A stretch of DNA of 64,000 nucleotides. It comes from Closterium sp. Naga37s-1 (taxonomy: Eukaryota; Streptophyta; Zygnematophyceae; Desmidiales; Closteriaceae). Position numbers and translations under genes: made by a program. The number at the start of each line of letters is the position of its first letter. Position 1 is the first letter of the stretch. Shown piece after piece: positions 1 through 64,000 of the stretch. The notes beneath the pieces were generated by a model. The model had not been told where the DNA came from and ran no database searches. It saw only the letters and a program-made list of their open reading frames with translations. Where the stretch lies: positions 806,001-870,000 of the forward strand of contig CANJKZ010000263.1 in NCBI GenBank assembly GCA_947471745.1, read 5' to 3'.

Positions 1-778
1 GTGCGTGAATGTGTGTGTGTATGGAATGGTATGAGGGCATGGGATAATATATATTTCATGCTTATAATTGTGTGTGAATGTTGAGTCATGATGTCGAGTG
101 TGTGTGTCGAGTCAATAGCGAGTTATCGCTAGACGCGTGTTACGCGGTCGTTTGTGTCTCGCGCGCGGTTTCTATTTTGTCGTGCGCGGTTTCTATTTTG
201 TCCTGTGTCGAACGTTCGGCGTGTCGCAGGTGTGTGCAGCAGACCCATCAAGAACTCAAGGATGAGTTTGTGATGAAGAGCCCGAGCCTTGGTGTCAAGC
301 CTCAAGTGATTTCGAAGCTCGCCAAAAAGGGTACACCTCAAGATATTGAAGATATTTACATTACTTTGTGTAGTGTAACATTTCACTTGGTGTAGGCCCT
401 AGTGAAGGGTAGTTTCGAGACCCTTCGTGGTTGGGGACAGTGTGGCACTGTTCCACATCACTGTACCTCGGCTCTTGGGGTTTGTAGGAGCTGGGAGTCA
501 TTCCCAACTCGTAACTCTTCCTATCTTGTGTTCTAAGACTATAGTGGCTGCCATAGTACCGTTCGTTCAAACCGACGCTGTGTCGTCAATTCTTTATCAA
601 ATCGTGCAATCTAAATTGCTAATTGTAGACGACGTGACGACGTTCCAGATCCAATTTGAATCAAGTCATTTGCAGCTGTGACCAGAACGCTATCAACATT
701 TGAAGCCGCTGTGCAGAAATCCGTCTGTGCTCTCTATCTTTCGTTTTAGGCACATTCAAGCCTATTGTGACTATAACA
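1..778 (+). repeat. 5' LTR of copia A (cut by window edge)
   Basis: It aligns base for base with 5661-6438, with about one difference. A TATA-like run lies at 44-54. The segment ends in TATAACA and is followed by the primer-binding site. Confidence 0.93.
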
Positions 779-3700
779 AGTGGTATCAGAGCCCCTTGGA
801 GCAGTTTCGACAATGTCTGGACCTGAGGAAAGGGGTGGCAGAGGTGCTGGTGGCATTGGAGAAGCTCAAGCTCAAGGCCAACCCCGTGATTCAGCCATGG
901 CGCCCATGCAACCAAGTCTTGGCCCACCTAGGGCCTAGGGTGTTTGGGCTTGACAAGTTCAACGGTGACAACTTTGCTGAATGGTCCTTCAAGATGGAGA
1001 ACATCTTTGACCACTATGACCTGCTGGAGGTGATGGAAGGAACGGAGAAGCGCCCCGAGAACGACCCGGAGAAGAGCCCATGGGTGCGGAAGAGCGCACA
1101 AGGCTATCTCTTACTTGGGCAAGCGTTGGGGAGCAGTCAGATCCGTCACATCAAGCCATTCCAGCGTGAACCAGAGAAAGAACCAAAGGCATGGGCTGCT
1201 CTCAAGGGTGTACATGCTCCTGCAACAGCGGCGGTAGCGGTGGTGTTGGAACGGCAAATGGCGGCACTACGAATTGAAGAAGACGAAGCGGTTGAAGAAG
1301 GGGTGCAGAAATTCTTCGACTTGTTGACGCGGCTTGAGGGAGCTGATTTGAACTACAGTGAGCTCCAAAAGAAGACCAAGTTGCTGGCCTTACTCCCAGA
1401 GTCATGGTCCTCGCTCATCATCAACCTTAATCGCGACTTGCCCCGCCTCTCGCTTGAAGACGTGAAGCGAGCTATCCTTCAAGAGGATTTCCGCCGCCGT
1501 GAGTTGGCGAGTGCGGATGGCGCTGGGGCAGCGAGCATCGGCCGTGGATATGGTCAAGGAAGAGGCAGAGGACGAGGGGGAGGAAGGTTTGGTGGCAGCA
1601 ACTTCGGCGGAGGCCGCAGGAGTGGCGGTTACGGCAGCGACGACAAGAGCTACGGACGCGGTCGCGGCCGATTCGACGGCGAGTGTCACTATTGCCACAA
1701 GAGCGGACACATGTGGCGCGACTGCTACAAACTCCCTGATGGTTGGACCCCTGCTCAAGGCCAAGAGGGTAGAGGAGCAGGAGGAGGGAGAGGACGAGGC
1801 CGTGGAGGCCGTGGCGGTCGCGGTGGCGGAGCTGCAAACATGAAGAGCGGAGACAACGACAAGGACCCGAGCGACGATCGATACCTGGGTCTATTCTACT
1901 TCGTGTCGACGCAAGTACCGGCTGGTCCAGAGAAGGATGAAGGCTTTGAGGAGCCAGCAGCTGTGGGGAAGGTGACCCTACACCCCCTGGACTATTGGGT
2001 GATTGATAGTGGCGCTACCTATAGCATGACACCTCGCCCGGACTTGCTCACCGAACTCGAGCCGTCACCGGTGAAGCATGTCACATCGGCTTTGGGGCAG
2101 CGAGCAGAGGTGAAAGGCATGGGCAAGGCCATGTTCAAGGGTGCTGATGGGAAGATGGTGGGCCTCAAGAACGTGCTTTGGGTGCCCAGCCTTGCTGCAA
2201 ACCTGATTTCCGTGCGGCGGTTGGCAAAGGCCGGCATGGACACGAACTCGAAGGGAGCCAAGACCTACACCGCAAGGCTTGGCGATCGAATTCTTTGGGA
2301 CCTTCATGAGGACAGGGATGTCTACAACGAGATGTGGCAGATCCCAGTGGTCCCTATGCCTAAGGAGAGGCAAGTGGCAGCAAGCATCAGCACCAAGGAT
2401 GGAGCGGTCGGTAGCGACGATGGCGCGAACGGTCGCGCTAAGGAAAATGAGCTCAAGAAGAGCAAACCTGGAGGGACCAGCAAGTTCAGTGAACCTAAGG
2501 AGAGTGGTGCAGCAACCAAGGAGCAGCAAAAGGGTGAGGAGAACCCAGAGGCAGCAGCGGAGGAGGACTACGGAGAGAGTATGTGGGGCGCTATTGCGAG
2601 CGCGGCATTCTCCAATCCAACTTCGGCTACGGGGGAGTGTGATTGGCTCACCTTGCATCGGCGCATGGGGCATGTGGCCCTGCCCATCTTGCAGCAGCTA
2701 GTGAAGAATGAGATGGTTGCTGGCATACGTGTGAAGGGGGAGCCCGATGAGGTGCTTGGCTGCCCGACGTGCATTCAAGCCAAGTTCACCCGGTTTCCGT
2801 TCCCTAGTTCGGAGGCAACGGCAAAGGCACCGCTTGATGAGGTGGTGATGGACGTGGTGGGCCCCCTGAAGCTTGGAGCTGCTGGAGCTGAGTATTTTCT
2901 CACCATTGTCGACGTCTACACCCGCATGACTTGGGTGTACGTGCTGGCCAAGAAGAGCGACGTGGCTGAAACGTTGAAGACGGATTGGTTCCCGATGGTG
3001 GAGCGGCAACAAGACCGTCTAGTCAAGTCAATCCGCACCGATCGAGGGGGAGAGTTCCTGAGCAAGGAGTTTGGGTTGTGGCTGAAGAAGAATGGTATTC
3101 GGCACTCCCTCACCATGCCATACTCCCCTGCAATGAACGGCATCGCCGAGCGAGCGAACCGCACAATCACGGAGGCGGCACGCGGGTTGCTCATTGAAGC
3201 CGGGCTACCCGACTATTTCTGGCCTGATGCGGTGCGGAGCGCGTGTGTGGCCAAGAACAGAGCCTTGACTCATGTGGGAGCAGACAAATGGGTGCCCTAT
3301 GTGGAGTGGCTAGGAAGGAAGCCAAAGGTGGATATGCTTCGGGTGTTCGGGTGCATGTGCATGGCGCTCGTGCCTAAGCATCTTCGGCACAACAAGCTTG
3401 GTGCCAAGGCGGTGTGGGCCGTGCACTTGGGCATGGCTCAAAACAGCAAGGGATGGCTTCTTTGGGACCCATTCACCAAGAAGTTCTTGGTGAGCAGGGA
3501 CTGCAAGTTCATGGAGAACTTCATGTACAAGGATTGGAAGGCGGAGAATGAGGCGAAGATAGGCGTGCGGTTTGGGGAGGTGAAGAGTTCCGGTTTGGAG
3601 CATGTGGAGCTGCCTTTGGAGCTGAGCAGCGGCAGCACAACCACAAGGCAATCCTCCCTTGTGAATGGGGGAGAGGAGGCCAATGATGCAGAGGAAGAAG

Positions 3701-5577
3701 AGGAGGAGGTGCAGCAAGTGAGCGAGCGTGTACCGTCACTCCCTTCCCGTACTACGAGTGCTCCACGGATTCGAGCCACACCGCAGCAACGCCAAGGCCT
3801 TCAAGTCCCTGCAGCTGAGGAGGAAGGAAGGGGGAAGAGGAGAGTTCAACCCCCTAATAGGCTGACCTATGATGCGCCGGGAAAGCAGGGCAAGACAGCC
3901 CTGGCCGGAGCGGCAATGATGGTCGGAGACGACGAGGAGAGTGACTACGAGGAGTGTGCCTTTGCGTTCTTCTCTCCGGTGGAGATGCCGGGAGAACCAG
4001 CAACTCTCAAGGAGGCTTTGGAGAGTAGTGATGCTGAGGAGTGGAAGAAGGCCATGGAGAGTGAGCTGAAGAGCATCGAGGAGAATGACACGTTTGAATT
4101 GGTGGAGCTACCGGAGGGGCGTACGGCGATAACGTCCAAGTGGCTCTTCAAAATCAAGTCGGATGCCGACGGCAAGATCGAGCGCTACAAGTCTAGGCTT
4201 GTAGCCAAGGGGTACCAGCAGAAGGAGAAGGTGGACTTCAAGGAGCTGTTTGCCCCTGTGGTGAAGCCGACGACGCTGCGAACCCTATTCGCGGGAGCCG
4301 CCATCAAAGGATGGGTAGTAAAGCAAATGGACATCGTAACGGCATTCCTTAACGGCATCCTTGAGGAGGAGATTTTTATGGCGCAGCCAGAGGGGTTTGA
4401 TGATGGTAGTGGCAGAGTGTGGAAGCTGAAGAAGGCCCTCTATGGGCTGAAGCAGGCCCCTAGGCAATGGTACATGAAGCTGCGCGAAGTGTTGGAGGGG
4501 ATCGGCTTCACTCCCTCAACGGCCGATCACTCCTTGTTCATGCTTGGCGAGGGGGAGCAGAGGAGTTTCATGGTGGTTTATGTGGATGACATCCTCATTT
4601 TCTCACCCTCTTCTGACCTTGTGAAGGAGGTGATGCTGAAGCTTCAAGACAAGTTCAAGTGCAAGGCCCTTGGTGACGTGAGCTTCTACCTTGGGCTCCA
4701 CATCGAACGAGATGTGGAGAAGCGGTGCATGCGGGTGCATCAACGAAAGTACCTGGAGGCATTGGCTGCCAACTTTGGGCAGAGTGAAGGCCATGTGGCT
4801 ACACCCTTTCCCTCTGGGTTCAAGTGTGTGAAGGGACCAGAGGAGGAGAGCGTTGGTGAAGAGGAGAGGCGCCGATTTCACTCGTTGGTGGGCAGCCTCA
4901 TGTATGCGGCGGTAAACACCCGACCGGACGTCGCGTTTGCTACCGGGCAGCTGGCTAGGGTTGTGCAATGCCCTAATGAGGAGCAGGTAGCAGCTGGAAT
5001 GAGGGTGGCCAAGTATCTTGGCCAAACACCGACCGTTGGGCTGCAATACTCGGCGGCGGCACAAAGGCGCCAAAAGGGCGCGGATGGTGTTGAACCCGGG
5101 CGTTTGTTCCTCACCGCCTACTCGGATGCTTCATATGCATCAGAACCAGAGGACATGACAAGTGTGGGAGGCTTCATATGCTGTGTTGGTGGAGGCCCAA
5201 CTGCTTGGGAGAGCAAGAAGCAGGTTGACCAAGCTTTGAGCTCGGTGGAGTCCGAGTACATGGCACTCTTCCGTGCCGTACGGGAGATTGTGTGGCAGCG
5301 GCGTTTGTTGGCTGAATTGGGGGAGGAGCAGCAAGGACCTACCCCACTGTACTGTGACAGCCAGGGTGCCATTGCTCTTGCTAAGAACCCTGTGTTGCAT
5401 GGACTCACGAAGCACATGAGGGTGAAGTGGCATTGGACGAGGAGCATGGTAACCGCGGGTGAAGTTGAGTTGCGCTACGTGAAGACCACGGGGCAGCCGG
5501 CTGACATGATGACCAAGAGGCTGGTGGAGCAGCAGCATTGGAAGTGTTGCAAGCTGGCTGGGATGGCTCTGAACTGA
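700..5577 (+). CDS. Copia A gag-pol polyprotein
   Basis: One open frame of 1625 codons encodes the copia order gag, protease, integrase, reverse transcriptase, RNase H. A Gly/Arg-rich stretch precedes and follows a CCHC zinc knuckle at residues ~329-342 (CHYCHKSGHMWRDC). The aspartic protease motif IDSGA is at ~435-439. The integrase has an HHCC region near 650-700, catalytic aspartates in DVVGP (~718) and TDRGGEF (~780), and a glutamate in GIAERAN (~817). The RT catalytic motif YVDD is at ~1294. The RNase H motif VESEYMAL is near 1515. Integrase before RT is what separates copia from gypsy. The protein would assemble into virus-like particles and copy and integrate the element. The true start codon is uncertain; the N-terminal ~80 codons do not match the start in the sister copies. 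Confidence 0.9.
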   Translation: MKPLCRNPSVLSIFRFRHIQAYCDYNKWYQSPLEQFRQCLDLRKGVAEVLVALEKLKLKANPVIQPWRPCNQVLAHLGPRVFGLDKFNGDNFAEWSFKMENIFDHYDLLEVMEGTEKRPENDPEKSPWVRKSAQGYLLLGQALGSSQIRHIKPFQREPEKEPKAWAALKGVHAPATAAVAVVLERQMAALRIEEDEAVEEGVQKFFDLLTRLEGADLNYSELQKKTKLLALLPESWSSLIINLNRDLPRLSLEDVKRAILQEDFRRRELASADGAGAASIGRGYGQGRGRGRGGGRFGGSNFGGGRRSGGYGSDDKSYGRGRGRFDGECHYCHKSGHMWRDCYKLPDGWTPAQGQEGRGAGGGRGRGRGGRGGRGGGAANMKSGDNDKDPSDDRYLGLFYFVSTQVPAGPEKDEGFEEPAAVGKVTLHPLDYWVIDSGATYSMTPRPDLLTELEPSPVKHVTSALGQRAEVKGMGKAMFKGADGKMVGLKNVLWVPSLAANLISVRRLAKAGMDTNSKGAKTYTARLGDRILWDLHEDRDVYNEMWQIPVVPMPKERQVAASISTKDGAVGSDDGANGRAKENELKKSKPGGTSKFSEPKESGAATKEQQKGEENPEAAAEEDYGESMWGAIASAAFSNPTSATGECDWLTLHRRMGHVALPILQQLVKNEMVAGIRVKGEPDEVLGCPTCIQAKFTRFPFPSSEATAKAPLDEVVMDVVGPLKLGAAGAEYFLTIVDVYTRMTWVYVLAKKSDVAETLKTDWFPMVERQQDRLVKSIRTDRGGEFLSKEFGLWLKKNGIRHSLTMPYSPAMNGIAERANRTITEAARGLLIEAGLPDYFWPDAVRSACVAKNRALTHVGADKWVPYVEWLGRKPKVDMLRVFGCMCMALVPKHLRHNKLGAKAVWAVHLGMAQNSKGWLLWDPFTKKFLVSRDCKFMENFMYKDWKAENEAKIGVRFGEVKSSGLEHVELPLELSSGSTTTRQSSLVNGGEEANDAEEEEEEVQQVSERVPSLPSRTTSAPRIRATPQQRQGLQVPAAEEEGRGKRRVQPPNRLTYDAPGKQGKTALAGAAMMVGDDEESDYEECAFAFFSPVEMPGEPATLKEALESSDAEEWKKAMESELKSIEENDTFELVELPEGRTAITSKWLFKIKSDADGKIERYKSRLVAKGYQQKEKVDFKELFAPVVKPTTLRTLFAGAAIKGWVVKQMDIVTAFLNGILEEEIFMAQPEGFDDGSGRVWKLKKALYGLKQAPRQWYMKLREVLEGIGFTPSTADHSLFMLGEGEQRSFMVVYVDDILIFSPSSDLVKEVMLKLQDKFKCKALGDVSFYLGLHIERDVEKRCMRVHQRKYLEALAANFGQSEGHVATPFPSGFKCVKGPEEESVGEEERRRFHSLVGSLMYAAVNTRPDVAFATGQLARVVQCPNEEQVAAGMRVAKYLGQTPTVGLQYSAAAQRRQKGADGVEPGRLFLTAYSDASYASEPEDMTSVGGFICCVGGGPTAWESKKQVDQALSSVESEYMALFRAVREIVWQRRLLAELGEEQQGPTPLYCDSQGAIALAKNPVLHGLTKHMRVKWHWTRSMVTAGEVELRYVKTTGQPADMMTKRLVEQQHWKCCKLAGMALN

Positions 5578-5618
5578 GAGAGCAACATATCCTAAGGCCA
5601 ACAATCCGAGGGGGAGTT

Positions 5619-6438
5619 TGTTGGTGCAACCCTACGGTTTGCACTCGGCTTGTTGTCCGTGTGCGTGAATGTGTGTGTGTATGGAATGGTATGAGGGCAT
5701 GGGATAATATATATTTCATGCTTATAATTGTGTGTGAATGTTGAGTCATGATGTCGAGTGTGTGTGTCGAGTCAATAGCGAGTTATCGCTAGACGCGTGT
5801 TACGCGGTCGTTTGTGTCTCGCGCGCGGTTTCTATTTTGTCGTGCGCGGTTTCTATTTTGTCCTGTGTCGAACGTTCGGCGTGTCGCAGGTGTGTGCAGC
5901 AGACCCATCAAGAACTCAAGGATGAGTTTGTGATGAAGAGCCCGAGCCTTGGTGTCAAGCCTCAAGTGATTTCGAAGCTCGCCAAAAAGGGTACACCTCA
6001 AGATATTGAAGATATTTACATTACTTTGTGTAGTGTAACATTTCACTTGGTGTAGGCCCTAGTGAAGGGTAGTTTCGAGACCCTTCGTGGTTGGGGACAG
6101 TGTGGCACTGTTCCACATCACTGTACCTCGGCTCTTGGGGTTTGTAGGAGCTGGGAGTCATTCCCAACTCGTAACTCTTCCTATCTTGTGTTCTAAGACT
6201 ATAGTGGCTGCCATAGTACCGTTCGTTCAAACCGACGCTGTGTCGTCAATTCTTTATCAAATCGTGCAATCTAAATTGCTAATTGTAGACGACGTGACGA
6301 CGTTCCAGATCCAATTTGAATCAAGTCATTTGCAGCTGTGACCAGAACGCTATCAACGTTTGAAGCCGCTGTGCAGAAATCCGTCTGTGCTCTCTATCTT
6401 TCGTTTTAGGCACATTCAAGCCTATTGTGACTATAACA
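5619..6438 (+). repeat. 3' LTR of copia A
   Basis: 820-bp LTR, TGTTGGTGCAACC to ACTATAACA, preceded by the polypurine tract GAGGGGGAG at about 5609-5616. Confidence 0.93.
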
Positions 6439-6933
6439 GCGAGGACCCCCCTTTTGCCCCTTTTTTATAAGACCCCCCTTTTTTGTATATATTAGTTGTA
6501 AATGCTATTGCGAGTAAGCTTTTAGAGGCACAATTTTGAATTCTGACACGCGGTTTGTGTCAGATTTGAATTTTGACATGTTTTTTGTGTCAGACACGAA
6601 TTTTAATACATATTTGACGTGCTGCTCGCGAGGGATTTGTACAGACACGAAATTTGCACACGAGGGGTGTTTTTCGTTACGAATATAAGACCACCCCCAC
6701 CACCCTGTAAACGATCCGTACGTGGTAAATCCAATAACATTGAAAGACAAATATGTATACATGGGACTTATAAAACTACATGCCACCTACATGTTCACCC
6801 TAGCATTTTTTTGTGCATTTGTAGAGAGTATGTCGGGTCCTATATTTGTGAGAATACAATATCCCAAATATCATCCTCCAGGTCTACCACCTTGTCCTTG
6901 ACCTTGCCACTCACTGACCTCCCATGCTCCTAC
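6439..6933. other. Spacer without recognised gene
   Basis: This AT-richer stretch starts with pyrimidine/purine runs and contains a few scattered copies of a TTTGTGTCAGA-like word around 6550-6600. I see no convincing coding region, RNA gene or element end. It may be decayed transposon DNA. Confidence 0.4.
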
Positions 6934-7680
6934 TGAAAAACAGAGGAGGGAAGATTGTCATTGAAAGAGGTTTGGTACAAGTACCTAACCCTAAAGTGTC
7001 ATACCCCTTAGATGGTAACCCACTACAGCCTACACACATATGTATGTCATTTTGACACACCCCCGTGGGCGAAGTGGGGGACAACAAGAACAACCAACAG
7101 TCGCAAGACCAGTCAAGCAAAGAAGCAAAGCAAAGCAAAGCTCAGGGTGGATCAAGATCACCACACAGTCTAAGCACAAGCAAGCGGCCACAAGGCCAGT
7201 TCACAGGCAGAGTTATAGTAGTGCAAGCAGTACAGCGATCACAACGTAGCAAGAGTAAGCATGCAAGTATATATAGATCATAGTACAAAGTCAAGAGGTA
7301 AGCAAGTGAGTCAAAGTAGGCACACGGCCTAAAGCAGTGCAGAAACGCTAATGATCACCAGGCCCAATGGCCCTGGTGAAGATATCAACAGTGTTGCCCT
7401 GTGAGGCCACGTAAGCAAGATGAAGCTGACCACGTTGCTATAACTTTCGTGCAAGGAAGTAACTCAATGTGCTCCAGTCTATGCTACCGACACAAGGAAA
7501 TCGTGGCCTTGTTGTTGATGTTCAAAATTGGAAGAGAACGAGGCCGCTCACCCAAGTCCGTTAGCAAGTAGGTTAGCCAACGTAACTCCTGTGCAGCCAT
7601 GGCCCCCACGTAGATCTCAGCCTCAGAACTGAAGTTGAGAATAGAAGACGAGCGGATGGACCTCCAGGAGACAGAACCAG
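6934..7680 (-). mobile_element. 3' end of an old copia element (3' LTR plus RNase H end)
   Basis: On the minus strand, 7680 down to 7058 matches the end of pol and the 3' untranslated part of copia C and H (RNase H core, then a tract rich in GTGTGGTGACTTTG-like sequence). It ends in a purine tract next to a 124-bp LTR-like segment, 6934-7057 (TGTCAAAATG to TTTTTCA), that aligns loosely with the short LTR of copia C. The fragment is strongly diverged, so it is old, and broken. It may be the other end of the remnant at 15524-16017, with copia B in between. Confidence 0.75.
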
Positions 7681-7779
7681 CCGACGTCTACAACCCTGCC
7701 GCACCCGCCTCCCCCGCCCACTCAGCTGCACCCCCTCCTTCCCCTCCCTCCTCCTCTCATTCTCCCCCTTTGCAGCAGC

Positions 7780-8010
7780 ACCCTCAGCAGCCAGGGCAGC
7801 AGCAGCAGCAGCAGCAGCAGCAGCCGGGGCAACATCAGCAGCAGTAGCAGCAGCAGCAGCCGGGGCAGCCGCAGAAGCAGCAGCAGCGGCTGGGGCAGCA
7901 GCAGCAGCAGCCGGGGCAGCAGCAGCGGCAGCAACTGGGACATCAGCAGCAGCGGCAGCAGCAGCAGCCGGGGCAGCAGCACCTGCAGCAGCACCGGTAG
8001 CAGCAGCAGC
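7780..8010 (+). repeat. CAG-rich microsatellite in the copia B linker
   Basis: Runs of CAG interrupted by CGG/GGG codons give Gln/Pro/Gly-rich sequence in the variable linker between integrase and RT. A similar CAG-type linker occurs in copia H at 43600-43690 on the other strand. Confidence 0.85.
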
Positions 8011-9539
8011 AACGCGCCACTTCCCGCTCCTCCCCCTTTCTCCTCCCTCGCATGCACACTCGCTCCTTGGACGGCATCCTTGGTACCCCTCCTCCTGCCT
8101 CCATCCAGCTCCTTGAGGACTCCCATGAGGAGTTCCTCAACATTCGGCAACACACACCCTTCCTTGCCTCCCTCTACCTCGACTTCCTCAGCTTTCCCAT
8201 CGTTGGCGCCACCTCCACCGCCACCATCTTCACCCCCACCACCTTCCAAGAGGCCATCACCTGCCCCGACGTGGACAAATGGATAGCGGCGATCTTCCTG
8301 GAGTGCGAGGCATTCATTCACAACGACTCCTTCGTCGACGTCCCCCTCCCAACTGGCGCCAACCTCGTCGAAGGTAAATGGGTCTTTCGGGTGAAGCAGC
8401 TGCCAGATAAGGAGTCGGTCTACAAAGCACGCTACTGCGCCAAGGGTTTCATGCAGACTTTGGCCGAGGACTACTGGTTCACCTTCGCCCCCACCGCCAA
8501 GCCGCCCACCTTTCGCACAGTCCTCGACATTGGTGCGCGCGACAACATTGAGATCTGCTCCATGGACGTCTCCAATGCGTTCCTGCATGGTGACCCGCAT
8601 GAGCGCATTTTCCTTCGGCGGCCCCCTGGGTTCCACGCAGCCTTTCCCAAAAACACACTGTGGCAGCTGCGTCGCCCTGTCTATGGTTTGAAGCAGGCGC
8701 CACGAGAGTGGCATGCGAAGCTAGCTGCCACCTTAGGGTCTCTCGGCTTCTCTGCCTCGCATTCTGACGCCAGCCTTTTCATTCGCTCCTCCCCCCTCCG
8801 CTTCTTCATTCTGGTGTATGTGGACGACATTATCTTGCTCTCTGACTCCAAGGCCGACATGGAGCAGATGAAGCTGTCCCTGCAGCAGCGCCTCAAATGC
8901 AAGGACCTGGGCGACCTCACGCACTACCTTGGCATGACCATCACTCCCGACCGCCCTGCTCGCACCATCACCCTCTCCAAGTCCCACTACATCGGCAAGG
9001 TCTTGGAGAAGTTCGACATGGTGCAGGCCAATCCCATGTCCACCCCCCTCCCTTTTGGCCACCAACTTGCTCCACCCACTTCTCCCACCTCCTCCCCTCA
9101 CCCTATGCCGAGCTCGTTGGGTCCCTGATGTATGCGATGATGTGCACCCGCCCCAACCTCGCCTACCCCATCAGCGTGCTCGCTCGCTTCGTTGGCACCG
9201 GTCGCCACACTGAGGAACACTGGAAAGCTGCCAAGCGGGTCCTCCGCTACCTTGGAGGGACCAAGGACCATGCCCTCAGCCTTGGCGGCCCTGCCCCTCC
9301 TCTCCTCTCGGGCTTCAGTGATTCCTCTTGGGCTGACACGCAGCCGGATCGCCGCTCCTCCCAGGGCTACGGTTTCACCCTTGGTCTCCACCTGCGAGGC
9401 CGAGCTCTACGCTGGCACTGTGGCCGCCCAGGAGTCGCGCTGGCTCTACTTCCTTCTTGCAGAGCTTGGCGACCCCTAGTCGTGCCCCACTCTCTGGTGC
9501 GACAATGCCAGCACCATCCACCTCACTCAGGATCCCGTC

Positions 9540-9915
9540 TGTTAGGCCCCTTGGCCTAAATCCGCTAAAGATTAGTGGGGTCGACTAAGTCTAGGACGAA
9601 ACGCGGCGGAAGATTTTGGCGAAAGAACTATTGGCGAAATAGGCGAAGAAGTTACTGAATAATTGAAGAGTTGAATGAGAATTGGTTGAGAATGGATTGA
9701 TATTGACAAGTACAAGAGAGGTTTATATAGCGAACAAGAGAGTATGTTGGAAAGTAGTTTGTGGGACTAGGAATTGGAAAGCTAGAAGACTAGAGTGCCA
9801 CGTGGCACAAGGAAATCTGGGAAATCCCAAAGGGGTTGGATGAAGATAAGGTTGGGATTAGGTTGGGGGACTGTTTAGGGTAAAATACCCTTGAACAGTA
9901 AAGTACCCCGTAACA
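9540..9915 (-). repeat. 3' LTR of the chromovirus (left copy)
   Basis: 376 bp, paired with 14536-14911. The boundary is fixed by the CCGTC target duplication. Confidence 0.93.
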
Positions 9916-12900
9916 CTACCCCCCTCCCAAGGAGGCGACGTCCGCGGCGCCTGCAGACTGGAGGTACGCTTGGAGGCAAGCGTTGTCGGGAGACAGCGAG
10001 GACGAAGGAACCCAGGTGTCGTCTGCTGCGTCGTAACCACGCCAACGAACCAAGAAGTCGATGAAAGAGACACCCCCCTGGAGACGGCGACGGTGCCGGA
10101 GGATGCGCTGGATCTGGTAGTCGGGCTCGTCGGTGTCAACAGCTACTGGCAGTGGAGTGCGATCACGGCCCGAGAAGGTGGCGTTGGGATCGGTGTATGG
10201 ACGAAGGAGAGACATGTGGAATGACAGGTGCATGCGGAAATGAGCGGGAAGGCGGAGGCGGTATGCGACTGGACCAAGTGCGCGCTCAATGACGAATGGA
10301 CCAATGAAACGTGGACGAAGCTTGCTGTCCTGTGGCAGTCGGAGGTTGCGGCTATCCAAGAGAACACGGTCGCCGACTACGAACGACACCTCACGACGAC
10401 TGCGGTTGGTGGTGCGTGCCATGTGTGCATTTGCGAGCTCAAGGTGCTTCCTCACGTGATCATGGATGAATGTGAGATGCTGGTGGAAGTTGTCCGCACG
10501 AGGGACTGTGGGTGTGAGATCGACACGAGTGGGGACGTTGGGGTGCTGACCGTACAGTGCGAAGAACGGTGACATGCCTGTGGACGAGTGGTGCGTGTTG
10601 TTGTAAGCGAACTCGGCCATGCTCAGCTTTTTGTCCCATGCGGCTGCGTCATGCATCGTGATGCTGCGAAGAATCTGCTCCAAGGTCTGGTTCACACGCT
10701 CTGTCCGTCTGTCTCTGGATGGTACGCAGACGACATGGCTAAGCGAGTCCCAAACAGTGCGAAAAGCTGCTTCCAGAACTTCGAAGTGAATCTAGGGTCG
10801 CGGTTTGAGATGATGGAATTTGGAACCCCGTGCAGTCGGACTACGTTATCTACGAACAGCGTCGCGGCTTCCTCTGCTGTGACCTTGCCGTGCGTGGGGA
10901 TGAAGTGCGCTGCTCGAGAAAACTTATCCACTACCACGAAGATGGCGTCGTGACCCCTAACTGTGCGCGGTAAAGCCATGATGAAGTCCATCGTAACTAC
11001 CTGCCAAGGGCGGCCGGGTGGTGGAATCGGCTGCAAAAGTCCGGCCTTGCGCGGGCGAGAGGACTTCGTACGCTGACATGTGTCGCACGAGCGAATGTAA
11101 TCCTCTACGTCTGCTGCAAGCCCTGGCCAGTAGTACGTGCGACTAAGCGTCTTAGCCGTCTTATCTGCTCCGAAGTGACCTGCACTAACGACATCGTGTG
11201 CCTCGGAAAGAAGGAGCTGTCGAAGAGGGCGGTAGGCTGGAACCCAAATCCGTGTGGTACCCTTCCGTATGTAGACACTACCCTGCACCTCTGCTCCTGC
11301 GGGCGGCTGCGGTGTGAAGTCGGGATCTACTGTGTAACCGTGCTCGAAGAGTGCTGTGAGAAGTGGATGGCCGGCAGTGACTGTGAGGCTAGCGAGCTGG
11401 CAACTAGGGCGAGTGAGCGGGTCTGCTGGGTTGCGAACGACTGGCTTGTACTCTATCCTGTAGTGGAAACTCCCCTCCATGATCTCCATCCATCTAGCCT
11501 GGCGACAACTCAGCTGCGACTGCGACTTGAGGAAACGAAGCGAACAGTCTGTGCGTATAACACTATCTGCCCCCTCTAGGTAGCACCTCCACACCTTATA
11601 CGCATGGATGATCGCGAGCGCCTCCTTATCGTGTATGGGATAGTTCAACTCCACTCCCCTAAGCTTACGCGACGCGTACGCGATCGGCTGCAACCCGCGT
11701 CCCTGGTCCTGAAGAAGCACTGCTCCTATGGCCTGATCTGATGCATCGGTCACTACAACGTACGGGCGAGTGGGGTCTGGGTACGACAGTGTTTTTGAAG
11801 ACGTGAGCGACTGGTTCATCTGCTCGAATGCCTGCTGCTGCGCTGGACCCCAATCGAAATCTACGCCCTTCCGAAGTAGGTCGGTGAGTGGACTAGCTAT
11901 CGATGCGTAACCCTGAACAAAACGACGGTAGTAGTTCGCGAATCCGAGGAAACTCTGCAACTCCTTGACTGAGGTCGGTGCTATCCAATCCTGTACTGCT
12001 GCGATCTTCTTCGGGTCGGTCCTAATGCCACTAGCGGATACGACGTGTCCTAGGAACTCGACCTCAGGGAGAAAGAACTCGCACTTTGACTGCTTCGCGT
12101 ACAGCTTCTCCCTCCGCAAGACCTCAAAGACCCTCTGCAAGTGCTGCACGTGCTCCTCTTTCGACTTGGAGAAGATCAGTATGTCGTCTAGGTAAACTAC
12201 AACGAACGAACCTAGGAACTCGGAGAGGACGGTGTTCATGAGCGTCTGAAATGTCGCTGGGGCGTTGGTCAAACCGAACGGTAGAACCCTAAACTCGTAC
12301 AACCCCTGCTTCGTACGAAACGCCGTCTTATGCTGGTCCTCTGGAACTACGCGAATCTGGTGGTAACCCGAACGAAGGTCGATCTTGGAGAAAACTCTAG
12401 CGCCCTGCACTGCATCTAGGAGATCCTCTACTCTCGGAACTGGGAATCTATTCTTGACGGTGGCGGCGTTCAGTGCGCGGTAGTCTATGCACATCCGTAA
12501 CCCTCCGTCTTTCTTAGGCGCGAAAAGGATCGGTGCTGCCCAAGGCGATCTAGATGGCTGTATGAACCCCTGCGCTAGGAAATGCCTAACCTGTTGCGTC
12601 ATCTCCTCTGTCTCCGCTGGACTCAACCTCCACTGCGGCTTCGCTACTGGTCTGCTTCCCGGCTCCAATTCTATCCGATGGTCTACTGCTCGGCTGGGAG
12701 GCAACCCTGGGGGCAACTCGTCGGGGAAGACGTCTGCGAACTCTGCTCACAGTGCACTCACCTCAGCAGGAAGAGTCGCCTTCTCACCAACTGCTGCACT
12801 CCCTCCTTTCCCCTCCTCAGCTTCCACCTCCTTAAGGAAAACCGCGAAGATCCGTGCCGCACGCTTCACCAGCTGCCGCACATGAACAGCATTGATGATG

Positions 12901-14535
12901 GCTATGGAGGATGTGGACCCATCACTCCACTGTGGCAGCTCCCGGAACTCCCCGTCTACCTTGACGCTGCAGCTTCCCTGAGCCCAATCGAACTGTGTAC
13001 TAACCGGCCGTAGCCAATCTCTCCCGAAGATGAAATCGTATCCGTCCAGCGTCGCAGAGTCGAAATCACGCCTAACTGTGATCGGTCCTAGCACTACGCG
13101 CAACTTGCGAAGGATTGGTCCTATGTGGAGAGGCGTCCCATCTACCATGCGTGCGTCTTTGAAGTTGACTGCCGAATCTGCTTCGAGATGGAGACGACTA
13201 ACTAGCGATGAAGAGACAAAAGAGTGGCTAGCCCCGCTATCTACGAGAATCTTGACCGGAACTCCACGAAGCTTCCCTAGAAGCACGACTGGACGATCAA
13301 CAGCGTCTACCGAGTTCGGCGTAGATGACTGCTCCAGAGCTGTCTCCTCTACGTCGGTTGACTTGGCGGGTTCGGAAGCGTCCACACCAGCTAGCGACCC
13401 GTTATCTACTGGCGGTTTCCGTTTCCCTGCTGCCGCTCCTTAAGCTGTGGGCAGTCCCGCTTCATGTGTCCCGTCTTTTTGCAGTAGTGACAGTTCCCCC
13501 TAAATCCCGTTTTCTGTGAGCCATCACTGTTAACTGCACCAATCTCCATGGGCGATGGTCCGTCCCTCGATCGAGCGTCGTTGATCGGTCTGTTGTATCC
13601 CCTATCGCGATCGTCACGACCCCGTCGGCTTCGTACTGCGTTCTGCGGCTGCGACAACTGACTCGAAGGTGGACAACCCGTCAATCGCTATAACTTTCGC
13701 TATGTCTGGCTTCAACCCTTCGAGGTAGCGATCGCGCATCTCTGCTTCCGTGATGTCGTCTATTTCGTTGCAGATGCTCAAGAACCGTCATGTGTACTCC
13801 TGGACGTTCCCTATCTGGCGGAAATGACGCAGACGCTTCCTAGCAGCTTCGGAGGCGTTCACCAAGTCGAACCTACTTTTTAGCTCCGCTTCAAATCCTT
13901 CCCATGTCATCGGAACCGTGGTAACACCCAAGGCTAAACTCCCTAGGCTTGAAGTTGCAGCTGCATGCCCCACGCCCTGTTGATGCCCGTCTGTCTGAGC
14001 CCTTCTTACAGCAGTTTGCGTGAGTTGGCGCCACCACTCCAAGGCCGGGCCCCTCAGCAGCGTAACGGAGTACTCGATCCGCTGCTGCGCGTCCGCCTCT
14101 TGCACCCCGCTCGCGGCGAAGTAATTGTTCAGCATGAAGAACCACGTTCGCACGTTCGCGTCGCGTTGACTTGGGTCGAACTACTCGGGTTTCTGCGGCT
14201 TGAGTGCGCTTCGACGTTCCGGCAGCGCTTCCGCGCCCGTCGACGTGGTGGGTGCAGGAGATGGTGCGGCATGTCCATGAGAAATTGACGCGAATTCACG
14301 AAGCTGTTGCATTTCAGCTCGTACCTGACGATTTTCCAGCGTCAACGCTTCGAGTTGGCGCATGAGTTGAGCAAGCGCATTGCCCATGTCATTGGGGAGA
14401 GCGTTCATGGTCTCGTCCATGTTGGCTCGACGACTCCAAGTCTGCAAGTCGGCACCGCGGGACGATGACGTCGTAGTCTCGTCGTCGACGGTCGCTCGTT
14501 GGAAGTCGCTCCCCACGAAGGCTCGTGATACCAAG

Positions 14536-14911
14536 TGTTAGGCCCCTTGGCCTAAATCCGCTAAAGATTAGCGGGGTCGACTAAGTCGAGGACGAAACGT
14601 GGCGGAAGACTTTGGCGAAAGAACTATTGGCGAAATAGGCGAAGAAGTTACTGAGTAATTGAAGAGTTGAATGAGAATTGGTTGAGAATGGATTGATATT
14701 GGCAAGTACAAGAGAGGTTTATATAGCGAACAAGAGAGTATGTTGGAAAGTAGTTTGTGGGACTAGGAATTGGAAAGCTAGAAGACTAGAGTGCCACGTG
14801 GCACAAGGAAATCTGGGAAATCCCAAAGGGATTGGATGAAGATAAGGTTGGGATTAGGCTGGGGGACTGTTTAGGGTAAAATACCCTTGAACAGTAAAGT
14901 ACCCCGTAACA
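14536..14911 (-). repeat. 5' LTR of the chromovirus (right copy)
   Basis: 376 bp, next to the minus-strand priming site at about 14523-14534. Confidence 0.93.
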
Positions 14912-15151
14912 CCGTCTATCACGCCCGCTCCAAGCACATCGAGCTCCGCTACTTCTTCATCCGCGAGCTCGTCCAGAAGGGCCTCATTGCTGTTCGAAAA
15001 ATTGCAGCAGAGGCTAACCTGGCCGACCTCTTCACCAAGGCCCTCCTTCGCCCTGCGCACTCTGCCCTCCTCCGCCTCATTAGCCTCGCTCGCCCGGGCG
15101 CCCCTTGATTCAGGGGTTGTTCTCTTCTAGTGTTAGCATGCTAAGGGGTTG

Positions 15152-15523
15152 TGTTAGAAATATACATTGTAACATGCCAACACTTGTGACTGTATACCAA
15201 TTGTGGTGCACAATTGGGTTGGGCTTGCATTATTGGGTGCCAATCCACCCAATTGTGGTGGAGCCCCCAAATGCAACCCACTTGGCTTATGGTTGCCTCA
15301 CTTCCCACAAGTGAGGCCAACCCAACTCAAGTGGGCCTAAGGTTGCCTCACTTCCACAAAGTGTCGGCAACCCAACCCACTTGACCTAAGGTTGCCTCAA
15401 TCCCCAAAGTGAGGCCAACCCAACCTATCGTCAAACTTGCCCTTCCCCTCCAAGCTTCTCTTCCATCTATGCATGCTTGTTTCGTCTCTAATGAAATCAC
15501 TTGTTCAGTCTACAACTTTCACA
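15152..15523 (+). repeat. Probable 3' LTR of copia B
   Basis: It begins TGTTAGAAATATAC after the run AAGGGG and ends TTTCACA. No partner LTR is present, so the borders are inferred from the TG..CA ends. Inside it, about 15277-15425 holds three imperfect ~48-bp tandem units built around GGTTGCCTCACTT and CAACCCAAC. Confidence 0.6.
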
Positions 15524-16017
15524 GCACGCAGGCCTGTTTGGGACGGGATGGGGTGGGCAGCGCGAGGTAGGCAGCTACGGCTATGTGTGTGCGCGCATGC
15601 AGCCGCGGCTAGTGTGGGTGAGGCAACAAGGCGGGCTGCTGCACCTACGCAGCTGCGAGCGCGCAGCAGTGGGCGGGCAGGATGGGCCTGCGAACGGGCG
15701 GGACGGGGCGTGCGAATGGGCGGGACGGGGCGGGCGAAGGAGTAGGGCGGGGCCTGCTTTGCAGGCGGGGCGCGGCCTGCTAAGGGGCGGGGCGGGGCGC
15801 GGCTGGCTAAGAGACGGGGCAGGGCGGGCTAGGCTAGGCACGGAAAGTTACCTACTTGTGATACCATCTCAGAGATTGAACTGCGGCATGAATTGGATTA
15901 GAAAGAGTTGGAGTACATGTACAAACCCTAGGAGTGATGTGCCTCACTATAGCCTAGCATACAGATATATATAGTTTGACAGGTCCCGAGTATAGGATAC
16001 AGGTTTTTCTCTCGACA
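15524..16017 (-). mobile_element. 5' end of an old copia element (LTR, priming site, GC-rich leader)
   Basis: On the minus strand, 16017-15868 reads as a ~150-bp LTR (TGTCGAGAG to TCTCTGAGA) that aligns loosely with the copia C LTR (shared GGCTATAGTG and TAGGGTTT blocks). It is followed by a priming site TGGTATCACAAG (15867-15856) and a leader of GC-rich, GGGCGGGG-type repeats like those of copia C. No coding part remains. It may be the counterpart of the 3' end at 6934-7680. It is broken. Confidence 0.6.
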
Positions 16018-16145
16018 TTCTCCTACTTTTACCATATCCATTACTAGTCTAGCATTCCTGTTGTTGTAACCGATGGTTATGATAACATTCCCGAAGGCTT
16101 CACTTAACGCATCGCTTCATAACGAGGCAGCGCACCTGTACCTGT

Positions 16146-16277
16146 TGTCAGAACATTATAGCTTATGCTGTTGTGTAGGCTATAGTGGGGTATCCCATAA
16201 GGGGTACAACCAATTAGGGTTTCATATTTGTACTCACTTCATTTCATAGTTCATTCATTCTTGTTCAAATCTTCTCA
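16146..16277 (+). repeat. 5' LTR of copia C
   Basis: 132 bp, paired with 23508-23639. Borders are fixed by the CCTGT duplication. Confidence 0.95.
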
Positions 16278-16399
16278 TGGTATCGAGCAGGTTCCCCCTT
16301 GGGAACTGTGCTTAGGGCCCACCACATCGATTTTTTTTTTTTCCTGCCCGAAGCGCGCTCAGCCCGAGTCGCGCTTCGGGCCCTCACTTCGTCGAGCCG

Positions 16400-17222
16400 C
16401 CCTAGCGGCCCTGCACTGCGGCCCCGCCACCCGTCTCCGCGGCCCCGCCGCCCGTCTTCGCGGCCCCGCCGCCTCTCTCCTAGCGGCTCCGCCGCCCTAC
16501 CTAGCGGCCCCGCCGCCCTACCTCGCGGCCTCGCCGCCCCATTGCGCGGCCCCGCCGCCCTACCTAGCGGCCCCGCCGCCCCATCGCGGCCCCGCCGCCC
16601 CATCGCGCGGCCCCGCCGCCCCATCGCGCGGCCCCGCCGCCCTTCCTCGCGGCCCCGCCACCCCATCGCGCGGCCCCGCCGCCCCATCGCGCGGCCCCGC
16701 CGCCCCATCGCGCGGCCCCGCCGCCCTACCTAGCGGCCCCGCCGCCCTTCCTCGCGGCCCCGCCACCTTACCTGCGGCCCCGCCCTTACCTGCGGCCCCG
16801 CCGCCCTCTGCTGCGGCCCCGCCACCTTACCTGCGGCCCCGCCACCTTACCTGCGGCCCCGCCACCTTACCTGCGGCCCCGCCGCCCTCTGCTGCGGCCC
16901 CGCCACCCTATCTGCGGCCCCGCCACCCTACCCGCGGCCACGCCGCCCTTACCAGCGGCCCCGCCGCCCTTACCTGCGGCCCCGTGCCCTGCAGCAGCAC
17001 AGCCGAGCCGCCCAGCAGCCGAGCCGCCGAGCCGCCCAGCAGCCGAGCCGCCCAGCAGCCGAGCCGCCGAGCCGCCGAGCAGCCGAGCCGCCCAGCAGCC
17101 GAGCCGCCCAGCGGCCGCGCCGCCCAGCAGCCGAGCCGCCCAGCAGCCGAGCCGCCCAGCAGCTGAGCCGCCGAGCCGCCGGGCCGCCCAGCAGCTGAGC
17201 CGCCGAGCCGCCGCGCCGCCCT
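16400..17222 (+). repeat. GC-rich tandem-repeat leader of copia C
   Basis: From about 16400 to 16985 the sequence repeats GCGGCCCCGCCGCCC-type units of 15-24 bp. From about 16994 to 17222 it switches to CAGCAGCCGAGCCGCC-type units of about 15-16 bp. All six frames stay open over long stretches, so long frames here (for instance 16228-17166) are composition artefacts. It lies between the priming site and the gag start. Confidence 0.9.
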
Positions 17223-17319
17223 CCTTCAGGGCCGCCCGACCTGCCCAGTCTGGTGAGCACAGCGCCTTTTCACTGCACTGTCCTCACCCCACTGTTTGCG
17301 CTGCTAGTCGTCTAGGGTC

Positions 17320-20300
17320 ATGGCTACCCCTAGTGTTCTCGCCTTTGACGCTGAGGGTAGGGCCATTGACTTTGAGGTCTGGGTAGATGACCTGCAGCTG
17401 TTCTTACAGTGCGATAGGGCAGACGGCCTCTCTCTCTTTGACCTCACCTCTGGCACCTCCACTGCCCCTGCTGCTGATGCTGACGCCACTGTTCGCTCCC
17501 AGTGGGCCACGCGCGACGCTGCTGCACGTCTTGCTGTGCGTCGCCACCTCCCTACCTCCGAGCGTGCGCACTTTAGTCAGTACAAGAGTGCTCAGACCTT
17601 GTACGACGCTGTAGTTGCGCGCTACTCCTCCCCTGCCACTGCTGCACTGAGCCGTCTCATGCTACCGTACCTCTTTCCTGATCTTACTGCCTTTCCCACA
17701 GTCACTGACCTCATTACGCACCTCCGCACTAGTGACACTCGCTACCGCGCTGCACTCCCTCCTGACTTCTGCGCCAGGAACCCCCCCTCCATGTACATCA
17801 CTCTTTACTACATAGTCACTCGCCTTCCTGACTCCCTTCGCGTAGTCAGGGACCACTTTCTCTCTGTCTGTCCCACCACTCTCACTGTTGACCTCCTCGA
17901 GAAGTCCCTCCTAGCGGCCGAGAAGAGCATCGTCGCTGTAGGGGCCTCTCGTGGTGACCCGCGCACCCCCATCTTTGAGGGGTGTTCCCCCTCCCCCCTT
18001 CTGCCCTCTGTTGCCTCTGCTGCTGCGGCCGACCTCCTTGTTCTTGAGTCGGTCGGTGCGGCGTCTGCCCCTAGCGGGAGACGCCGCTCTGGCAAGGGCA
18101 AGGGGGGCAAGGGCGCTGGAGGAGCGAGCGGGGGCGGTGGAGGTGGAGGTGGCGGCAGTTGGGGGAGTGGGGGTGGCGGTGGGAGTGGAGGTGGGGGTGG
18201 AGGGGTCGGTGGCGGCAGTGGAGGTGGAGGTGGCGGCGGCGGTGGCGGTGGGAGCGGAGGTGGCGGAGGTGGCGGAGGTGGAGGCGGCGGCGGAGGCGGA
18301 GGCGGCGGCAGTAGCGGAGGCGGCGGAGGCGTCGGAGGCGGCGGGGGTGGCGGTGGTGCTGGTCGCGGGTCTTCGCAGAGGAGTGGCTCCGGTGGTGGCT
18401 CGCGCCAGCAGCAGCAGCGTGGTCGTGACACCCTGTCCCCTCAGCAGCTTCGTGAGTGGTACACTGCGCGTCAGCGGGGTGGGGGTTTTGGTCCGTGCTC
18501 CTACGTTTTGCGCACTGGCGACCGTGCGGGTGAGCAGTGTGGGGGTGCCCACCCCACCCAGCGCTGCTTTGGCCGCCTGACGGACGCGTGGCGTCACCAG
18601 TTCCCGGAGGCCTCCGAGATCCCTCGCTGGGGCGAGCTGTCTAGGGCGGGTGTTGCCATCTATGATCTTGACTTTGATGCTATTCTCTCTGCCATGTATG
18701 CTGTGTCTATTAGTGATGAGGGTGACTGTTACCGGTGTTTCCCGCCCGATCCGGGCATTGAGACTGCTGCTCTAGGTCCTGGTGAGGCTGCTGCCCTAGG
18801 TGCTTGCGACGCTGCTGCTCTAGGTGCTCGTGTGTCTGCGTCCTCAGGTACTGGTGAGTCTGCGCTCTCAGGTACTGCGTCGGCTTCGGCCTCCCTCACC
18901 TTCACCCTTGACTCTGGGGCGTCTCGCTCCTTCTTTCGGGACCGCACCACACTCACACCGCTGAGTCGACCGGTTGCAGTGTCTCTGGCTGACCCCTCTG
19001 GGGGTCCTGTCCTGTCTCGCTTCTCCACAGTCCTCCCGTGTCCGGCGGCTCCCTCTGGCACCCTGTCTGGTCTCTACCTCCCCTCGTTCTCTACGAACCT
19101 GGTGAGTGGTGCTGACCTACAGGATGCGGGGGTCCACCAGTTCACTCCTGCACGTCAGAGAGTGACCCACTGTACAGAGGCTGGCACAGGCCGACACCTG
19201 GCTACGTTCACCCGTCAGCCGGGGTCGAGCCTGTACACTCTGACCACTGCGTCTCCTCCAGTTGCTGAGTCTGGTAGGGTAGTTACGTCGGGTCAGGTGT
19301 TTGCTGCGGCGTCCAGGTCTGGTCCTGAGTCTGCCCCCTGTTCGTGTCGTCTCCTGTCTCACGAGACTCTCCTCTGGCACCACCGCCTTGGCCACCCCTC
19401 TCTGCTTCGGCTCAGAGGTATGGCCTCCCGTCTTCTTGTGTCCGGTCTCCCCCGGTCCCTCCCTCCCCTTCCTCAGGGCCCTGGCCCTGCCTGTGTCCCC
19501 TGTGTCGAGGGGCGCCTGCGTGCTGCCCCTCACTCCTCCCAGTTTCCTCCGACAGAGGCCCCGTTGCAGACACTTCACATGGACGTGTGGGGCCCAGCCC
19601 GCGTCCGTGGACAGGGTCACGAGCGCTACTTCCTGCTCGTTGTTGACGACTACTGGCGTTACACCACAGTCTTCCCCTTGCGCAGCAAGGGTGATGTCAC
19701 TGAGGTGCTGATCGACTGGATCCGCGCAGCTCGTCTCCAGCTCAGGCAGAGCTTCGGCTCGGACTTTCCTGTTCTGCGTCTGCACTCGGACAGAGGCGGA
19801 GAGTTCTCCTCTGGCCTTCTGCGTGCCTACTGTCGTGCACGGGGCATCCGTCAGACCTTCACGCTTCCGGACTCACCGCAGCAAAATGGGATTGCTGAGC
19901 GCCGCATTGGCATGGTCATGGACGTCGCTCGTACGTCTATGATGCATGCGGCTGCCCCCCATTTTCTGTGGCCGTTTGCGGTGAGGTACGCGGCGCATCA
20001 GATCAACCTCCACCCCAGGGTCTCCAGGCCGGAGACCTCCCCAGCCTTGCTGTGGACGGGGAAGGTTGGCGATGCGTCGGCGTTCCGGGTCTGGGGATCT
20101 CGGGCGTTTGTCCGCGACCTGTCTGCGGACAAACTATCCCCTCGTGCTGCTCCTTGCGTCTTCCTGGGGTTCCCCCCTGACGCGCCTGGGTGGCAGTTTT
20201 ACCACCCCACCTCTCGCCGTGTTCTGTCCTCCCAGGACGTCACGTTTGACGAGTCGGTCCCCTACTACCGCCTCTTCCCCTACCGCACTCCGTCCCTCCC

Positions 20301-23295
20301 CCCACCCCCACTCTTCCTGGTACCAGGTCCCCCCCAGGTAGACCCCCTCCCCCCTCAGGGTCCTGCCCCTTCAGGTGTGTCCCAGGTAGACGCAGTCGAG
20401 CCTGTCGAGGTCACTGGTGACTCTGGTGCTGCTGAGGGTGCTGAGGCTGGGGGTGCTGTACCTGGGGGTGCGGAGCCTAGGGGTGCTGGGCCTGGGGGTG
20501 CTACGTCTGGGGGTGCTGAGCCTAGGGGTGCTGAGCCTGGGGGTGCTGAGCCTAGGGGTGCTGAGCCTGGGGGTGCTGAGCCTGGGGGTGCTGAGCCTAG
20601 GGGTGCTGAGCCTGGGGGTGCTGAGCCTAGGGGTGCTACGTCTGGGGGTGCTGAGCCTAGGGGTGCTACGCCTGGGGGTGCTGAGCCTGGAGGTGCTCCG
20701 CCTGGAGGTTCTCCGAGTGCTTCGTCTCGCCGGGAGCCACTTTCTCCACAGGAGCTGCGTGAGTGGTTTGCCCGGCGCTGGAGGCGTGCTGCTGGTGCTG
20801 GAGGTCCTTCGACTGCTGAGGGTGCTGCGGTCGCGGGTCCCAGAGGTGCTCGTCCTGGGTGCACTGGAGCTGGTGCTGCTGAGGGTGCTGGCGCTGAGAC
20901 TACCGCTGGCAGTCCTACTGGGGGTGCTCCTGGTGCTGCTGGAGGTTCTGGAGCTACTGGTGGTGCTGCTGGAGCGGGTGCTCCTGCTAAGGGTTCTGGT
21001 GCTGTCCCTGCTGCTTCTAGCGTCGCCGCGCGGCCTCGACCGTACTTCGTGCCACTCCTGCAGCAGGTTCTTGGTCTTCCACCTTCTACTGGTCCTCCTC
21101 CTCCCTTAGAGTGTCCACAGCCTGTCTCGTCCCAGCTACAGTTGCAGCCTACCTCCCCTTTGCCTGCTCCTTCTCCCTACACTGGTCCTACTGGAGGTCT
21201 GGCTGAGCGTCGTGAGCCTGCGTCTCGCCCTACGTCGCCTGTCCGTGCTGCTCGCACTAGTGGTCGCGGTTCGCGTCAGCGTCCTCCTCCTGTCCCTGGC
21301 ACGCACCGGATGTCTCTGCGTCCGTCCACTGCTCCTCTGCGTGCCCCTTTGCCTTCTCCTCCTGAGTCCTCTCTTCCTGCTCTTGCCGACCCGGAGTCGG
21401 ACTCTCTTCGTGCTGCCAGTCCTACTGTCACGCGTCTCCTTGCTACTGTTGTCACTGACCCTTCTTTCGAGTCTACTGCTGCGTCTGCTCTAGTTACTGA
21501 GCTCGTCGACTTTGCTGCTCGCTGTCGCTTAGACTACGCTGCTAGTCTTGTCGCTGAGTCTGAGTCTGTCTGTCCTCCGTCCGTCGGGGGTGAGTGTGCC
21601 CTTGGCACGGACGTCCTTAAGGACAGGCAGGAGGAGTTCCAGTGTCTGGCAGCTGCCTCACCTCATCTCGTGTCCGTACTGCTTACCCCTGAGGGAGACC
21701 CGGATGCACTTGACATCCCGACTCCGCGCTCTTACGCGGAGGCGATAGAGGGTCCCTACTCCTCTCAATGGCAGGCAGCTATGGATGCAGAGATGGCTTC
21801 CTGGAAGTCCACAGGCACCTACGTTGACGCTGTCCCCCCTCCTGGGGCGAACATCGTCAGTGGCATGTGGATCTTCAGGGTGAAGCGGCCGCCGGGTTCT
21901 CGGCCTGTCTTCAAGGCGCGTTACGTGGCTCGTGGCTTCAGTCAGCGGCAGGGAGTTGACTACTTTCAGACCTTCTCCCCCACCCCGAAGATGACCACTC
22001 TTCGGGTACTGCTGCACGTTGCTGCTCACCGTGACTACGAGCTGCACTCTCTTGACTTCAGCACAGCTTTCTTGCAGGGCAGCCTGCACGAGGAGATCTG
22101 GCTGCGTCGCCCACCTGGCTTCACTGGGTCTTTCCCTTCTGGTACCCAGTGGAGTCTCCGGCGTCCAGTCTACGGTCTCCGCCAGGCGCCACGTGAGTGG
22201 CACGACACACTGAGGACTACACTTGCGGCTCTTGGGTTTGCTCCTTCTACTGCCGACCTGTCGCTGTTTCTACGCACCGACACCTCTCTGCCGCCGTTCT
22301 ACATCCTCGTGTACGTCGACGACTTGGTCTTTGCCACAGCTGACACTGCTGGACTCGCCTACGTGAAGTCCGAGCTGCAGAAGAGACACACGTGCACAGA
22401 CCTAGGTGAACTGCGCAGCTACCTTGGCTTGCAGATCACCCGGGACAGAGCACGCCGCACCATTACCCTGACTCAGTCACACATGGTGCAGCAGGTCCTT
22501 CAGCACTTCGGCTTCACGTACTCCTCGCCTCAGGCCACTCCTCTGTCTACTCGCCACTCGCTCTCAGCTCTGCCTTCGGATGAGTCCGTAGAGTCGAGTG
22601 GCCCGTACCCAGAGCTTGTTGGCTGCCTCATGTACCTGATGACCTGCACACGACCTGACCTTGCATACCCTCTTAGCATTCTGGCACGCTATGTTGCTCC
22701 TGGGAGACACAGACCAGAGCACATGGCTGCAGCGAAGAGGGTGTTGCGCTACTTGTGCAGTACGTCGGGCATGGGGCTAGTGCTTGGAGGGCGGAGTCCA
22801 GTGGTCCTCACTGGGCACGCGGACGCTTCTTGGGCTGACGACCAGGCTACGCAGCGGTCGTCACAGGGTTACACCTTCAGCCTTGGTTCCGGCTCTGTTT
22901 CGTGGCGGGCTACTCGCTCGTCTTCTGTTCTTGGCTCGAGTTGTGAGGCTGAGATCTACGCCGGGGCCATGGCTGCACAGGAGCTTCGCTGGCTCACCTA
23001 CCTGCTGACCGACCTTGGAGAGCCGCCTCGTTCTCCTCCAGTCCTGTACGTAGACAACAAGGCCATGCTGGCCTTGTGTCGAGAGCAGCGACTGGAGCAC
23101 AGAACAAAGCACATTGCTCTCCGCTACTTCCTTGCTCGTGAGCTACAGCAACGTGGTCAGTTGCGGCTTGCGTACGTGGCCTCTGAGGCCAACACTGCTG
23201 ATGTCTTCACCAAGGCACTTCCGCCTTGTGATCATCAGCGCTTCTGCACTCAGCTGGGTCTTGTGCCCGTCTTGCCTCACTTGCTCTCCTCTTGA
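17320..23295 (+). CDS. Copia C gag-pol polyprotein
   Basis: 1991 codons without interruption, starting ATGGCTACCCC just after the repeat leader. Gag occupies about residues 1-260, then a nearly pure Gly tract (~268-345) and a Cys/His cluster (~393-417, with CGGAHPTQRC) that stands where a zinc knuckle is expected. The protease motif LDSGASRS is near 530. The integrase HHCC region is ~688-728 (HHRLGH, CVPC), with the D,D,E triad in MDVWGP (~754), HSDRGGEF (~823) and GIAERR (~858). A decapeptide-like GGAEPRGAEP tract fills ~1044-1134. RT carries YVDDLVF at ~1665 and RNase H CEAEIYAGAMAAQE at ~1875. The protein is longer than most copia polyproteins because of the Gly and GAEP tracts. It probably makes particles, cDNA and insertions. 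Confidence 0.93.
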   Translation: MATPSVLAFDAEGRAIDFEVWVDDLQLFLQCDRADGLSLFDLTSGTSTAPAADADATVRSQWATRDAAARLAVRRHLPTSERAHFSQYKSAQTLYDAVVARYSSPATAALSRLMLPYLFPDLTAFPTVTDLITHLRTSDTRYRAALPPDFCARNPPSMYITLYYIVTRLPDSLRVVRDHFLSVCPTTLTVDLLEKSLLAAEKSIVAVGASRGDPRTPIFEGCSPSPLLPSVASAAAADLLVLESVGAASAPSGRRRSGKGKGGKGAGGASGGGGGGGGGSWGSGGGGGSGGGGGGVGGGSGGGGGGGGGGGSGGGGGGGGGGGGGGGGGGSSGGGGGVGGGGGGGGAGRGSSQRSGSGGGSRQQQQRGRDTLSPQQLREWYTARQRGGGFGPCSYVLRTGDRAGEQCGGAHPTQRCFGRLTDAWRHQFPEASEIPRWGELSRAGVAIYDLDFDAILSAMYAVSISDEGDCYRCFPPDPGIETAALGPGEAAALGACDAAALGARVSASSGTGESALSGTASASASLTFTLDSGASRSFFRDRTTLTPLSRPVAVSLADPSGGPVLSRFSTVLPCPAAPSGTLSGLYLPSFSTNLVSGADLQDAGVHQFTPARQRVTHCTEAGTGRHLATFTRQPGSSLYTLTTASPPVAESGRVVTSGQVFAAASRSGPESAPCSCRLLSHETLLWHHRLGHPSLLRLRGMASRLLVSGLPRSLPPLPQGPGPACVPCVEGRLRAAPHSSQFPPTEAPLQTLHMDVWGPARVRGQGHERYFLLVVDDYWRYTTVFPLRSKGDVTEVLIDWIRAARLQLRQSFGSDFPVLRLHSDRGGEFSSGLLRAYCRARGIRQTFTLPDSPQQNGIAERRIGMVMDVARTSMMHAAAPHFLWPFAVRYAAHQINLHPRVSRPETSPALLWTGKVGDASAFRVWGSRAFVRDLSADKLSPRAAPCVFLGFPPDAPGWQFYHPTSRRVLSSQDVTFDESVPYYRLFPYRTPSLPPPPLFLVPGPPQVDPLPPQGPAPSGVSQVDAVEPVEVTGDSGAAEGAEAGGAVPGGAEPRGAGPGGATSGGAEPRGAEPGGAEPRGAEPGGAEPGGAEPRGAEPGGAEPRGATSGGAEPRGATPGGAEPGGAPPGGSPSASSRREPLSPQELREWFARRWRRAAGAGGPSTAEGAAVAGPRGARPGCTGAGAAEGAGAETTAGSPTGGAPGAAGGSGATGGAAGAGAPAKGSGAVPAASSVAARPRPYFVPLLQQVLGLPPSTGPPPPLECPQPVSSQLQLQPTSPLPAPSPYTGPTGGLAERREPASRPTSPVRAARTSGRGSRQRPPPVPGTHRMSLRPSTAPLRAPLPSPPESSLPALADPESDSLRAASPTVTRLLATVVTDPSFESTAASALVTELVDFAARCRLDYAASLVAESESVCPPSVGGECALGTDVLKDRQEEFQCLAAASPHLVSVLLTPEGDPDALDIPTPRSYAEAIEGPYSSQWQAAMDAEMASWKSTGTYVDAVPPPGANIVSGMWIFRVKRPPGSRPVFKARYVARGFSQRQGVDYFQTFSPTPKMTTLRVLLHVAAHRDYELHSLDFSTAFLQGSLHEEIWLRRPPGFTGSFPSGTQWSLRRPVYGLRQAPREWHDTLRTTLAALGFAPSTADLSLFLRTDTSLPPFYILVYVDDLVFATADTAGLAYVKSELQKRHTCTDLGELRSYLGLQITRDRARRTITLTQSHMVQQVLQHFGFTYSSPQATPLSTRHSLSALPSDESVESSGPYPELVGCLMYLMTCTRPDLAYPLSILARYVAPGRHRPEHMAAAKRVLRYLCSTSGMGLVLGGRSPVVLTGHADASWADDQATQRSSQGYTFSLGSGSVSWRATRSSSVLGSSCEAEIYAGAMAAQELRWLTYLLTDLGEPPRSPPVLYVDNKAMLALCREQRLEHRTKHIALRYFLARELQQRGQLRLAYVASEANTADVFTKALPPCDHQRFCTQLGLVPVLPHLLSS
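18121..18357 (+). repeat. GGN microsatellite coding poly-Gly in copia C gag
   Basis: Runs of GGT/GGC/GGA/AGT codons give an almost uninterrupted Gly/Ser tract. The antisense strand shows long Pro-rich frames, which are shadows. Confidence 0.9.
20450..20715 (+). repeat. 30-bp-class minisatellite coding GGAEPRGAEP in copia C
   Basis: A 15/30-bp unit, GGGGGTGCTGAGCCTAGG with variants, repeats about 17 times in frame in the integrase-RT linker. Confidence 0.9.
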
Positions 23296-23507
23296 CCTTG
23301 CCTGTACTCTCACATATATATATACCTGCTCTTGCTTGTCTAGCTTTATATATATGTGTGTACTCTTGCATGTGAACTGGCCGTGTGGCCTTGACCCTGT
23401 GCTCGGACTGTGTGGTGACTTTGTGATCCACCCTGAGCTTGCTTTGCTTTACTTTGCTTGACTGGTCTTGTGACCCCTTGTTCTCCCCCACTTTGCCTAT
23501 GGGGGTG

Positions 23508-23639
23508 TGTCAGAACATTATAGCTTATGCTGTTGTGTAGGCTATAGTGGGGTATCCCATAGGGGGTACAACCAATTAGGGTTTCATATTTGTACTCACT
23601 TCATTTCATAGTTCATTCATTCTTGTTCAAATCTTCTCA
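23508..23639 (+). repeat. 3' LTR of copia C
   Basis: 132 bp, about one difference from the left copy. Confidence 0.95.
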
Positions 23640-24991
23640 CCTGTATCGCGTTAAGCTCGTATAGAGCACGCGGCAGCTCGAGAGTCACTCGAAGGTCAAC
23701 AGTCGCAGGTAGTTAACGGTCGCGATGGTTGACCGCCAATAACCGTACTCGGAGGTTACACGATGCAGCATGGTAACTCTCGAGAAGAACACTAGTCGTG
23801 GTTACTGTAGCAATGCAATACAATTAATAAGGAAATGTACCCCTCAAAGTATATGGATAGCTAGGTTGCTATTCATTCCTTATACTCCTACCGTAAAATC
23901 ATTCCTTTTCAACTATTATCAACAAGGTCATTATAAGACTTCATTGTCTTCTCACAACTTAGCAAGTCTTATCCTATCCACTACGATTCTCGGTTATATC
24001 AACATGGTATGAGAGCTGGAAGGGATTATAGGATCTGCCAAGTTCCTGTTCTTCCTAAAACAAACTCCTTATAAACTTACTCGTTAAAATGCTGTTACGA
24101 TATGAAATCATATAAGAAGGCATTCCTGTATGCTACAGGAGCCGACTCTACCGAGTACGAAGTCGATGAGTCAGAAGAGTCGAAGCGACGCAGCAACCGT
24201 CTGACCAAGACCGATGCAGGCAGAAACATTTGAAATAAAAAGAGCGGGAACACGTTTGAAACGGGGTCCCGCACCGCACGGTTTGAATTCGCTGCAATAA
24301 GGGAATGTACCCTTAGAGTACATGGCTAGACTAGGTCTTTTCGTATTCCCTTGTATTCTTATAGAAACTCGATGTATGCATGCTCTCATCATCTCAGTCA
24401 TTTACATTCACTTTGACCTGAGTTCACTACTTCCGCTGCAAATAGTACCATGCGATCAACAATAAGCGATCCTTCGCTAAGTCCCACTTGGGATTGTAAC
24501 AAATAATTATTACAAGTCTGCATCACTGTGGCTCCTGAAGGGAAAGCCACTGCATACACCCCGGGCCCACCACCAACAACGGGTAATGCGCCATTAGCGG
24601 TGACCTCCGTCTGCCGTCGTTGAGCAGCTCGTCGCACGCATCAACGCTCTTGAGAGCCATCAAGCCATGAGCATTGATGACTCAAGCTACACAAGAGGAG
24701 TTGTTGGACTACCTCTCCCTGAAGAAGACCGCCGAGCCGAGTCAACTGTGAGAGGCCATTTACCTTTTCAACTATTATTAACAAGGTCATTATAAGATTT
24801 CATTGTATTCTCAAACTTAGCCAGCCTTATCCTATCCACTATGATTCCCGGTTATATCAACAATTCCTCTAACTAACTCTGAGAACATCGACCCTAAACA
24901 CCGCACGGCATGTCAATTGATAGGGGTTTATATTATTTTAAGGCGACGGCATTAACATTAATTGTATACCACGCACGTCAACCTTCTGCAA

Positions 24992-25523
24992 CAGGGCCTG
25001 TGCTAGGATTTAGGGCACCCTGAGCCGTCAGGGCAACTTTTGAAAACTTTCCGAAATGCCCTGATTTTCCAGGGCAAAATTGCCTGGCCATCATGAAATT
25101 TCAGGGCACCAGCAGAAATTCATCTGGATGTTTCAGGGCAAAAAAATACAAGACACTAGAGTGGAAGGGAAGGCACGAAAGGAGCAGGTTCTTCAGTGGT
25201 TTCACTTCTACTGGTTGAACATAAACTTTGGAGGGGGAGGGGTGGGGACAAAAGCACACACACCCCCAAGCCTCCCTCCCCTCTCCCCCTCTCCCCCCTC
25301 CACCCCTTCTCCCCTTCCCACGAGTCAGGGCATCCCTCTACATTCACCCTAACGCTTCAGGGCAAAATTTCACTGCCATTCTGAAATTTCAGGGAAAAAC
25401 ACATGAATCATCCTAATGTCACAGGGTAAATTTCAGCGTCATTCTGAAATTCCAGGGCAAACTTAAAACACCATCCTGAAATCAGGGTAATCAGGATGTT
25501 TTGCCCTGATATCGTGGGCCCTG
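24992..25523. mobile_element. hAT-like non-autonomous DNA transposon (MITE)
   Basis: A perfect 8-bp direct repeat TTCTGCAA flanks the element (24984-24991 and 25524-25531). The ends are inverted repeats CAGGGCC...GGCCCTG, and more loosely related subterminal copies of CAGGGCA follow inward. An 8-bp target duplication with CAGGG-type ends is the pattern of the hAT superfamily. The 532-bp interior has no transposase and is studded with TTTCAGGGCAAA words in both halves, plausible transposase-binding repeats. A C/T-rich block lies at about 25260-25325. The element was probably mobilised in trans. Confidence 0.85.
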
Positions 25524-25531
25524 TTCTGCAA

Positions 25532-25860
25532 CATAAACATTCTGGCAATTTTTTTTTGAGTTGCTTACGTTCTCCCAAGAAAATTGTTGCGCGAACAAAA
25601 CGTGAGCCGTTCAGAACCAGTAAGATATGAAATATAGGTTATTAAATATTGACATTTTAACGAAAACAGTCACAAAATGCCGTTCTTTGCGCGAAACTTC
25701 CTACAGCGCGTAGTTTTCCATCCATCACATTTCCTCGTGTTGACAACCACCATTCCATCCCAGGCCCTGGCGGAGGAACCAGTCGAGTCGCCAGACAGGA
25801 CTAGAAATAAGTGTTGGGCGGCGATAAGTTGGGCGTTCAGCGTGTGAGTCGCGAACCGCG
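25532..25860. other. Upstream region of the 94-residue gene
   Basis: AT-rich for the first ~150 bp, then mixed. It should hold the promoter and 5' leader of the gene starting at 25861. I see no clear TATA box. Confidence 0.35.
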
Positions 25861-27938
25861 ATGTCAGAGGCGGCGCAGACCGCTGCTTCCGATCCGCCCA
25901 CCTCCATCGCCTCTCCCACCTCGCTTCCGTGAGTTCTCTTCTCAGACGAAGGCCAGTGTGACTGACCGTTGACTGACGATTGACGGACGGTTGACTGACG
26001 GTTGATAGAGGCTGTAATGACGGTTTGCTTCGCGATCCACTGCGAACGGCAGAATCTTGTGATCAGCGCACGATCGTGCGCTGCGATATATCTCGCGACT
26101 GCTAGTTCCTAGTTCAACTTTTGAGTCGACTCAAAAGTCAACACGATCGGGCGCTGCGATGTAGCCCGCGACTAGTTCCTAGTTTAATTCAAGGAAGAGC
26201 CCGTTTTCTCCGGCCTTACCGTGTCCCCGCCCCGTCACCCCTTCACCCCGCCATCTCGATCCCTCGTCCCCGCATCCTCCGATTCCCCCCATCTCCCGAT
26301 CCCCCCCATCTCCCCCCCATCTCCCGATCCCCCCATCTCCCGATCCCCCCCATCTCCCGATCCCCCCATCCCCCGATCCCCCCCATCTCCCGATCCCCCC
26401 ATCTCCCGATCCCCCCCATCTCCCGATCCCCCCCATCTCCCGATCCCCCCATCTCCCCATCCCCCCATCATGCCCCCCCGCCATCAGGGCGGAGGCGATT
26501 CGCCCCGCGCGCCGATTCTCCAAGGCGCCCGACTTCTGGCTGCTCACGCCGCTCCTCTATGCACCGCTCCAACCCCTCAGTACCGATCTCCATCCCTCAC
26601 TGCCCCCTCTCGCATCTATCCCCGTGCTTCCCTCTCACTCCTCCTCGACGCACCATTGCTATTACTGATTACTAGTGTCGTTCAAACTTCAATCAGCCCC
26701 TCCCCCCATCCCTTCGCCCCCTCTCACCTCGCTTTACCCTTCTCCTCTATCACTGCTGGCCCATCGCCCCCTTTCGTCATGCTGATTGAAGGGCCACGTG
26801 AAATGGGTGCGTTTTTGAGACGTCTAAAAAACACCCTCATTTCGCGTGGCCCCCTTTCGTCATGCTGATTGCTCTTTTGCATCCGGTGGAACCTCGTATC
26901 GCCCGCCTGCGGCTCCTTGCTCCCTAGGCTCAGCTTCTGACCATCTCCCCTCCCATGTCTGCAGTTCCTCCTCTCTCTCTCCCACCGTATCCCACCCCTC
27001 TGCACTCACATGCCACCCATCTCATCCCCATGCCGCCCTGCCCGCCCTGCCCGCCCTGTCCGTCCTGCCAGTCCGCATATCGCTGCGCCACAAGCCGCAG
27101 CTGAGGGATCGCCTCTTTGCCGCTGCCGTAGGGGGAGCGTTCATGCACGGCGCGTGGTTGAGGTGAGTGAGTGTTGCGCCCTGCACGTGCTGGCTGGCAT
27201 TGGCTGGATGTGAGTGTGTGTCGTGCCTGAGAGGTTGCTGGTATGAAGCGGCAATCGCCACAACTCTGCCGCTCTCACTCTTCACCTCCCAGCACCTCGC
27301 CCTCCCCCTGTATCGGCACTCTCCATGTATAGAGGGCGATCTGTCTGTCTTGCTCCTGTTTTCCCATGTTTCGCCTCTGCTGCTCATGCGTCCTCCGTGC
27401 ACCTCTCACCTCCCCCTCCGCTTCCCCTGTCCTCCTCCCAACCCCGACCGACACTCCCTCTCCCATGTTCCTGGCTGGCAGCCATCGCTTCTACAACGCG
27501 GAGAGCTACACTCAAGCACACAACAGATAGCCACTCGTGCACCCGCCTCTGGCAACCGCCCCTGCAATGCAACCACGCCCTGCTCCCTCCTGCACGCCAA
27601 CTGCCCGAACCAGTGCTGCACTGCACATTGTGGTCTCGTGACTCGTGACTCTCTCGCCCTTGGCGGTCACCCATTGTAGCTACCTTAGTGTGCTCTCCTG
27701 GAGGGACGCAACGCAGCCTATGCTGTTGCTGCAGTGATGAATGCCATATCACGAATCAGTATTACCAATATGCTTAAGCCTGGTTGGCAGCCTTTCCAGC
27801 AGATACAGTAGCACGGAGACCCGTTATTTTTATAATAATACAGTAATCAATTACCGTATCAGCCAGGACGGTCTGCGAATTGCAATGGCTCGTTGCACCT
27901 GCAGCACAGGAGGTGGTGCAAAATCTGCCAGGGAGTAA
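25861..27938 (+). CDS. Inferred four-exon gene, small conserved-looking membrane protein
   Basis: I do not recognise the family. The model is exons 25861-25928, 26488-26579, 27072-27162 and 27905-27938. The intron phases agree at each join (2, 1, 2) and the sum is 285 nt, giving 94 residues and a TAA stop. Donors read GTGAGT, GTACCG (weak) and GTGAGT; acceptors are CATCAG, TGCCAG and CTGCAG. The middle of the protein reads APDFWLLTPLLYAPLQPL then IRISLRHKPQLRDRLF and GGAFMHGAWL, which looks like a hydrophobic segment, a basic loop and a second hydrophobic segment. The first 23 residues are Ser/Ala/Pro-rich. Exons 2 and 3 are the best supported by coding character; the short last exon is the weakest choice. 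Intron 1 holds a pyrimidine-rich minisatellite and intron 2 a 62-bp foldback element. The gene converges with the MAMYB-like gene downstream. Confidence 0.5.
26280..26465. repeat. Pyrimidine-rich minisatellite in intron 1
   Basis: CCCATCTCCCGATCCCC repeats about 11 times with units of 13-18 bp, ending just before the inferred exon 2 acceptor. On the plus strand it is almost pure C/T and could act as an extended polypyrimidine tract. Confidence 0.88.
26766..26871. mobile_element. Miniature foldback element with 23-bp flanking direct repeats
   Basis: Near-perfect inverted arms of about 28 bp (26791-26818 and 26825-26852, GGGCCACGTGAAATG against CATTTCGCGTGGCCC) have only a few bases between them. 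A 23-bp direct repeat GCCCCCTTTCGTCATGCTGA(TTG) lies on each side (26766-26788 and 26849-26871). There is no coding capacity. The flanking repeat is too long for a usual DNA transposon target duplication, so the class is open. Confidence 0.6.
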
Positions 27939-28460
27939 CGGAAGCGGTGAGGTGCGCTGAGAGGCAGCAGCGGTTCATGCACAGAAGCAGAAGAGCCGGC
28001 AAGCTTATTGTGCCAGCTGGTGGAGAAAGGTAACCAACCGCCTACAAACAAACATGGGGATGCACTGAACCCAAGGGATAACTCGCACGGCCATGCTGAA
28101 TCATGCAATTTGGTGTCATACATCTTTTAGGAATACCTACTTCGGGATGGCAAAAAGACGTTGGGATGTTAACAGGGCATGGGGATGATACCAACACGAG
28201 GGAGGTGGTGGATGGCAATGCGGGGAGGGACTGCCAATGGGGCTGGCCGGCAGGCTGACAGTTCACTTGTACGTATGTGTCCCTTGCGGGCAGGCAGTGC
28301 GACGAGGAGAATGTGCCCACTTGAACTCCAACGCTGGCATCAGTCTGCGCGTGGGTGCGACAATGTGAGATACATACAAGGGTACAAAGCACGTGTGAAA
28401 ATAGACCAGAGTAGATGGGAACGTTACACCCCACCTGCCAGGCCCCACCCACCCACCCAT
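27939..28460. other. Spacer between convergent genes
   Basis: No convincing gene is seen. It should contain 3' ends of the 94-residue gene (+) and of the MAMYB-like gene (-), including any last MAMYB exon that I could not place. Confidence 0.35.
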
Positions 28461-28462
28461 GT

Positions 28463-28537
28463 ACCTGCGAGGTCGTCCCCCTTGGAGTGGAATGCTTCTT
28501 GCAGCTCAGCGAGCCGATTGAAGCAGCGCTGCTTGTG
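28463..28537 (-). other. Duplicate of the MAMYB exon end with its splice donor
   Basis: On the minus strand this encodes QRCFNRLAELQEAFHSKGDD-LAG followed by GTACAT, a diverged copy of QRCFKRFAELRDKFRSKGGD-LAG followed by GTGCGT at 28583-28656. Candidate acceptors (CACAAG, AAGCAG) lie just before it. It could be a second, alternative or decayed exon. Confidence 0.6.
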
Positions 28538-28582
28538 AGAATTCTCAAAAGCAACCTACCTGCAGATTCGCACCCCACGCAC

Positions 28583-29591
28583 CTGCGAGGTCGCCCCCCT
28601 TGGAGCGGAACTTGTCTCTCAGCTCAGCGAAGCGCTTGAAGCACCGCTGCTTGGTCTGCCCCGGCACAGCACTGGCCACGCGGTCCCACCGCAGGGGCGT
28701 GTCCTTGGGGAACTCCTTCAGCGCCTGCACCAGCGCGCGGTCCTGCGCCTCCGTCCACGTGGTTACCGCGTTACCACCACCCTTGCCCTCTGCCTCTGCC
28801 GCGCCCCCTGGGGCGATCCCTTCCTCCTCCCATCTGCTTGTGGGCGCGGGTTCGGCTCCCCCCGCCCCCCCCGCTCCCCCCGCGCCCGCGCTGCTGCCCT
28901 TGTGTTGCTTGCGCTGCGACAGGAACGCGGCGTACGCGTCGCGATCCGACGGCTTCTGCAGCGCGACGGCCTTGGCGGATCGGATCACGTCGTCCACGGC
29001 GCGCCGCCCAGACCCTACGCCTTTTGCTACCTTCTCCCACCGCTGCGTCGTCCCGCGAGGAAGCTTCACGAGAAGCTTCTTCAGCTGGTCCCACTCCTCG
29101 CGCGTCCACTCACTCGTGTCGACGCCTTCGCTCGCGGCGGCGCTGGCGGCGCTCCCGCCGTTGGCGGCGCCGCCGTCTGCGGCGCGTTGGACGGGGAGAT
29201 CCGCCAGCTCAGCTTCCTGCGGCTCGCGAGCGACCGGGTTCTTGTAACGAGAGGCTGGGGATGGTTCGTCTGCTGGTTGCTCCTCGGCGTGATGGTGTTC
29301 TTCTAACGGGGGACCGACACCAACTCGGCAGTCTCCAGCTGTCTGTGTGATAGGAGCGAGAGGGCCTATAACGAGGGCGAGCGCGATCCAGATGAGCGCG
29401 AACTGGAGGAATCCTGACGTCATGATTCCCGCCGCTAGAAATGCGGCGGCGAATCCGCAGAGGATGAGGAGAACGGGGCGAGAGACCGAGGCGTCTGGAT
29501 CGAGCTGGTCTTCTGGCGAAACGAACGGCTCAGATGCGAGGCGCATGCGCGGCTTGACGTAATAATCTCCATCATCGAAATCGTCATCCAT
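28583..29591 (-). CDS. MAMYB: MAMYB-like membrane-anchored MYB/SANT protein (main exon)
   Basis: One large exon codes for 336 residues from ATG at 29591 to a donor GCAG|GTGCGT near 28582. Residues ~38-80 hold two adjacent hydrophobic segments after the sequence VSRPVL and end in GPLAP, the N-terminal anchor seen in plant MAMYB. A first SANT/MYB repeat spans ~160-205 (EWTREEWDQLKKLL, RWEKVA) and a second ~278-325 (TWTEAQDRALVQAL, RWDRVA), resembling the paired SANT domains of DNAJC2/ZRF1. In Arabidopsis MAMYB sits in the ER membrane and affects root-hair growth; a DNA-binding or chromatin role for this copy is inference. The start is supported by the acidic leader directly before the anchor. 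The short 3' exon is not located. A diverged copy of the exon end lies 45 bp downstream. The gene is divergent from the decarboxylase gene, 1.54 kb away. Confidence 0.85.
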
Positions 29592-31132
29592 GGCCGCTGC
29601 GTCCCGCTGCTGGTGCGCCGCGCCTAATTACAATTAGTCTAAGTTTAGGAGAATCTGTTAGAAGCTGTCCTTTTGGCGGCCAAGGACGAACGAGCTCCCG
29701 CTGCTGGAGGCACTAGGCGCGCGAGCCCGCAGAATTGACGCGAAGAGGCCGCGGATAGCGAAGACAGTAGCTAGGATTCTCTTTCCCTCTGGAGTCTGGA
29801 TCGAGGCCTGAACTTGGGTCAGGCTGCTTCAGCTTTCAGGCGGAAGTAGTCCTAGATTCGAAATGAACCACATTTCAACATCTGTTACCGTGCGAACTGA
29901 CTCAAGAGAGCGAAACGTCGTTACCGTGTATGCGACTGATTTTCGCATGTGGCAAGCTATTCGCGTCATAAGCCAGGTTCGGAATATAAACAAAGCATAC
30001 ACCAACGACGCCGCTTTATACAATACTAGTTGCCGTTCTTTCACCAACATGCTCTCCCGCGTTGGGCTGTGCAACGACCACGTGGTAGGTCACTATCCTT
30101 GTTGGCTCGCACTACCTGGACTGACCGTACGTCCACATCAGAAATTGCTTTCGGGGATTCTCTCGTCACACTCATGTCATCGAACCTCCCACAATATCGA
30201 TTATTGGCGGAAGGTTCTGAAACGCTTGGATACAATAAGCGTATTTACAGTACGGTGGAGATCGATGTTGGAAGATTGATCGCCCAATCTATGTATCGTC
30301 GAAAGCAATTTCATTGCAGTGTTGACTCCCTCCCTAGCATCACCATCAACCAAGTGGCGCGCCAAGTCAGCAAATTTATCAACCCTTCCGCCAAGCCCTT
30401 CTTACCAGAGAAGCTGCCAGGTGTGCTCCGGCGAGTCGCGAAATTTCCTCACAGACTGCAGTGCGCCACAATAAGGGGCAATTGTCGAGCGAATTTGGGC
30501 GAATCGGCGGGATATGAATGGTTGGCAGCGCCCTCGAGGCAGCCAAGGCACAGCATGGCGCAAGGCGAGTCGCGAGCCATCCTCGGTCGAGCCGCCTGTA
30601 AGCTGCTTCTTGGCCCGGAATCCGCGTTCGCGAGGCGAAGTAGAGCAACACTCAGCGAGTGGCGGAGCAGGGCCGCGTGGAGAACGACTTCGGCGGGTGC
30701 CACCAATCTTTCAGCGTCGCTCGGTGCGTCGAGCGTACTCCTAGAAATACAAGGTTGAAGCGCGCGCCTCCCGCCGTTCGACAGACAGCAGCGTGCAGAC
30801 CTTTCACGTTAACGCCTCCGCAAGAAATAACTCCGCACGCCACCGAAACACACGCCGTGATATTCCCGCGACCTAGTAGAAAGGGTACCACTACTAGTGC
30901 TCGTCATCACCGGCGCGCACAGACAGTCGGACTTCACGCGGAACCGCCGTGACCTGCAAGAAGTACCACTGTAACAGCTCCCTCGCCGCGCTCACTTTTC
31001 ATAGCAACCTCGCCTTGACGACGTGGCGCGGCAAGAAAACGCCACGAGTGTGACTCGCCCGCGCTCCCCCCGCCTCCGCCTGCGCCGCCCCGAACCCCCT
31101 CGACCCCGCCTCGTCCCTCTGCGACAGCGGAG
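29592..31132. promoter_or_regulatory. Shared upstream region of MAMYB-like and decarboxylase genes
   Basis: 1.54 kb between two divergent start codons, so both promoters must lie here. A palindromic G-box CCACGTGG sits at 30078-30085, a known plant bZIP/bHLH site; its use here is unproven. A 242-codon open stretch at 30030-30758 (+) has no recognisable domain and overlaps open frames on the other strand, so I do not call it a gene. Confidence 0.4.
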
Positions 31133-34100
31133 ATGGTAGCGAGGGAGCAAACCACGGAGGTGCAGGAAGGTGCTTGTAACGGGATGACAGTGCAGGAAGA
31201 TGCTTGTAACGGGATGACAGTGCAGGACGGTGCTTGTAACGGGATGACAGTGCAGGAAGATACTTGTAACGGGCTGACAGTGCAGGACGGTGCTTTTAAC
31301 GAGGTGACAGCTCAGGAAGGCAGTGCTATTGCAGGCGGGGCAGGAGCAGAGGGCACATTATTCAGAGCGCTGGAGGCGGAGGAGGTGCGCAGGCAGGGCC
31401 ATCGCATGGTGGAGTTCATTGCAGACTATCTGCAGGGCGTGGGGGACAGACCCGTGTGTAGCACCGTGCAGGTGAGCCACGTGTGTCCTGCCGTGCCATG
31501 CCATACCATGGCATGGCATGCTATAGCGCGGCGTGCCTTGCTGTGCATTGCTGCACGGTGCCATGTCATGCCATGCCATGCCATGCCGTGCCATGCCATG
31601 CCGTACCGTACGGTGCTATGCCATGTTATGCCACGCTCGCAGTTGACAGCACTCGGCAGCAGCATTGCATGGCAGGGCGGTTGTGAGAGAGTAAGGGCGG
31701 TTGTGAGAGAGTAAGGGCGGTTGAGAGAGAGTAAGGGCGGTTGTGAGAGAGTAAGGGCGGTTGAGAGAGAGTAAGGGCGGTTGAGAGAGAGTAAGGGCGG
31801 TTGAGAGAGAGTAAGGGCGGTTGAGAGAGAGTAAGGGCGGTTGAGAGAGAGTAAGGGCGGTTGAGAGAGAGTAAGGGCGGTTGAGAGAGAGTAAGGGCGG
31901 TTGAGAGAGAGTAAGGGCGGTTGAGAGAGAGTAAGGGCGGTTGAGAGAGAACAGGCAATGGTGGAAGCGGTGGAGGAGAATTGCGTGAGTGCACCCGCAG
32001 CATGCAGCAGGGCTGGTTGCATGCGGTTACCAGCAGTTGTCAGCACACCAGACGCACTCATTCTCCTGCACCCCCTCCCTCTCTTGCAACGCATCCCACT
32101 GCACTCCATGCTCTGCGCCTGCTAACCACACTGCCCACGCCTTGCCCTGCATGCGCGGCCCCACTGTTGCCCCCTCCCGCCACCATGACAGCCCGGCTAT
32201 CTGCGGCCTCTGCTGCCCGCCCACGCCCCCGACCATGGCGAACCACTGGACGCCATTCTCTCAGGTCATGCGCGCTCCCTCTCGCCCCCATCCGTGTGCC
32301 GTCGCCTTGGCCCCACCTGTGTGCATTCCTCCATCTTCCTTTGAACCACCTTGCCCACCCCCCTCCCTCGCTGCCTGCCCCTACCCTCCCACGGGTATCT
32401 CGCACCTGTAATTCCCTCCCTTCCATCCACTGCCGCACCCACTTTCTTCTCCCTCAACGCACTCCTTGCCTCGCACCCCTCCTCTCCATCCCTCCACCCC
32501 CCTCTGCACCGCACAGACATATCGAGCGCCATCCTGCCGGGCATAATGCACTGGCAGAGCCCGGCCTTCTTCGCCTTCTTCTCCTCGCCCACCAGCGCCG
32601 CCGCCATCTGTGCCGACGCCCTCAACGTCGTCGGCTTCTCCTGGGCTGCTGCGCCTGCAGCCACGGAGCTGGAGGAGGTCGTCATGGACTGGATGGTGGA
32701 CCTGCTAGGGCTCCCCGATGGGTTCCATTCGGTTAAGTCAGGTGAGAAGAAGGGAGTGGGCGGGGTGGGGGGTGCGGGGTGCAAGGTGCGGGGTGCGGGG
32801 TGGGGGTCATCACCACGCAGACGCCCTCATGAGTGCCCTGAACGTGGTCGGCTTCTCGTGGGCCGCCGCTCCTGCAGCCACGGAGCTGGAGGAGGTTGTG
32901 CTGGACCGGCTGGTGGACGGACCTGCTCGGACGTTCCCGATGGGTTCCACTCAGTCAAGTCAGGTGAGAAGGGAGTGGGCGGGGTGGGGGGTGCGGGTCA
33001 TCATCAGCGCCCTCAACTCAACGTGGCGGGCTTCTCCTGGGCTGCCGCTTCCGCTGCCACGGAGCTAGAAAGCAATCGTCGTGGGTTGGCTGGCTGATAT
33101 CCTGGCGCAGCCGGAGGGGTTCCACTTGGTTAAGTCAGGTGAGAGGGAGTGGCGAGAGTATTGGGAATCATATGTACAGACTCCCTCATCAGCGCACTCT
33201 TCAGTGCCGTCAACGTGATGGGCTTCTCCTGGGCCGTCAACGTGATGGGCTTCACCTGGGCCGTCAACGTGATGGGCTTCTCCTGGGCCGTCAACGTGAT
33301 GGGCTTCTCCTGGGCCGTCAACGTGATGGGCTTCTCCTGGGCCGTCAACGTGATGGGCTTCTCCTGGGCCGTCAACGTGATGGGCTTCTCCTGGGCCGTC
33401 AACGTGATGGGCTTCACCTGGGCCGTCAGCGTGGTGGGCTTCTCCTGGGCCGCCCCGCCGCCCCGCTGCCACGGAGCTCAGAGAGATTGTTGTGGACTGG
33501 CTTGCTGACTTGCTGGGGCTGCGAGGTGGGTTGGGTTCCACTCGGTCAAGTGAGGTGAGACGGAGTGGGGGTGGGGGTCATTTGCACCAGCGCCCTCATC
33601 GGTGCGCTCAGCCCCACGTGGTGGGCTTCTCCCGGGCCGCCGCCCCTGATGCCACGGAGCTCGAGGCGATCGTCATGGACTGGCTGGTGGACTTGTTAGG
33701 GCTGCCAGAGGGCTTTCACTCGGTTAAGTCAGGTGAGGGGGAGTGAGGTGAGCTCAACAGTGGACAGCACAGGAGGCGCAGTGACGCGCTCATCAGTGCC
33801 CTCGACGTGGTGGGCTGCTCCTGGGCCACTGCTCCTGGGCCACTGCTCGTGCTGCCACGGAGCGCAAGGAGGTTGCCACGGAGCGCAAGGAGGTTGCCAC
33901 GGAGCGCAAGGAGGTTGCCACGGAGCGCAAGGAGGTTGCCATGGACGAGCTGGCTGACCTGCTGGCGCTGCCTGTTGGGTTAACCTTGGTGAAGTCGGGT
34001 GACTAGGAGTGAGGGGTTGAGTCGAGGGGATGGGGAGGGAGGGAGGTGAGGGGTGTGGTACAGCATGGCAGCACCACAACATCGCTTTCCTCAGCCGCTT

Positions 34101-34929
34101 GCTCTCACTAGCAGGCATGTGAGCATCAGCACTCCCAGTGCACTCACATTCATCCTTCCGTTCTCCCACACACCGTGGCGTGCGTTGCACCGTGTCACTG
34201 TGTGACTGTGGCTCTGTGGCAGGCGGGCAGGGCGGGGAGGTGATTCACGGCACGGCCAGTGAGGCGCTGCTGGTGGCGCTGCTGGCCGCCAGGCGGAGAG
34301 TGCTGGACCGCGTAGTGGGGCCGGCTGGTAGTATGGAGGAAGCGGCAGCAGATTCAGCAGCAGCAGTAGCCTGCAGGCAGGGTGCTCAGGAGAAGAAACG
34401 GGCAGCAGAGGGGCGGCTGATAGCACACCTTAACGAGGCGGAGAGCAGGCTTATATGGAGGATAGTGTCAGCACGGAATGGCAGGCAGAGGTGCAACGGG
34501 AGCGTGGGGGTGACACATGAGGAGTGGCTGGTGGATGCTGCAGGCGATGGGGATGGCGATGGCAGTGGGGCTTGTGTTATTGGTACCACCAGTAGCACTG
34601 GTGCAGGTGCTGGTCAGGCTGGCAGCATTAGTGGCGGGGCGGCTGCTGCCAGTAAGGCTGCTGCTGGTGCGTGTGAGCAGGGAGAGGCTGCCGGGGCCCC
34701 GTGGGGCAGTGCGGAGGACAGGGCAGCACAGTGCCAGGTGGCATACGTGTCGGACCAGACGCATGCATGCGCACTCAAGGCGTGCCGTGTGGCGGGCATG
34801 CCCGAGAGCAACGTGCGTGTGCTGCCCACCACTGCTGCATCGGCTTATGCTCTCACTCCCCGCCAGCTGTTGGATGCGGTGCAGAGGGATGAGGCTGCTG
34901 GCCTCATTCCCTTCTTCCTCGTCCTCACT
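31133..34929 (+). CDS. Aromatic-L-amino-acid decarboxylase-like gene, 5' half (exons 1-4)
   Basis: Four exons join in phase: 31133-31471, 32192-32264, 32517-32741 and 34223-34929, 448 codons, ending at a GTAAGT donor. They match the N-terminal half of group II PLP-dependent decarboxylases (tyrosine/tryptophan/DOPA type). The matches include GHRMVEFIADYLQ, PGYLRPLLP, PGIMHWQSPAFFAFF, GFSWAAAPAATELE, the PLP-phosphate-binding HGTASEALLVALLAAR (~220) and SDQTHA (~389), whose His stacks on the PLP ring in the family. The half with the PLP-binding lysine is missing: from about 35.0 kb the intron runs into a chromovirus. Substrate cannot be predicted, and aldehyde-synthase activity is equally possible. 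Oddities are a decapeptide repeat at residues ~10-60, a ~125-residue low-complexity insertion between HGTASEA and SDQTHA, and five extra copies of the end of exon 3 in intron 3. It is probably a truncated pseudogene, or has its 3' exons beyond the window. Confidence 0.85.
31161..31310 (+). repeat. 30-bp coding minisatellite, five units
   Basis: The unit TGCAGGAAGATGCTTGTAAC + GGGATGACAG repeats in frame at the start of the decarboxylase and encodes EDACNGMTVQ-like decapeptides. The last two units are the most diverged. Known decarboxylases have no such N-terminal repeat. Confidence 0.9.
31490..31632 (+). repeat. CCATG pentanucleotide microsatellite in intron 1
   Basis: Imperfect CCATG/CCGTG repeats, cleanest at 31560-31605, lie just after the exon 1 donor. 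Confidence 0.85.
31679..31949 (+). repeat. 20-bp minisatellite in intron 1, about 13 units
   Basis: The unit GGTTGAGAGAGAGTAAGGGC is nearly invariant; the first two and the fourth units carry a GTGAGAG variant. The copies are contiguous, without spacers. Homogeneity implies recent expansion. Confidence 0.93.
32821..32963 (+). other. Extra copy 1 of the end of decarboxylase exon 3
   Basis: It encodes ALNVVGFSWAAAPAATELEE as in exon 3 and ends TCAG|GTGAG. A possible acceptor CCACGCAG precedes it. At 143 nt it would shift the frame if spliced in as a cassette. Confidence 0.75.
33008..33138 (+). other. Extra copy 2 of the end of decarboxylase exon 3
   Basis: It retains GTGGCGGGCTTCTCCTGGGC and the end GTTAAGTCAG|GTGAG. 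A possible acceptor is CATCAG. It is more diverged than copy 1; 131 nt, not a multiple of three. Confidence 0.7.
33193..33554 (+). other. Extra copy 3 of the end of decarboxylase exon 3, internally expanded
   Basis: It begins after CTCATCAG, contains nine in-frame 27-bp units, then continues into the ACGGAGCT...GACTGGCTTGC homologous part and ends AGTGAG|GTGAG. Confidence 0.72.
33209..33451 (+). repeat. 27-bp minisatellite coding VNVMGFSWA, nine units
   Basis: GTCAACGTGATGGGCTTCTC + CTGGGCC repeats nine times in frame with only a few substitutions. The unit is the exon 3 segment for VVGFSWA, so it arose by expansion inside a duplicated exon. Confidence 0.93.
33591..33732 (+). other. Extra copy 4 of the end of decarboxylase exon 3, best preserved
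   Basis: From about 33619 to 33732 it is open and encodes VVGFSRAAAPDATELE, IVMDWLVDLLGLPEGFHSVK and the split Gly, followed by GTGAGG. A possible acceptor is GCACCAG. Confidence 0.75.
33782..33998 (+). other. Extra copy 5 of the end of decarboxylase exon 3, internally expanded
   Basis: It starts with GCGCTCATCAGTGCCCTCGA as in the other copies, includes four 21-bp units, then GACGAGCTGGCTGACCTGCT and ends GTCGG|GTGACT. It is the most diverged copy. Confidence 0.68.
33854..33937 (+). repeat. 21-bp minisatellite coding ATERKEV, four units
   Basis: GCCACGGAGCGCAAGGAGGT + T repeats four times without change. It derives from the ATELEEV segment of the exon. Confidence 0.92.
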
Positions 34930-35013
34930 GTAAGTGGGAGGTGTCTCGTTGCTTCCTTCTTTCCCACTCTCACTGGAAGTTGAAGGTAACTCGATCCTTT
35001 CCTCACGCGCGTC

Positions 35014-38000
35014 ATGGCGAAAATTGCGACAGAAGCAGAATCGATCGTGACTTCGCAGCAGTTGCGAAATTTTCCCAAGGCCCAAGAAATTCGAGCCCCC
35101 AGCACCTTTGATGGGGAAATCGACGCTAGGCGCTGGCTTTTGGCGATCGAAATTTATTTCGCCGCCATTGGATGGACAGCACCAGCACTCGACAGAAACA
35201 AAATTATGTTTGCAGCAACACTACTGCGCGGACCAGCAATTGAATGGATAAGCGGAAGCGGTTTATTAAACCAAGGAGAAGCGACGTGGCAGCAGTTCCG
35301 TGAAGGATTACTACAACGTTTTGAGCCGATTAATGCAGCGTTAATCGCCCGCGACAAAATGCATCGTCATCGACAAATCGGGAGCGTCACAAACTACACA
35401 CAACAAATGGAGGAATTGTTCAACCGCATCCCCGACGTCACGGAAGGCGAAAAAATTAGAGCATTCATCGCGGAGCTGAAAAAAGAAACACGACAACATG
35501 TTGCGGCCGCAAATTGGAGCAGCTACAACGACGTCGTTTCGGCAGCAGAACGTTTCGACGTAACCACGATCGGAACATGACGACTTCATGGACGAGCTAG
35601 ACGACATGGAGGACGCTTGGCTACCCCCACGTGCGTCGACCCGATGGAACTCGATCGAATCGATGCAAAGGCAAGACCAAAGAAGAACAAATCTAAGTGT
35701 TTTTTCTGCGACAAGCCCGGACATCGACTCATCGATTGTGACGATATGAGAACTGCACGTTCAGCGCTTAGGGACCGCAGCAGTGGAGCAAAGTTAATGA
35801 GAACATTGGAGGATCGTGGAGTGAATTCTTCAACCCACGAACGGACTCTACCAGGGAAAATCGTCGAGGGAAACAAAATCTCCGCGACACAACACCCTGC
35901 TGGACCCGGACAACTCCAAAAAGGCCCTGTAAAAAGTAAGCACCCCTTAAAAATATCATACAAGGATGCTTTACTTGGGAAAAATTCCCTTGGGTCTACG
36001 GCCTTTGTGAAATCACAAGGGAAATTCCAGAAGAAAATAAATGTACCGGTACGACAACTACAGCAGCTGCGCATGGGGAACCAACAACGGAGCGTGGAAG
36101 ATCGACCTTCCAACGACGGCATCGTCCTCTCTCTGAAAAACCAGCCCATGTCGACCAACCGGTCCCCACGGAAGAAGTTGGTGGTGCTGAAACAGCTCAA
36201 GAGGGAGCTGGAGGTCAACATGAAGCTGCGACGACCTCAAACCTCCTCTACAGATGCATATGCAACATCTGAAACATCTACGATATCTACCCATCTATGA
36301 ATTCTACTACGAGCTCGAGAACCACATCGTCGACGACAACAAAAAATCATGGCAATAGGGAACGGCAGGACCGGCCATCTGCCACCCCAGGAGAAAACAC
36401 AGAGCTATGGGAAATGCCATATGATCCAATCAACGAGACGATCAACGGGTACAACGAGCAACGCCAACCACTTTTGCTCGAGGTGATCTGCAATGGACGA
36501 CGCCTCCAAGCACTCGTGGACAGTGGAGCATCCCATTCAGTATGCGACAAGGCAGCTCTCAAACGCATCAATGAGAAGTACACGCCTTCAAACTTCCAAG
36601 CTACGATGGTTGATGGAAGCAAATTACAACTCTACGGCGAAGCAGCGTTACACCTGCAGATGGGTCCTCTTCGCTGGAAACCGACCCTACCCATCACCAA
36701 CATCAAAGGGCTAGACTTGATTCTTGGGAGAGATCTTCTGAAGAAGTTCAACCCCGAGATCAACTGGGTCACCCGCACGGCGAGTATCTACAATCAAGAT
36801 AGAAGAGTTCCACTTCCGAATTGGAGCAACACGGGAGATATTCCGGAGGAGACTCTCGCACGCTTCGAGAAGGACGTGAAGCGAACCATGGCAGGGTTTG
36901 TTGCACTGGTTACCAACGAGGACGAAGGAGAGAGAAAAACACTCGAGCTTCCACTTGCAATCCAGAAACTTCTAGAAGAGTTCGAAGACGTTCTCCCTGA
37001 CGACCTTCCACACCAGTTGCCGCCATACCGAACCCACCAGCACGAGATCATCGAAGAACCTGGTTCAAAACTGACCTTCCGAGCACCATATCGACTCAGC
37101 CCAACCGAGTTGGCCGACATGAAGAAACAGATCGAGTACCTTCTGGACAAAGGACTCATTCGACCATCAACATCACCATACGGTGCACCAGTGCTTTTCA
37201 CGCCAAAACTTGACGGAAGCTTACGCATGTGCATCGACTACCGAGCCCTCAACAAGCAGACGATCAAGAACAAGTATCCGATTCCACAGATTGACGATCT
37301 ACTTGACCAGCTTCGTGGAGCCACGGTATTCTCAAAACTCGATTTGAGATTGGGATATTGGCAGATCCGGATGGCGGATAACTCCATCCATAAGACGGCG
37401 TTTCGGACACGATACGGATCCTACGAGTACCTTGTCATGCCGTTTGGACTCACCAACGCACCCGCTACATTCCAGGCCGAAATGAACCATATTCTCAGGC
37501 CTCTACTCGACGAATGCGTGGTGGTGTATCTGGACGACATCCTGATCTACTCGAGGGACATGAAGCAGCACATCGAACACCTACGATGTGTCTTCGAGAT
37601 ATACTTCGACGGGAGAAGTTCTATGTCAAGCTATCCAAGAGCGAGTTTGCCTTGAAGAAAGTTCAGTTCCTTGGACACATGGTGAGCGCTCAAGGAGTCC
37701 ATGTCGACCCAAAGAAGTTCATAGCCGTGCGTACGTGGAAGACATCGGAGAACGTGAAGGAACTTCAGCAATTCCTTGGCTTTGCGAACTACTATAATCG
37801 GTTCGTGCCACAGTATGCGAAGATTGCAACACCTCTCACCAATCTACTGAAGAAGAATACACCGTTCAAGTGGGAGGATGTGCACCAGCAAGCCATGGAG
37901 CAGTTGAAGACCGCACTCACGTCTGCACCCGTCCTGATCCTGCCAGATCCAGAAAAAGACTACGTCATCGAAGTTGACGCTAGCGACCAAGCAGTTGGAG

Positions 38001-40211
38001 CAGTCTTGATGCAAGACCAAGGGAAAGGACTACAGCCAATCGCTTACCTCAGCAAAAAATTACACGGGGCAGAACTCAACTACCCGATTCACGACAAAGA
38101 GGCCTTAGCGAGCATCACCGCATTCAAGACATGGCGATGCTACCTCGAAGGGAGAAAGACCACGGTCTACACTGACCATTGCAGCCTGAAGTACCTAAAG
38201 ACGCAGCCGACCCTCTCCAGACGACAAGTCAGGTGGATTGACTTCCTCGAGACGCACTTCGACTACGACATCGTGTACAAGCCGGGACACAAGAATAAGG
38301 CAGATGCACTGAGCCGGCCTGGACACGTTGCTGCCATACAGATTTAGGGGATGAATCCGCTACTCAAGGGACTCTTCACGCACGGGTATATCATCGACCC
38401 TGAGATTCCCTTGGCAGAGAAAAAGAAATTGTTGCAGTGGGACCACGACGTCGCACTACGCAAAGGATCAAGAAAGATATGGGTACCCAACTACCCGCCT
38501 CTTCGGCAATTGCTTCTCGAAGAATTCCATGACGTGCGCTACGCTGGACACTTCGGGAGTAACAAGACTCTTGCCGGGATTGCGAAAGTCTACTATTGGC
38601 CTAACATGGCGGATGATGTGCAGAAGTTCGTCACTTCGTGCGACACATGCCAGCGGATGAAGAGCAGTAAGCAGAAGAAAGCAGGACTTCTTCAGCCTCT
38701 ACCCGTCCTGGAACAGCCTTGGCAAGTGGTCAGCTTGGATTTCATCACCGGTTTACCACCTACCAACGCGGGGCATGACGCCATCCTGGTCGTCATCGAC
38801 AAATTCTCAAAGATGGGACACATCATTCCGACACATACAACCGCACGCACGGAGGAAACGGCACAACTATTCCTCAAACACATCATCTCACAGCACGGGA
38901 TCCTAACAACCCTCATATCCGACAGGGACCCCAAGTTTACTAGCAAGTTCTGGAAAGAGCTCATGTCGCTCATGGGGACACGCCTAGCAATGTCATCTGC
39001 ATATCATCCCCAGACCGATGGGCAGACAGAGCGCTTGAACCAAATTGTGGAATAACTCTTGCGCGCAGCGTGCAAGGACGACATTAACAAGTGGGACTTG
39101 CACTTGTCGGTGTTGGAGTTCGCCTACAATAATGCAAAGCATGCCGCAATAGGAGAGACCCCATTCTTCCTCTGTTACGGTCGACATCCGCTAACTCCTC
39201 AACAGCCGACAGTACCTGCAACTGTCCAACCCGCGCACGACTTCGTTACCACAATGCAGCAGCTTTGGGATCAGACACACAAGCGTCTACAGGACATACA
39301 GTCTTCACAGAAACGCTTGGCCGATCGCCATCGACGTGATCATACCATTGCAGTTGGTGACCATGTGCTTCTCGACACATGCAACCTCAACCTCGGTCAC
39401 CTTCCATCCAAGTTACGACCTCGCTTCTGCGGACCTTTCCTCGTAGAAGAGCAGGTCACTCCAATCACATTCCGCTTGCGCCTACCAGCTACTTGGAAGA
39501 TTCATAACGCCTTCCACGTACAGCTTCTTAAACCCTATCGAGACCCAAATAAGCTGTACACGGGACGCCAACCTCCGCCGCCGCCTCCAGTCCTCGTGAA
39601 TGATGAACTTGAGTACGAGGTTGAATCTGTGCTTGCACATCGTCGTCGTCGGCATGGCGCCCTGGAGTTTCTCATACGCTGGAAGGGCTATGATCCTTTT
39701 GAGGACAGCTGGGTCTCTGAAGAAGACATGAGTAACGCTCGATGTTCTCTCCGCGACTATCTTGTCAAGCAGGGTGTTACATCTACCACCCAGCTTTGAG
39801 GGGGGGAAGTGTGAGAGTACGCCGACGTTCGACATATTTCTCATTTCCATATTTTTACTCCATCTTATTCTCCTTATTTTTCTCTTTCATTTGCACTTTA
39901 TTTCACCTCAATCGGACTACTATTCTATTTTCTAGAGCTTTCCGATTATTTCACTTATTTGGTATATTCGGCACCGACATTTACATTATACGGCACCGAC
40001 AGCACCGACAGTGGTGTACAAGTCGTAATCTCGCCATAATCCGAAGTGCCAATGGGCTTGCGTGCTTATGCGCACTTGTGATTATCTATTCTAGAAGAGC
40101 GCGTTCCCGAAGGTTCGGATTATCTGTTGTTTCTATGTATTTCCGAGTATAAATACGCCTTGTACTCACCTTTAGTGCAACATTCTCGAGTGGAAATTTG
40201 ATCCTGTGACA
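35014..40211 (+). mobile_element. Ty3/gypsy chromovirus G, 5' LTR missing
   Basis: Recognisable from the gag start (about 35.0 kb) to the end of a single 3' LTR, 39810-40211 (TGTGAGAG to CTGTGACA), preceded by the purine tract GAGGGGGGG. Parts in order are gag, a CCHC knuckle (CFFCDKPGHRLIDC, near 35.7 kb), protease (VDSGASHS, near 36.5 kb), RT (YLDDILIYS, near 37.5 kb), RNase H, integrase and a chromodomain (RWKGYDPFEDSW, near 39.7 kb). It is broken, with roughly five breaks. With one LTR it cannot be dated. Its 3' end abuts a copia RT fragment, so it was inserted in that copia; its 5' end abuts the decarboxylase intron through a deletion or rearrangement. Confidence 0.88.
39810..40211 (+). 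repeat. 3' LTR of chromovirus G
   Basis: 402 bp; a TATAAATA box lies at about 40150. The right border is set by the switch to copia sequence (CGGGCGACG) and the TG..CA ends. Confidence 0.75.
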
Positions 40212-40588
40212 CGGGCGACGCAGCCAGATCTGCTCGTGCATTCTCCCCTGAAGGAACGCTGCGGAGAAGTCCAAGGTGTGTAACTCGTACATGCGCTGAG
40301 TTGCGATGTGCAGCAACACCTGATGAGTGGTCATCTTCGGGGTGGGAGCGAAGGCCTGGAAGAAGTTTACCCCCTCGCGTGGATTGAAGCCTCTCACCAC
40401 ATAGCGCGCCTTGAACACTGGTGGTGATCCAGGCGGGCGTTTCACCTTGTAGTGCCACATGCCACTGACGACGTTCGTTCTAGGTGGTGGGACGAGGCGC
40501 GGTGGTGGTGGTGAGGCGCCCCTGGCGGTTGCTGGCGCGTGCGCTAACACGCTAGCAGGCTGTTGGCGGGGTCACTGTCGCGTGCACA
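40212..40588 (-). mobile_element. Copia fragment I, RT part
   Basis: On the minus strand it encodes the start of a copia RT (NVVSGMW, KRPPGSPPVFKARYV, LDFSAAFLQG), close to copia C and H. It is cut by G on the left and by H on the right, and resumes at 47560. It is broken. Confidence 0.82.
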
Positions 40589-40720
40589 TGTTACGATAAG
40601 AATGAATTGATAGAAAAATGTGAAGTACAACCCTAGATATAGCAAACCCTAATCATGCAAGGAAGTAGAAATGTAACACCTAGACTAACCTAAACAACAC
40701 ATATAAAATATATGTTGACA
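40589..40720 (-). repeat. 3' LTR of copia H (left copy)
   Basis: 132 bp, identical to 47428-47559. Confidence 0.95.
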
Positions 40721-43599
40721 CACCCCCATAGTCTAGGTGACGGTAACCCCGTGGAAAGACAACACATATCTCAGGGTGGGTCTCAAGGACACACACAGTC
40801 TGAGAGCAAACAAGGGTCACATGACCAGTCACCAAGAACAAGAACTAGCAAGGGTCACAAGACCAGTCCACAAGAACAAGAGAAATCTCAGGGTGGAGCT
40901 CAAAGTCACCACACAGTCCGAGAGCAAGCAAAAGAGCCACAAGGCCAGTTCACATGCAGGTATAAAGCAAATATTGGGATGCAAGAGTACAAGACAATAA
41001 GGACAAAGCATCTACGTAAGCAAGTGAGGACGGGCCCGCACAAGGCCAAGCTGGGTGCAAAAACGCTGGTGATCACAAGGCGGCAACGCCTTGGTGAAGA
41101 TATCTGCAGTGTTGGCCTGAGAGACCACACGTCGTACGAGTGCCTGGCCACGCTGCTGCAACTCACGCAGAAGGAAGTAACGAAGCTGGATGTGCTTCGC
41201 CTTCCCAACCAGTCGGGGCTCCTCACACAACAGGATGGCAGACCTGTTGTCGGCGAACAAGACTGGGGGAGAGCGAGGCCGCTCACCAAGGTCGGTGAGA
41301 AGGAAAGACAGCCAGCGAAGCTCCTGAGCGGCCATGGCCGCAGCGTACACCTCTGCCTCACAGCTGGAACCGGCGACGGACGACGCCCGAGTCGACCGCC
41401 ACGAAACAGCACCTGCCCCGAGGCTAAAGGAGTACCCCTGTGTAGACCGACGTGTCTCCGCGTCGTCGGCCCACGACGAGTCCGAGTAACCTGTGAGTGT
41501 AACTGGCTGCTTCCCTCCAAGGACAAGTCCCATGCCTGATGTACTCGCCACATACTTCGCCACCCTCTTAGCAGCGTACCAGTGGGACGGTCGGTATCTC
41601 CCAGGCGCAACAAAGCGCGCAAGTACGCTAAGAGGGTAAGCTAGGTCTGGGCGAGTGCAGGTCATCAGATACATGAGACAACCCACCAGCTCAGGATATG
41701 GACCACTGGACTCAAATGACTCGTCCGAAGGTGGAGCCGCGAGCCCATGATCCACACCAAGAGGGGTGAGCTGTACCTTGGAGAACGGGAAGCGAAACCG
41801 CGTGAGGATCTGCTCGACCATATGCGACTGAGTCAGCGTAATGGTGCGAGCTGCCCTGTCCCTGGTGATCTGCAGGCCAAGGTAGTGCTGCAGCTCACCA
41901 AGGTCAGTGCATGTGTGTCTCCTCTGCAGTTCCTCCTTCACGGAGGCCAGCACGCGTCGGTCGGGAGTGGCGAACACCAGGTCGTCGACGTAGACCAGGA
42001 CAAAGAACGGGGTCGAGCCATGGCGAACGAACAGTGACAGGTCAGCAGACGACGGAAAGAAGTCAAGCGCTGCAAGGGTCGAGCGAAGTGTGTCGTGCCA
42101 CTCACGTGGAGCCTGACGCAGGCCGTAGACTGGTCGACGCAGCTGCCACTGGGTCCCAGGTGGGAAAGAGCCAGTGAAGCCAGGCGGGCGACGCAGCCAG
42201 ATCTGCTCGTGCAGGCTCCCCTGAAGGAACGCGGTGGAGAAGTCCAAGGAGTGCAACTCGTAGTCGCGCTGGGCTGCAATATGCAGCAACACCCGAAGAG
42301 TACTCATCTTCGGGGTGGGAGCGAAGGTCTAGAAGAAGTCCACCCCCTCTCGCTGACTGAAGCCTCTCGCCACATAGCGCGCCTTGAACACAGGTGGTGA
42401 TCCAGGCGGCCGCTTCACCTTGTAGAGCCATCGGCCACTGACGACGTTCGTCCCAGGTGGTGGGACTGCGTCGACGTAAGTGCCTGTGGACCTATAAGAT
42501 GCCATCTCTGCCTCCTGAGCTGCTATCCAGTACGAAGCCCATGGTCCTGAGACCGCCTCGGCGTGAGTGCGAGGGATCGGGATGTCAAGGGCGTCTGGAT
42601 CCCCCTCAGGGGCAAGCAGCATGGTGCAGAGATGAGGAACAGCGGCCGCAAGAAAACCAAGCTCGAACTGCCTGTCCTCGAGGACCTCTAGGGGAAAAAC
42701 AGGAGCACCCCCAGAGAACGGAGAACGAGCAGGGCCACTCACCAAGTGAGCGGCGTAGTCAAGGCGGTGGGAAGAGGCAAAGCCAGCGATAGTGGTAACA
42801 AGTGCCGAAACAGACGACAGAGGTGCAGTCGGGTGAGTGACCAACGCGGACAAAACACGGGAGACGACAGGACGGAGGCACGGAGGTAGTCGGACAACGG
42901 GTTGTGAAGCACACTGAGGGACGACTTAGGGGGCTGTGGAAGGATAGGAGGAGGCGGAACACGAGAGCGAAGAACAAGGTGGAACGGACCGTCTGCACGG
43001 TAACGGGACCGACGACGCTCTGGGGATATAGCACGACTGAGGGGAGAACGACGAGTCCACTGGGACGAGGAAAGGGACTCAACAGGGGGAACAGGAGGGG
43101 ATGGTAGGGGACCACGAACAAAGCGTGCAGGTGCTGGGTCGGGGAGGTCGTGTAGTCGCAGTCGCTGCTGCTCCGCCTCCTCTGGCGTCTGCTGTGACGG
43201 CACCGGCCCCTGCTGCTGCTCCTGTGGCTCTGCCTCTGCCCTCTCCTGCTGCGACTGCAGCTGCACCCGCTGCTGCGAGCGGGACTCCTGCGCTACCCTC
43301 TCCTGCTGAGGTCGTGACTCCTCCTGTACTCTCTCCCGTGGGGCCTGTAACTGCACCTGCTGCTGCGGGTGGGACTCCTGCCCTACCCTCTCCTGGTGCG
43401 GCCGTGACTCCTCCTGTACTCTCTCCTGCTGGGTCTGTAACTGCACCTGCTGCTGCGGGCTGGACTCCTGCTCTACCCTCTCCTGGTGCGGCCGTGACTC
43501 CTCCTCTACCCTCTCCTGCTGCGGCTGCAGCTGCACCCGCTGCTGCGACCGGGACTCCTACTCTACCCTCTCGTGCTGCTGCTGTGACTCCTCCTCTAC

Positions 43600-43616
43600 T
43601 CTCTCCTGCTGCTGTA

Positions 43617-43654
<38 letters not shown>

Positions 43655-43690
43655 TCCTCCTGCCGCTGCTGGTGCTGCTGCTGCTGTGCC
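43600..43690 (-). repeat. CAG/CTG microsatellite in the copia H linker
   Basis: A run of about ten CTG triplets on the plus strand (Gln codons on the minus strand) flanked by CTCCTG-type variants. The wider Gln/Glu-rich linker (about 43.1-43.7 kb) is built of ~60-bp repeats. Confidence 0.88.
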
Positions 43691-46058
43691 CTCTCAAACC
43701 GCTCACGCTCCTCCCTTTCCAACCGGAGGAGACGCTGCTCACGGGTCAGGAAACGTACAGTGCGAGGTGTAGGCGCCACAGTGCCAGTGCCTCCAGCTCC
43801 AGCACTCCCAGAACCAGCACCTCCACTAGTGACACCCCCGGGGCCTCCAGTACCTCACGTAGGAGCACCCCCAAGCTCCGCAGCAACCGGCCGCAGAGGA
43901 GAACGAGGAGGGAACTGCGGGACGACCGGGAAGCCGAGGGGTGACGAGGGGCGAGGCCGCCGACTCGAGGCTGCCGTGTCCTCCACAGGAGTGACCTCCA
44001 CGCCCACACCCACTGCACCCCCTGAACCGACACCACGAGCTCCTGCAGCCCCATCACCCTCACCCTCCGCAACTGCACCAACCGCACCCCCAGACACGAC
44101 AGGGACTGGACATTGCGGGGGGGACGACTGCGGAGTGACGTGCGACACACCTGACGGGGCAGGACGCGAAGCGGGGGGGGCTACCGGGGCGACAGGGGGG
44201 GGCTCAAGGGTGAGGAACAGCGGGGGGGAAAAGACCTCAGTACCTCGGTGGGGGCGACTCCTGTAGTAACAGACAGACTCGTCGAACGTGACGTCCTGAG
44301 AAGCGAAGAACCCGCAGGTGACCGGGTCGTAGAACACCCAGCCGGAGGCGTCCAAAAGGAAGCCAAGAAAGACGCAAGCACGAGTGCGCGGAGACAACTT
44401 GTTCGCGCCAGGGGCGCGAACGTGGGCCAGACAACCCCAGACGCAGAAGTCAGCTGCTACGCCCTGTATACCTGACCAGAGAGAGACCGGCGTCACCCGT
44501 GGCCGTGCGTCACTGGGCCACAGGTTCAGCTGGTGTGCGGCGTAGCGGACTGCCTGAGGCCACAAGAACTGAGGGGCACCGGCATGGCACATGGAGGTCC
44601 GGGCAACCTCCATGACCAGGCCGATGCGACGCTCGGCTACCCCGTTCTGCTGCGGCGAGGCTAGTAGCGTGTACGACTGAATGACTCCCCGACCCTGACA
44701 GAACGTCTCTAGGCGAGTGGAAGAGAACTCACCACCACGGTCCGAGTTTAGGCGAAGCCCACACAGGCCCTGGGCGCCACCCCACGCTAGGAGCCACGGC
44801 TCGAGGACGGTAGGCACGTCGGCCTTCCGTCGCAAGGGGAAAACCATGGTGTAGCGGGAATAGTCGTCCACCACAATCAGGAAGTAGCGTTCCTGACGTG
44901 GGCCAAGGACAGGGGAGGGGCCCCAAACGTCCAAGTGCAGGGTCTGGAAGGGAGCCGTGGTGGGGGGGAACGAGGAGGAGTGAGGGGCGGCGCGCTGCCG
45001 ACCCTCGATGCAAGGAGTGCACGGCGGCGCAGGCGAGCGAGGAAGCGGGGCAAGCGACGCTGGGAGACTTGAGACCAGACGGTGACATACCATCCTACTA
45101 AGACGTGGGAACGACGGGTGACCTAGACGGTGGTGCCAGAGGACTGACGGGTGGGCGAGTGACCGACAGTCGCACGACACAGCAGCTACCTGATCTGACC
45201 TGACCTGACCCGACTCAGTGTGGTGGGACCAAGTGTGTAGTGAGTACAGACCAGATCCCGGCTCTCTGTGGAAAGTGGCCAGAGGCGCCCCAGTGGCACC
45301 GATAGTGCAAGAGGCAACAGGCTCGTCCAGTGGGAAAGTAGTGACTACACCTAGGTCGTGGAGGTGACTGACACCCACCAGGTTCCTAGAGAACGAGGGG
45401 GTATAGTAACCTATAAGAAAACCTGAGGGAGCCGCCGGACACGAAAGAGTGGTGGTGCTGCGAGCAACTACACGTCCCACAGAGGGGTCAGCCAAGGCGA
45501 CAGTGACTGGAGGGCGCAGTGGTGTGAGGTCAGTACAGTCGCGAAAGAAACAGCTGGTCGCTCCAGAGTCTAGGGTGAAGGAAAGCTGTGCAGTCTGTGG
45601 GGTCGCACCCGAACCAGCTACAAAGGCTAGTGCTAGACTAGTGGTAGCTGCAGCTCCTACACAAAGACCCTCAGAGGCGCCTGGACTGGAAACAACACAC
45701 GCACCAAGACTAGAAACACAGGTCTCTACTCGTGCAGCCGGAAAAGGTCCTAGACCAGATAGGTGAGACTCAACTGGTGCAGTAGTGCGCTGGCGAAGGC
45801 GCGAAGGCCAGTGCGGTGTAATAGCGTGAGGACCAAAACGCTCACGGTGGAGGTCGTCGAGTCGACGGTAGCAGCTGGACGCAGTGTGGTCAGGACTCCA
45901 GCAGGTAGTACCAGCACCAGGGCCTGTCAGGGCACGGGCCGACGTCTCGCCCACTGCTAGCTGAGCCACTGCTGGGGGCGCCACACTTTGGACCAGCAAG
46001 CCCCCATTGACGGGAGTGCTGTGGCTGGCCCTGCTGCTGTAGAACCCTAGTACACGCC

Positions 46059-46495
46059 ATGACAGCCTTTGCTGCTGCTGGTTCTGCTGGGGGCAGCCTA
46101 AGCTGCTGCTGGTGCGCTGGGGGCAGCGTGTGCTGCTGCTGGTGCGCTGGCGGTAGCCTAAGCTGTTGCTGGTGCGCTAGGGGCAGCCTATGCTGCTGCT
46201 GGTTCGCTGGGGGCAGCCTATGCTGCTGCTGGTGCGCTGGCGGCAGCCTATGCTGCTTTTGGTTCTGCTGGGGGCAGCCTACGCTGCCGCTGGTGCGCTG
46301 GGGGCAGCCTGTGCTGCTGCTGGTGCGCTGGCGGTAGCCTAAGCTGCTGCTGGTGCGCTGGGGGCAGCCTATGCTGCTGCTGGTTCGCTGGGGGCAGCCT
46401 ATGCTGCTTCTGGTTCTGCTGCGGGCAGCCTATGCTGCTGCTGGCGCGCTGGGGGCAGCCTATGCTGCTGCTGGTGCTGCTGGCGGCAGTGTAAT
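46059..46495 (-). repeat. 30-bp minisatellite in the copia H leader
   Basis: GCTGCTGCTGGTGCGCTGGG + GGCAGCCTAT and variants repeat about 14 times. Confidence 0.9.
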
Positions 46496-46591
46496 CGGCT
46501 GGGGCTACTGGCGGCGGGTGTGGCAGCTTGTGGGGAGGCGGGTTTCAGGTGGGGAAGCTGTTAAGGCAGCAGGCTACGGGTGGGGAAGGTG

Positions 46592-46985
46592 AGGCGGCGG
46601 TTCTGTGCGGTTCTGTGCGGTTATGTGCAGTTCTGTGCGGTTCTGTGCGGTTCAATGCGGTGGAGAGGACTGGGTGGGGCGGCTGATCCCGGGTGAGGTG
46701 CCTGGAACGGGTGGGGTAGCAGGTTTCCAGGTGGGGCGGCGGTTGTCAGGTCTGGGGCGGCGGTTTTCAGGTGGGGAAGCTGTTAAGGCGGCGGTTCTGT
46801 GCGGTTCTGTGCAGTTATGTGCAGTTCTGTGCGGTTCTATGCGGTTCAATGCGGTGGAGAGGACTGGGTGGGGCGGCTGATCCCGGGTGAGGTGCCTGGA
46901 ATGGGTGGGGCAGCAGGTTTCCAGTTGGGGCGGCGGTTGTCAGGTCTGGGGCGGCGGTTTTCAGGTCTGGGGCGGCGGGTTTCCG
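46592..46985 (-). repeat. 194-bp tandem duplication in the copia H leader
   Basis: Two copies with a period of about 194 bp; for example TGGAGAGGACTGGGTGGGGC occurs at 46661 and again at 46855. Each copy contains smaller GCGGTTCTGT and GGCGGCGGTTTTCAGGT repeats. Confidence 0.85.
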
Positions 46986-47427
46986 GGTTCGGCGGGGGAT
47001 TTCAGGTCTGTATTGGCGGGTTTTCAGGTCTGGGGGCCGGTTAAGACGGTGGGCTGCACGTGCCCGCGGCTACGACGTACTAGTACGGAGCTGCGGGTGC
47101 GACTAAGGCTGCGCGCGCAGCTACGCGCGTTCGTCTGCTGCGCGCTAGAGGGCTGGGGGGCAACGCGCGGGGTAAAACGAGTGGGGCGCGGGGTAGAAAA
47201 CCGAGTGACGCACGGCAAAAACGGGTGAGGCGCAGGGCAGAAACGGGTGACGCGCGATGGCGACGGGGGGGCGCGGCCTACTCGGGCTCTACGGGGCAGG
47301 GCGCTTCGGGCTACGGGTCGCTACGAGGCGCGCGGGTGGTGGGCCCATAGACTATCGAGAGAAATTTCGCCTAGGGGAAAAATCGCCTAGGGGAAAAATC
47401 GCCTAGAGGAAACCTAGCTCTATACCA

Positions 47428-47559
47428 TGTTACGATAAGAATGAATTGATAGAAAAATGTGAAGTACAACCCTAGATATAGCAAACCCTAATCATGCAAG
47501 GAAGTAGAAATGTAACACCTAGACTAACCTAAACAACACATATAAAATATATGTTGACA
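47428..47559 (-). repeat. 5' LTR of copia H (right copy)
   Basis: 132 bp, next to the priming site. Confidence 0.95.
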
Positions 47560-47965
47560 GCACAAACTCGCTGGTGAGCCGTTGGTGTCATCGCTGACAG
47601 GGTCGCAAGCTCGTGCGCGAACGCGATGGCGGGCCGCTGGCGAAATCAATGGCTGGCGCTAACGCATGCACGAACGCGCTGGCGGGTCACTAGAGGGCGG
47701 ATTGGCGAGCTCGGGGCGGGGCGCGCCATGGCAACAGTCCAAAGTGGGCCTATTAAAAAAAAAAAAAAAAAAAAAGTCGTAGGCGCTAGGAGAGAAACTA
47801 CTCTGAAGCTGTTGACATAACCGGAAATCGGCAGTGGATAGTATAAGATTGCTAAGTTGAGAGAAGACAATCTAGCAAAAGTACAAATAAAAGTACAAAA
47901 GTATAAATAGCAATCTAGATAGCCATGTACTCTAAGGGGTACATTCCGTTATTAACTGCATTACT
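47560..47965 (-). mobile_element. Copia fragment I, leader and part of an F-like LTR
   Basis: 47565-47809 is GC-rich leader sequence with a 20-bp A run at about 47756-47775. 47810-47965 on the minus strand matches the end of the element F LTR (GGAATGTACCCC, AACTTAGCAA, TATCCACT, TCAACA). Together with the RT part at 40212-40588 this is one old, internally deleted element that was split by H. It is broken. Confidence 0.65.
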
Positions 47966-50324
47966 TTTTGCGTGGAACTTGCGATCCCCGAACACGGCAT
48001 CACAACGCTCCACCCAGAGCTGGTGAATGCCAATGGCCGCGATCGTCGCTTCCGGAAAATCTGAGCTGGAGGCGGTCCATTTGAAGAGAAGATCTCCCAG
48101 CGAGGCAACCGTGCGTGAAGGATTAAACATGCGCAGAGCATTCTTGAGCGCCTGGACGACAGCTTGGATTTATGGGCTGTAAAAAGGGCAGTGTTCTAAA
48201 GTTTCAGCTTCCGCGCAGTGTGGACAAATCGGCTTGGAACTCAGAAAAGCCAACCTCTCCCCAACCTGAAGGTTGAAATTGTGAATCCTGATTAAAACGT
48301 CCCGTGGTCTGCTTGGGATGGTCAGTGAATCCCGGATCTTAACTTCCCGCTTCCAGTCTATCCGGCCACCCCACTTGCTTGCCCATCTTTCCCTCCGCTG
48401 CGCAGATGATTTCCGCTTCCCCCAGACTTTCCGCATTCCCCTGATTGACAGAACCACCCCGTTCTTGAAGATAGGTGTGCGGAGAAGCGCAGCCCCTGGC
48501 TGATACACCACCCCCCTGCGACAGCCCCAGCCGAGCTACCTCCTCCTATCGCCGCTGTGACAGCCTCCTCACTGGGAAGCAGTAGCTTCTCTTTCCAGGC
48601 CGGCGGGATTGCCGCTTTAGCTTTCAGCGCCATCCTGGCCTGTCCTGCGCCCCCCAGCCAGGCCGCAAGCGACTCCTTGGACATAAAACTTTTGCCGCCG
48701 TCCGGACCCTCCGTGACCAGCTCACCCACCCTGACGTCCCACAGCTTCTTGGCGTCCTTTTGACCACCCACTAGGTTTGTACCGTTCATCAAGATGCATC
48801 GGTTGAAAGCAACCCGCTCCCCAGCCACCTCCGACTGTGAGACCGGCTCCGGCACTTCAGCAAGCGGAGAGGGCATAAAGAGCTCACAGGTCTGCTTCCA
48901 TCGAACGCTGTCCCCCGGCCTGTGCTTCAGCAGCCTATCGTGCACCGTGAAGGTATCAAAACCCATGGGTAAGTTGGCCGCTTTCAGCATTAGACCTTGT
49001 TTTTGTAAGTTTCTTTCCGTCAGTAAACTACCGATGCGTCTCGCCGCCAAACACGCCATCATGATTTCAGGATCTCTAACTCCAACCCCGCCGTCTGCCC
49101 TTGCCGCGAAGATTAGGTCCTTCCCCCAGAGAATGAAGCACCCTTCCGCCATAGCTCTGTTCCCTGACATGAAATTGTGTATCAGCTTCATGATCCTGTT
49201 CCAGGCCTCGGCCGTTGGAGGGTAGACGATGGCTTGGAAGGCAATGATCAGGGTGATCTAACCATTTATGACCACGGCTATCCCGGTGAGTGTGAGGAAC
49301 ACCGACTCCCACTTCCGGAGTTCACCCAGTATCCGCACCGTCGCCTTTCCCACGTCGCGGTGCCATCCCCTGAAGCTGTAATCCAGACGCCTAACAGACG
49401 TTGTTCTTCTTTTTCTTCCGCCCATTTAAAACCGTTTGTCCGCCAGGTAGTTGCTCCGAGGTTCCTTCCCAACGGTACCACCACCGACTTGTCCTTGTTG
49501 GTGGCAAGGCCCGACATCCCCTCGAAGTCATCCAAAAGCTTCTCCGCTTTACCAAGCTGCGCCTTCCCCTCCAGCAGCAGGGTGGTGTCGTCCGCGTAGT
49601 CCAGGTAGGCTAAGCGGCTCCCCAGGTCCCCCTCCAAACCAAGCTTCCGCTTTACTACCATTTGCGCTAGGGGTTCCACCGCGCAGAGAAAGAGGTAGGG
49701 CGCGAATGGACACCCTTGACGTACCCCGGAGACAACATCCAGCGCCTCTCCTTTCCAGCCGTTGATTAACAGGCGTGTCCTCGTTTCTTTGTGCAGGCCT
49801 TCCACCCAACGAACGAATTGCGCCGGGAAACCCATCTTGTCGAGCACCGAGAACAGGAAATTCCTGGAAACCGAGTCGAAGGCCTTCTTGAAATTTACCA
49901 AGAGAAGATACCAGTCCTCTTTTTTGTTCCGCGCGGCTTCTATGACATCCGCAACCAAACCGATGGCGTGTGAGATTTTCCGACCTGGAATGAAGCCATA
50001 CTGCTCCTCCGAGACGACCAGGTGAAGTACTTTCTCCATTCGATCCGCATCAACTCTCGTCAGGACCTTGAACGCGAAATTTAAGAGCGTGATCGGACGG
50101 TAGTTGTTCAGCTGGCTGTTCTCCCCCTTCTTGAAAAGTTAGATGGTGACTGCTTCTTTGATGTTTGTAGATAATACCGCCGATGTTGAGAAATCCACGA
50201 CAAGCTGCATGAAGCTACGACCCTGGACATCCCAGTGAAGCTCAAAGAGCTCCTTCGGTAGCCCGTCCAAGCCCGGCGACTTGTTGCACACCATCTCCTT
50301 GAAGGCGTGTTTCACCTTTATCCT
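47966..50324 (-). mobile_element. LINE (non-LTR retrotransposon), 5'-truncated
   Basis: On the minus strand the RT begins within NKSPGLDGLPKELF, continues through NYRPITLLNFAFK, YGFIPGRKI, VNFKKAFDSVSR, GVRQGCPFAP and the catalytic LDYADDTTLL (near 49.6 kb), and ends in a zf-RVT type region CPHCAEAETLEHC (near 48.2 kb) and a short tail ending IHQLWVERCDAVF. There is an in-frame stop near 50137 and frameshifts near 49.3 and 48.4-48.1 kb. The N-terminal endonuclease and ORF1 are missing. The 5' end is fused to copia J integrase at about 50324, and no poly(A) tail longer than about five bases is seen. It is dead and moderately old. Confidence 0.88.
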
Positions 50325-51490
50325 CCTCATAGGACCCACCAGGTCCATGTGCACCACCTCCAATGGCACCTTCGCTGATCCCTCCACACGTAGAAATGGG
50401 AACCGCGCAAACTTGTTTTGCATGCACTCCTCGCAGCTGCCAACGGAAGCACCATTTCCTTGCAGTTGCAGCCCATGCACGCACTTCTCCTTGTGCATCA
50501 CCTCCAATGTTGAAACAACCACGTGTGCAAGCCGCCGATGCCAAGTCTCCCAATTCCCTTGGCCCGAGGTAGCCGACCCTTTCACCGCCGCGCTTCCTCC
50601 AATCAGCTCCTCTCCTTGCACACCTTGCTGCTCCTCCTCGGTGACACTCTCCTCCATAGATGCCGCCGCTGCCGCCTTGCCTGATTTCCACCAAGGGAGG
50701 ACCGGGATCTGCCTCATCCGCTTGTGGACATCCCCTTTCCGCTGCAGGTCCCAAATCCGCCGCTCATCGTTGTAGGCACGATAGCGCTCCGAGCCAATCG
50801 TCTTGGTGTTCACACCTGCATCTCCCAACCGGCCGGTAGAAATCAGGTTCGTGCACAAGTCCGGCACCCACAGCACGTTCTTCAGCCCCACGAGCTCTCC
50901 ATCTGCTCCCATAAACTTGGCGCATCCCATGCCCATGACTTTGGCCTTGGCGCCCATCGCGGATGTGACCGTAGAGATGGGTGCGGGCTGAATCTCATCG
51001 AGTAAGTCCGCACGAGGAGTCATATGCCAGGAGCTTCCCGAGTCAATCACCCAATGGGTGAGGGGGTGTTGGAGAACCTTAGCAGCCATAGGGAGGTCGG
51101 TTGCGCCTTCGTTCACGAAGAAGAAGAACACGGCCTTCCGCTCCTAAGATTTGTCGCCTTTCTCCTTATCGTTCTCGTCTCCACTAGCTCCCATGACTCC
51201 CCCACTCCTCTTTCCACCATGCTGGTTGCTTGATGAAGGCGGGGTCCAGTCCTTAGGTCGTTGGTAGCACTTCCACCAACGATGTCCGCGCTTCTTGCAG
51301 TAGAAGCACATCTCCCATTGACCCCCGCCGCCATCCTCCTTAGGGTTGTACTTGTTCTTGCCGTGCCACTTCTTCTTGAAGCCACTCTTTCCACCTCCAA
51401 GTCCATAGCCAGCCCCCTCCTCCGAGTGCTACACACTCCGCCACCGCAAGTCCTCCTCAAGGATGCGCGCACGGATGCAACCTAGCAGCA
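50325..51490 (-). mobile_element. Copia fragment J (zinc knuckle, protease, start of integrase)
   Basis: On the minus strand: CCHC knuckle CFYCKKRGHRWWKC (near 51.3 kb), protease VIDSGSSWHMTPR (near 51.05 kb), integrase HRRLAH with CEEC and MDLVGPM up to about 50325. It is a diverged relative of family A (shared VGLKNVLWVP). It ends where the LINE begins. It is broken. Confidence 0.85.
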
Positions 51491-51954
51491 AGGATGCAAC
51501 CTTCATCATAAGGTCCTTAAGGTGTCACATACAAAATCCAATATAGTTGGATTTGTCTAGGTGTTGCAACATTTGCAACCCATGCTAGAAACTTCTAGCC
51601 ACCCCAATCCAAAAGTCAAAGTTGCCTTCCTAACCACCCAACCAAAGATCCCTTTTTGTCATGTCCAAGTAATTACCCAAATTTGATATAACCCCAAAAA
51701 GTAATAAGAAATCCAAGTCTCGGAAATCTTGTAACTTGGGCGATCTTGGTCGGAATAAGGCGATCTTGGCATCGTTGGAAAGCTCTGGATTTCTCCTGCA
51801 TGATCAAGCATTTAAACTTGAAGAAAAACACAGAGATGATAATATCCAATAGCCATGCACAATGACATATGCTCATGCAAACAATGCACGCATGAATAAC
51901 ACGAGCACTCGGCAGGACGTTAGGATGACATGCACTCACAATGGCGTGCATCCA
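51491..51954. other. AT-rich spacer without recognised gene
   Basis: It contains a small perfect-arm palindrome AAATCCAATATAGTTGGATTT (about 51535-51555) and CGATCTTGG repeated near 51740-51770. It may be leader or LTR of fragment J or K, but I cannot show it. Confidence 0.35.
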
Positions 51955-52392
51955 ACAAGGAATTTGCTGGCTGGCGCAGCTGTGAAGGGTGGTATCTGAA
52001 GCAGATGGATATCACTAGTGCGTTCCTCAATGGAGTGCTGCTGGAGGATATCTACATGGCGTAGCCCGACGGCTATGAGGATGGGACCAGCCGAGTGTGC
52101 AAGCTCAAGAAGGCTATCTATAGCATTAAGCAAGCGCCCAGGTGCTGGTACAAGAAGCTGGAGGAGGTGCTGCTGGGTGGAGGCTTCAAGACGTCCCACG
52201 CGAATCACAGCTTCACTCTGCTTGGAGAGGGGGAGCAGCTGCTCTTGCTGCTGGTGTATGTCAACGACATACTACTGTTCTCACCTTCCATGGAGCAGAT
52301 TGAGAGGACACAAAACCTGCTGATGGACAACATCAAGTGCAAGATGTTGAGGGAGTTCCACTACTACTTGGGGCTGCAGATTGAGAGGGATA
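51955..52392 (+). mobile_element. Copia K, RT part (left piece)
   Basis: It encodes LKQMDITSAFLNGVL, KLKKAIYSIKQAPRCWYKKLEE and VYVNDILLFSPS, a copia RT about 60% like family A. It stops at the insertion of copia D and resumes at 58673. It is broken. Confidence 0.88.
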
Positions 52393-53211
52393 TGTTATAG
52401 TCACAATAGGCTTGAATGTGCCTAAAACGAAAGATAGAGAGCACAGACGGATTTCTGCACAGCGGCTTCAAACGTTGATAGCGTTCTGCTCACAGCTGCA
52501 AATGACTTGATTCAAATTGGATCTGGAGCGTCTTCACGTCGTCTACAATTAGCAATTTAGATTGCACGATTTGATAAAGAATTGACGACACAGCGTCGGT
52601 TTGAACGAACGGTACTATGGCAGCCACTATGGTCTTAGAACACAAGATAGGAAGAGTTACGAGTTGGAAATGACTCCCAGCTCCTACAAACCCCAAGAGC
52701 CGAGGTACAGTGATGTGGAACAGTGCCACACTGTCCCCAACCACGAAGGGTCTCGAAACTACCCTTCACTAGGGCCTACACCAAGTGAAATGTTACACTA
52801 CACAAAGTAATGTAACTATCTTCAATATCTTGAGGTGTACCCTTTTGGCAAGCTTCGAAATCACTTGAGGCTTGACACCAAGGCTCGGGCTCTTCATCAC
52901 AAACTCATCCTTGAGTTTTTGATGGGTCTGCTGCACACACCTGCGACACGCCGAACGTTCGACACAGGACAAAATAGAAACCGCGCACGACAAAATAGAA
53001 ACCGCGCGCGAGACACAAACGACCGCGTAACACGCGTTTAGCGATAACTCGCTATTGACTCGACACACACACTCGACATCATGACTCAACATTCACACAC
53101 AATTATAAGCATGAAATATATATTATCCCATGCCCTCATACCATTCCATACACACACACATTCACGCACACGGACAACAAGCCGAGTGCAAACCGTAGGG
53201 TTGCACCAACA
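52393..53211 (-). repeat. 3' LTR of copia D
   Basis: 819 bp, paired with 57854-58672 and matching the copia A LTR in reverse orientation. Confidence 0.94.
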
Positions 53212-56200
53212 AACTCCCCCTCGGATTGTTGGCCTTAGGATATGTTGCTCTCTCAGTTCAGAGCCATCCCAGCCAGCTTGCAACACTTCCAATGCTGCTG
53301 CTGCACCAGCCTCTTGGTCATCATGTCAGCCGGCTGCCCCGTGGTCTTCACGTAGCGCAACTCAACTTCACCCGCGGTTACCATGCTCCTCGTCCAATGC
53401 CACTTCATCCTCATGTGCTTCGTGAGTCCATGCAACACAGGGTTCTTAGCAAGAGCAATGGCACCCTGGCTGTCACAGTACAGTGGGGTAGGTCCTTGCT
53501 GCTCCTCCCCCAATTCAGCCAACAAACGCCGCTGCCACACAATCTCCCGTACGGCACGGAAGAGTGCCATGTACTCGGACTCCACCGAGCTCAAAGCTTG
53601 GTCAACCTGCTTCTTGCTCTCCCAAGCAGTTGGGCCTCCACCAACACAGCATATGAAGCCTCCCACACTTGTCATGTCCTCTGGTTCTGATGCATATGAA
53701 GCATCCGAGTAGGCGGTGAGGAACAAACGCCCGGGTTCAACACCATCCGTGCCCTTTTGGCGCCTTTGTGCCGCCGCCGAGTATTGCAGCCCAACGGTCG
53801 GTGTTTGGCCAAGATACTTGGCCACCCTCATTCCAGCTGCTACCTGCTCTTCATTAGGGCATTGCACAACCCTAGCCAGCTGCCCGGTAGCAAACGCGAC
53901 GTCCGGTCGGGTGTTTACCGCCGCATACATGAGGCTGCCCACCAACGAGTGAAATCGGCGCCTCTCCTCTTCACCAACGCTCTCCTCCTCTGGTCCCTTC
54001 ACACACTTGAACCCAGAGGGAAAGGGTGTAGCCACATGGCCTTCACTCTGCCCAAAGTTGGCAGCCAATGCCTCCAGGTACTTTCGTTGATGCACCCGCA
54101 TGCACCGCTTCTCCACATCTCGTTCGATGTGGAGCCCAAGGTAGAAGCTCACGTCACCAAGGGCCTTGCACTTGAACTTGTCTTGAAGCTTCAGCATCAC
54201 CTCCTTCACAAGGTCAGAAGAGGGTGAGAAAATGAGGATGTCATCCACATAAACCACCATGAAACTCCTCTGCTCCCCCTCGCCAAGCATGAACAAGGAG
54301 TGATCGGCCGTTGAGGGAGTGAAGCCGATCCCCTCCAACACTTCGCGCAGCTTCATGTACCATTGCCTAGGGGGCTGCTTCAGCCCATAGAGTGCCTTCT
54401 TCAGCTTCCACACTCTGCCACTACCATCATCAAACCCCTCTGGCTGCGCCATGAAAATCTCCTCCTCAAGGATGCCGTTAAGGAATGCCGTTACGATGTC
54501 CATTTGCTTTACTACCCATCCTTTGATGGCGGCTCCCGCGAATAGGGTTCGCAGCGTCGTCGGCTTCACCACAGGGGCAAACAGCTCCTTGAAGTCCACC
54601 TTCTCCTTCTGCTGGTACCCCTTGGCTACAAGCCTAGACTTGTAGCGCTCGATCTTGCCGTCGACATCCGACTTGATTTTGAAGAGCCACTTGGACGTTA
54701 TCGCCGTACGCCCCTCCGGTAGCTCCACCAATTCAAACGTGTCATTCTCCTCGATGCTCTTCAGCTCACTCTCCATGGCCTTCTTCCACTCCTCAGCATC
54801 ACTACTCTCCAAAGCCTCCTTAAGAGTTGCTGGTTCTCCCGGCATCTCCACCGGAGAGAAGAACGCGAAGGCACACTCCTCGTAGTCACTCTCCTCGTCG
54901 TCTCCGACCATCATTGCCGCTCCGGCCAGGGCTGTCTTGCCCTGCTTTCCCGGCGCATCATAGGTCAGCCTATTAGGGGGTTGAACTCTCCTCTTCCCCC
55001 TTCAGCTCCAAAGGCAGCTCCACATGCTCCAAACCGGAACTCTTCACCTCCCCAAACCGCACGCCTATCTTCGCCTCATTCTCCGCCTTCCAATCCTTGT
55101 ACATGAAGTTCTCCATGAACTTGCAGTCCCTGCTCACCAAGAAATTCTTGGTGAATGGGTCCCGAAGAAGCCATCCCTTGCTGTTTTGAGCCATGCCCAA
55201 GTGCACGGCCCACACCGCCTTGGCACCAAGCTTGTTGTGCCGAAGATGCTTAGGCACGAGCGCCATGCATATGCACCCGAACACCCGAAGCATATCCACC
55301 TTTGGCTTCCTTCCTAGCCACTCCACATAGGGCACCCATTTGTCTGCTCCCAAATGAGTCAAGGCTCTGTTCTTGGCCACACACGCGCTCCGCACCGCAT
55401 CAGGCCAGAAATAGTCGGGTAGCCCGGCTTCAATGAGCAACCCGCGTGCCGCCTCCGTGATTGTGCGGTTCGCTCGCTCGGCGATGCCGTTCATTGCAGG
55501 GGAGTATGGCATGGTGAGGGAGTGCCGAATACCATTCTTCTTCAGCCACAACCCAAACTCCTTGCTCAGGAACTCTCCCCCTCGATCGGTGCGGATTGAC
55601 TTGACTAGACGGTCTTGTTGCCGCTCCACCATCGGGAACCAATCCATCTTCAACGTTTCAGCCACGTCGCTCTTCTTGGCCAGAACGTACACCCAAGTCA
55701 TGCGGGTGTAGACGTCGACAATTGTGAGAAAATACTCAGCTCCAGCAGCTCCAAGCTTCAGGGGGCCCACCACGTCCATCACCACCTCATCAAGCGGTGC
55801 CTTTGCCGTTGCCTCCGAACTAGGGAACGGAAACCGGGTGAACTTGGCTTGAATGCACGTCGGACAGCCAAGCACCTCATCGGGCTCCCCCTTCACACGT
55901 ATGCCAGCAACCATCTCATTCTTCACTAGCTGCTGCAAGATGGGCAGGGCCACATGCCCCATGCGCCGATGCAAGGTGAGCCAATCACACTCCCCCGTAG
56001 CCGAAGTTGGATTGGAGAATGCCGCGCTCGCAATAGCGCCCCACATACTCTCTCCGTAGTCCTCCTCCGCTGCTGCCTCTGGGTTCTCCTCACCCTTTTG
56101 CTGCTCCTTGGTTGCTGCACCACTCTCCTTAGGTTCACTGAACTTGCTGGTCCCTCCAGGTTTGCTCTTCTTGAGCTCATTCTCCTTAGCACGACCGTTC

Positions 56201-57853
56201 GCGCCATCGTCGCTACCGACCGCTCCATCCTTGGTGCTGATGCTTGCTGCCACTTGCCTCTCCTTAGGCATAGGGACTACTGGGATCTGCCACATCTCGT
56301 TGTAGACATCCCTGTCCTCATGAAGGTCCCAAAGAATTCGATCGCCAAGCCTTGCGGTGTAGGTCTTGGCTCCCTTCGAGTTCGTGTCCATGCCGGCCTT
56401 TGCCAACCGCCGCACGGAAATCAGGTTTGCAGCAAGGCTGGGCACCCAAAGCACGTTCTTGAGGCCCACCATCTTCCCATCAGCACCCTTGAACATGGCC
56501 TTGCCCATGCCTTTCACCTCTGCTCGCTGCCCCAAAGCCGATGTGACATGCTTCACCGGTGACGGCTCGAGTTCGGTGAGCAAGTCCGGGCGAGGTGTCA
56601 TGCTATAGGTAGCGCCACTATCAATCACCCAATAGTCCAGGGGGTGTAGGGTCACCTTCCCCACAGCTGCTGGCTCCTCAAAGCCTTCATCCTTCTCTGG
56701 ACCAGCCGGTACTTGCGTCGACACGAAGTAGAATAGACCCGGGTATCGATCGTCGCTCGGGTCCTTGTCGTTGTCTCCGCTCTTCATGTTTGCAGCTCCA
56801 CCACCGCGACCGCCACGGCCTCCACGGCCTCGTCCTCTCCCTCCTCCTGCTCCTCTACCCTCTTGGCCTTGAGCAGGGGTCCAACCATCAGGGAGTTTGT
56901 AGCAGTCGCGCCACATGTGTCCGCTCTTGTGGCAATAGTGACACTCGCCGTCGAATCGGCCGCGACCGCGTCCGTAGCTCTTGTCGTCGCTGCCGTAACC
57001 GCCACTCCTGCGGCCTCCGCCGAAGTTGCTGCCACCAAACCTTCCTCCCCCTCGTCCTCTGCCTCTTCCTCGACCATATCCACGGCCGATGCTCGCTGCC
57101 CCAGCGCCATCCGCACTCGCCAACTCACGGCGGCGGAAATCCTCTTGAAGGATAGCTCGCTTCACGTCTTCAAGCGAGAGGCGGGGCAAGTCGCGATTAA
57201 GGTTGATGATGAGCGAGGACCATGACTCTGGGAGTAAGGCCAGCAACTTGGTCTTCTTTTGGAGCTCACTGTAGTTCAAATCAGCTCCCTCAAGCCGCGT
57301 CAACAAGTCGAAGAATTTCTGCACCCCTTCTTCAACCGCTTCGTCTTCTTCAATTCGTAGTGCCGCCATTTGCCGTTCCAACACCACCGCTACCGCCGCT
57401 GTTGCAGGAGCATGTACACCCTTGAGAGCAGCCCATGCCTTTGGTTCTTTCTCTGGTTCACGCTGGAATGGCTTGATGTGACGGATCTGACTGCTCCCCA
57501 ACGCTTGCCCAAGTAAGAGATAGCCTTGTGCGCTCTTCCGCACCCACGGGCTCTTCTCCGGGTCGTTCTCGGGGCGCTTCTCCGTTCCTTCCATCACCTC
57601 CAGCAGGTCATAGTGGTCAAAGATGTTCTCCATCTTGAAGGACCATTCAGCAAAGTTGTCACCGTTGAACTTGTCAAGCCCAAACACCCTAGGCTCATCC
57701 CTAGGTGGGCCAAGACTTGGTTGCATGGGCGCCATGGCTGAATCACGGGGTTGGCCTTGAGCTTGAGCTTCTCCACTGCCACCAGCACCTCTGCCACCCC
57801 TTTCCTCAGGTCCAGACATTGTCGAAACTGCTCCAAGGGGCTCTGATACCACT

Positions 57854-58672
57854 TGTTATAGTCACAATAGGCTTGAATGTGCCTAAAACGAAAGATAGAG
57901 AGCACAGACGGATTTCTGCACAGCGGCTTCAAACGTTGATAGCGTTCTGCTCACAGCTGCAAATGACTTGATTCAAATTGGATTTGGAGCGTCTTCACGT
58001 CGTCTACAATTAGCAATTTAGATTGCACGATTTGATAAAGAATTGACGACACAGCGTCGGTTTGAACGAACGGTACTATGGCAGCCACTATGGTCTTAGA
58101 ACACAAGATAGGAAGAGTTAAGAGTTGGGAATGACTCCCAGCTCCTACAAACCCCAAGAGCCGAGGTACAGTGATGTGGAACAGTGCCACACTGTCCCCA
58201 ACCACGAAGGGTCTCGAAACTACCCTTCACTAGGGCCTACACCAAGTGAAATGTTACACTACACAAAGTAATGTAACTATCTTCAATATCTTGAGGTGTA
58301 CCCTTTTGGCAAGCTTCGAAATCACTTGAGGCTTGACACCAAGGCTCGGGCTCTTCATCACAAACTCATCCTTGAGTTCTTGATGGGTCTGCTGCACACA
58401 CCTGCGACACGCCGAACGTTCGACACAGGACAAAATAGAAACCGCGCACGACAAAATAGAAACCGCGCGCGAGACACAAACGACCGCGTAACACGCGTCT
58501 AGCGATAACTCGCTATTGACTCGACACACACACTCGACATCATGACTCAACATTTACACACAATTATAAGCATGAAATATATATTATCCCATGCCCTCAT
58601 ACTATTCCATACACACACACATTCACGCACACGAACAACAAGCCGAGTGGAAACCGTAGGGTTGCACCAACA
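57854..58672 (-). repeat. 5' LTR of copia D
   Basis: 819 bp, next to the minus-strand priming site. Confidence 0.94.
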
Positions 58673-58977
58673 GGATGTTGAGAGGAGGCGGCTGAAGGTG
58701 CATCAGTCACACTACATCTCTGGTGTTCTGGAGCGCTATGGTGTGACTGGGGGTCGCACTGTGATGACACCATTCCCCCCAAGCTTCAAACTGAAGAAGG
58801 CAGTTGAGGGGGTTGATGTGCTTGAGAATGAGTAGGAGAATGAGTACTAGTCACTCATTGGGAGTGTGATGTATGCTGCTGTGCATACGCGACCTGATGC
58901 TTCATTCGGAGTGGGGCAGCTGGCCAGAGTTGTGCAGCGGCCCACTGAAGAGCAGTTGGAGGTGGCAAAGCACTTGG
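58673..58977 (+). mobile_element. Copia K, RT/RNase H part (right piece)
   Basis: It encodes VERRRLKVHQSHYISGVLE and MYAAVHTRPDASFGVGQLAR, continuing the left piece across copia D (IERD | VERRR). It is cut off by the LTR of copia E. It is broken. Confidence 0.85.
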
Positions 58978-59775
58978 TGTTGGTGCAACCCTACGGTTTG
59001 CATTCGGCTTGTTGTCCGTGTGCGTGCATGCGTGTGTGCATGGAATGGTATGAGGGCATGAAATAATATATATTTCATGTTTACAATAGTGTGTGTATGA
59101 TGAAGCATGATTTTGAATGTGTGCGTCGAGTCAATAGCGAGTTATCGCTAGTCGCGTGTCACGTCGTCGTTTGCGTGTCGTGTGCGGTTTTCTATTTTGT
59201 CGTGTGTGGAACGTTCGGCGTGTCGCAGGTGTGCGCAGCAGACTTCCAAGAACTCAAGGAAGAATTTACCTTGAAGAACCAGAGCTTTGGTTTCAAGATT
59301 CAAGTTATTTCGAAGCTCTCTAAAAGGGTAAACTTTAAGATAGTGAGAATAGTTGCATTACTTTGTGTAGTGTAACATTTCTCTTGGTGTAGGCCCTTGT
59401 GGAGGGTAGTTTCGAGACCCTTCGTGGTTGGGGACAGTGTGGCACTGTTCCACATCACTGTACCTCGGCTCTTGGGGTTTGTAGGAGCTGGGAGTCATTC
59501 CCAACTCGTAACTCTTCCTATCTTGTGTTCTAAGACTATAGTGGCTGCCATAGTACAGTTCGTTCAAACTGACGCTGTGTCGTCAATTCTTTATCAAATC
59601 GTGCAATCTAAATTGCTAATTGTAGACGACGTGAAGACGCTCCAGATCCAATTTGAATCAAGTCATTTGCAGCTGTGAGCAGAACGCTATCAACGTTTGA
59701 AGCCGCTGTGCAGAAATCCGTCTGTGCTCTCTATCTTTCGTTTTAGGCACATTCAAGCCTATTGTGACTATAACA
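58978..59775 (+). repeat. 5' LTR of copia E
   Basis: 798 bp, TGTTGGTGCAACC to TATAACA. The left half is diverged from the A and D LTRs; the right half is nearly identical to them. Confidence 0.92.
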
Positions 59776-62700
59776 AGTGGTATCAGAGCCCCTTGGAGCA
59801 GTTTCGACAATGTCTGGACCTGAGGAAAGGGGTGGCAGAGGTGCTGGTGGCAGTGGAGAAGCTCAAGCTCAAGGCCAACCCCGTGATTCAGCCATGGCGC
59901 CCATGCAACCAAGTCTTGGCCCACCTAGGGATGAGCCTAGGGTGTTTGGGCTTGACAAGTTCAACGGTGACAACTTTGCTGAATGGTCCTTCAAGATGGA
60001 GAACATCTTTGACCACTACGACCTGCTGGAGGTGATGGAAGGAACGGAGAAGCGCCCCGAGAACGACCCGGAGAAGAGCCCGTGGGTGCGGAAGAGCGCA
60101 CAAGGCTATCTCTTACTTGGGCAAGCGTTGGGGAGCAGTCAGATCCGTCACATCAAGCCATTCCAGCGTGAACCAGAGAAAGGACCAAAGGCATGGGCTG
60201 CTCTCAAGGGTGTACATGCTCCTGCAACAGCGGCGGTAGCGGTGGTGTTGGAACGGCAAATGGCGGCACTACGAATTGAAGAAGATGAAGCGGTTGAAGA
60301 AGGGGTGCAGAAATTCTTCGACTTGTTGACGCGGCTTGAGGGAGCTGATTTGAACTACAGTGAGCTCCAAAAGAAGACCAAGTTGCTGGCCTTACTCCCA
60401 GAGTCATGGTCCTCGCTCATCATCAACCTTAATCGCGACTTGCCCCGCCTCTCGCTTGAAGACGTGAAGCGAGCTATCCTTCGAGAGGATTTCCGCCGCC
60501 GTGAGTTGGCGAGTGCGGATGGCGCTGGGGCAGCGAGCATCGGCCGTGGATATGGTCGAGGAAGAGGCAGAGGACGAGGGGGAGGAAGGTTTGGTGGCAG
60601 CAACTTCGGCGGAGGCCGCAGGAGTGGCGGTTACGGCAGCGACGACAAGAGCTACGGACGCGGTCGCGGCCGATTCGACGGCGAGTGTCACTATTGCCAC
60701 AAGAGCGGATTCATGTGGCGCGACTGCTACAAACTCCCTGATGGTTGGACCCCTGCTCAAGGCCAAGAGGGTAGAGGAGCAGGAGGAGGGAGAGGACGAG
60801 GCCGTGGAGGCCGTGGCGGTCGCGGTGGCGGAGCTGCAAACATGAAGAGCGGAGACAACGTCAAGGACCCGAGCGACGATCGATACCCGGGTCTATTCTA
60901 CTTCGTGTCGACGCAAGTACCGGCTGGTCCAGAGAAGGATGAAGGCTTTGAGGAGCCAGCAGCTGTGGGGAAGGTGACCCTACACCCCCTGGACTATTGG
61001 GTGATTGATAGTGGCGCTACCTATAGCATGACACCTCGCCCGGACTTGCTCACCGAACTCGAGCCGTCACCGGTGAAGCATGTCACATCGGCTTTGGGGC
61101 AGCGAGCAGAGGTGAAAGGCATGGGCAAGGCCATGTTCAAGGGTGCTGATGGGAAGATGGTGGGCCTCAAGAACGTGCTTTGGGTGCCCAGCCTTGCTGC
61201 AAACCTGATTTCCGTGCGGCGGTTGGCAAAGGCCGGCATGGACACGAACTCGAAGGGAGCCAAGACCTACACCGCAAGGCTTGGCGATCGAATTCTTTGG
61301 GACCTTCATGAGGACAGGGATGTCTACAACGAGATGTGGCAGATCCCAGTGGTCCCTATGCCTAAGGAGAGGCAAGTGGCAGCAAGCATCAGCACCAAGG
61401 ATGGAGCGGTCGGTAGCGACGATGGCGCGAACGGTCGCGCTAAGGAGAATGAGCTCAAGAAGAGCAAACCTGGAGGGACCAGCAAGTTCAGTGAACCTAA
61501 GGAGAGTGGTGCAGCAACCAAGGAGCAGCAAAAGGGTGAGGAGAACCCAGAGGCAGCAGCGGAGGAGGACTACGGAGAGAGTATGTGGGGCGCTATTGCG
61601 AGCGCGGCATTCTCCAATCCAACTTCGGCTACGGGGGAGTGTGATTGGCTCACCTTGCATCGGCGCATGGGGCATGTGGCCCTGCCCATCTTGCAGCAGC
61701 TAGTGAAGAATGAGATGGTTGCTGGCATACGTGTGAAGGGGGAGCCCGATGAGGTGCTTGGCTGCCCGACGTGCATTCAAGCCAAGTTCACCCGGTTTCC
61801 GTTCCCTAGTTCGGAGGCAACGGCAAAGGCACCGCTTGATGAGGTGGTGATGGACGTGGTGGCCCCCCTGAAGCTTGGAGCTGCTGGAGCTGAGTATTTT
61901 CTCACCATTGTCGACGTCTACACCCGCATGACTTGGGTGTACGTGCTGGCCAAGAAGAGCGACGTGGCTGAAACGTTGAAGACGGATTGGTTCCCGATGG
62001 TGGAGCGGCAACAAGACCGTCTAGTCAAGTCAATCCGCACCGATCGAGGGGGAGAGTTCCTGAGCAAGGAGTTTGGGTTGTGGCTGAAGAAGAATGGTAT
62101 TCGGCACTCCCTCACCATGCCATACTCCCCTGCAATGAACGGCATCGCCGAGCGAGCGAACCGCACAATCACGGAGGCGGCACGCGGGTTGCTCATTGAA
62201 GCCGGGCTACCCGACTATTTCTGGCCTGATGCGGTGCGGAGCGCGTGTGTGGCCAAGAACAGAGCCTTGACTCATGTGGGAGCAGACAAATGGGTGCCCT
62301 ATGTGGAGTGGCTAGGAAGGAAGCCAAAGGTGGATATGCTTCGGGTGTTCGGGTGCATGTGCATGGCGCTCGTGCCTAAGCATCTTCGGCACAACAAGCT
62401 TGGTGCCAAGGCGGTGTGGGCCGTGCACTTGGGCATGGCTCAAAACAGCAAGGGATGGCTTCTTTGGGACCCATTCACCAAGAAATTCTTGGTGAGCAAG
62501 GACTGCAAATTCATGGAGAATCTGATGTACAAGGATTGAAAGGCGGAGAATGAGGCGAAGATAGGCGTGCGGTTGGGGGACGTGAAGAGTTCCGGTTTGG
62601 AGCATGTGGAGCTGCCCTTGGAGCTGAGCAGCGGCAGCACCACCACAAGGCAATCTTCCCTTGTGAATGGGGGAGAGGAGGCCAAGGATGCAGAGGAAGA

Positions 62701-64000
62701 AGAGGAGGAGGTTCAGCAAGTGAGCGAGCGTGTACCGACACTTCCTTCTCGCACTACGAGTGCTCCACGGATCCGAGTCACCCCGCAGCAACGCCAAGGC
62801 CTTCATGTCCCTGCAGCTGAGGAAGAAGGAAGGGGCAAAAGGAGAATCCAAGCCCCAAATAGGCTGACCTATGAGGCACTGGGAAAGCCAGCCAAGTCAG
62901 CCTTGGCCGGAGCGGCACTTATAGTTGGAGAAGACGAGGAGAGTGACTACGAGGAGTGTGCCTTCGCGTTCTTCTCTCCGGTGGAGATGCCGGGGGAACC
63001 AGCAACTCTCAAGGAGGCCTTGGAGAGTAGTGATGCTGAGGAGTGGAAGAAGGCAATGGAGAGTGAGCTGAAGAGCATTGAGGAGAACGGCACATGGGAA
63101 TTGGTGGAGCTACCGGAGGGGCGTAAGGCGATTACGTCCAAATGGCTCTTCAAGATCAAGTCCGACGCCGACAGCAAGATCGAGCGCTACAAGTCTAGGC
63201 TTGTGGCGAAGGGGTACCAGCAGAAGGAGAAGGTGGACTATAAGGAGTTGTTTGCTCCTGTGGTGAAGCCGACGACGCTGCGAACCCTACTCGCGGGAGC
63301 TGCCATCAAAGGATGGGTGGTGAAACAAATGGATGTCACAACGGCATTCCTCAATGGCGTCCTTGAGGAAGAGATTTTCATGGCGCAGCCAGAGGGGTTT
63401 GATGATGGTAGTGGCAGAGTTTTGAGGCTGAAGAAAGCCCTTTATGGACTGAAGCAGGCCCCTAGGCAGTGGTACTTGAAGCTGCGAGGAGTTTTGGAGG
63501 AGATCGGCTTCACTCCCTCAACGGCCGATCACTCATTGTTCATGCTTGGCGAGGGGGAGCAGAGGAGCTTCATGGTGGTGTACGTGGATGACATCCTCAT
63601 CTTTTCACCCTCATCTGACCTTGTGAAGGAGGTGATGCTGAAGCTTCAGGACAAGTTTAAGTGTAAGGCCCTTGGTGACGTCAACTTCTACCTTGGGCTT
63701 CACATTGAACGTGATGTGGAGAAGCGGTGCATGCGGGTGCATCAACGGAAGTACCTGGAGGCATTGGCTGCCAACTTTGGGCAGAGTGAAGGCCATGTGG
63801 CTACACCCTTTCCCTCTGGTTTCAAGTGTGTGAAGGGACCAGATGAGGAGAGCGTTGGTGAAGAGGAGAGGCGCCGTTTTCACTCATTGGTGGGCAGCCT
63901 CATGTACGCGGCGGTAAACACCCGACCGGACGTCGCGTTTGCTACCGGACAGTTGGCTAGGGTTGTTCAATGCCCTAATGAGGAGCAGGTAGCAGCTGGA
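58978..64000 (+). mobile_element. Copia element E (family A), mosaic, runs off the window
   Basis: The 5' LTR is 58978-59775 and the priming site TGGTATCAGAGC is at 59778. Gag-pol follows to the window edge (RT YVDDILIF near 63.58 kb, then MYAAVNTRPDVAFATGQ). From about 59405 to 62480 it is almost identical to A and D, but the first ~430 bp of the LTR and everything after about 62480 differ from A at very roughly 5-15% of positions. About one break is seen in the visible part. The 3' LTR is outside the window, so it cannot be dated by LTR pair. Confidence 0.92.

Follow-up and report, generated by a model that had tools for sequence, protein, structure and literature searches.

Intron 3 of a decarboxylase gene holds five diverged copies of the last ~120 to 150 nt of exon 3, each accompanied by its 5′ splice site. 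Judged from its sequence, this array is real, unusual, and mostly dead, and it amounts to a tandem exon duplication in which only part of the exon is copied. We tentatively read it as a relic, a reading to which we give somewhat less than an even chance. A duplicated part of an exon would have been amplified, its copies would have been coding for a long time, once as alternative ends of exon 3, and they would now be decaying.

The decarboxylase gene and the array in its third intron

Exons 1 to 4 of a DDC/TyDC-type amino-acid decarboxylase gene were located at positions 31133 to 34929 on the forward strand of the window (the whole 64-kb stretch of DNA that was analyzed), with consistent GT-AG introns and a single open frame. 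Exon 1 (31133 to 31471; donor CAG/gtgagc, where the slash marks the exon end) was placed by using tblastn with human DDC, the gene model, and the reading frame, and it includes a 30-bp in-frame tandem repeat (31160-31320) reported by TRF. Exon 2 (PGYLRPLLPAHAPDHGEPLDAILS; 32192 to 32264), which has a phase-1 donor, is supported by tblastn, phmmer, and the gene model. Exon 3 (DISSAILPGIMHWQSP...HSVKSG; 32517 to 32741) is supported by phmmer, Pfam, and the gene model; the array repeats its 3′ part, and it ends at a phase-1 donor (GTCAG/gtgagaag). Exon 4 (GQGGEVIHGTASEALLVALLAARR... to ...GLIPFFLVLT; 34223 to 34929), identified by tblastn and the gene model, is followed by the donor gtaagt at 34930. 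The product matches PF00282 (E=5.7e-39) across the N-terminal half of the family, and its best PDB relative in a phmmer search is plant tyrosine decarboxylase 1 (4.7e-39).

The tblastn search of all 64 kb with human DDC gave no significant match past residue ~243. Therefore, the C-terminal half with the PLP-lysine (NPHKW) appears to be absent from the window, and the decarboxylase locus may itself be dying. The gene would be either truncated or interrupted by an intron 4 spanning 29 kb or more, and its remainder could sit outside the window. The window is eukaryotic and rich in copia and gypsy retrotransposons, which include elements 3′ of exon 4, and the ATG of a gypsy-type gag lies at 35014, ~85 bp past the exon 4 donor. 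Rfam and tRNA scans gave no matches, and a search of viral contigs found no relatives. A search of genome contigs returned bacterial decarboxylases only, which are usable for examining the four residues described below and not for the array.

An earlier note on this DNA had proposed that intron 3 carries five extra ends of exon 3, and this is borne out by alignment. Scores against exon 3 are 210, 107, 105.5, 155.5, and 69.5 for copies 1 to 5, whereas the maxima from 300 shuffles for each copy are 30 to 37. Over a 118-nt core, exon 3 and the copies are 75-86% identical, and the copies are 71-79% identical to one another. All five copies lie on the forward strand, and in each the frame is broken by one or more indels. 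Copy 1 (DALMSALNVVGFSWAAAPAATELEEVVLDRL...; 32821 to 32963) follows an AG at 32819 and has +4 and +1 indels, and its changes relative to exon 3 are nearly all synonymous. Copy 2 (33008 to 33138) has a +5 indel (a CTCAA duplication) and a +1 indel. Copy 3 (33180 to 33554), preceded by an AG at 33178, is swollen by a 27-bp minisatellite (x 9.1 at 33206-33452 according to TRF) and has +4 and +5 indels and a terminal TGA. Copy 4 (33591 to 33732) is open throughout its core, as had been claimed, but because of a +5 indel ahead of the core, neither available AG puts it in phase. Copy 5 (33782 to 33998) contains minisatellites of 21 bp (x 4.4 at 33853-33945) and 14 bp (x 2.4 at 33815-33848), which shift its frame by +77. 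The copies are thus decayed to unequal degrees, as the earlier note had said, with copy 1 being the freshest and copy 5 the most decayed.

The duplicated portion of the exon begins near 32606 (GCCATCTGTGCC) and takes in 12 nt since lost from exon 3 itself. Consequently, it is longer than the ~130 nt of the earlier description. Copies 1 to 4 share a 5′ junction in which intron-like GGGTCAT, or a variant of it, is followed by an exon-3-like GCCATCTGTGCCG stretch, an AG, and then (A)CGCCCTCATCAGTGCCCTC, giving the form GGGTCAT... / ...CAG AC GCCCTC. This common junction points to one founding duplication that was amplified in place rather than to five independent insertions. Homology starts within the exon, and the candidate AGs arise inside duplicated exon sequence. 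Complete exons with an ancestral acceptor were rejected, since in copies 3 and 4, compared by eye, the resemblance to exon 3 extends to the 5′ side of the AG. A comparison of the other decarboxylase exons with the gene's own introns produced no convincing further copies. A candidate copy of exon 2 in intron 1 (z=5.5) was set aside because its alignment is C/T-rich and unconvincing, and GYLAPVIPS in intron 2 was dropped as a weak match.

Exon 3 also lacks four codons (12 nt) between HWQSP and GFSW, at a deletion site (32612 to 32624, forward strand) identified from phmmer matches to PDB relatives and the family alignment. These codons are present in every relative compared, namely the PDB relatives, 11 bacterial relatives, human DDC, and Arabidopsis TyDC. 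They are also kept in copies 1, 3, 4, and 5, which read DALMSAL, DSLISAL, -ALIGAL, and DALISAL, respectively. The lost stretch is flanked by GCCCTC direct repeats and was probably removed by slippage, and these comparisons indicate that exon 3 as it now stands is a derived form. In human DDC numbering, the deletion corresponds to approximately residues 93-96, directly ahead of loop 2. This loop comprises residues 100-110, of which Ile101 and Phe103 extend to the active site of the neighboring subunit (PMC8003434). The repeated segment includes this catalytic loop region, so the earlier statement that it borders the active site was correct.

Divergence and splice signals of the copies

Differences among exon 3 and the five copies are concentrated at third codon positions. 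Parsimony steps at positions 1, 2, and 3 number 19, 22, and 46 (P=5e-5 when labels are permuted inside consensus-base classes), and the excess is also found when only the five copies are used (18/22/38, P=6.5e-4) and in copies 2 to 5 alone (P=0.003-0.006). CpG hypermutability was rejected as the cause because the excess persists both when sites are stratified by CpG and when CpG sites are removed (P=1e-4 each), and 7 of the 16 differences between exon 3 and copy 1 are transversions. In the DALISAL codons, which are partly absent from exon 3, six of eight steps are at position 3. The differences between exon 3 and copy 1 fall 3/0/13 on the three positions, with a dN of 0.036 and a dS of 0.66 (dN/dS ~0.05). 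Ratios are 0.12 for exon 3 and copy 4 and 0.14 for copies 1 and 4, where all such values are based on just 38 codons. The third-position concentration and low dN/dS values together suggest that exon 3 and its copies diverged largely while coding. The constraint expected of duplicated coding exons is therefore detectable here, and it is strongest in exon 3, copy 1, and copy 4.

Terminal branch lengths, estimated by codon position with an edge-unlinked model, separate the copies further. Lengths for position 3 versus positions 1+2 are 0.200 versus 0.013 for exon 3, 0.235 versus 0.026 for copy 1, 0.262 versus 0.110 for copy 2, 0.118 versus 0.098 for copy 3, 0.181 versus 0.096 for copy 4, and 0.166 versus 0.169 for copy 5. 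Thus, copy 1 appears to have been under coding constraint until recently, whereas copy 5 looks neutral. The donor and the next ~10 intron nt are little changed among the units, and between intron positions +3 and +15, 9 of 13 sites are invariant compared to 10 of 39 third codon positions (Fisher P=0.008). Furthermore, the introns following exon 3 and copy 1 are near-identical (34 of 35 aligned sites) despite the exon dS of ~0.66, which means that the histories of exons and introns have been separated by recombination inside the array. Given histories scrambled in this manner, the coding signal itself might have come from outside by exchange.

The five GT donors, four of them GTGAG, were all found where the earlier note had placed them. 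Those of copies 1 (32964), 2 (33139), and 4 (33733) read CAG/gtgag, matching exon 3, and copy 3 has GAG/gtgag (33555). The donor of copy 5 is weakened to CGG/gtgac (33999). The acceptors are less convincing. An AG does precede each copy, as had been claimed, but the AGs closest to the 5′ ends (32819, 33006, 33178, 33589, and 33780) follow G-rich sequence (25-40% pyrimidine) without a polypyrimidine tract, unlike the acceptors of exons 2 and 3, which are preceded by pyrimidine-rich tracts. With the previously proposed acceptors, the copies are 143, 131, 362, 142, and 217 nt long, and the claim that no length is a multiple of three holds. It fails for copy 3 if the AG at 33178-33179 is used, which gives 375 nt, although with an in-frame stop. 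All five units have a wrong length or a stop when treated as cassettes, such that including any copy through an AG near its 5′ end would cause a frameshift or premature termination. Removing the +4 and +1 insertions from copy 1 reduces it from 143 to 138 nt, which is divisible by three, and the ancestral unit is phase 1-1.

Other splicing outcomes were also considered. Extending exon 3 to the donor of copy 1 adds 222 nt in frame with no stop, extension to donors beyond copy 1 meets a stop at 33095, and retention of intron 3 introduces many stops. If the spacers between copies are taken as introns, they are very short (36-49 nt). Exon 3 also has a weak internal donor at 32610 (TCT/GTGCCG), and joining 32609 to copy 1 gives FFSSPTSAAAIYALMSALNVVGFSW in frame.

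A comparable duplicate is present on the reverse strand in an adjacent Myb-like gene. The end of a SANT exon with its donor (KQRCFKRFAELRDKFRSKGGDLAG/gtgcgtggg; 28574 to 28653) is copied in the downstream intron (KQRCFNRLAELQEAFHSKGDDLAG/gtacatggg; 28456 to 28535). The 80-nt copy lies 118 bp further downstream and is 82.5% identical, ungapped, and open. Two duplications of an exon end plus donor in adjacent genes suggest that this genome readily makes such duplicates, and the Myb/SANT case thus supports a mutational origin for the copies regardless of their later fate.

Possible histories of the array

In the history that we tentatively favor, a single tandem duplication would have linked intron 3, at ~40-80 nt from its start, to the interior of exon 3 (near 32606), producing a downstream copy of the end of exon 3 that carried its 5′ splice site. 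This unit would later have been amplified in place. We infer that, over a large part of their history, the copies were splice-competent and were among the coding options of the gene. In the simplest form, exon 3 would have had a choice of ends, all entered and left in phase 1 and each bringing catalytic loop 2. The copies would then have been broken by frame-shifting indels and internal minisatellites. Since all copies are now frame-broken, the array today most likely offers only surplus U1-type donor sequences.

Several points weigh against a past as exons. A newly duplicated exon end brings no acceptor of its own, the available AGs sit in a G-rich context, and a copy used beside or in place of the whole exon 3 would not yield a normal decarboxylase. 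A clean swap requires the weak internal GT at 32610, and recombination may have imported the coding signal. We consider it very unlikely that exon ends are exchanged for one another in the array, now or until recently, with the 5′ part of exon 3 (donor 32610) being spliced to one of several copies. If true, such splicing would swap catalytic loop 2 (DDC 100-110) in frame, and the array would represent a partial-exon cluster tuning enzyme specificity.

The strongest alternative to a past as exons is that the coding signal was imported from a diverged allele or paralogue. The copies would never have been exons but neutral by-products of tandem duplication, with coding-like differences brought in by repeated unequal exchange before decay. 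Each of them would capture an earlier state of exon 3 itself, or of an allele or paralogue of this gene that had diverged. We regard this as a real possibility, albeit one that we believe less than we doubt. Local repeats abound in the region (TRF lists 57 rows over the 64 kb, with minisatellites in intron 1 and exon 1), the terminal branches of copies 3 and 5 look neutral, and the matching introns of exon 3 and copy 1, whose exon parts do not match, point to recent exchange. Likewise, the Myb/SANT duplicate shows no third-position excess (3/4/5). However, a neutral copy 1 predicts ~2 changes at positions 1+2 for each change at position 3, which is far from the 3/0/13 observed, and serial snapshots of exon 3 followed by neutral decay are hard to reconcile with this copy. 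The explanation also requires that the differences came from a divergent gene or allele, for which the window shows no candidate.

A present-day role is improbable in our judgment. The earlier note had offered poison exons or decay, and of these, decay is the one supported. The copies could be live poison or decoy exons, whose donors compete with that of exon 3 or which are included, leaving part of the transcript frameshifted and then degraded or retained, so that enzyme level is tuned. The persistence of all five GTs, the slower change of the first intron bases, and the frameshifts or stops that most copies would add agree with such a role. Nevertheless, the acceptors are poor, decay varies between copies, and the open, in-frame extension to the copy 1 donor is not a poison product. 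A wrongly expanded repeat in the assembly is least credible of all. The two internal minisatellites (27 bp x 9 and 21 bp x 4) are of the type whose copy number assemblies mistake, but misassembly yields near-identical copies. We reject it because the five units are so divergent, differing at 21-29% of core sites in a codon-structured manner.

Significance and comparison with known systems

Work on tandem exon clusters usually deals with complete, functioning switches. An array that is half decayed and still bears a coding signature, and whose parental exon is short of codons kept in the intronic copies, would show both the birth and the death of a cluster. The interest of the array lies in its value as a fossil and in the possible genome-wide process that it points to. 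The Myb/SANT duplicate raises the question of whether this lineage repeatedly copies exon ends and 5′ splice sites into introns, which can be tested by comparing the end of each exon with its downstream intron.

The decoy exons of OGT are reportedly unproductive exon-like units with splice sites within an intron, as in the array. Those exons are reported to regulate retention in experiments (PMC12017769), whereas the array units are exon-like and decaying. Among DDC/TyDC group II decarboxylases (PF00282), exons 1 to 4 match the N-terminal part and the array repeats the loop 2 region. The gene differs from the family in that exon 3 is four residues short just ahead of loop 2 and the PLP-lysine half is not seen in the window.

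Tandem duplicated or mutually exclusive exon clusters of the Dscam type (PMC9013439) resemble the array in having tandem units with donors in one intron, conservation of the coding frame among units, and, for the ancestral array unit, phase compatibility on both sides (phase 1). Members of such clusters are complete, frame-keeping exons with their own acceptor and donor, exactly one of which enters each mRNA. In contrast, the array duplicates only the exon end, its acceptors are improvised, all of its units are frame-broken, and spliced copies are putative. Finally, intron birth by tandem duplication also involves a duplication that crosses an exon-intron boundary and moves splice signals to a new place, as seen here in the junction shared by copies 1 to 4 and in five tandem copies that include the 5′ splice site. 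In that process, one duplication over a 3′ splice site boundary creates a single new, spliced intron, whereas the array is a 5′ splice site boundary that was duplicated five times and whose new splicing is putative.

Duplicated exon end in a neighboring gene

On the minus strand, the neighboring Myb-like (SANT) gene carries an exon end with its 5′ splice site at 28574-28653 and a second copy of this segment at 28456-28535. The duplicate is offset by 118 bp, lies inside the downstream intron and aligns without gaps at 82.5% identity.

Retrotransposons

Several near-identical copia elements (90-99%) occupy 1-6438 and 52393-64000 in both orientations, and LTR-like ends recur at 5619-6438, 52393-53211 and 57854-58672. 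These are young, nested insertions. The gag of a gypsy-type retrotransposon, whose chromodomain lies at 39056-39799, begins approximately 85 bp or less past the exon 4 donor of the decarboxylase gene (34930-35014). For this element, a 5′ LTR with a match in the sequence downstream could not be found, which suggests that the end of the gene was truncated or rearranged.

Repeats and an insertion in the decarboxylase gene

Exon 1 contains an in-frame tandem repeat (31160-31320; 5.4 copies of a 30-bp unit) encoding a recurring VQE/DGACNGMT segment, and intron 1 contains a minisatellite (31674-31950; 13.9 copies of the 20-bp unit AGGGCGGTTGAGAGAGAGTA, 98% identity). In exon 4, a low-complexity insertion of approximately 130 residues (34350-34735), rich in Ala, Gly and Asp, sits between RVLDRV and QVAYVSDQTH of the decarboxylase fold and is absent from human DDC.
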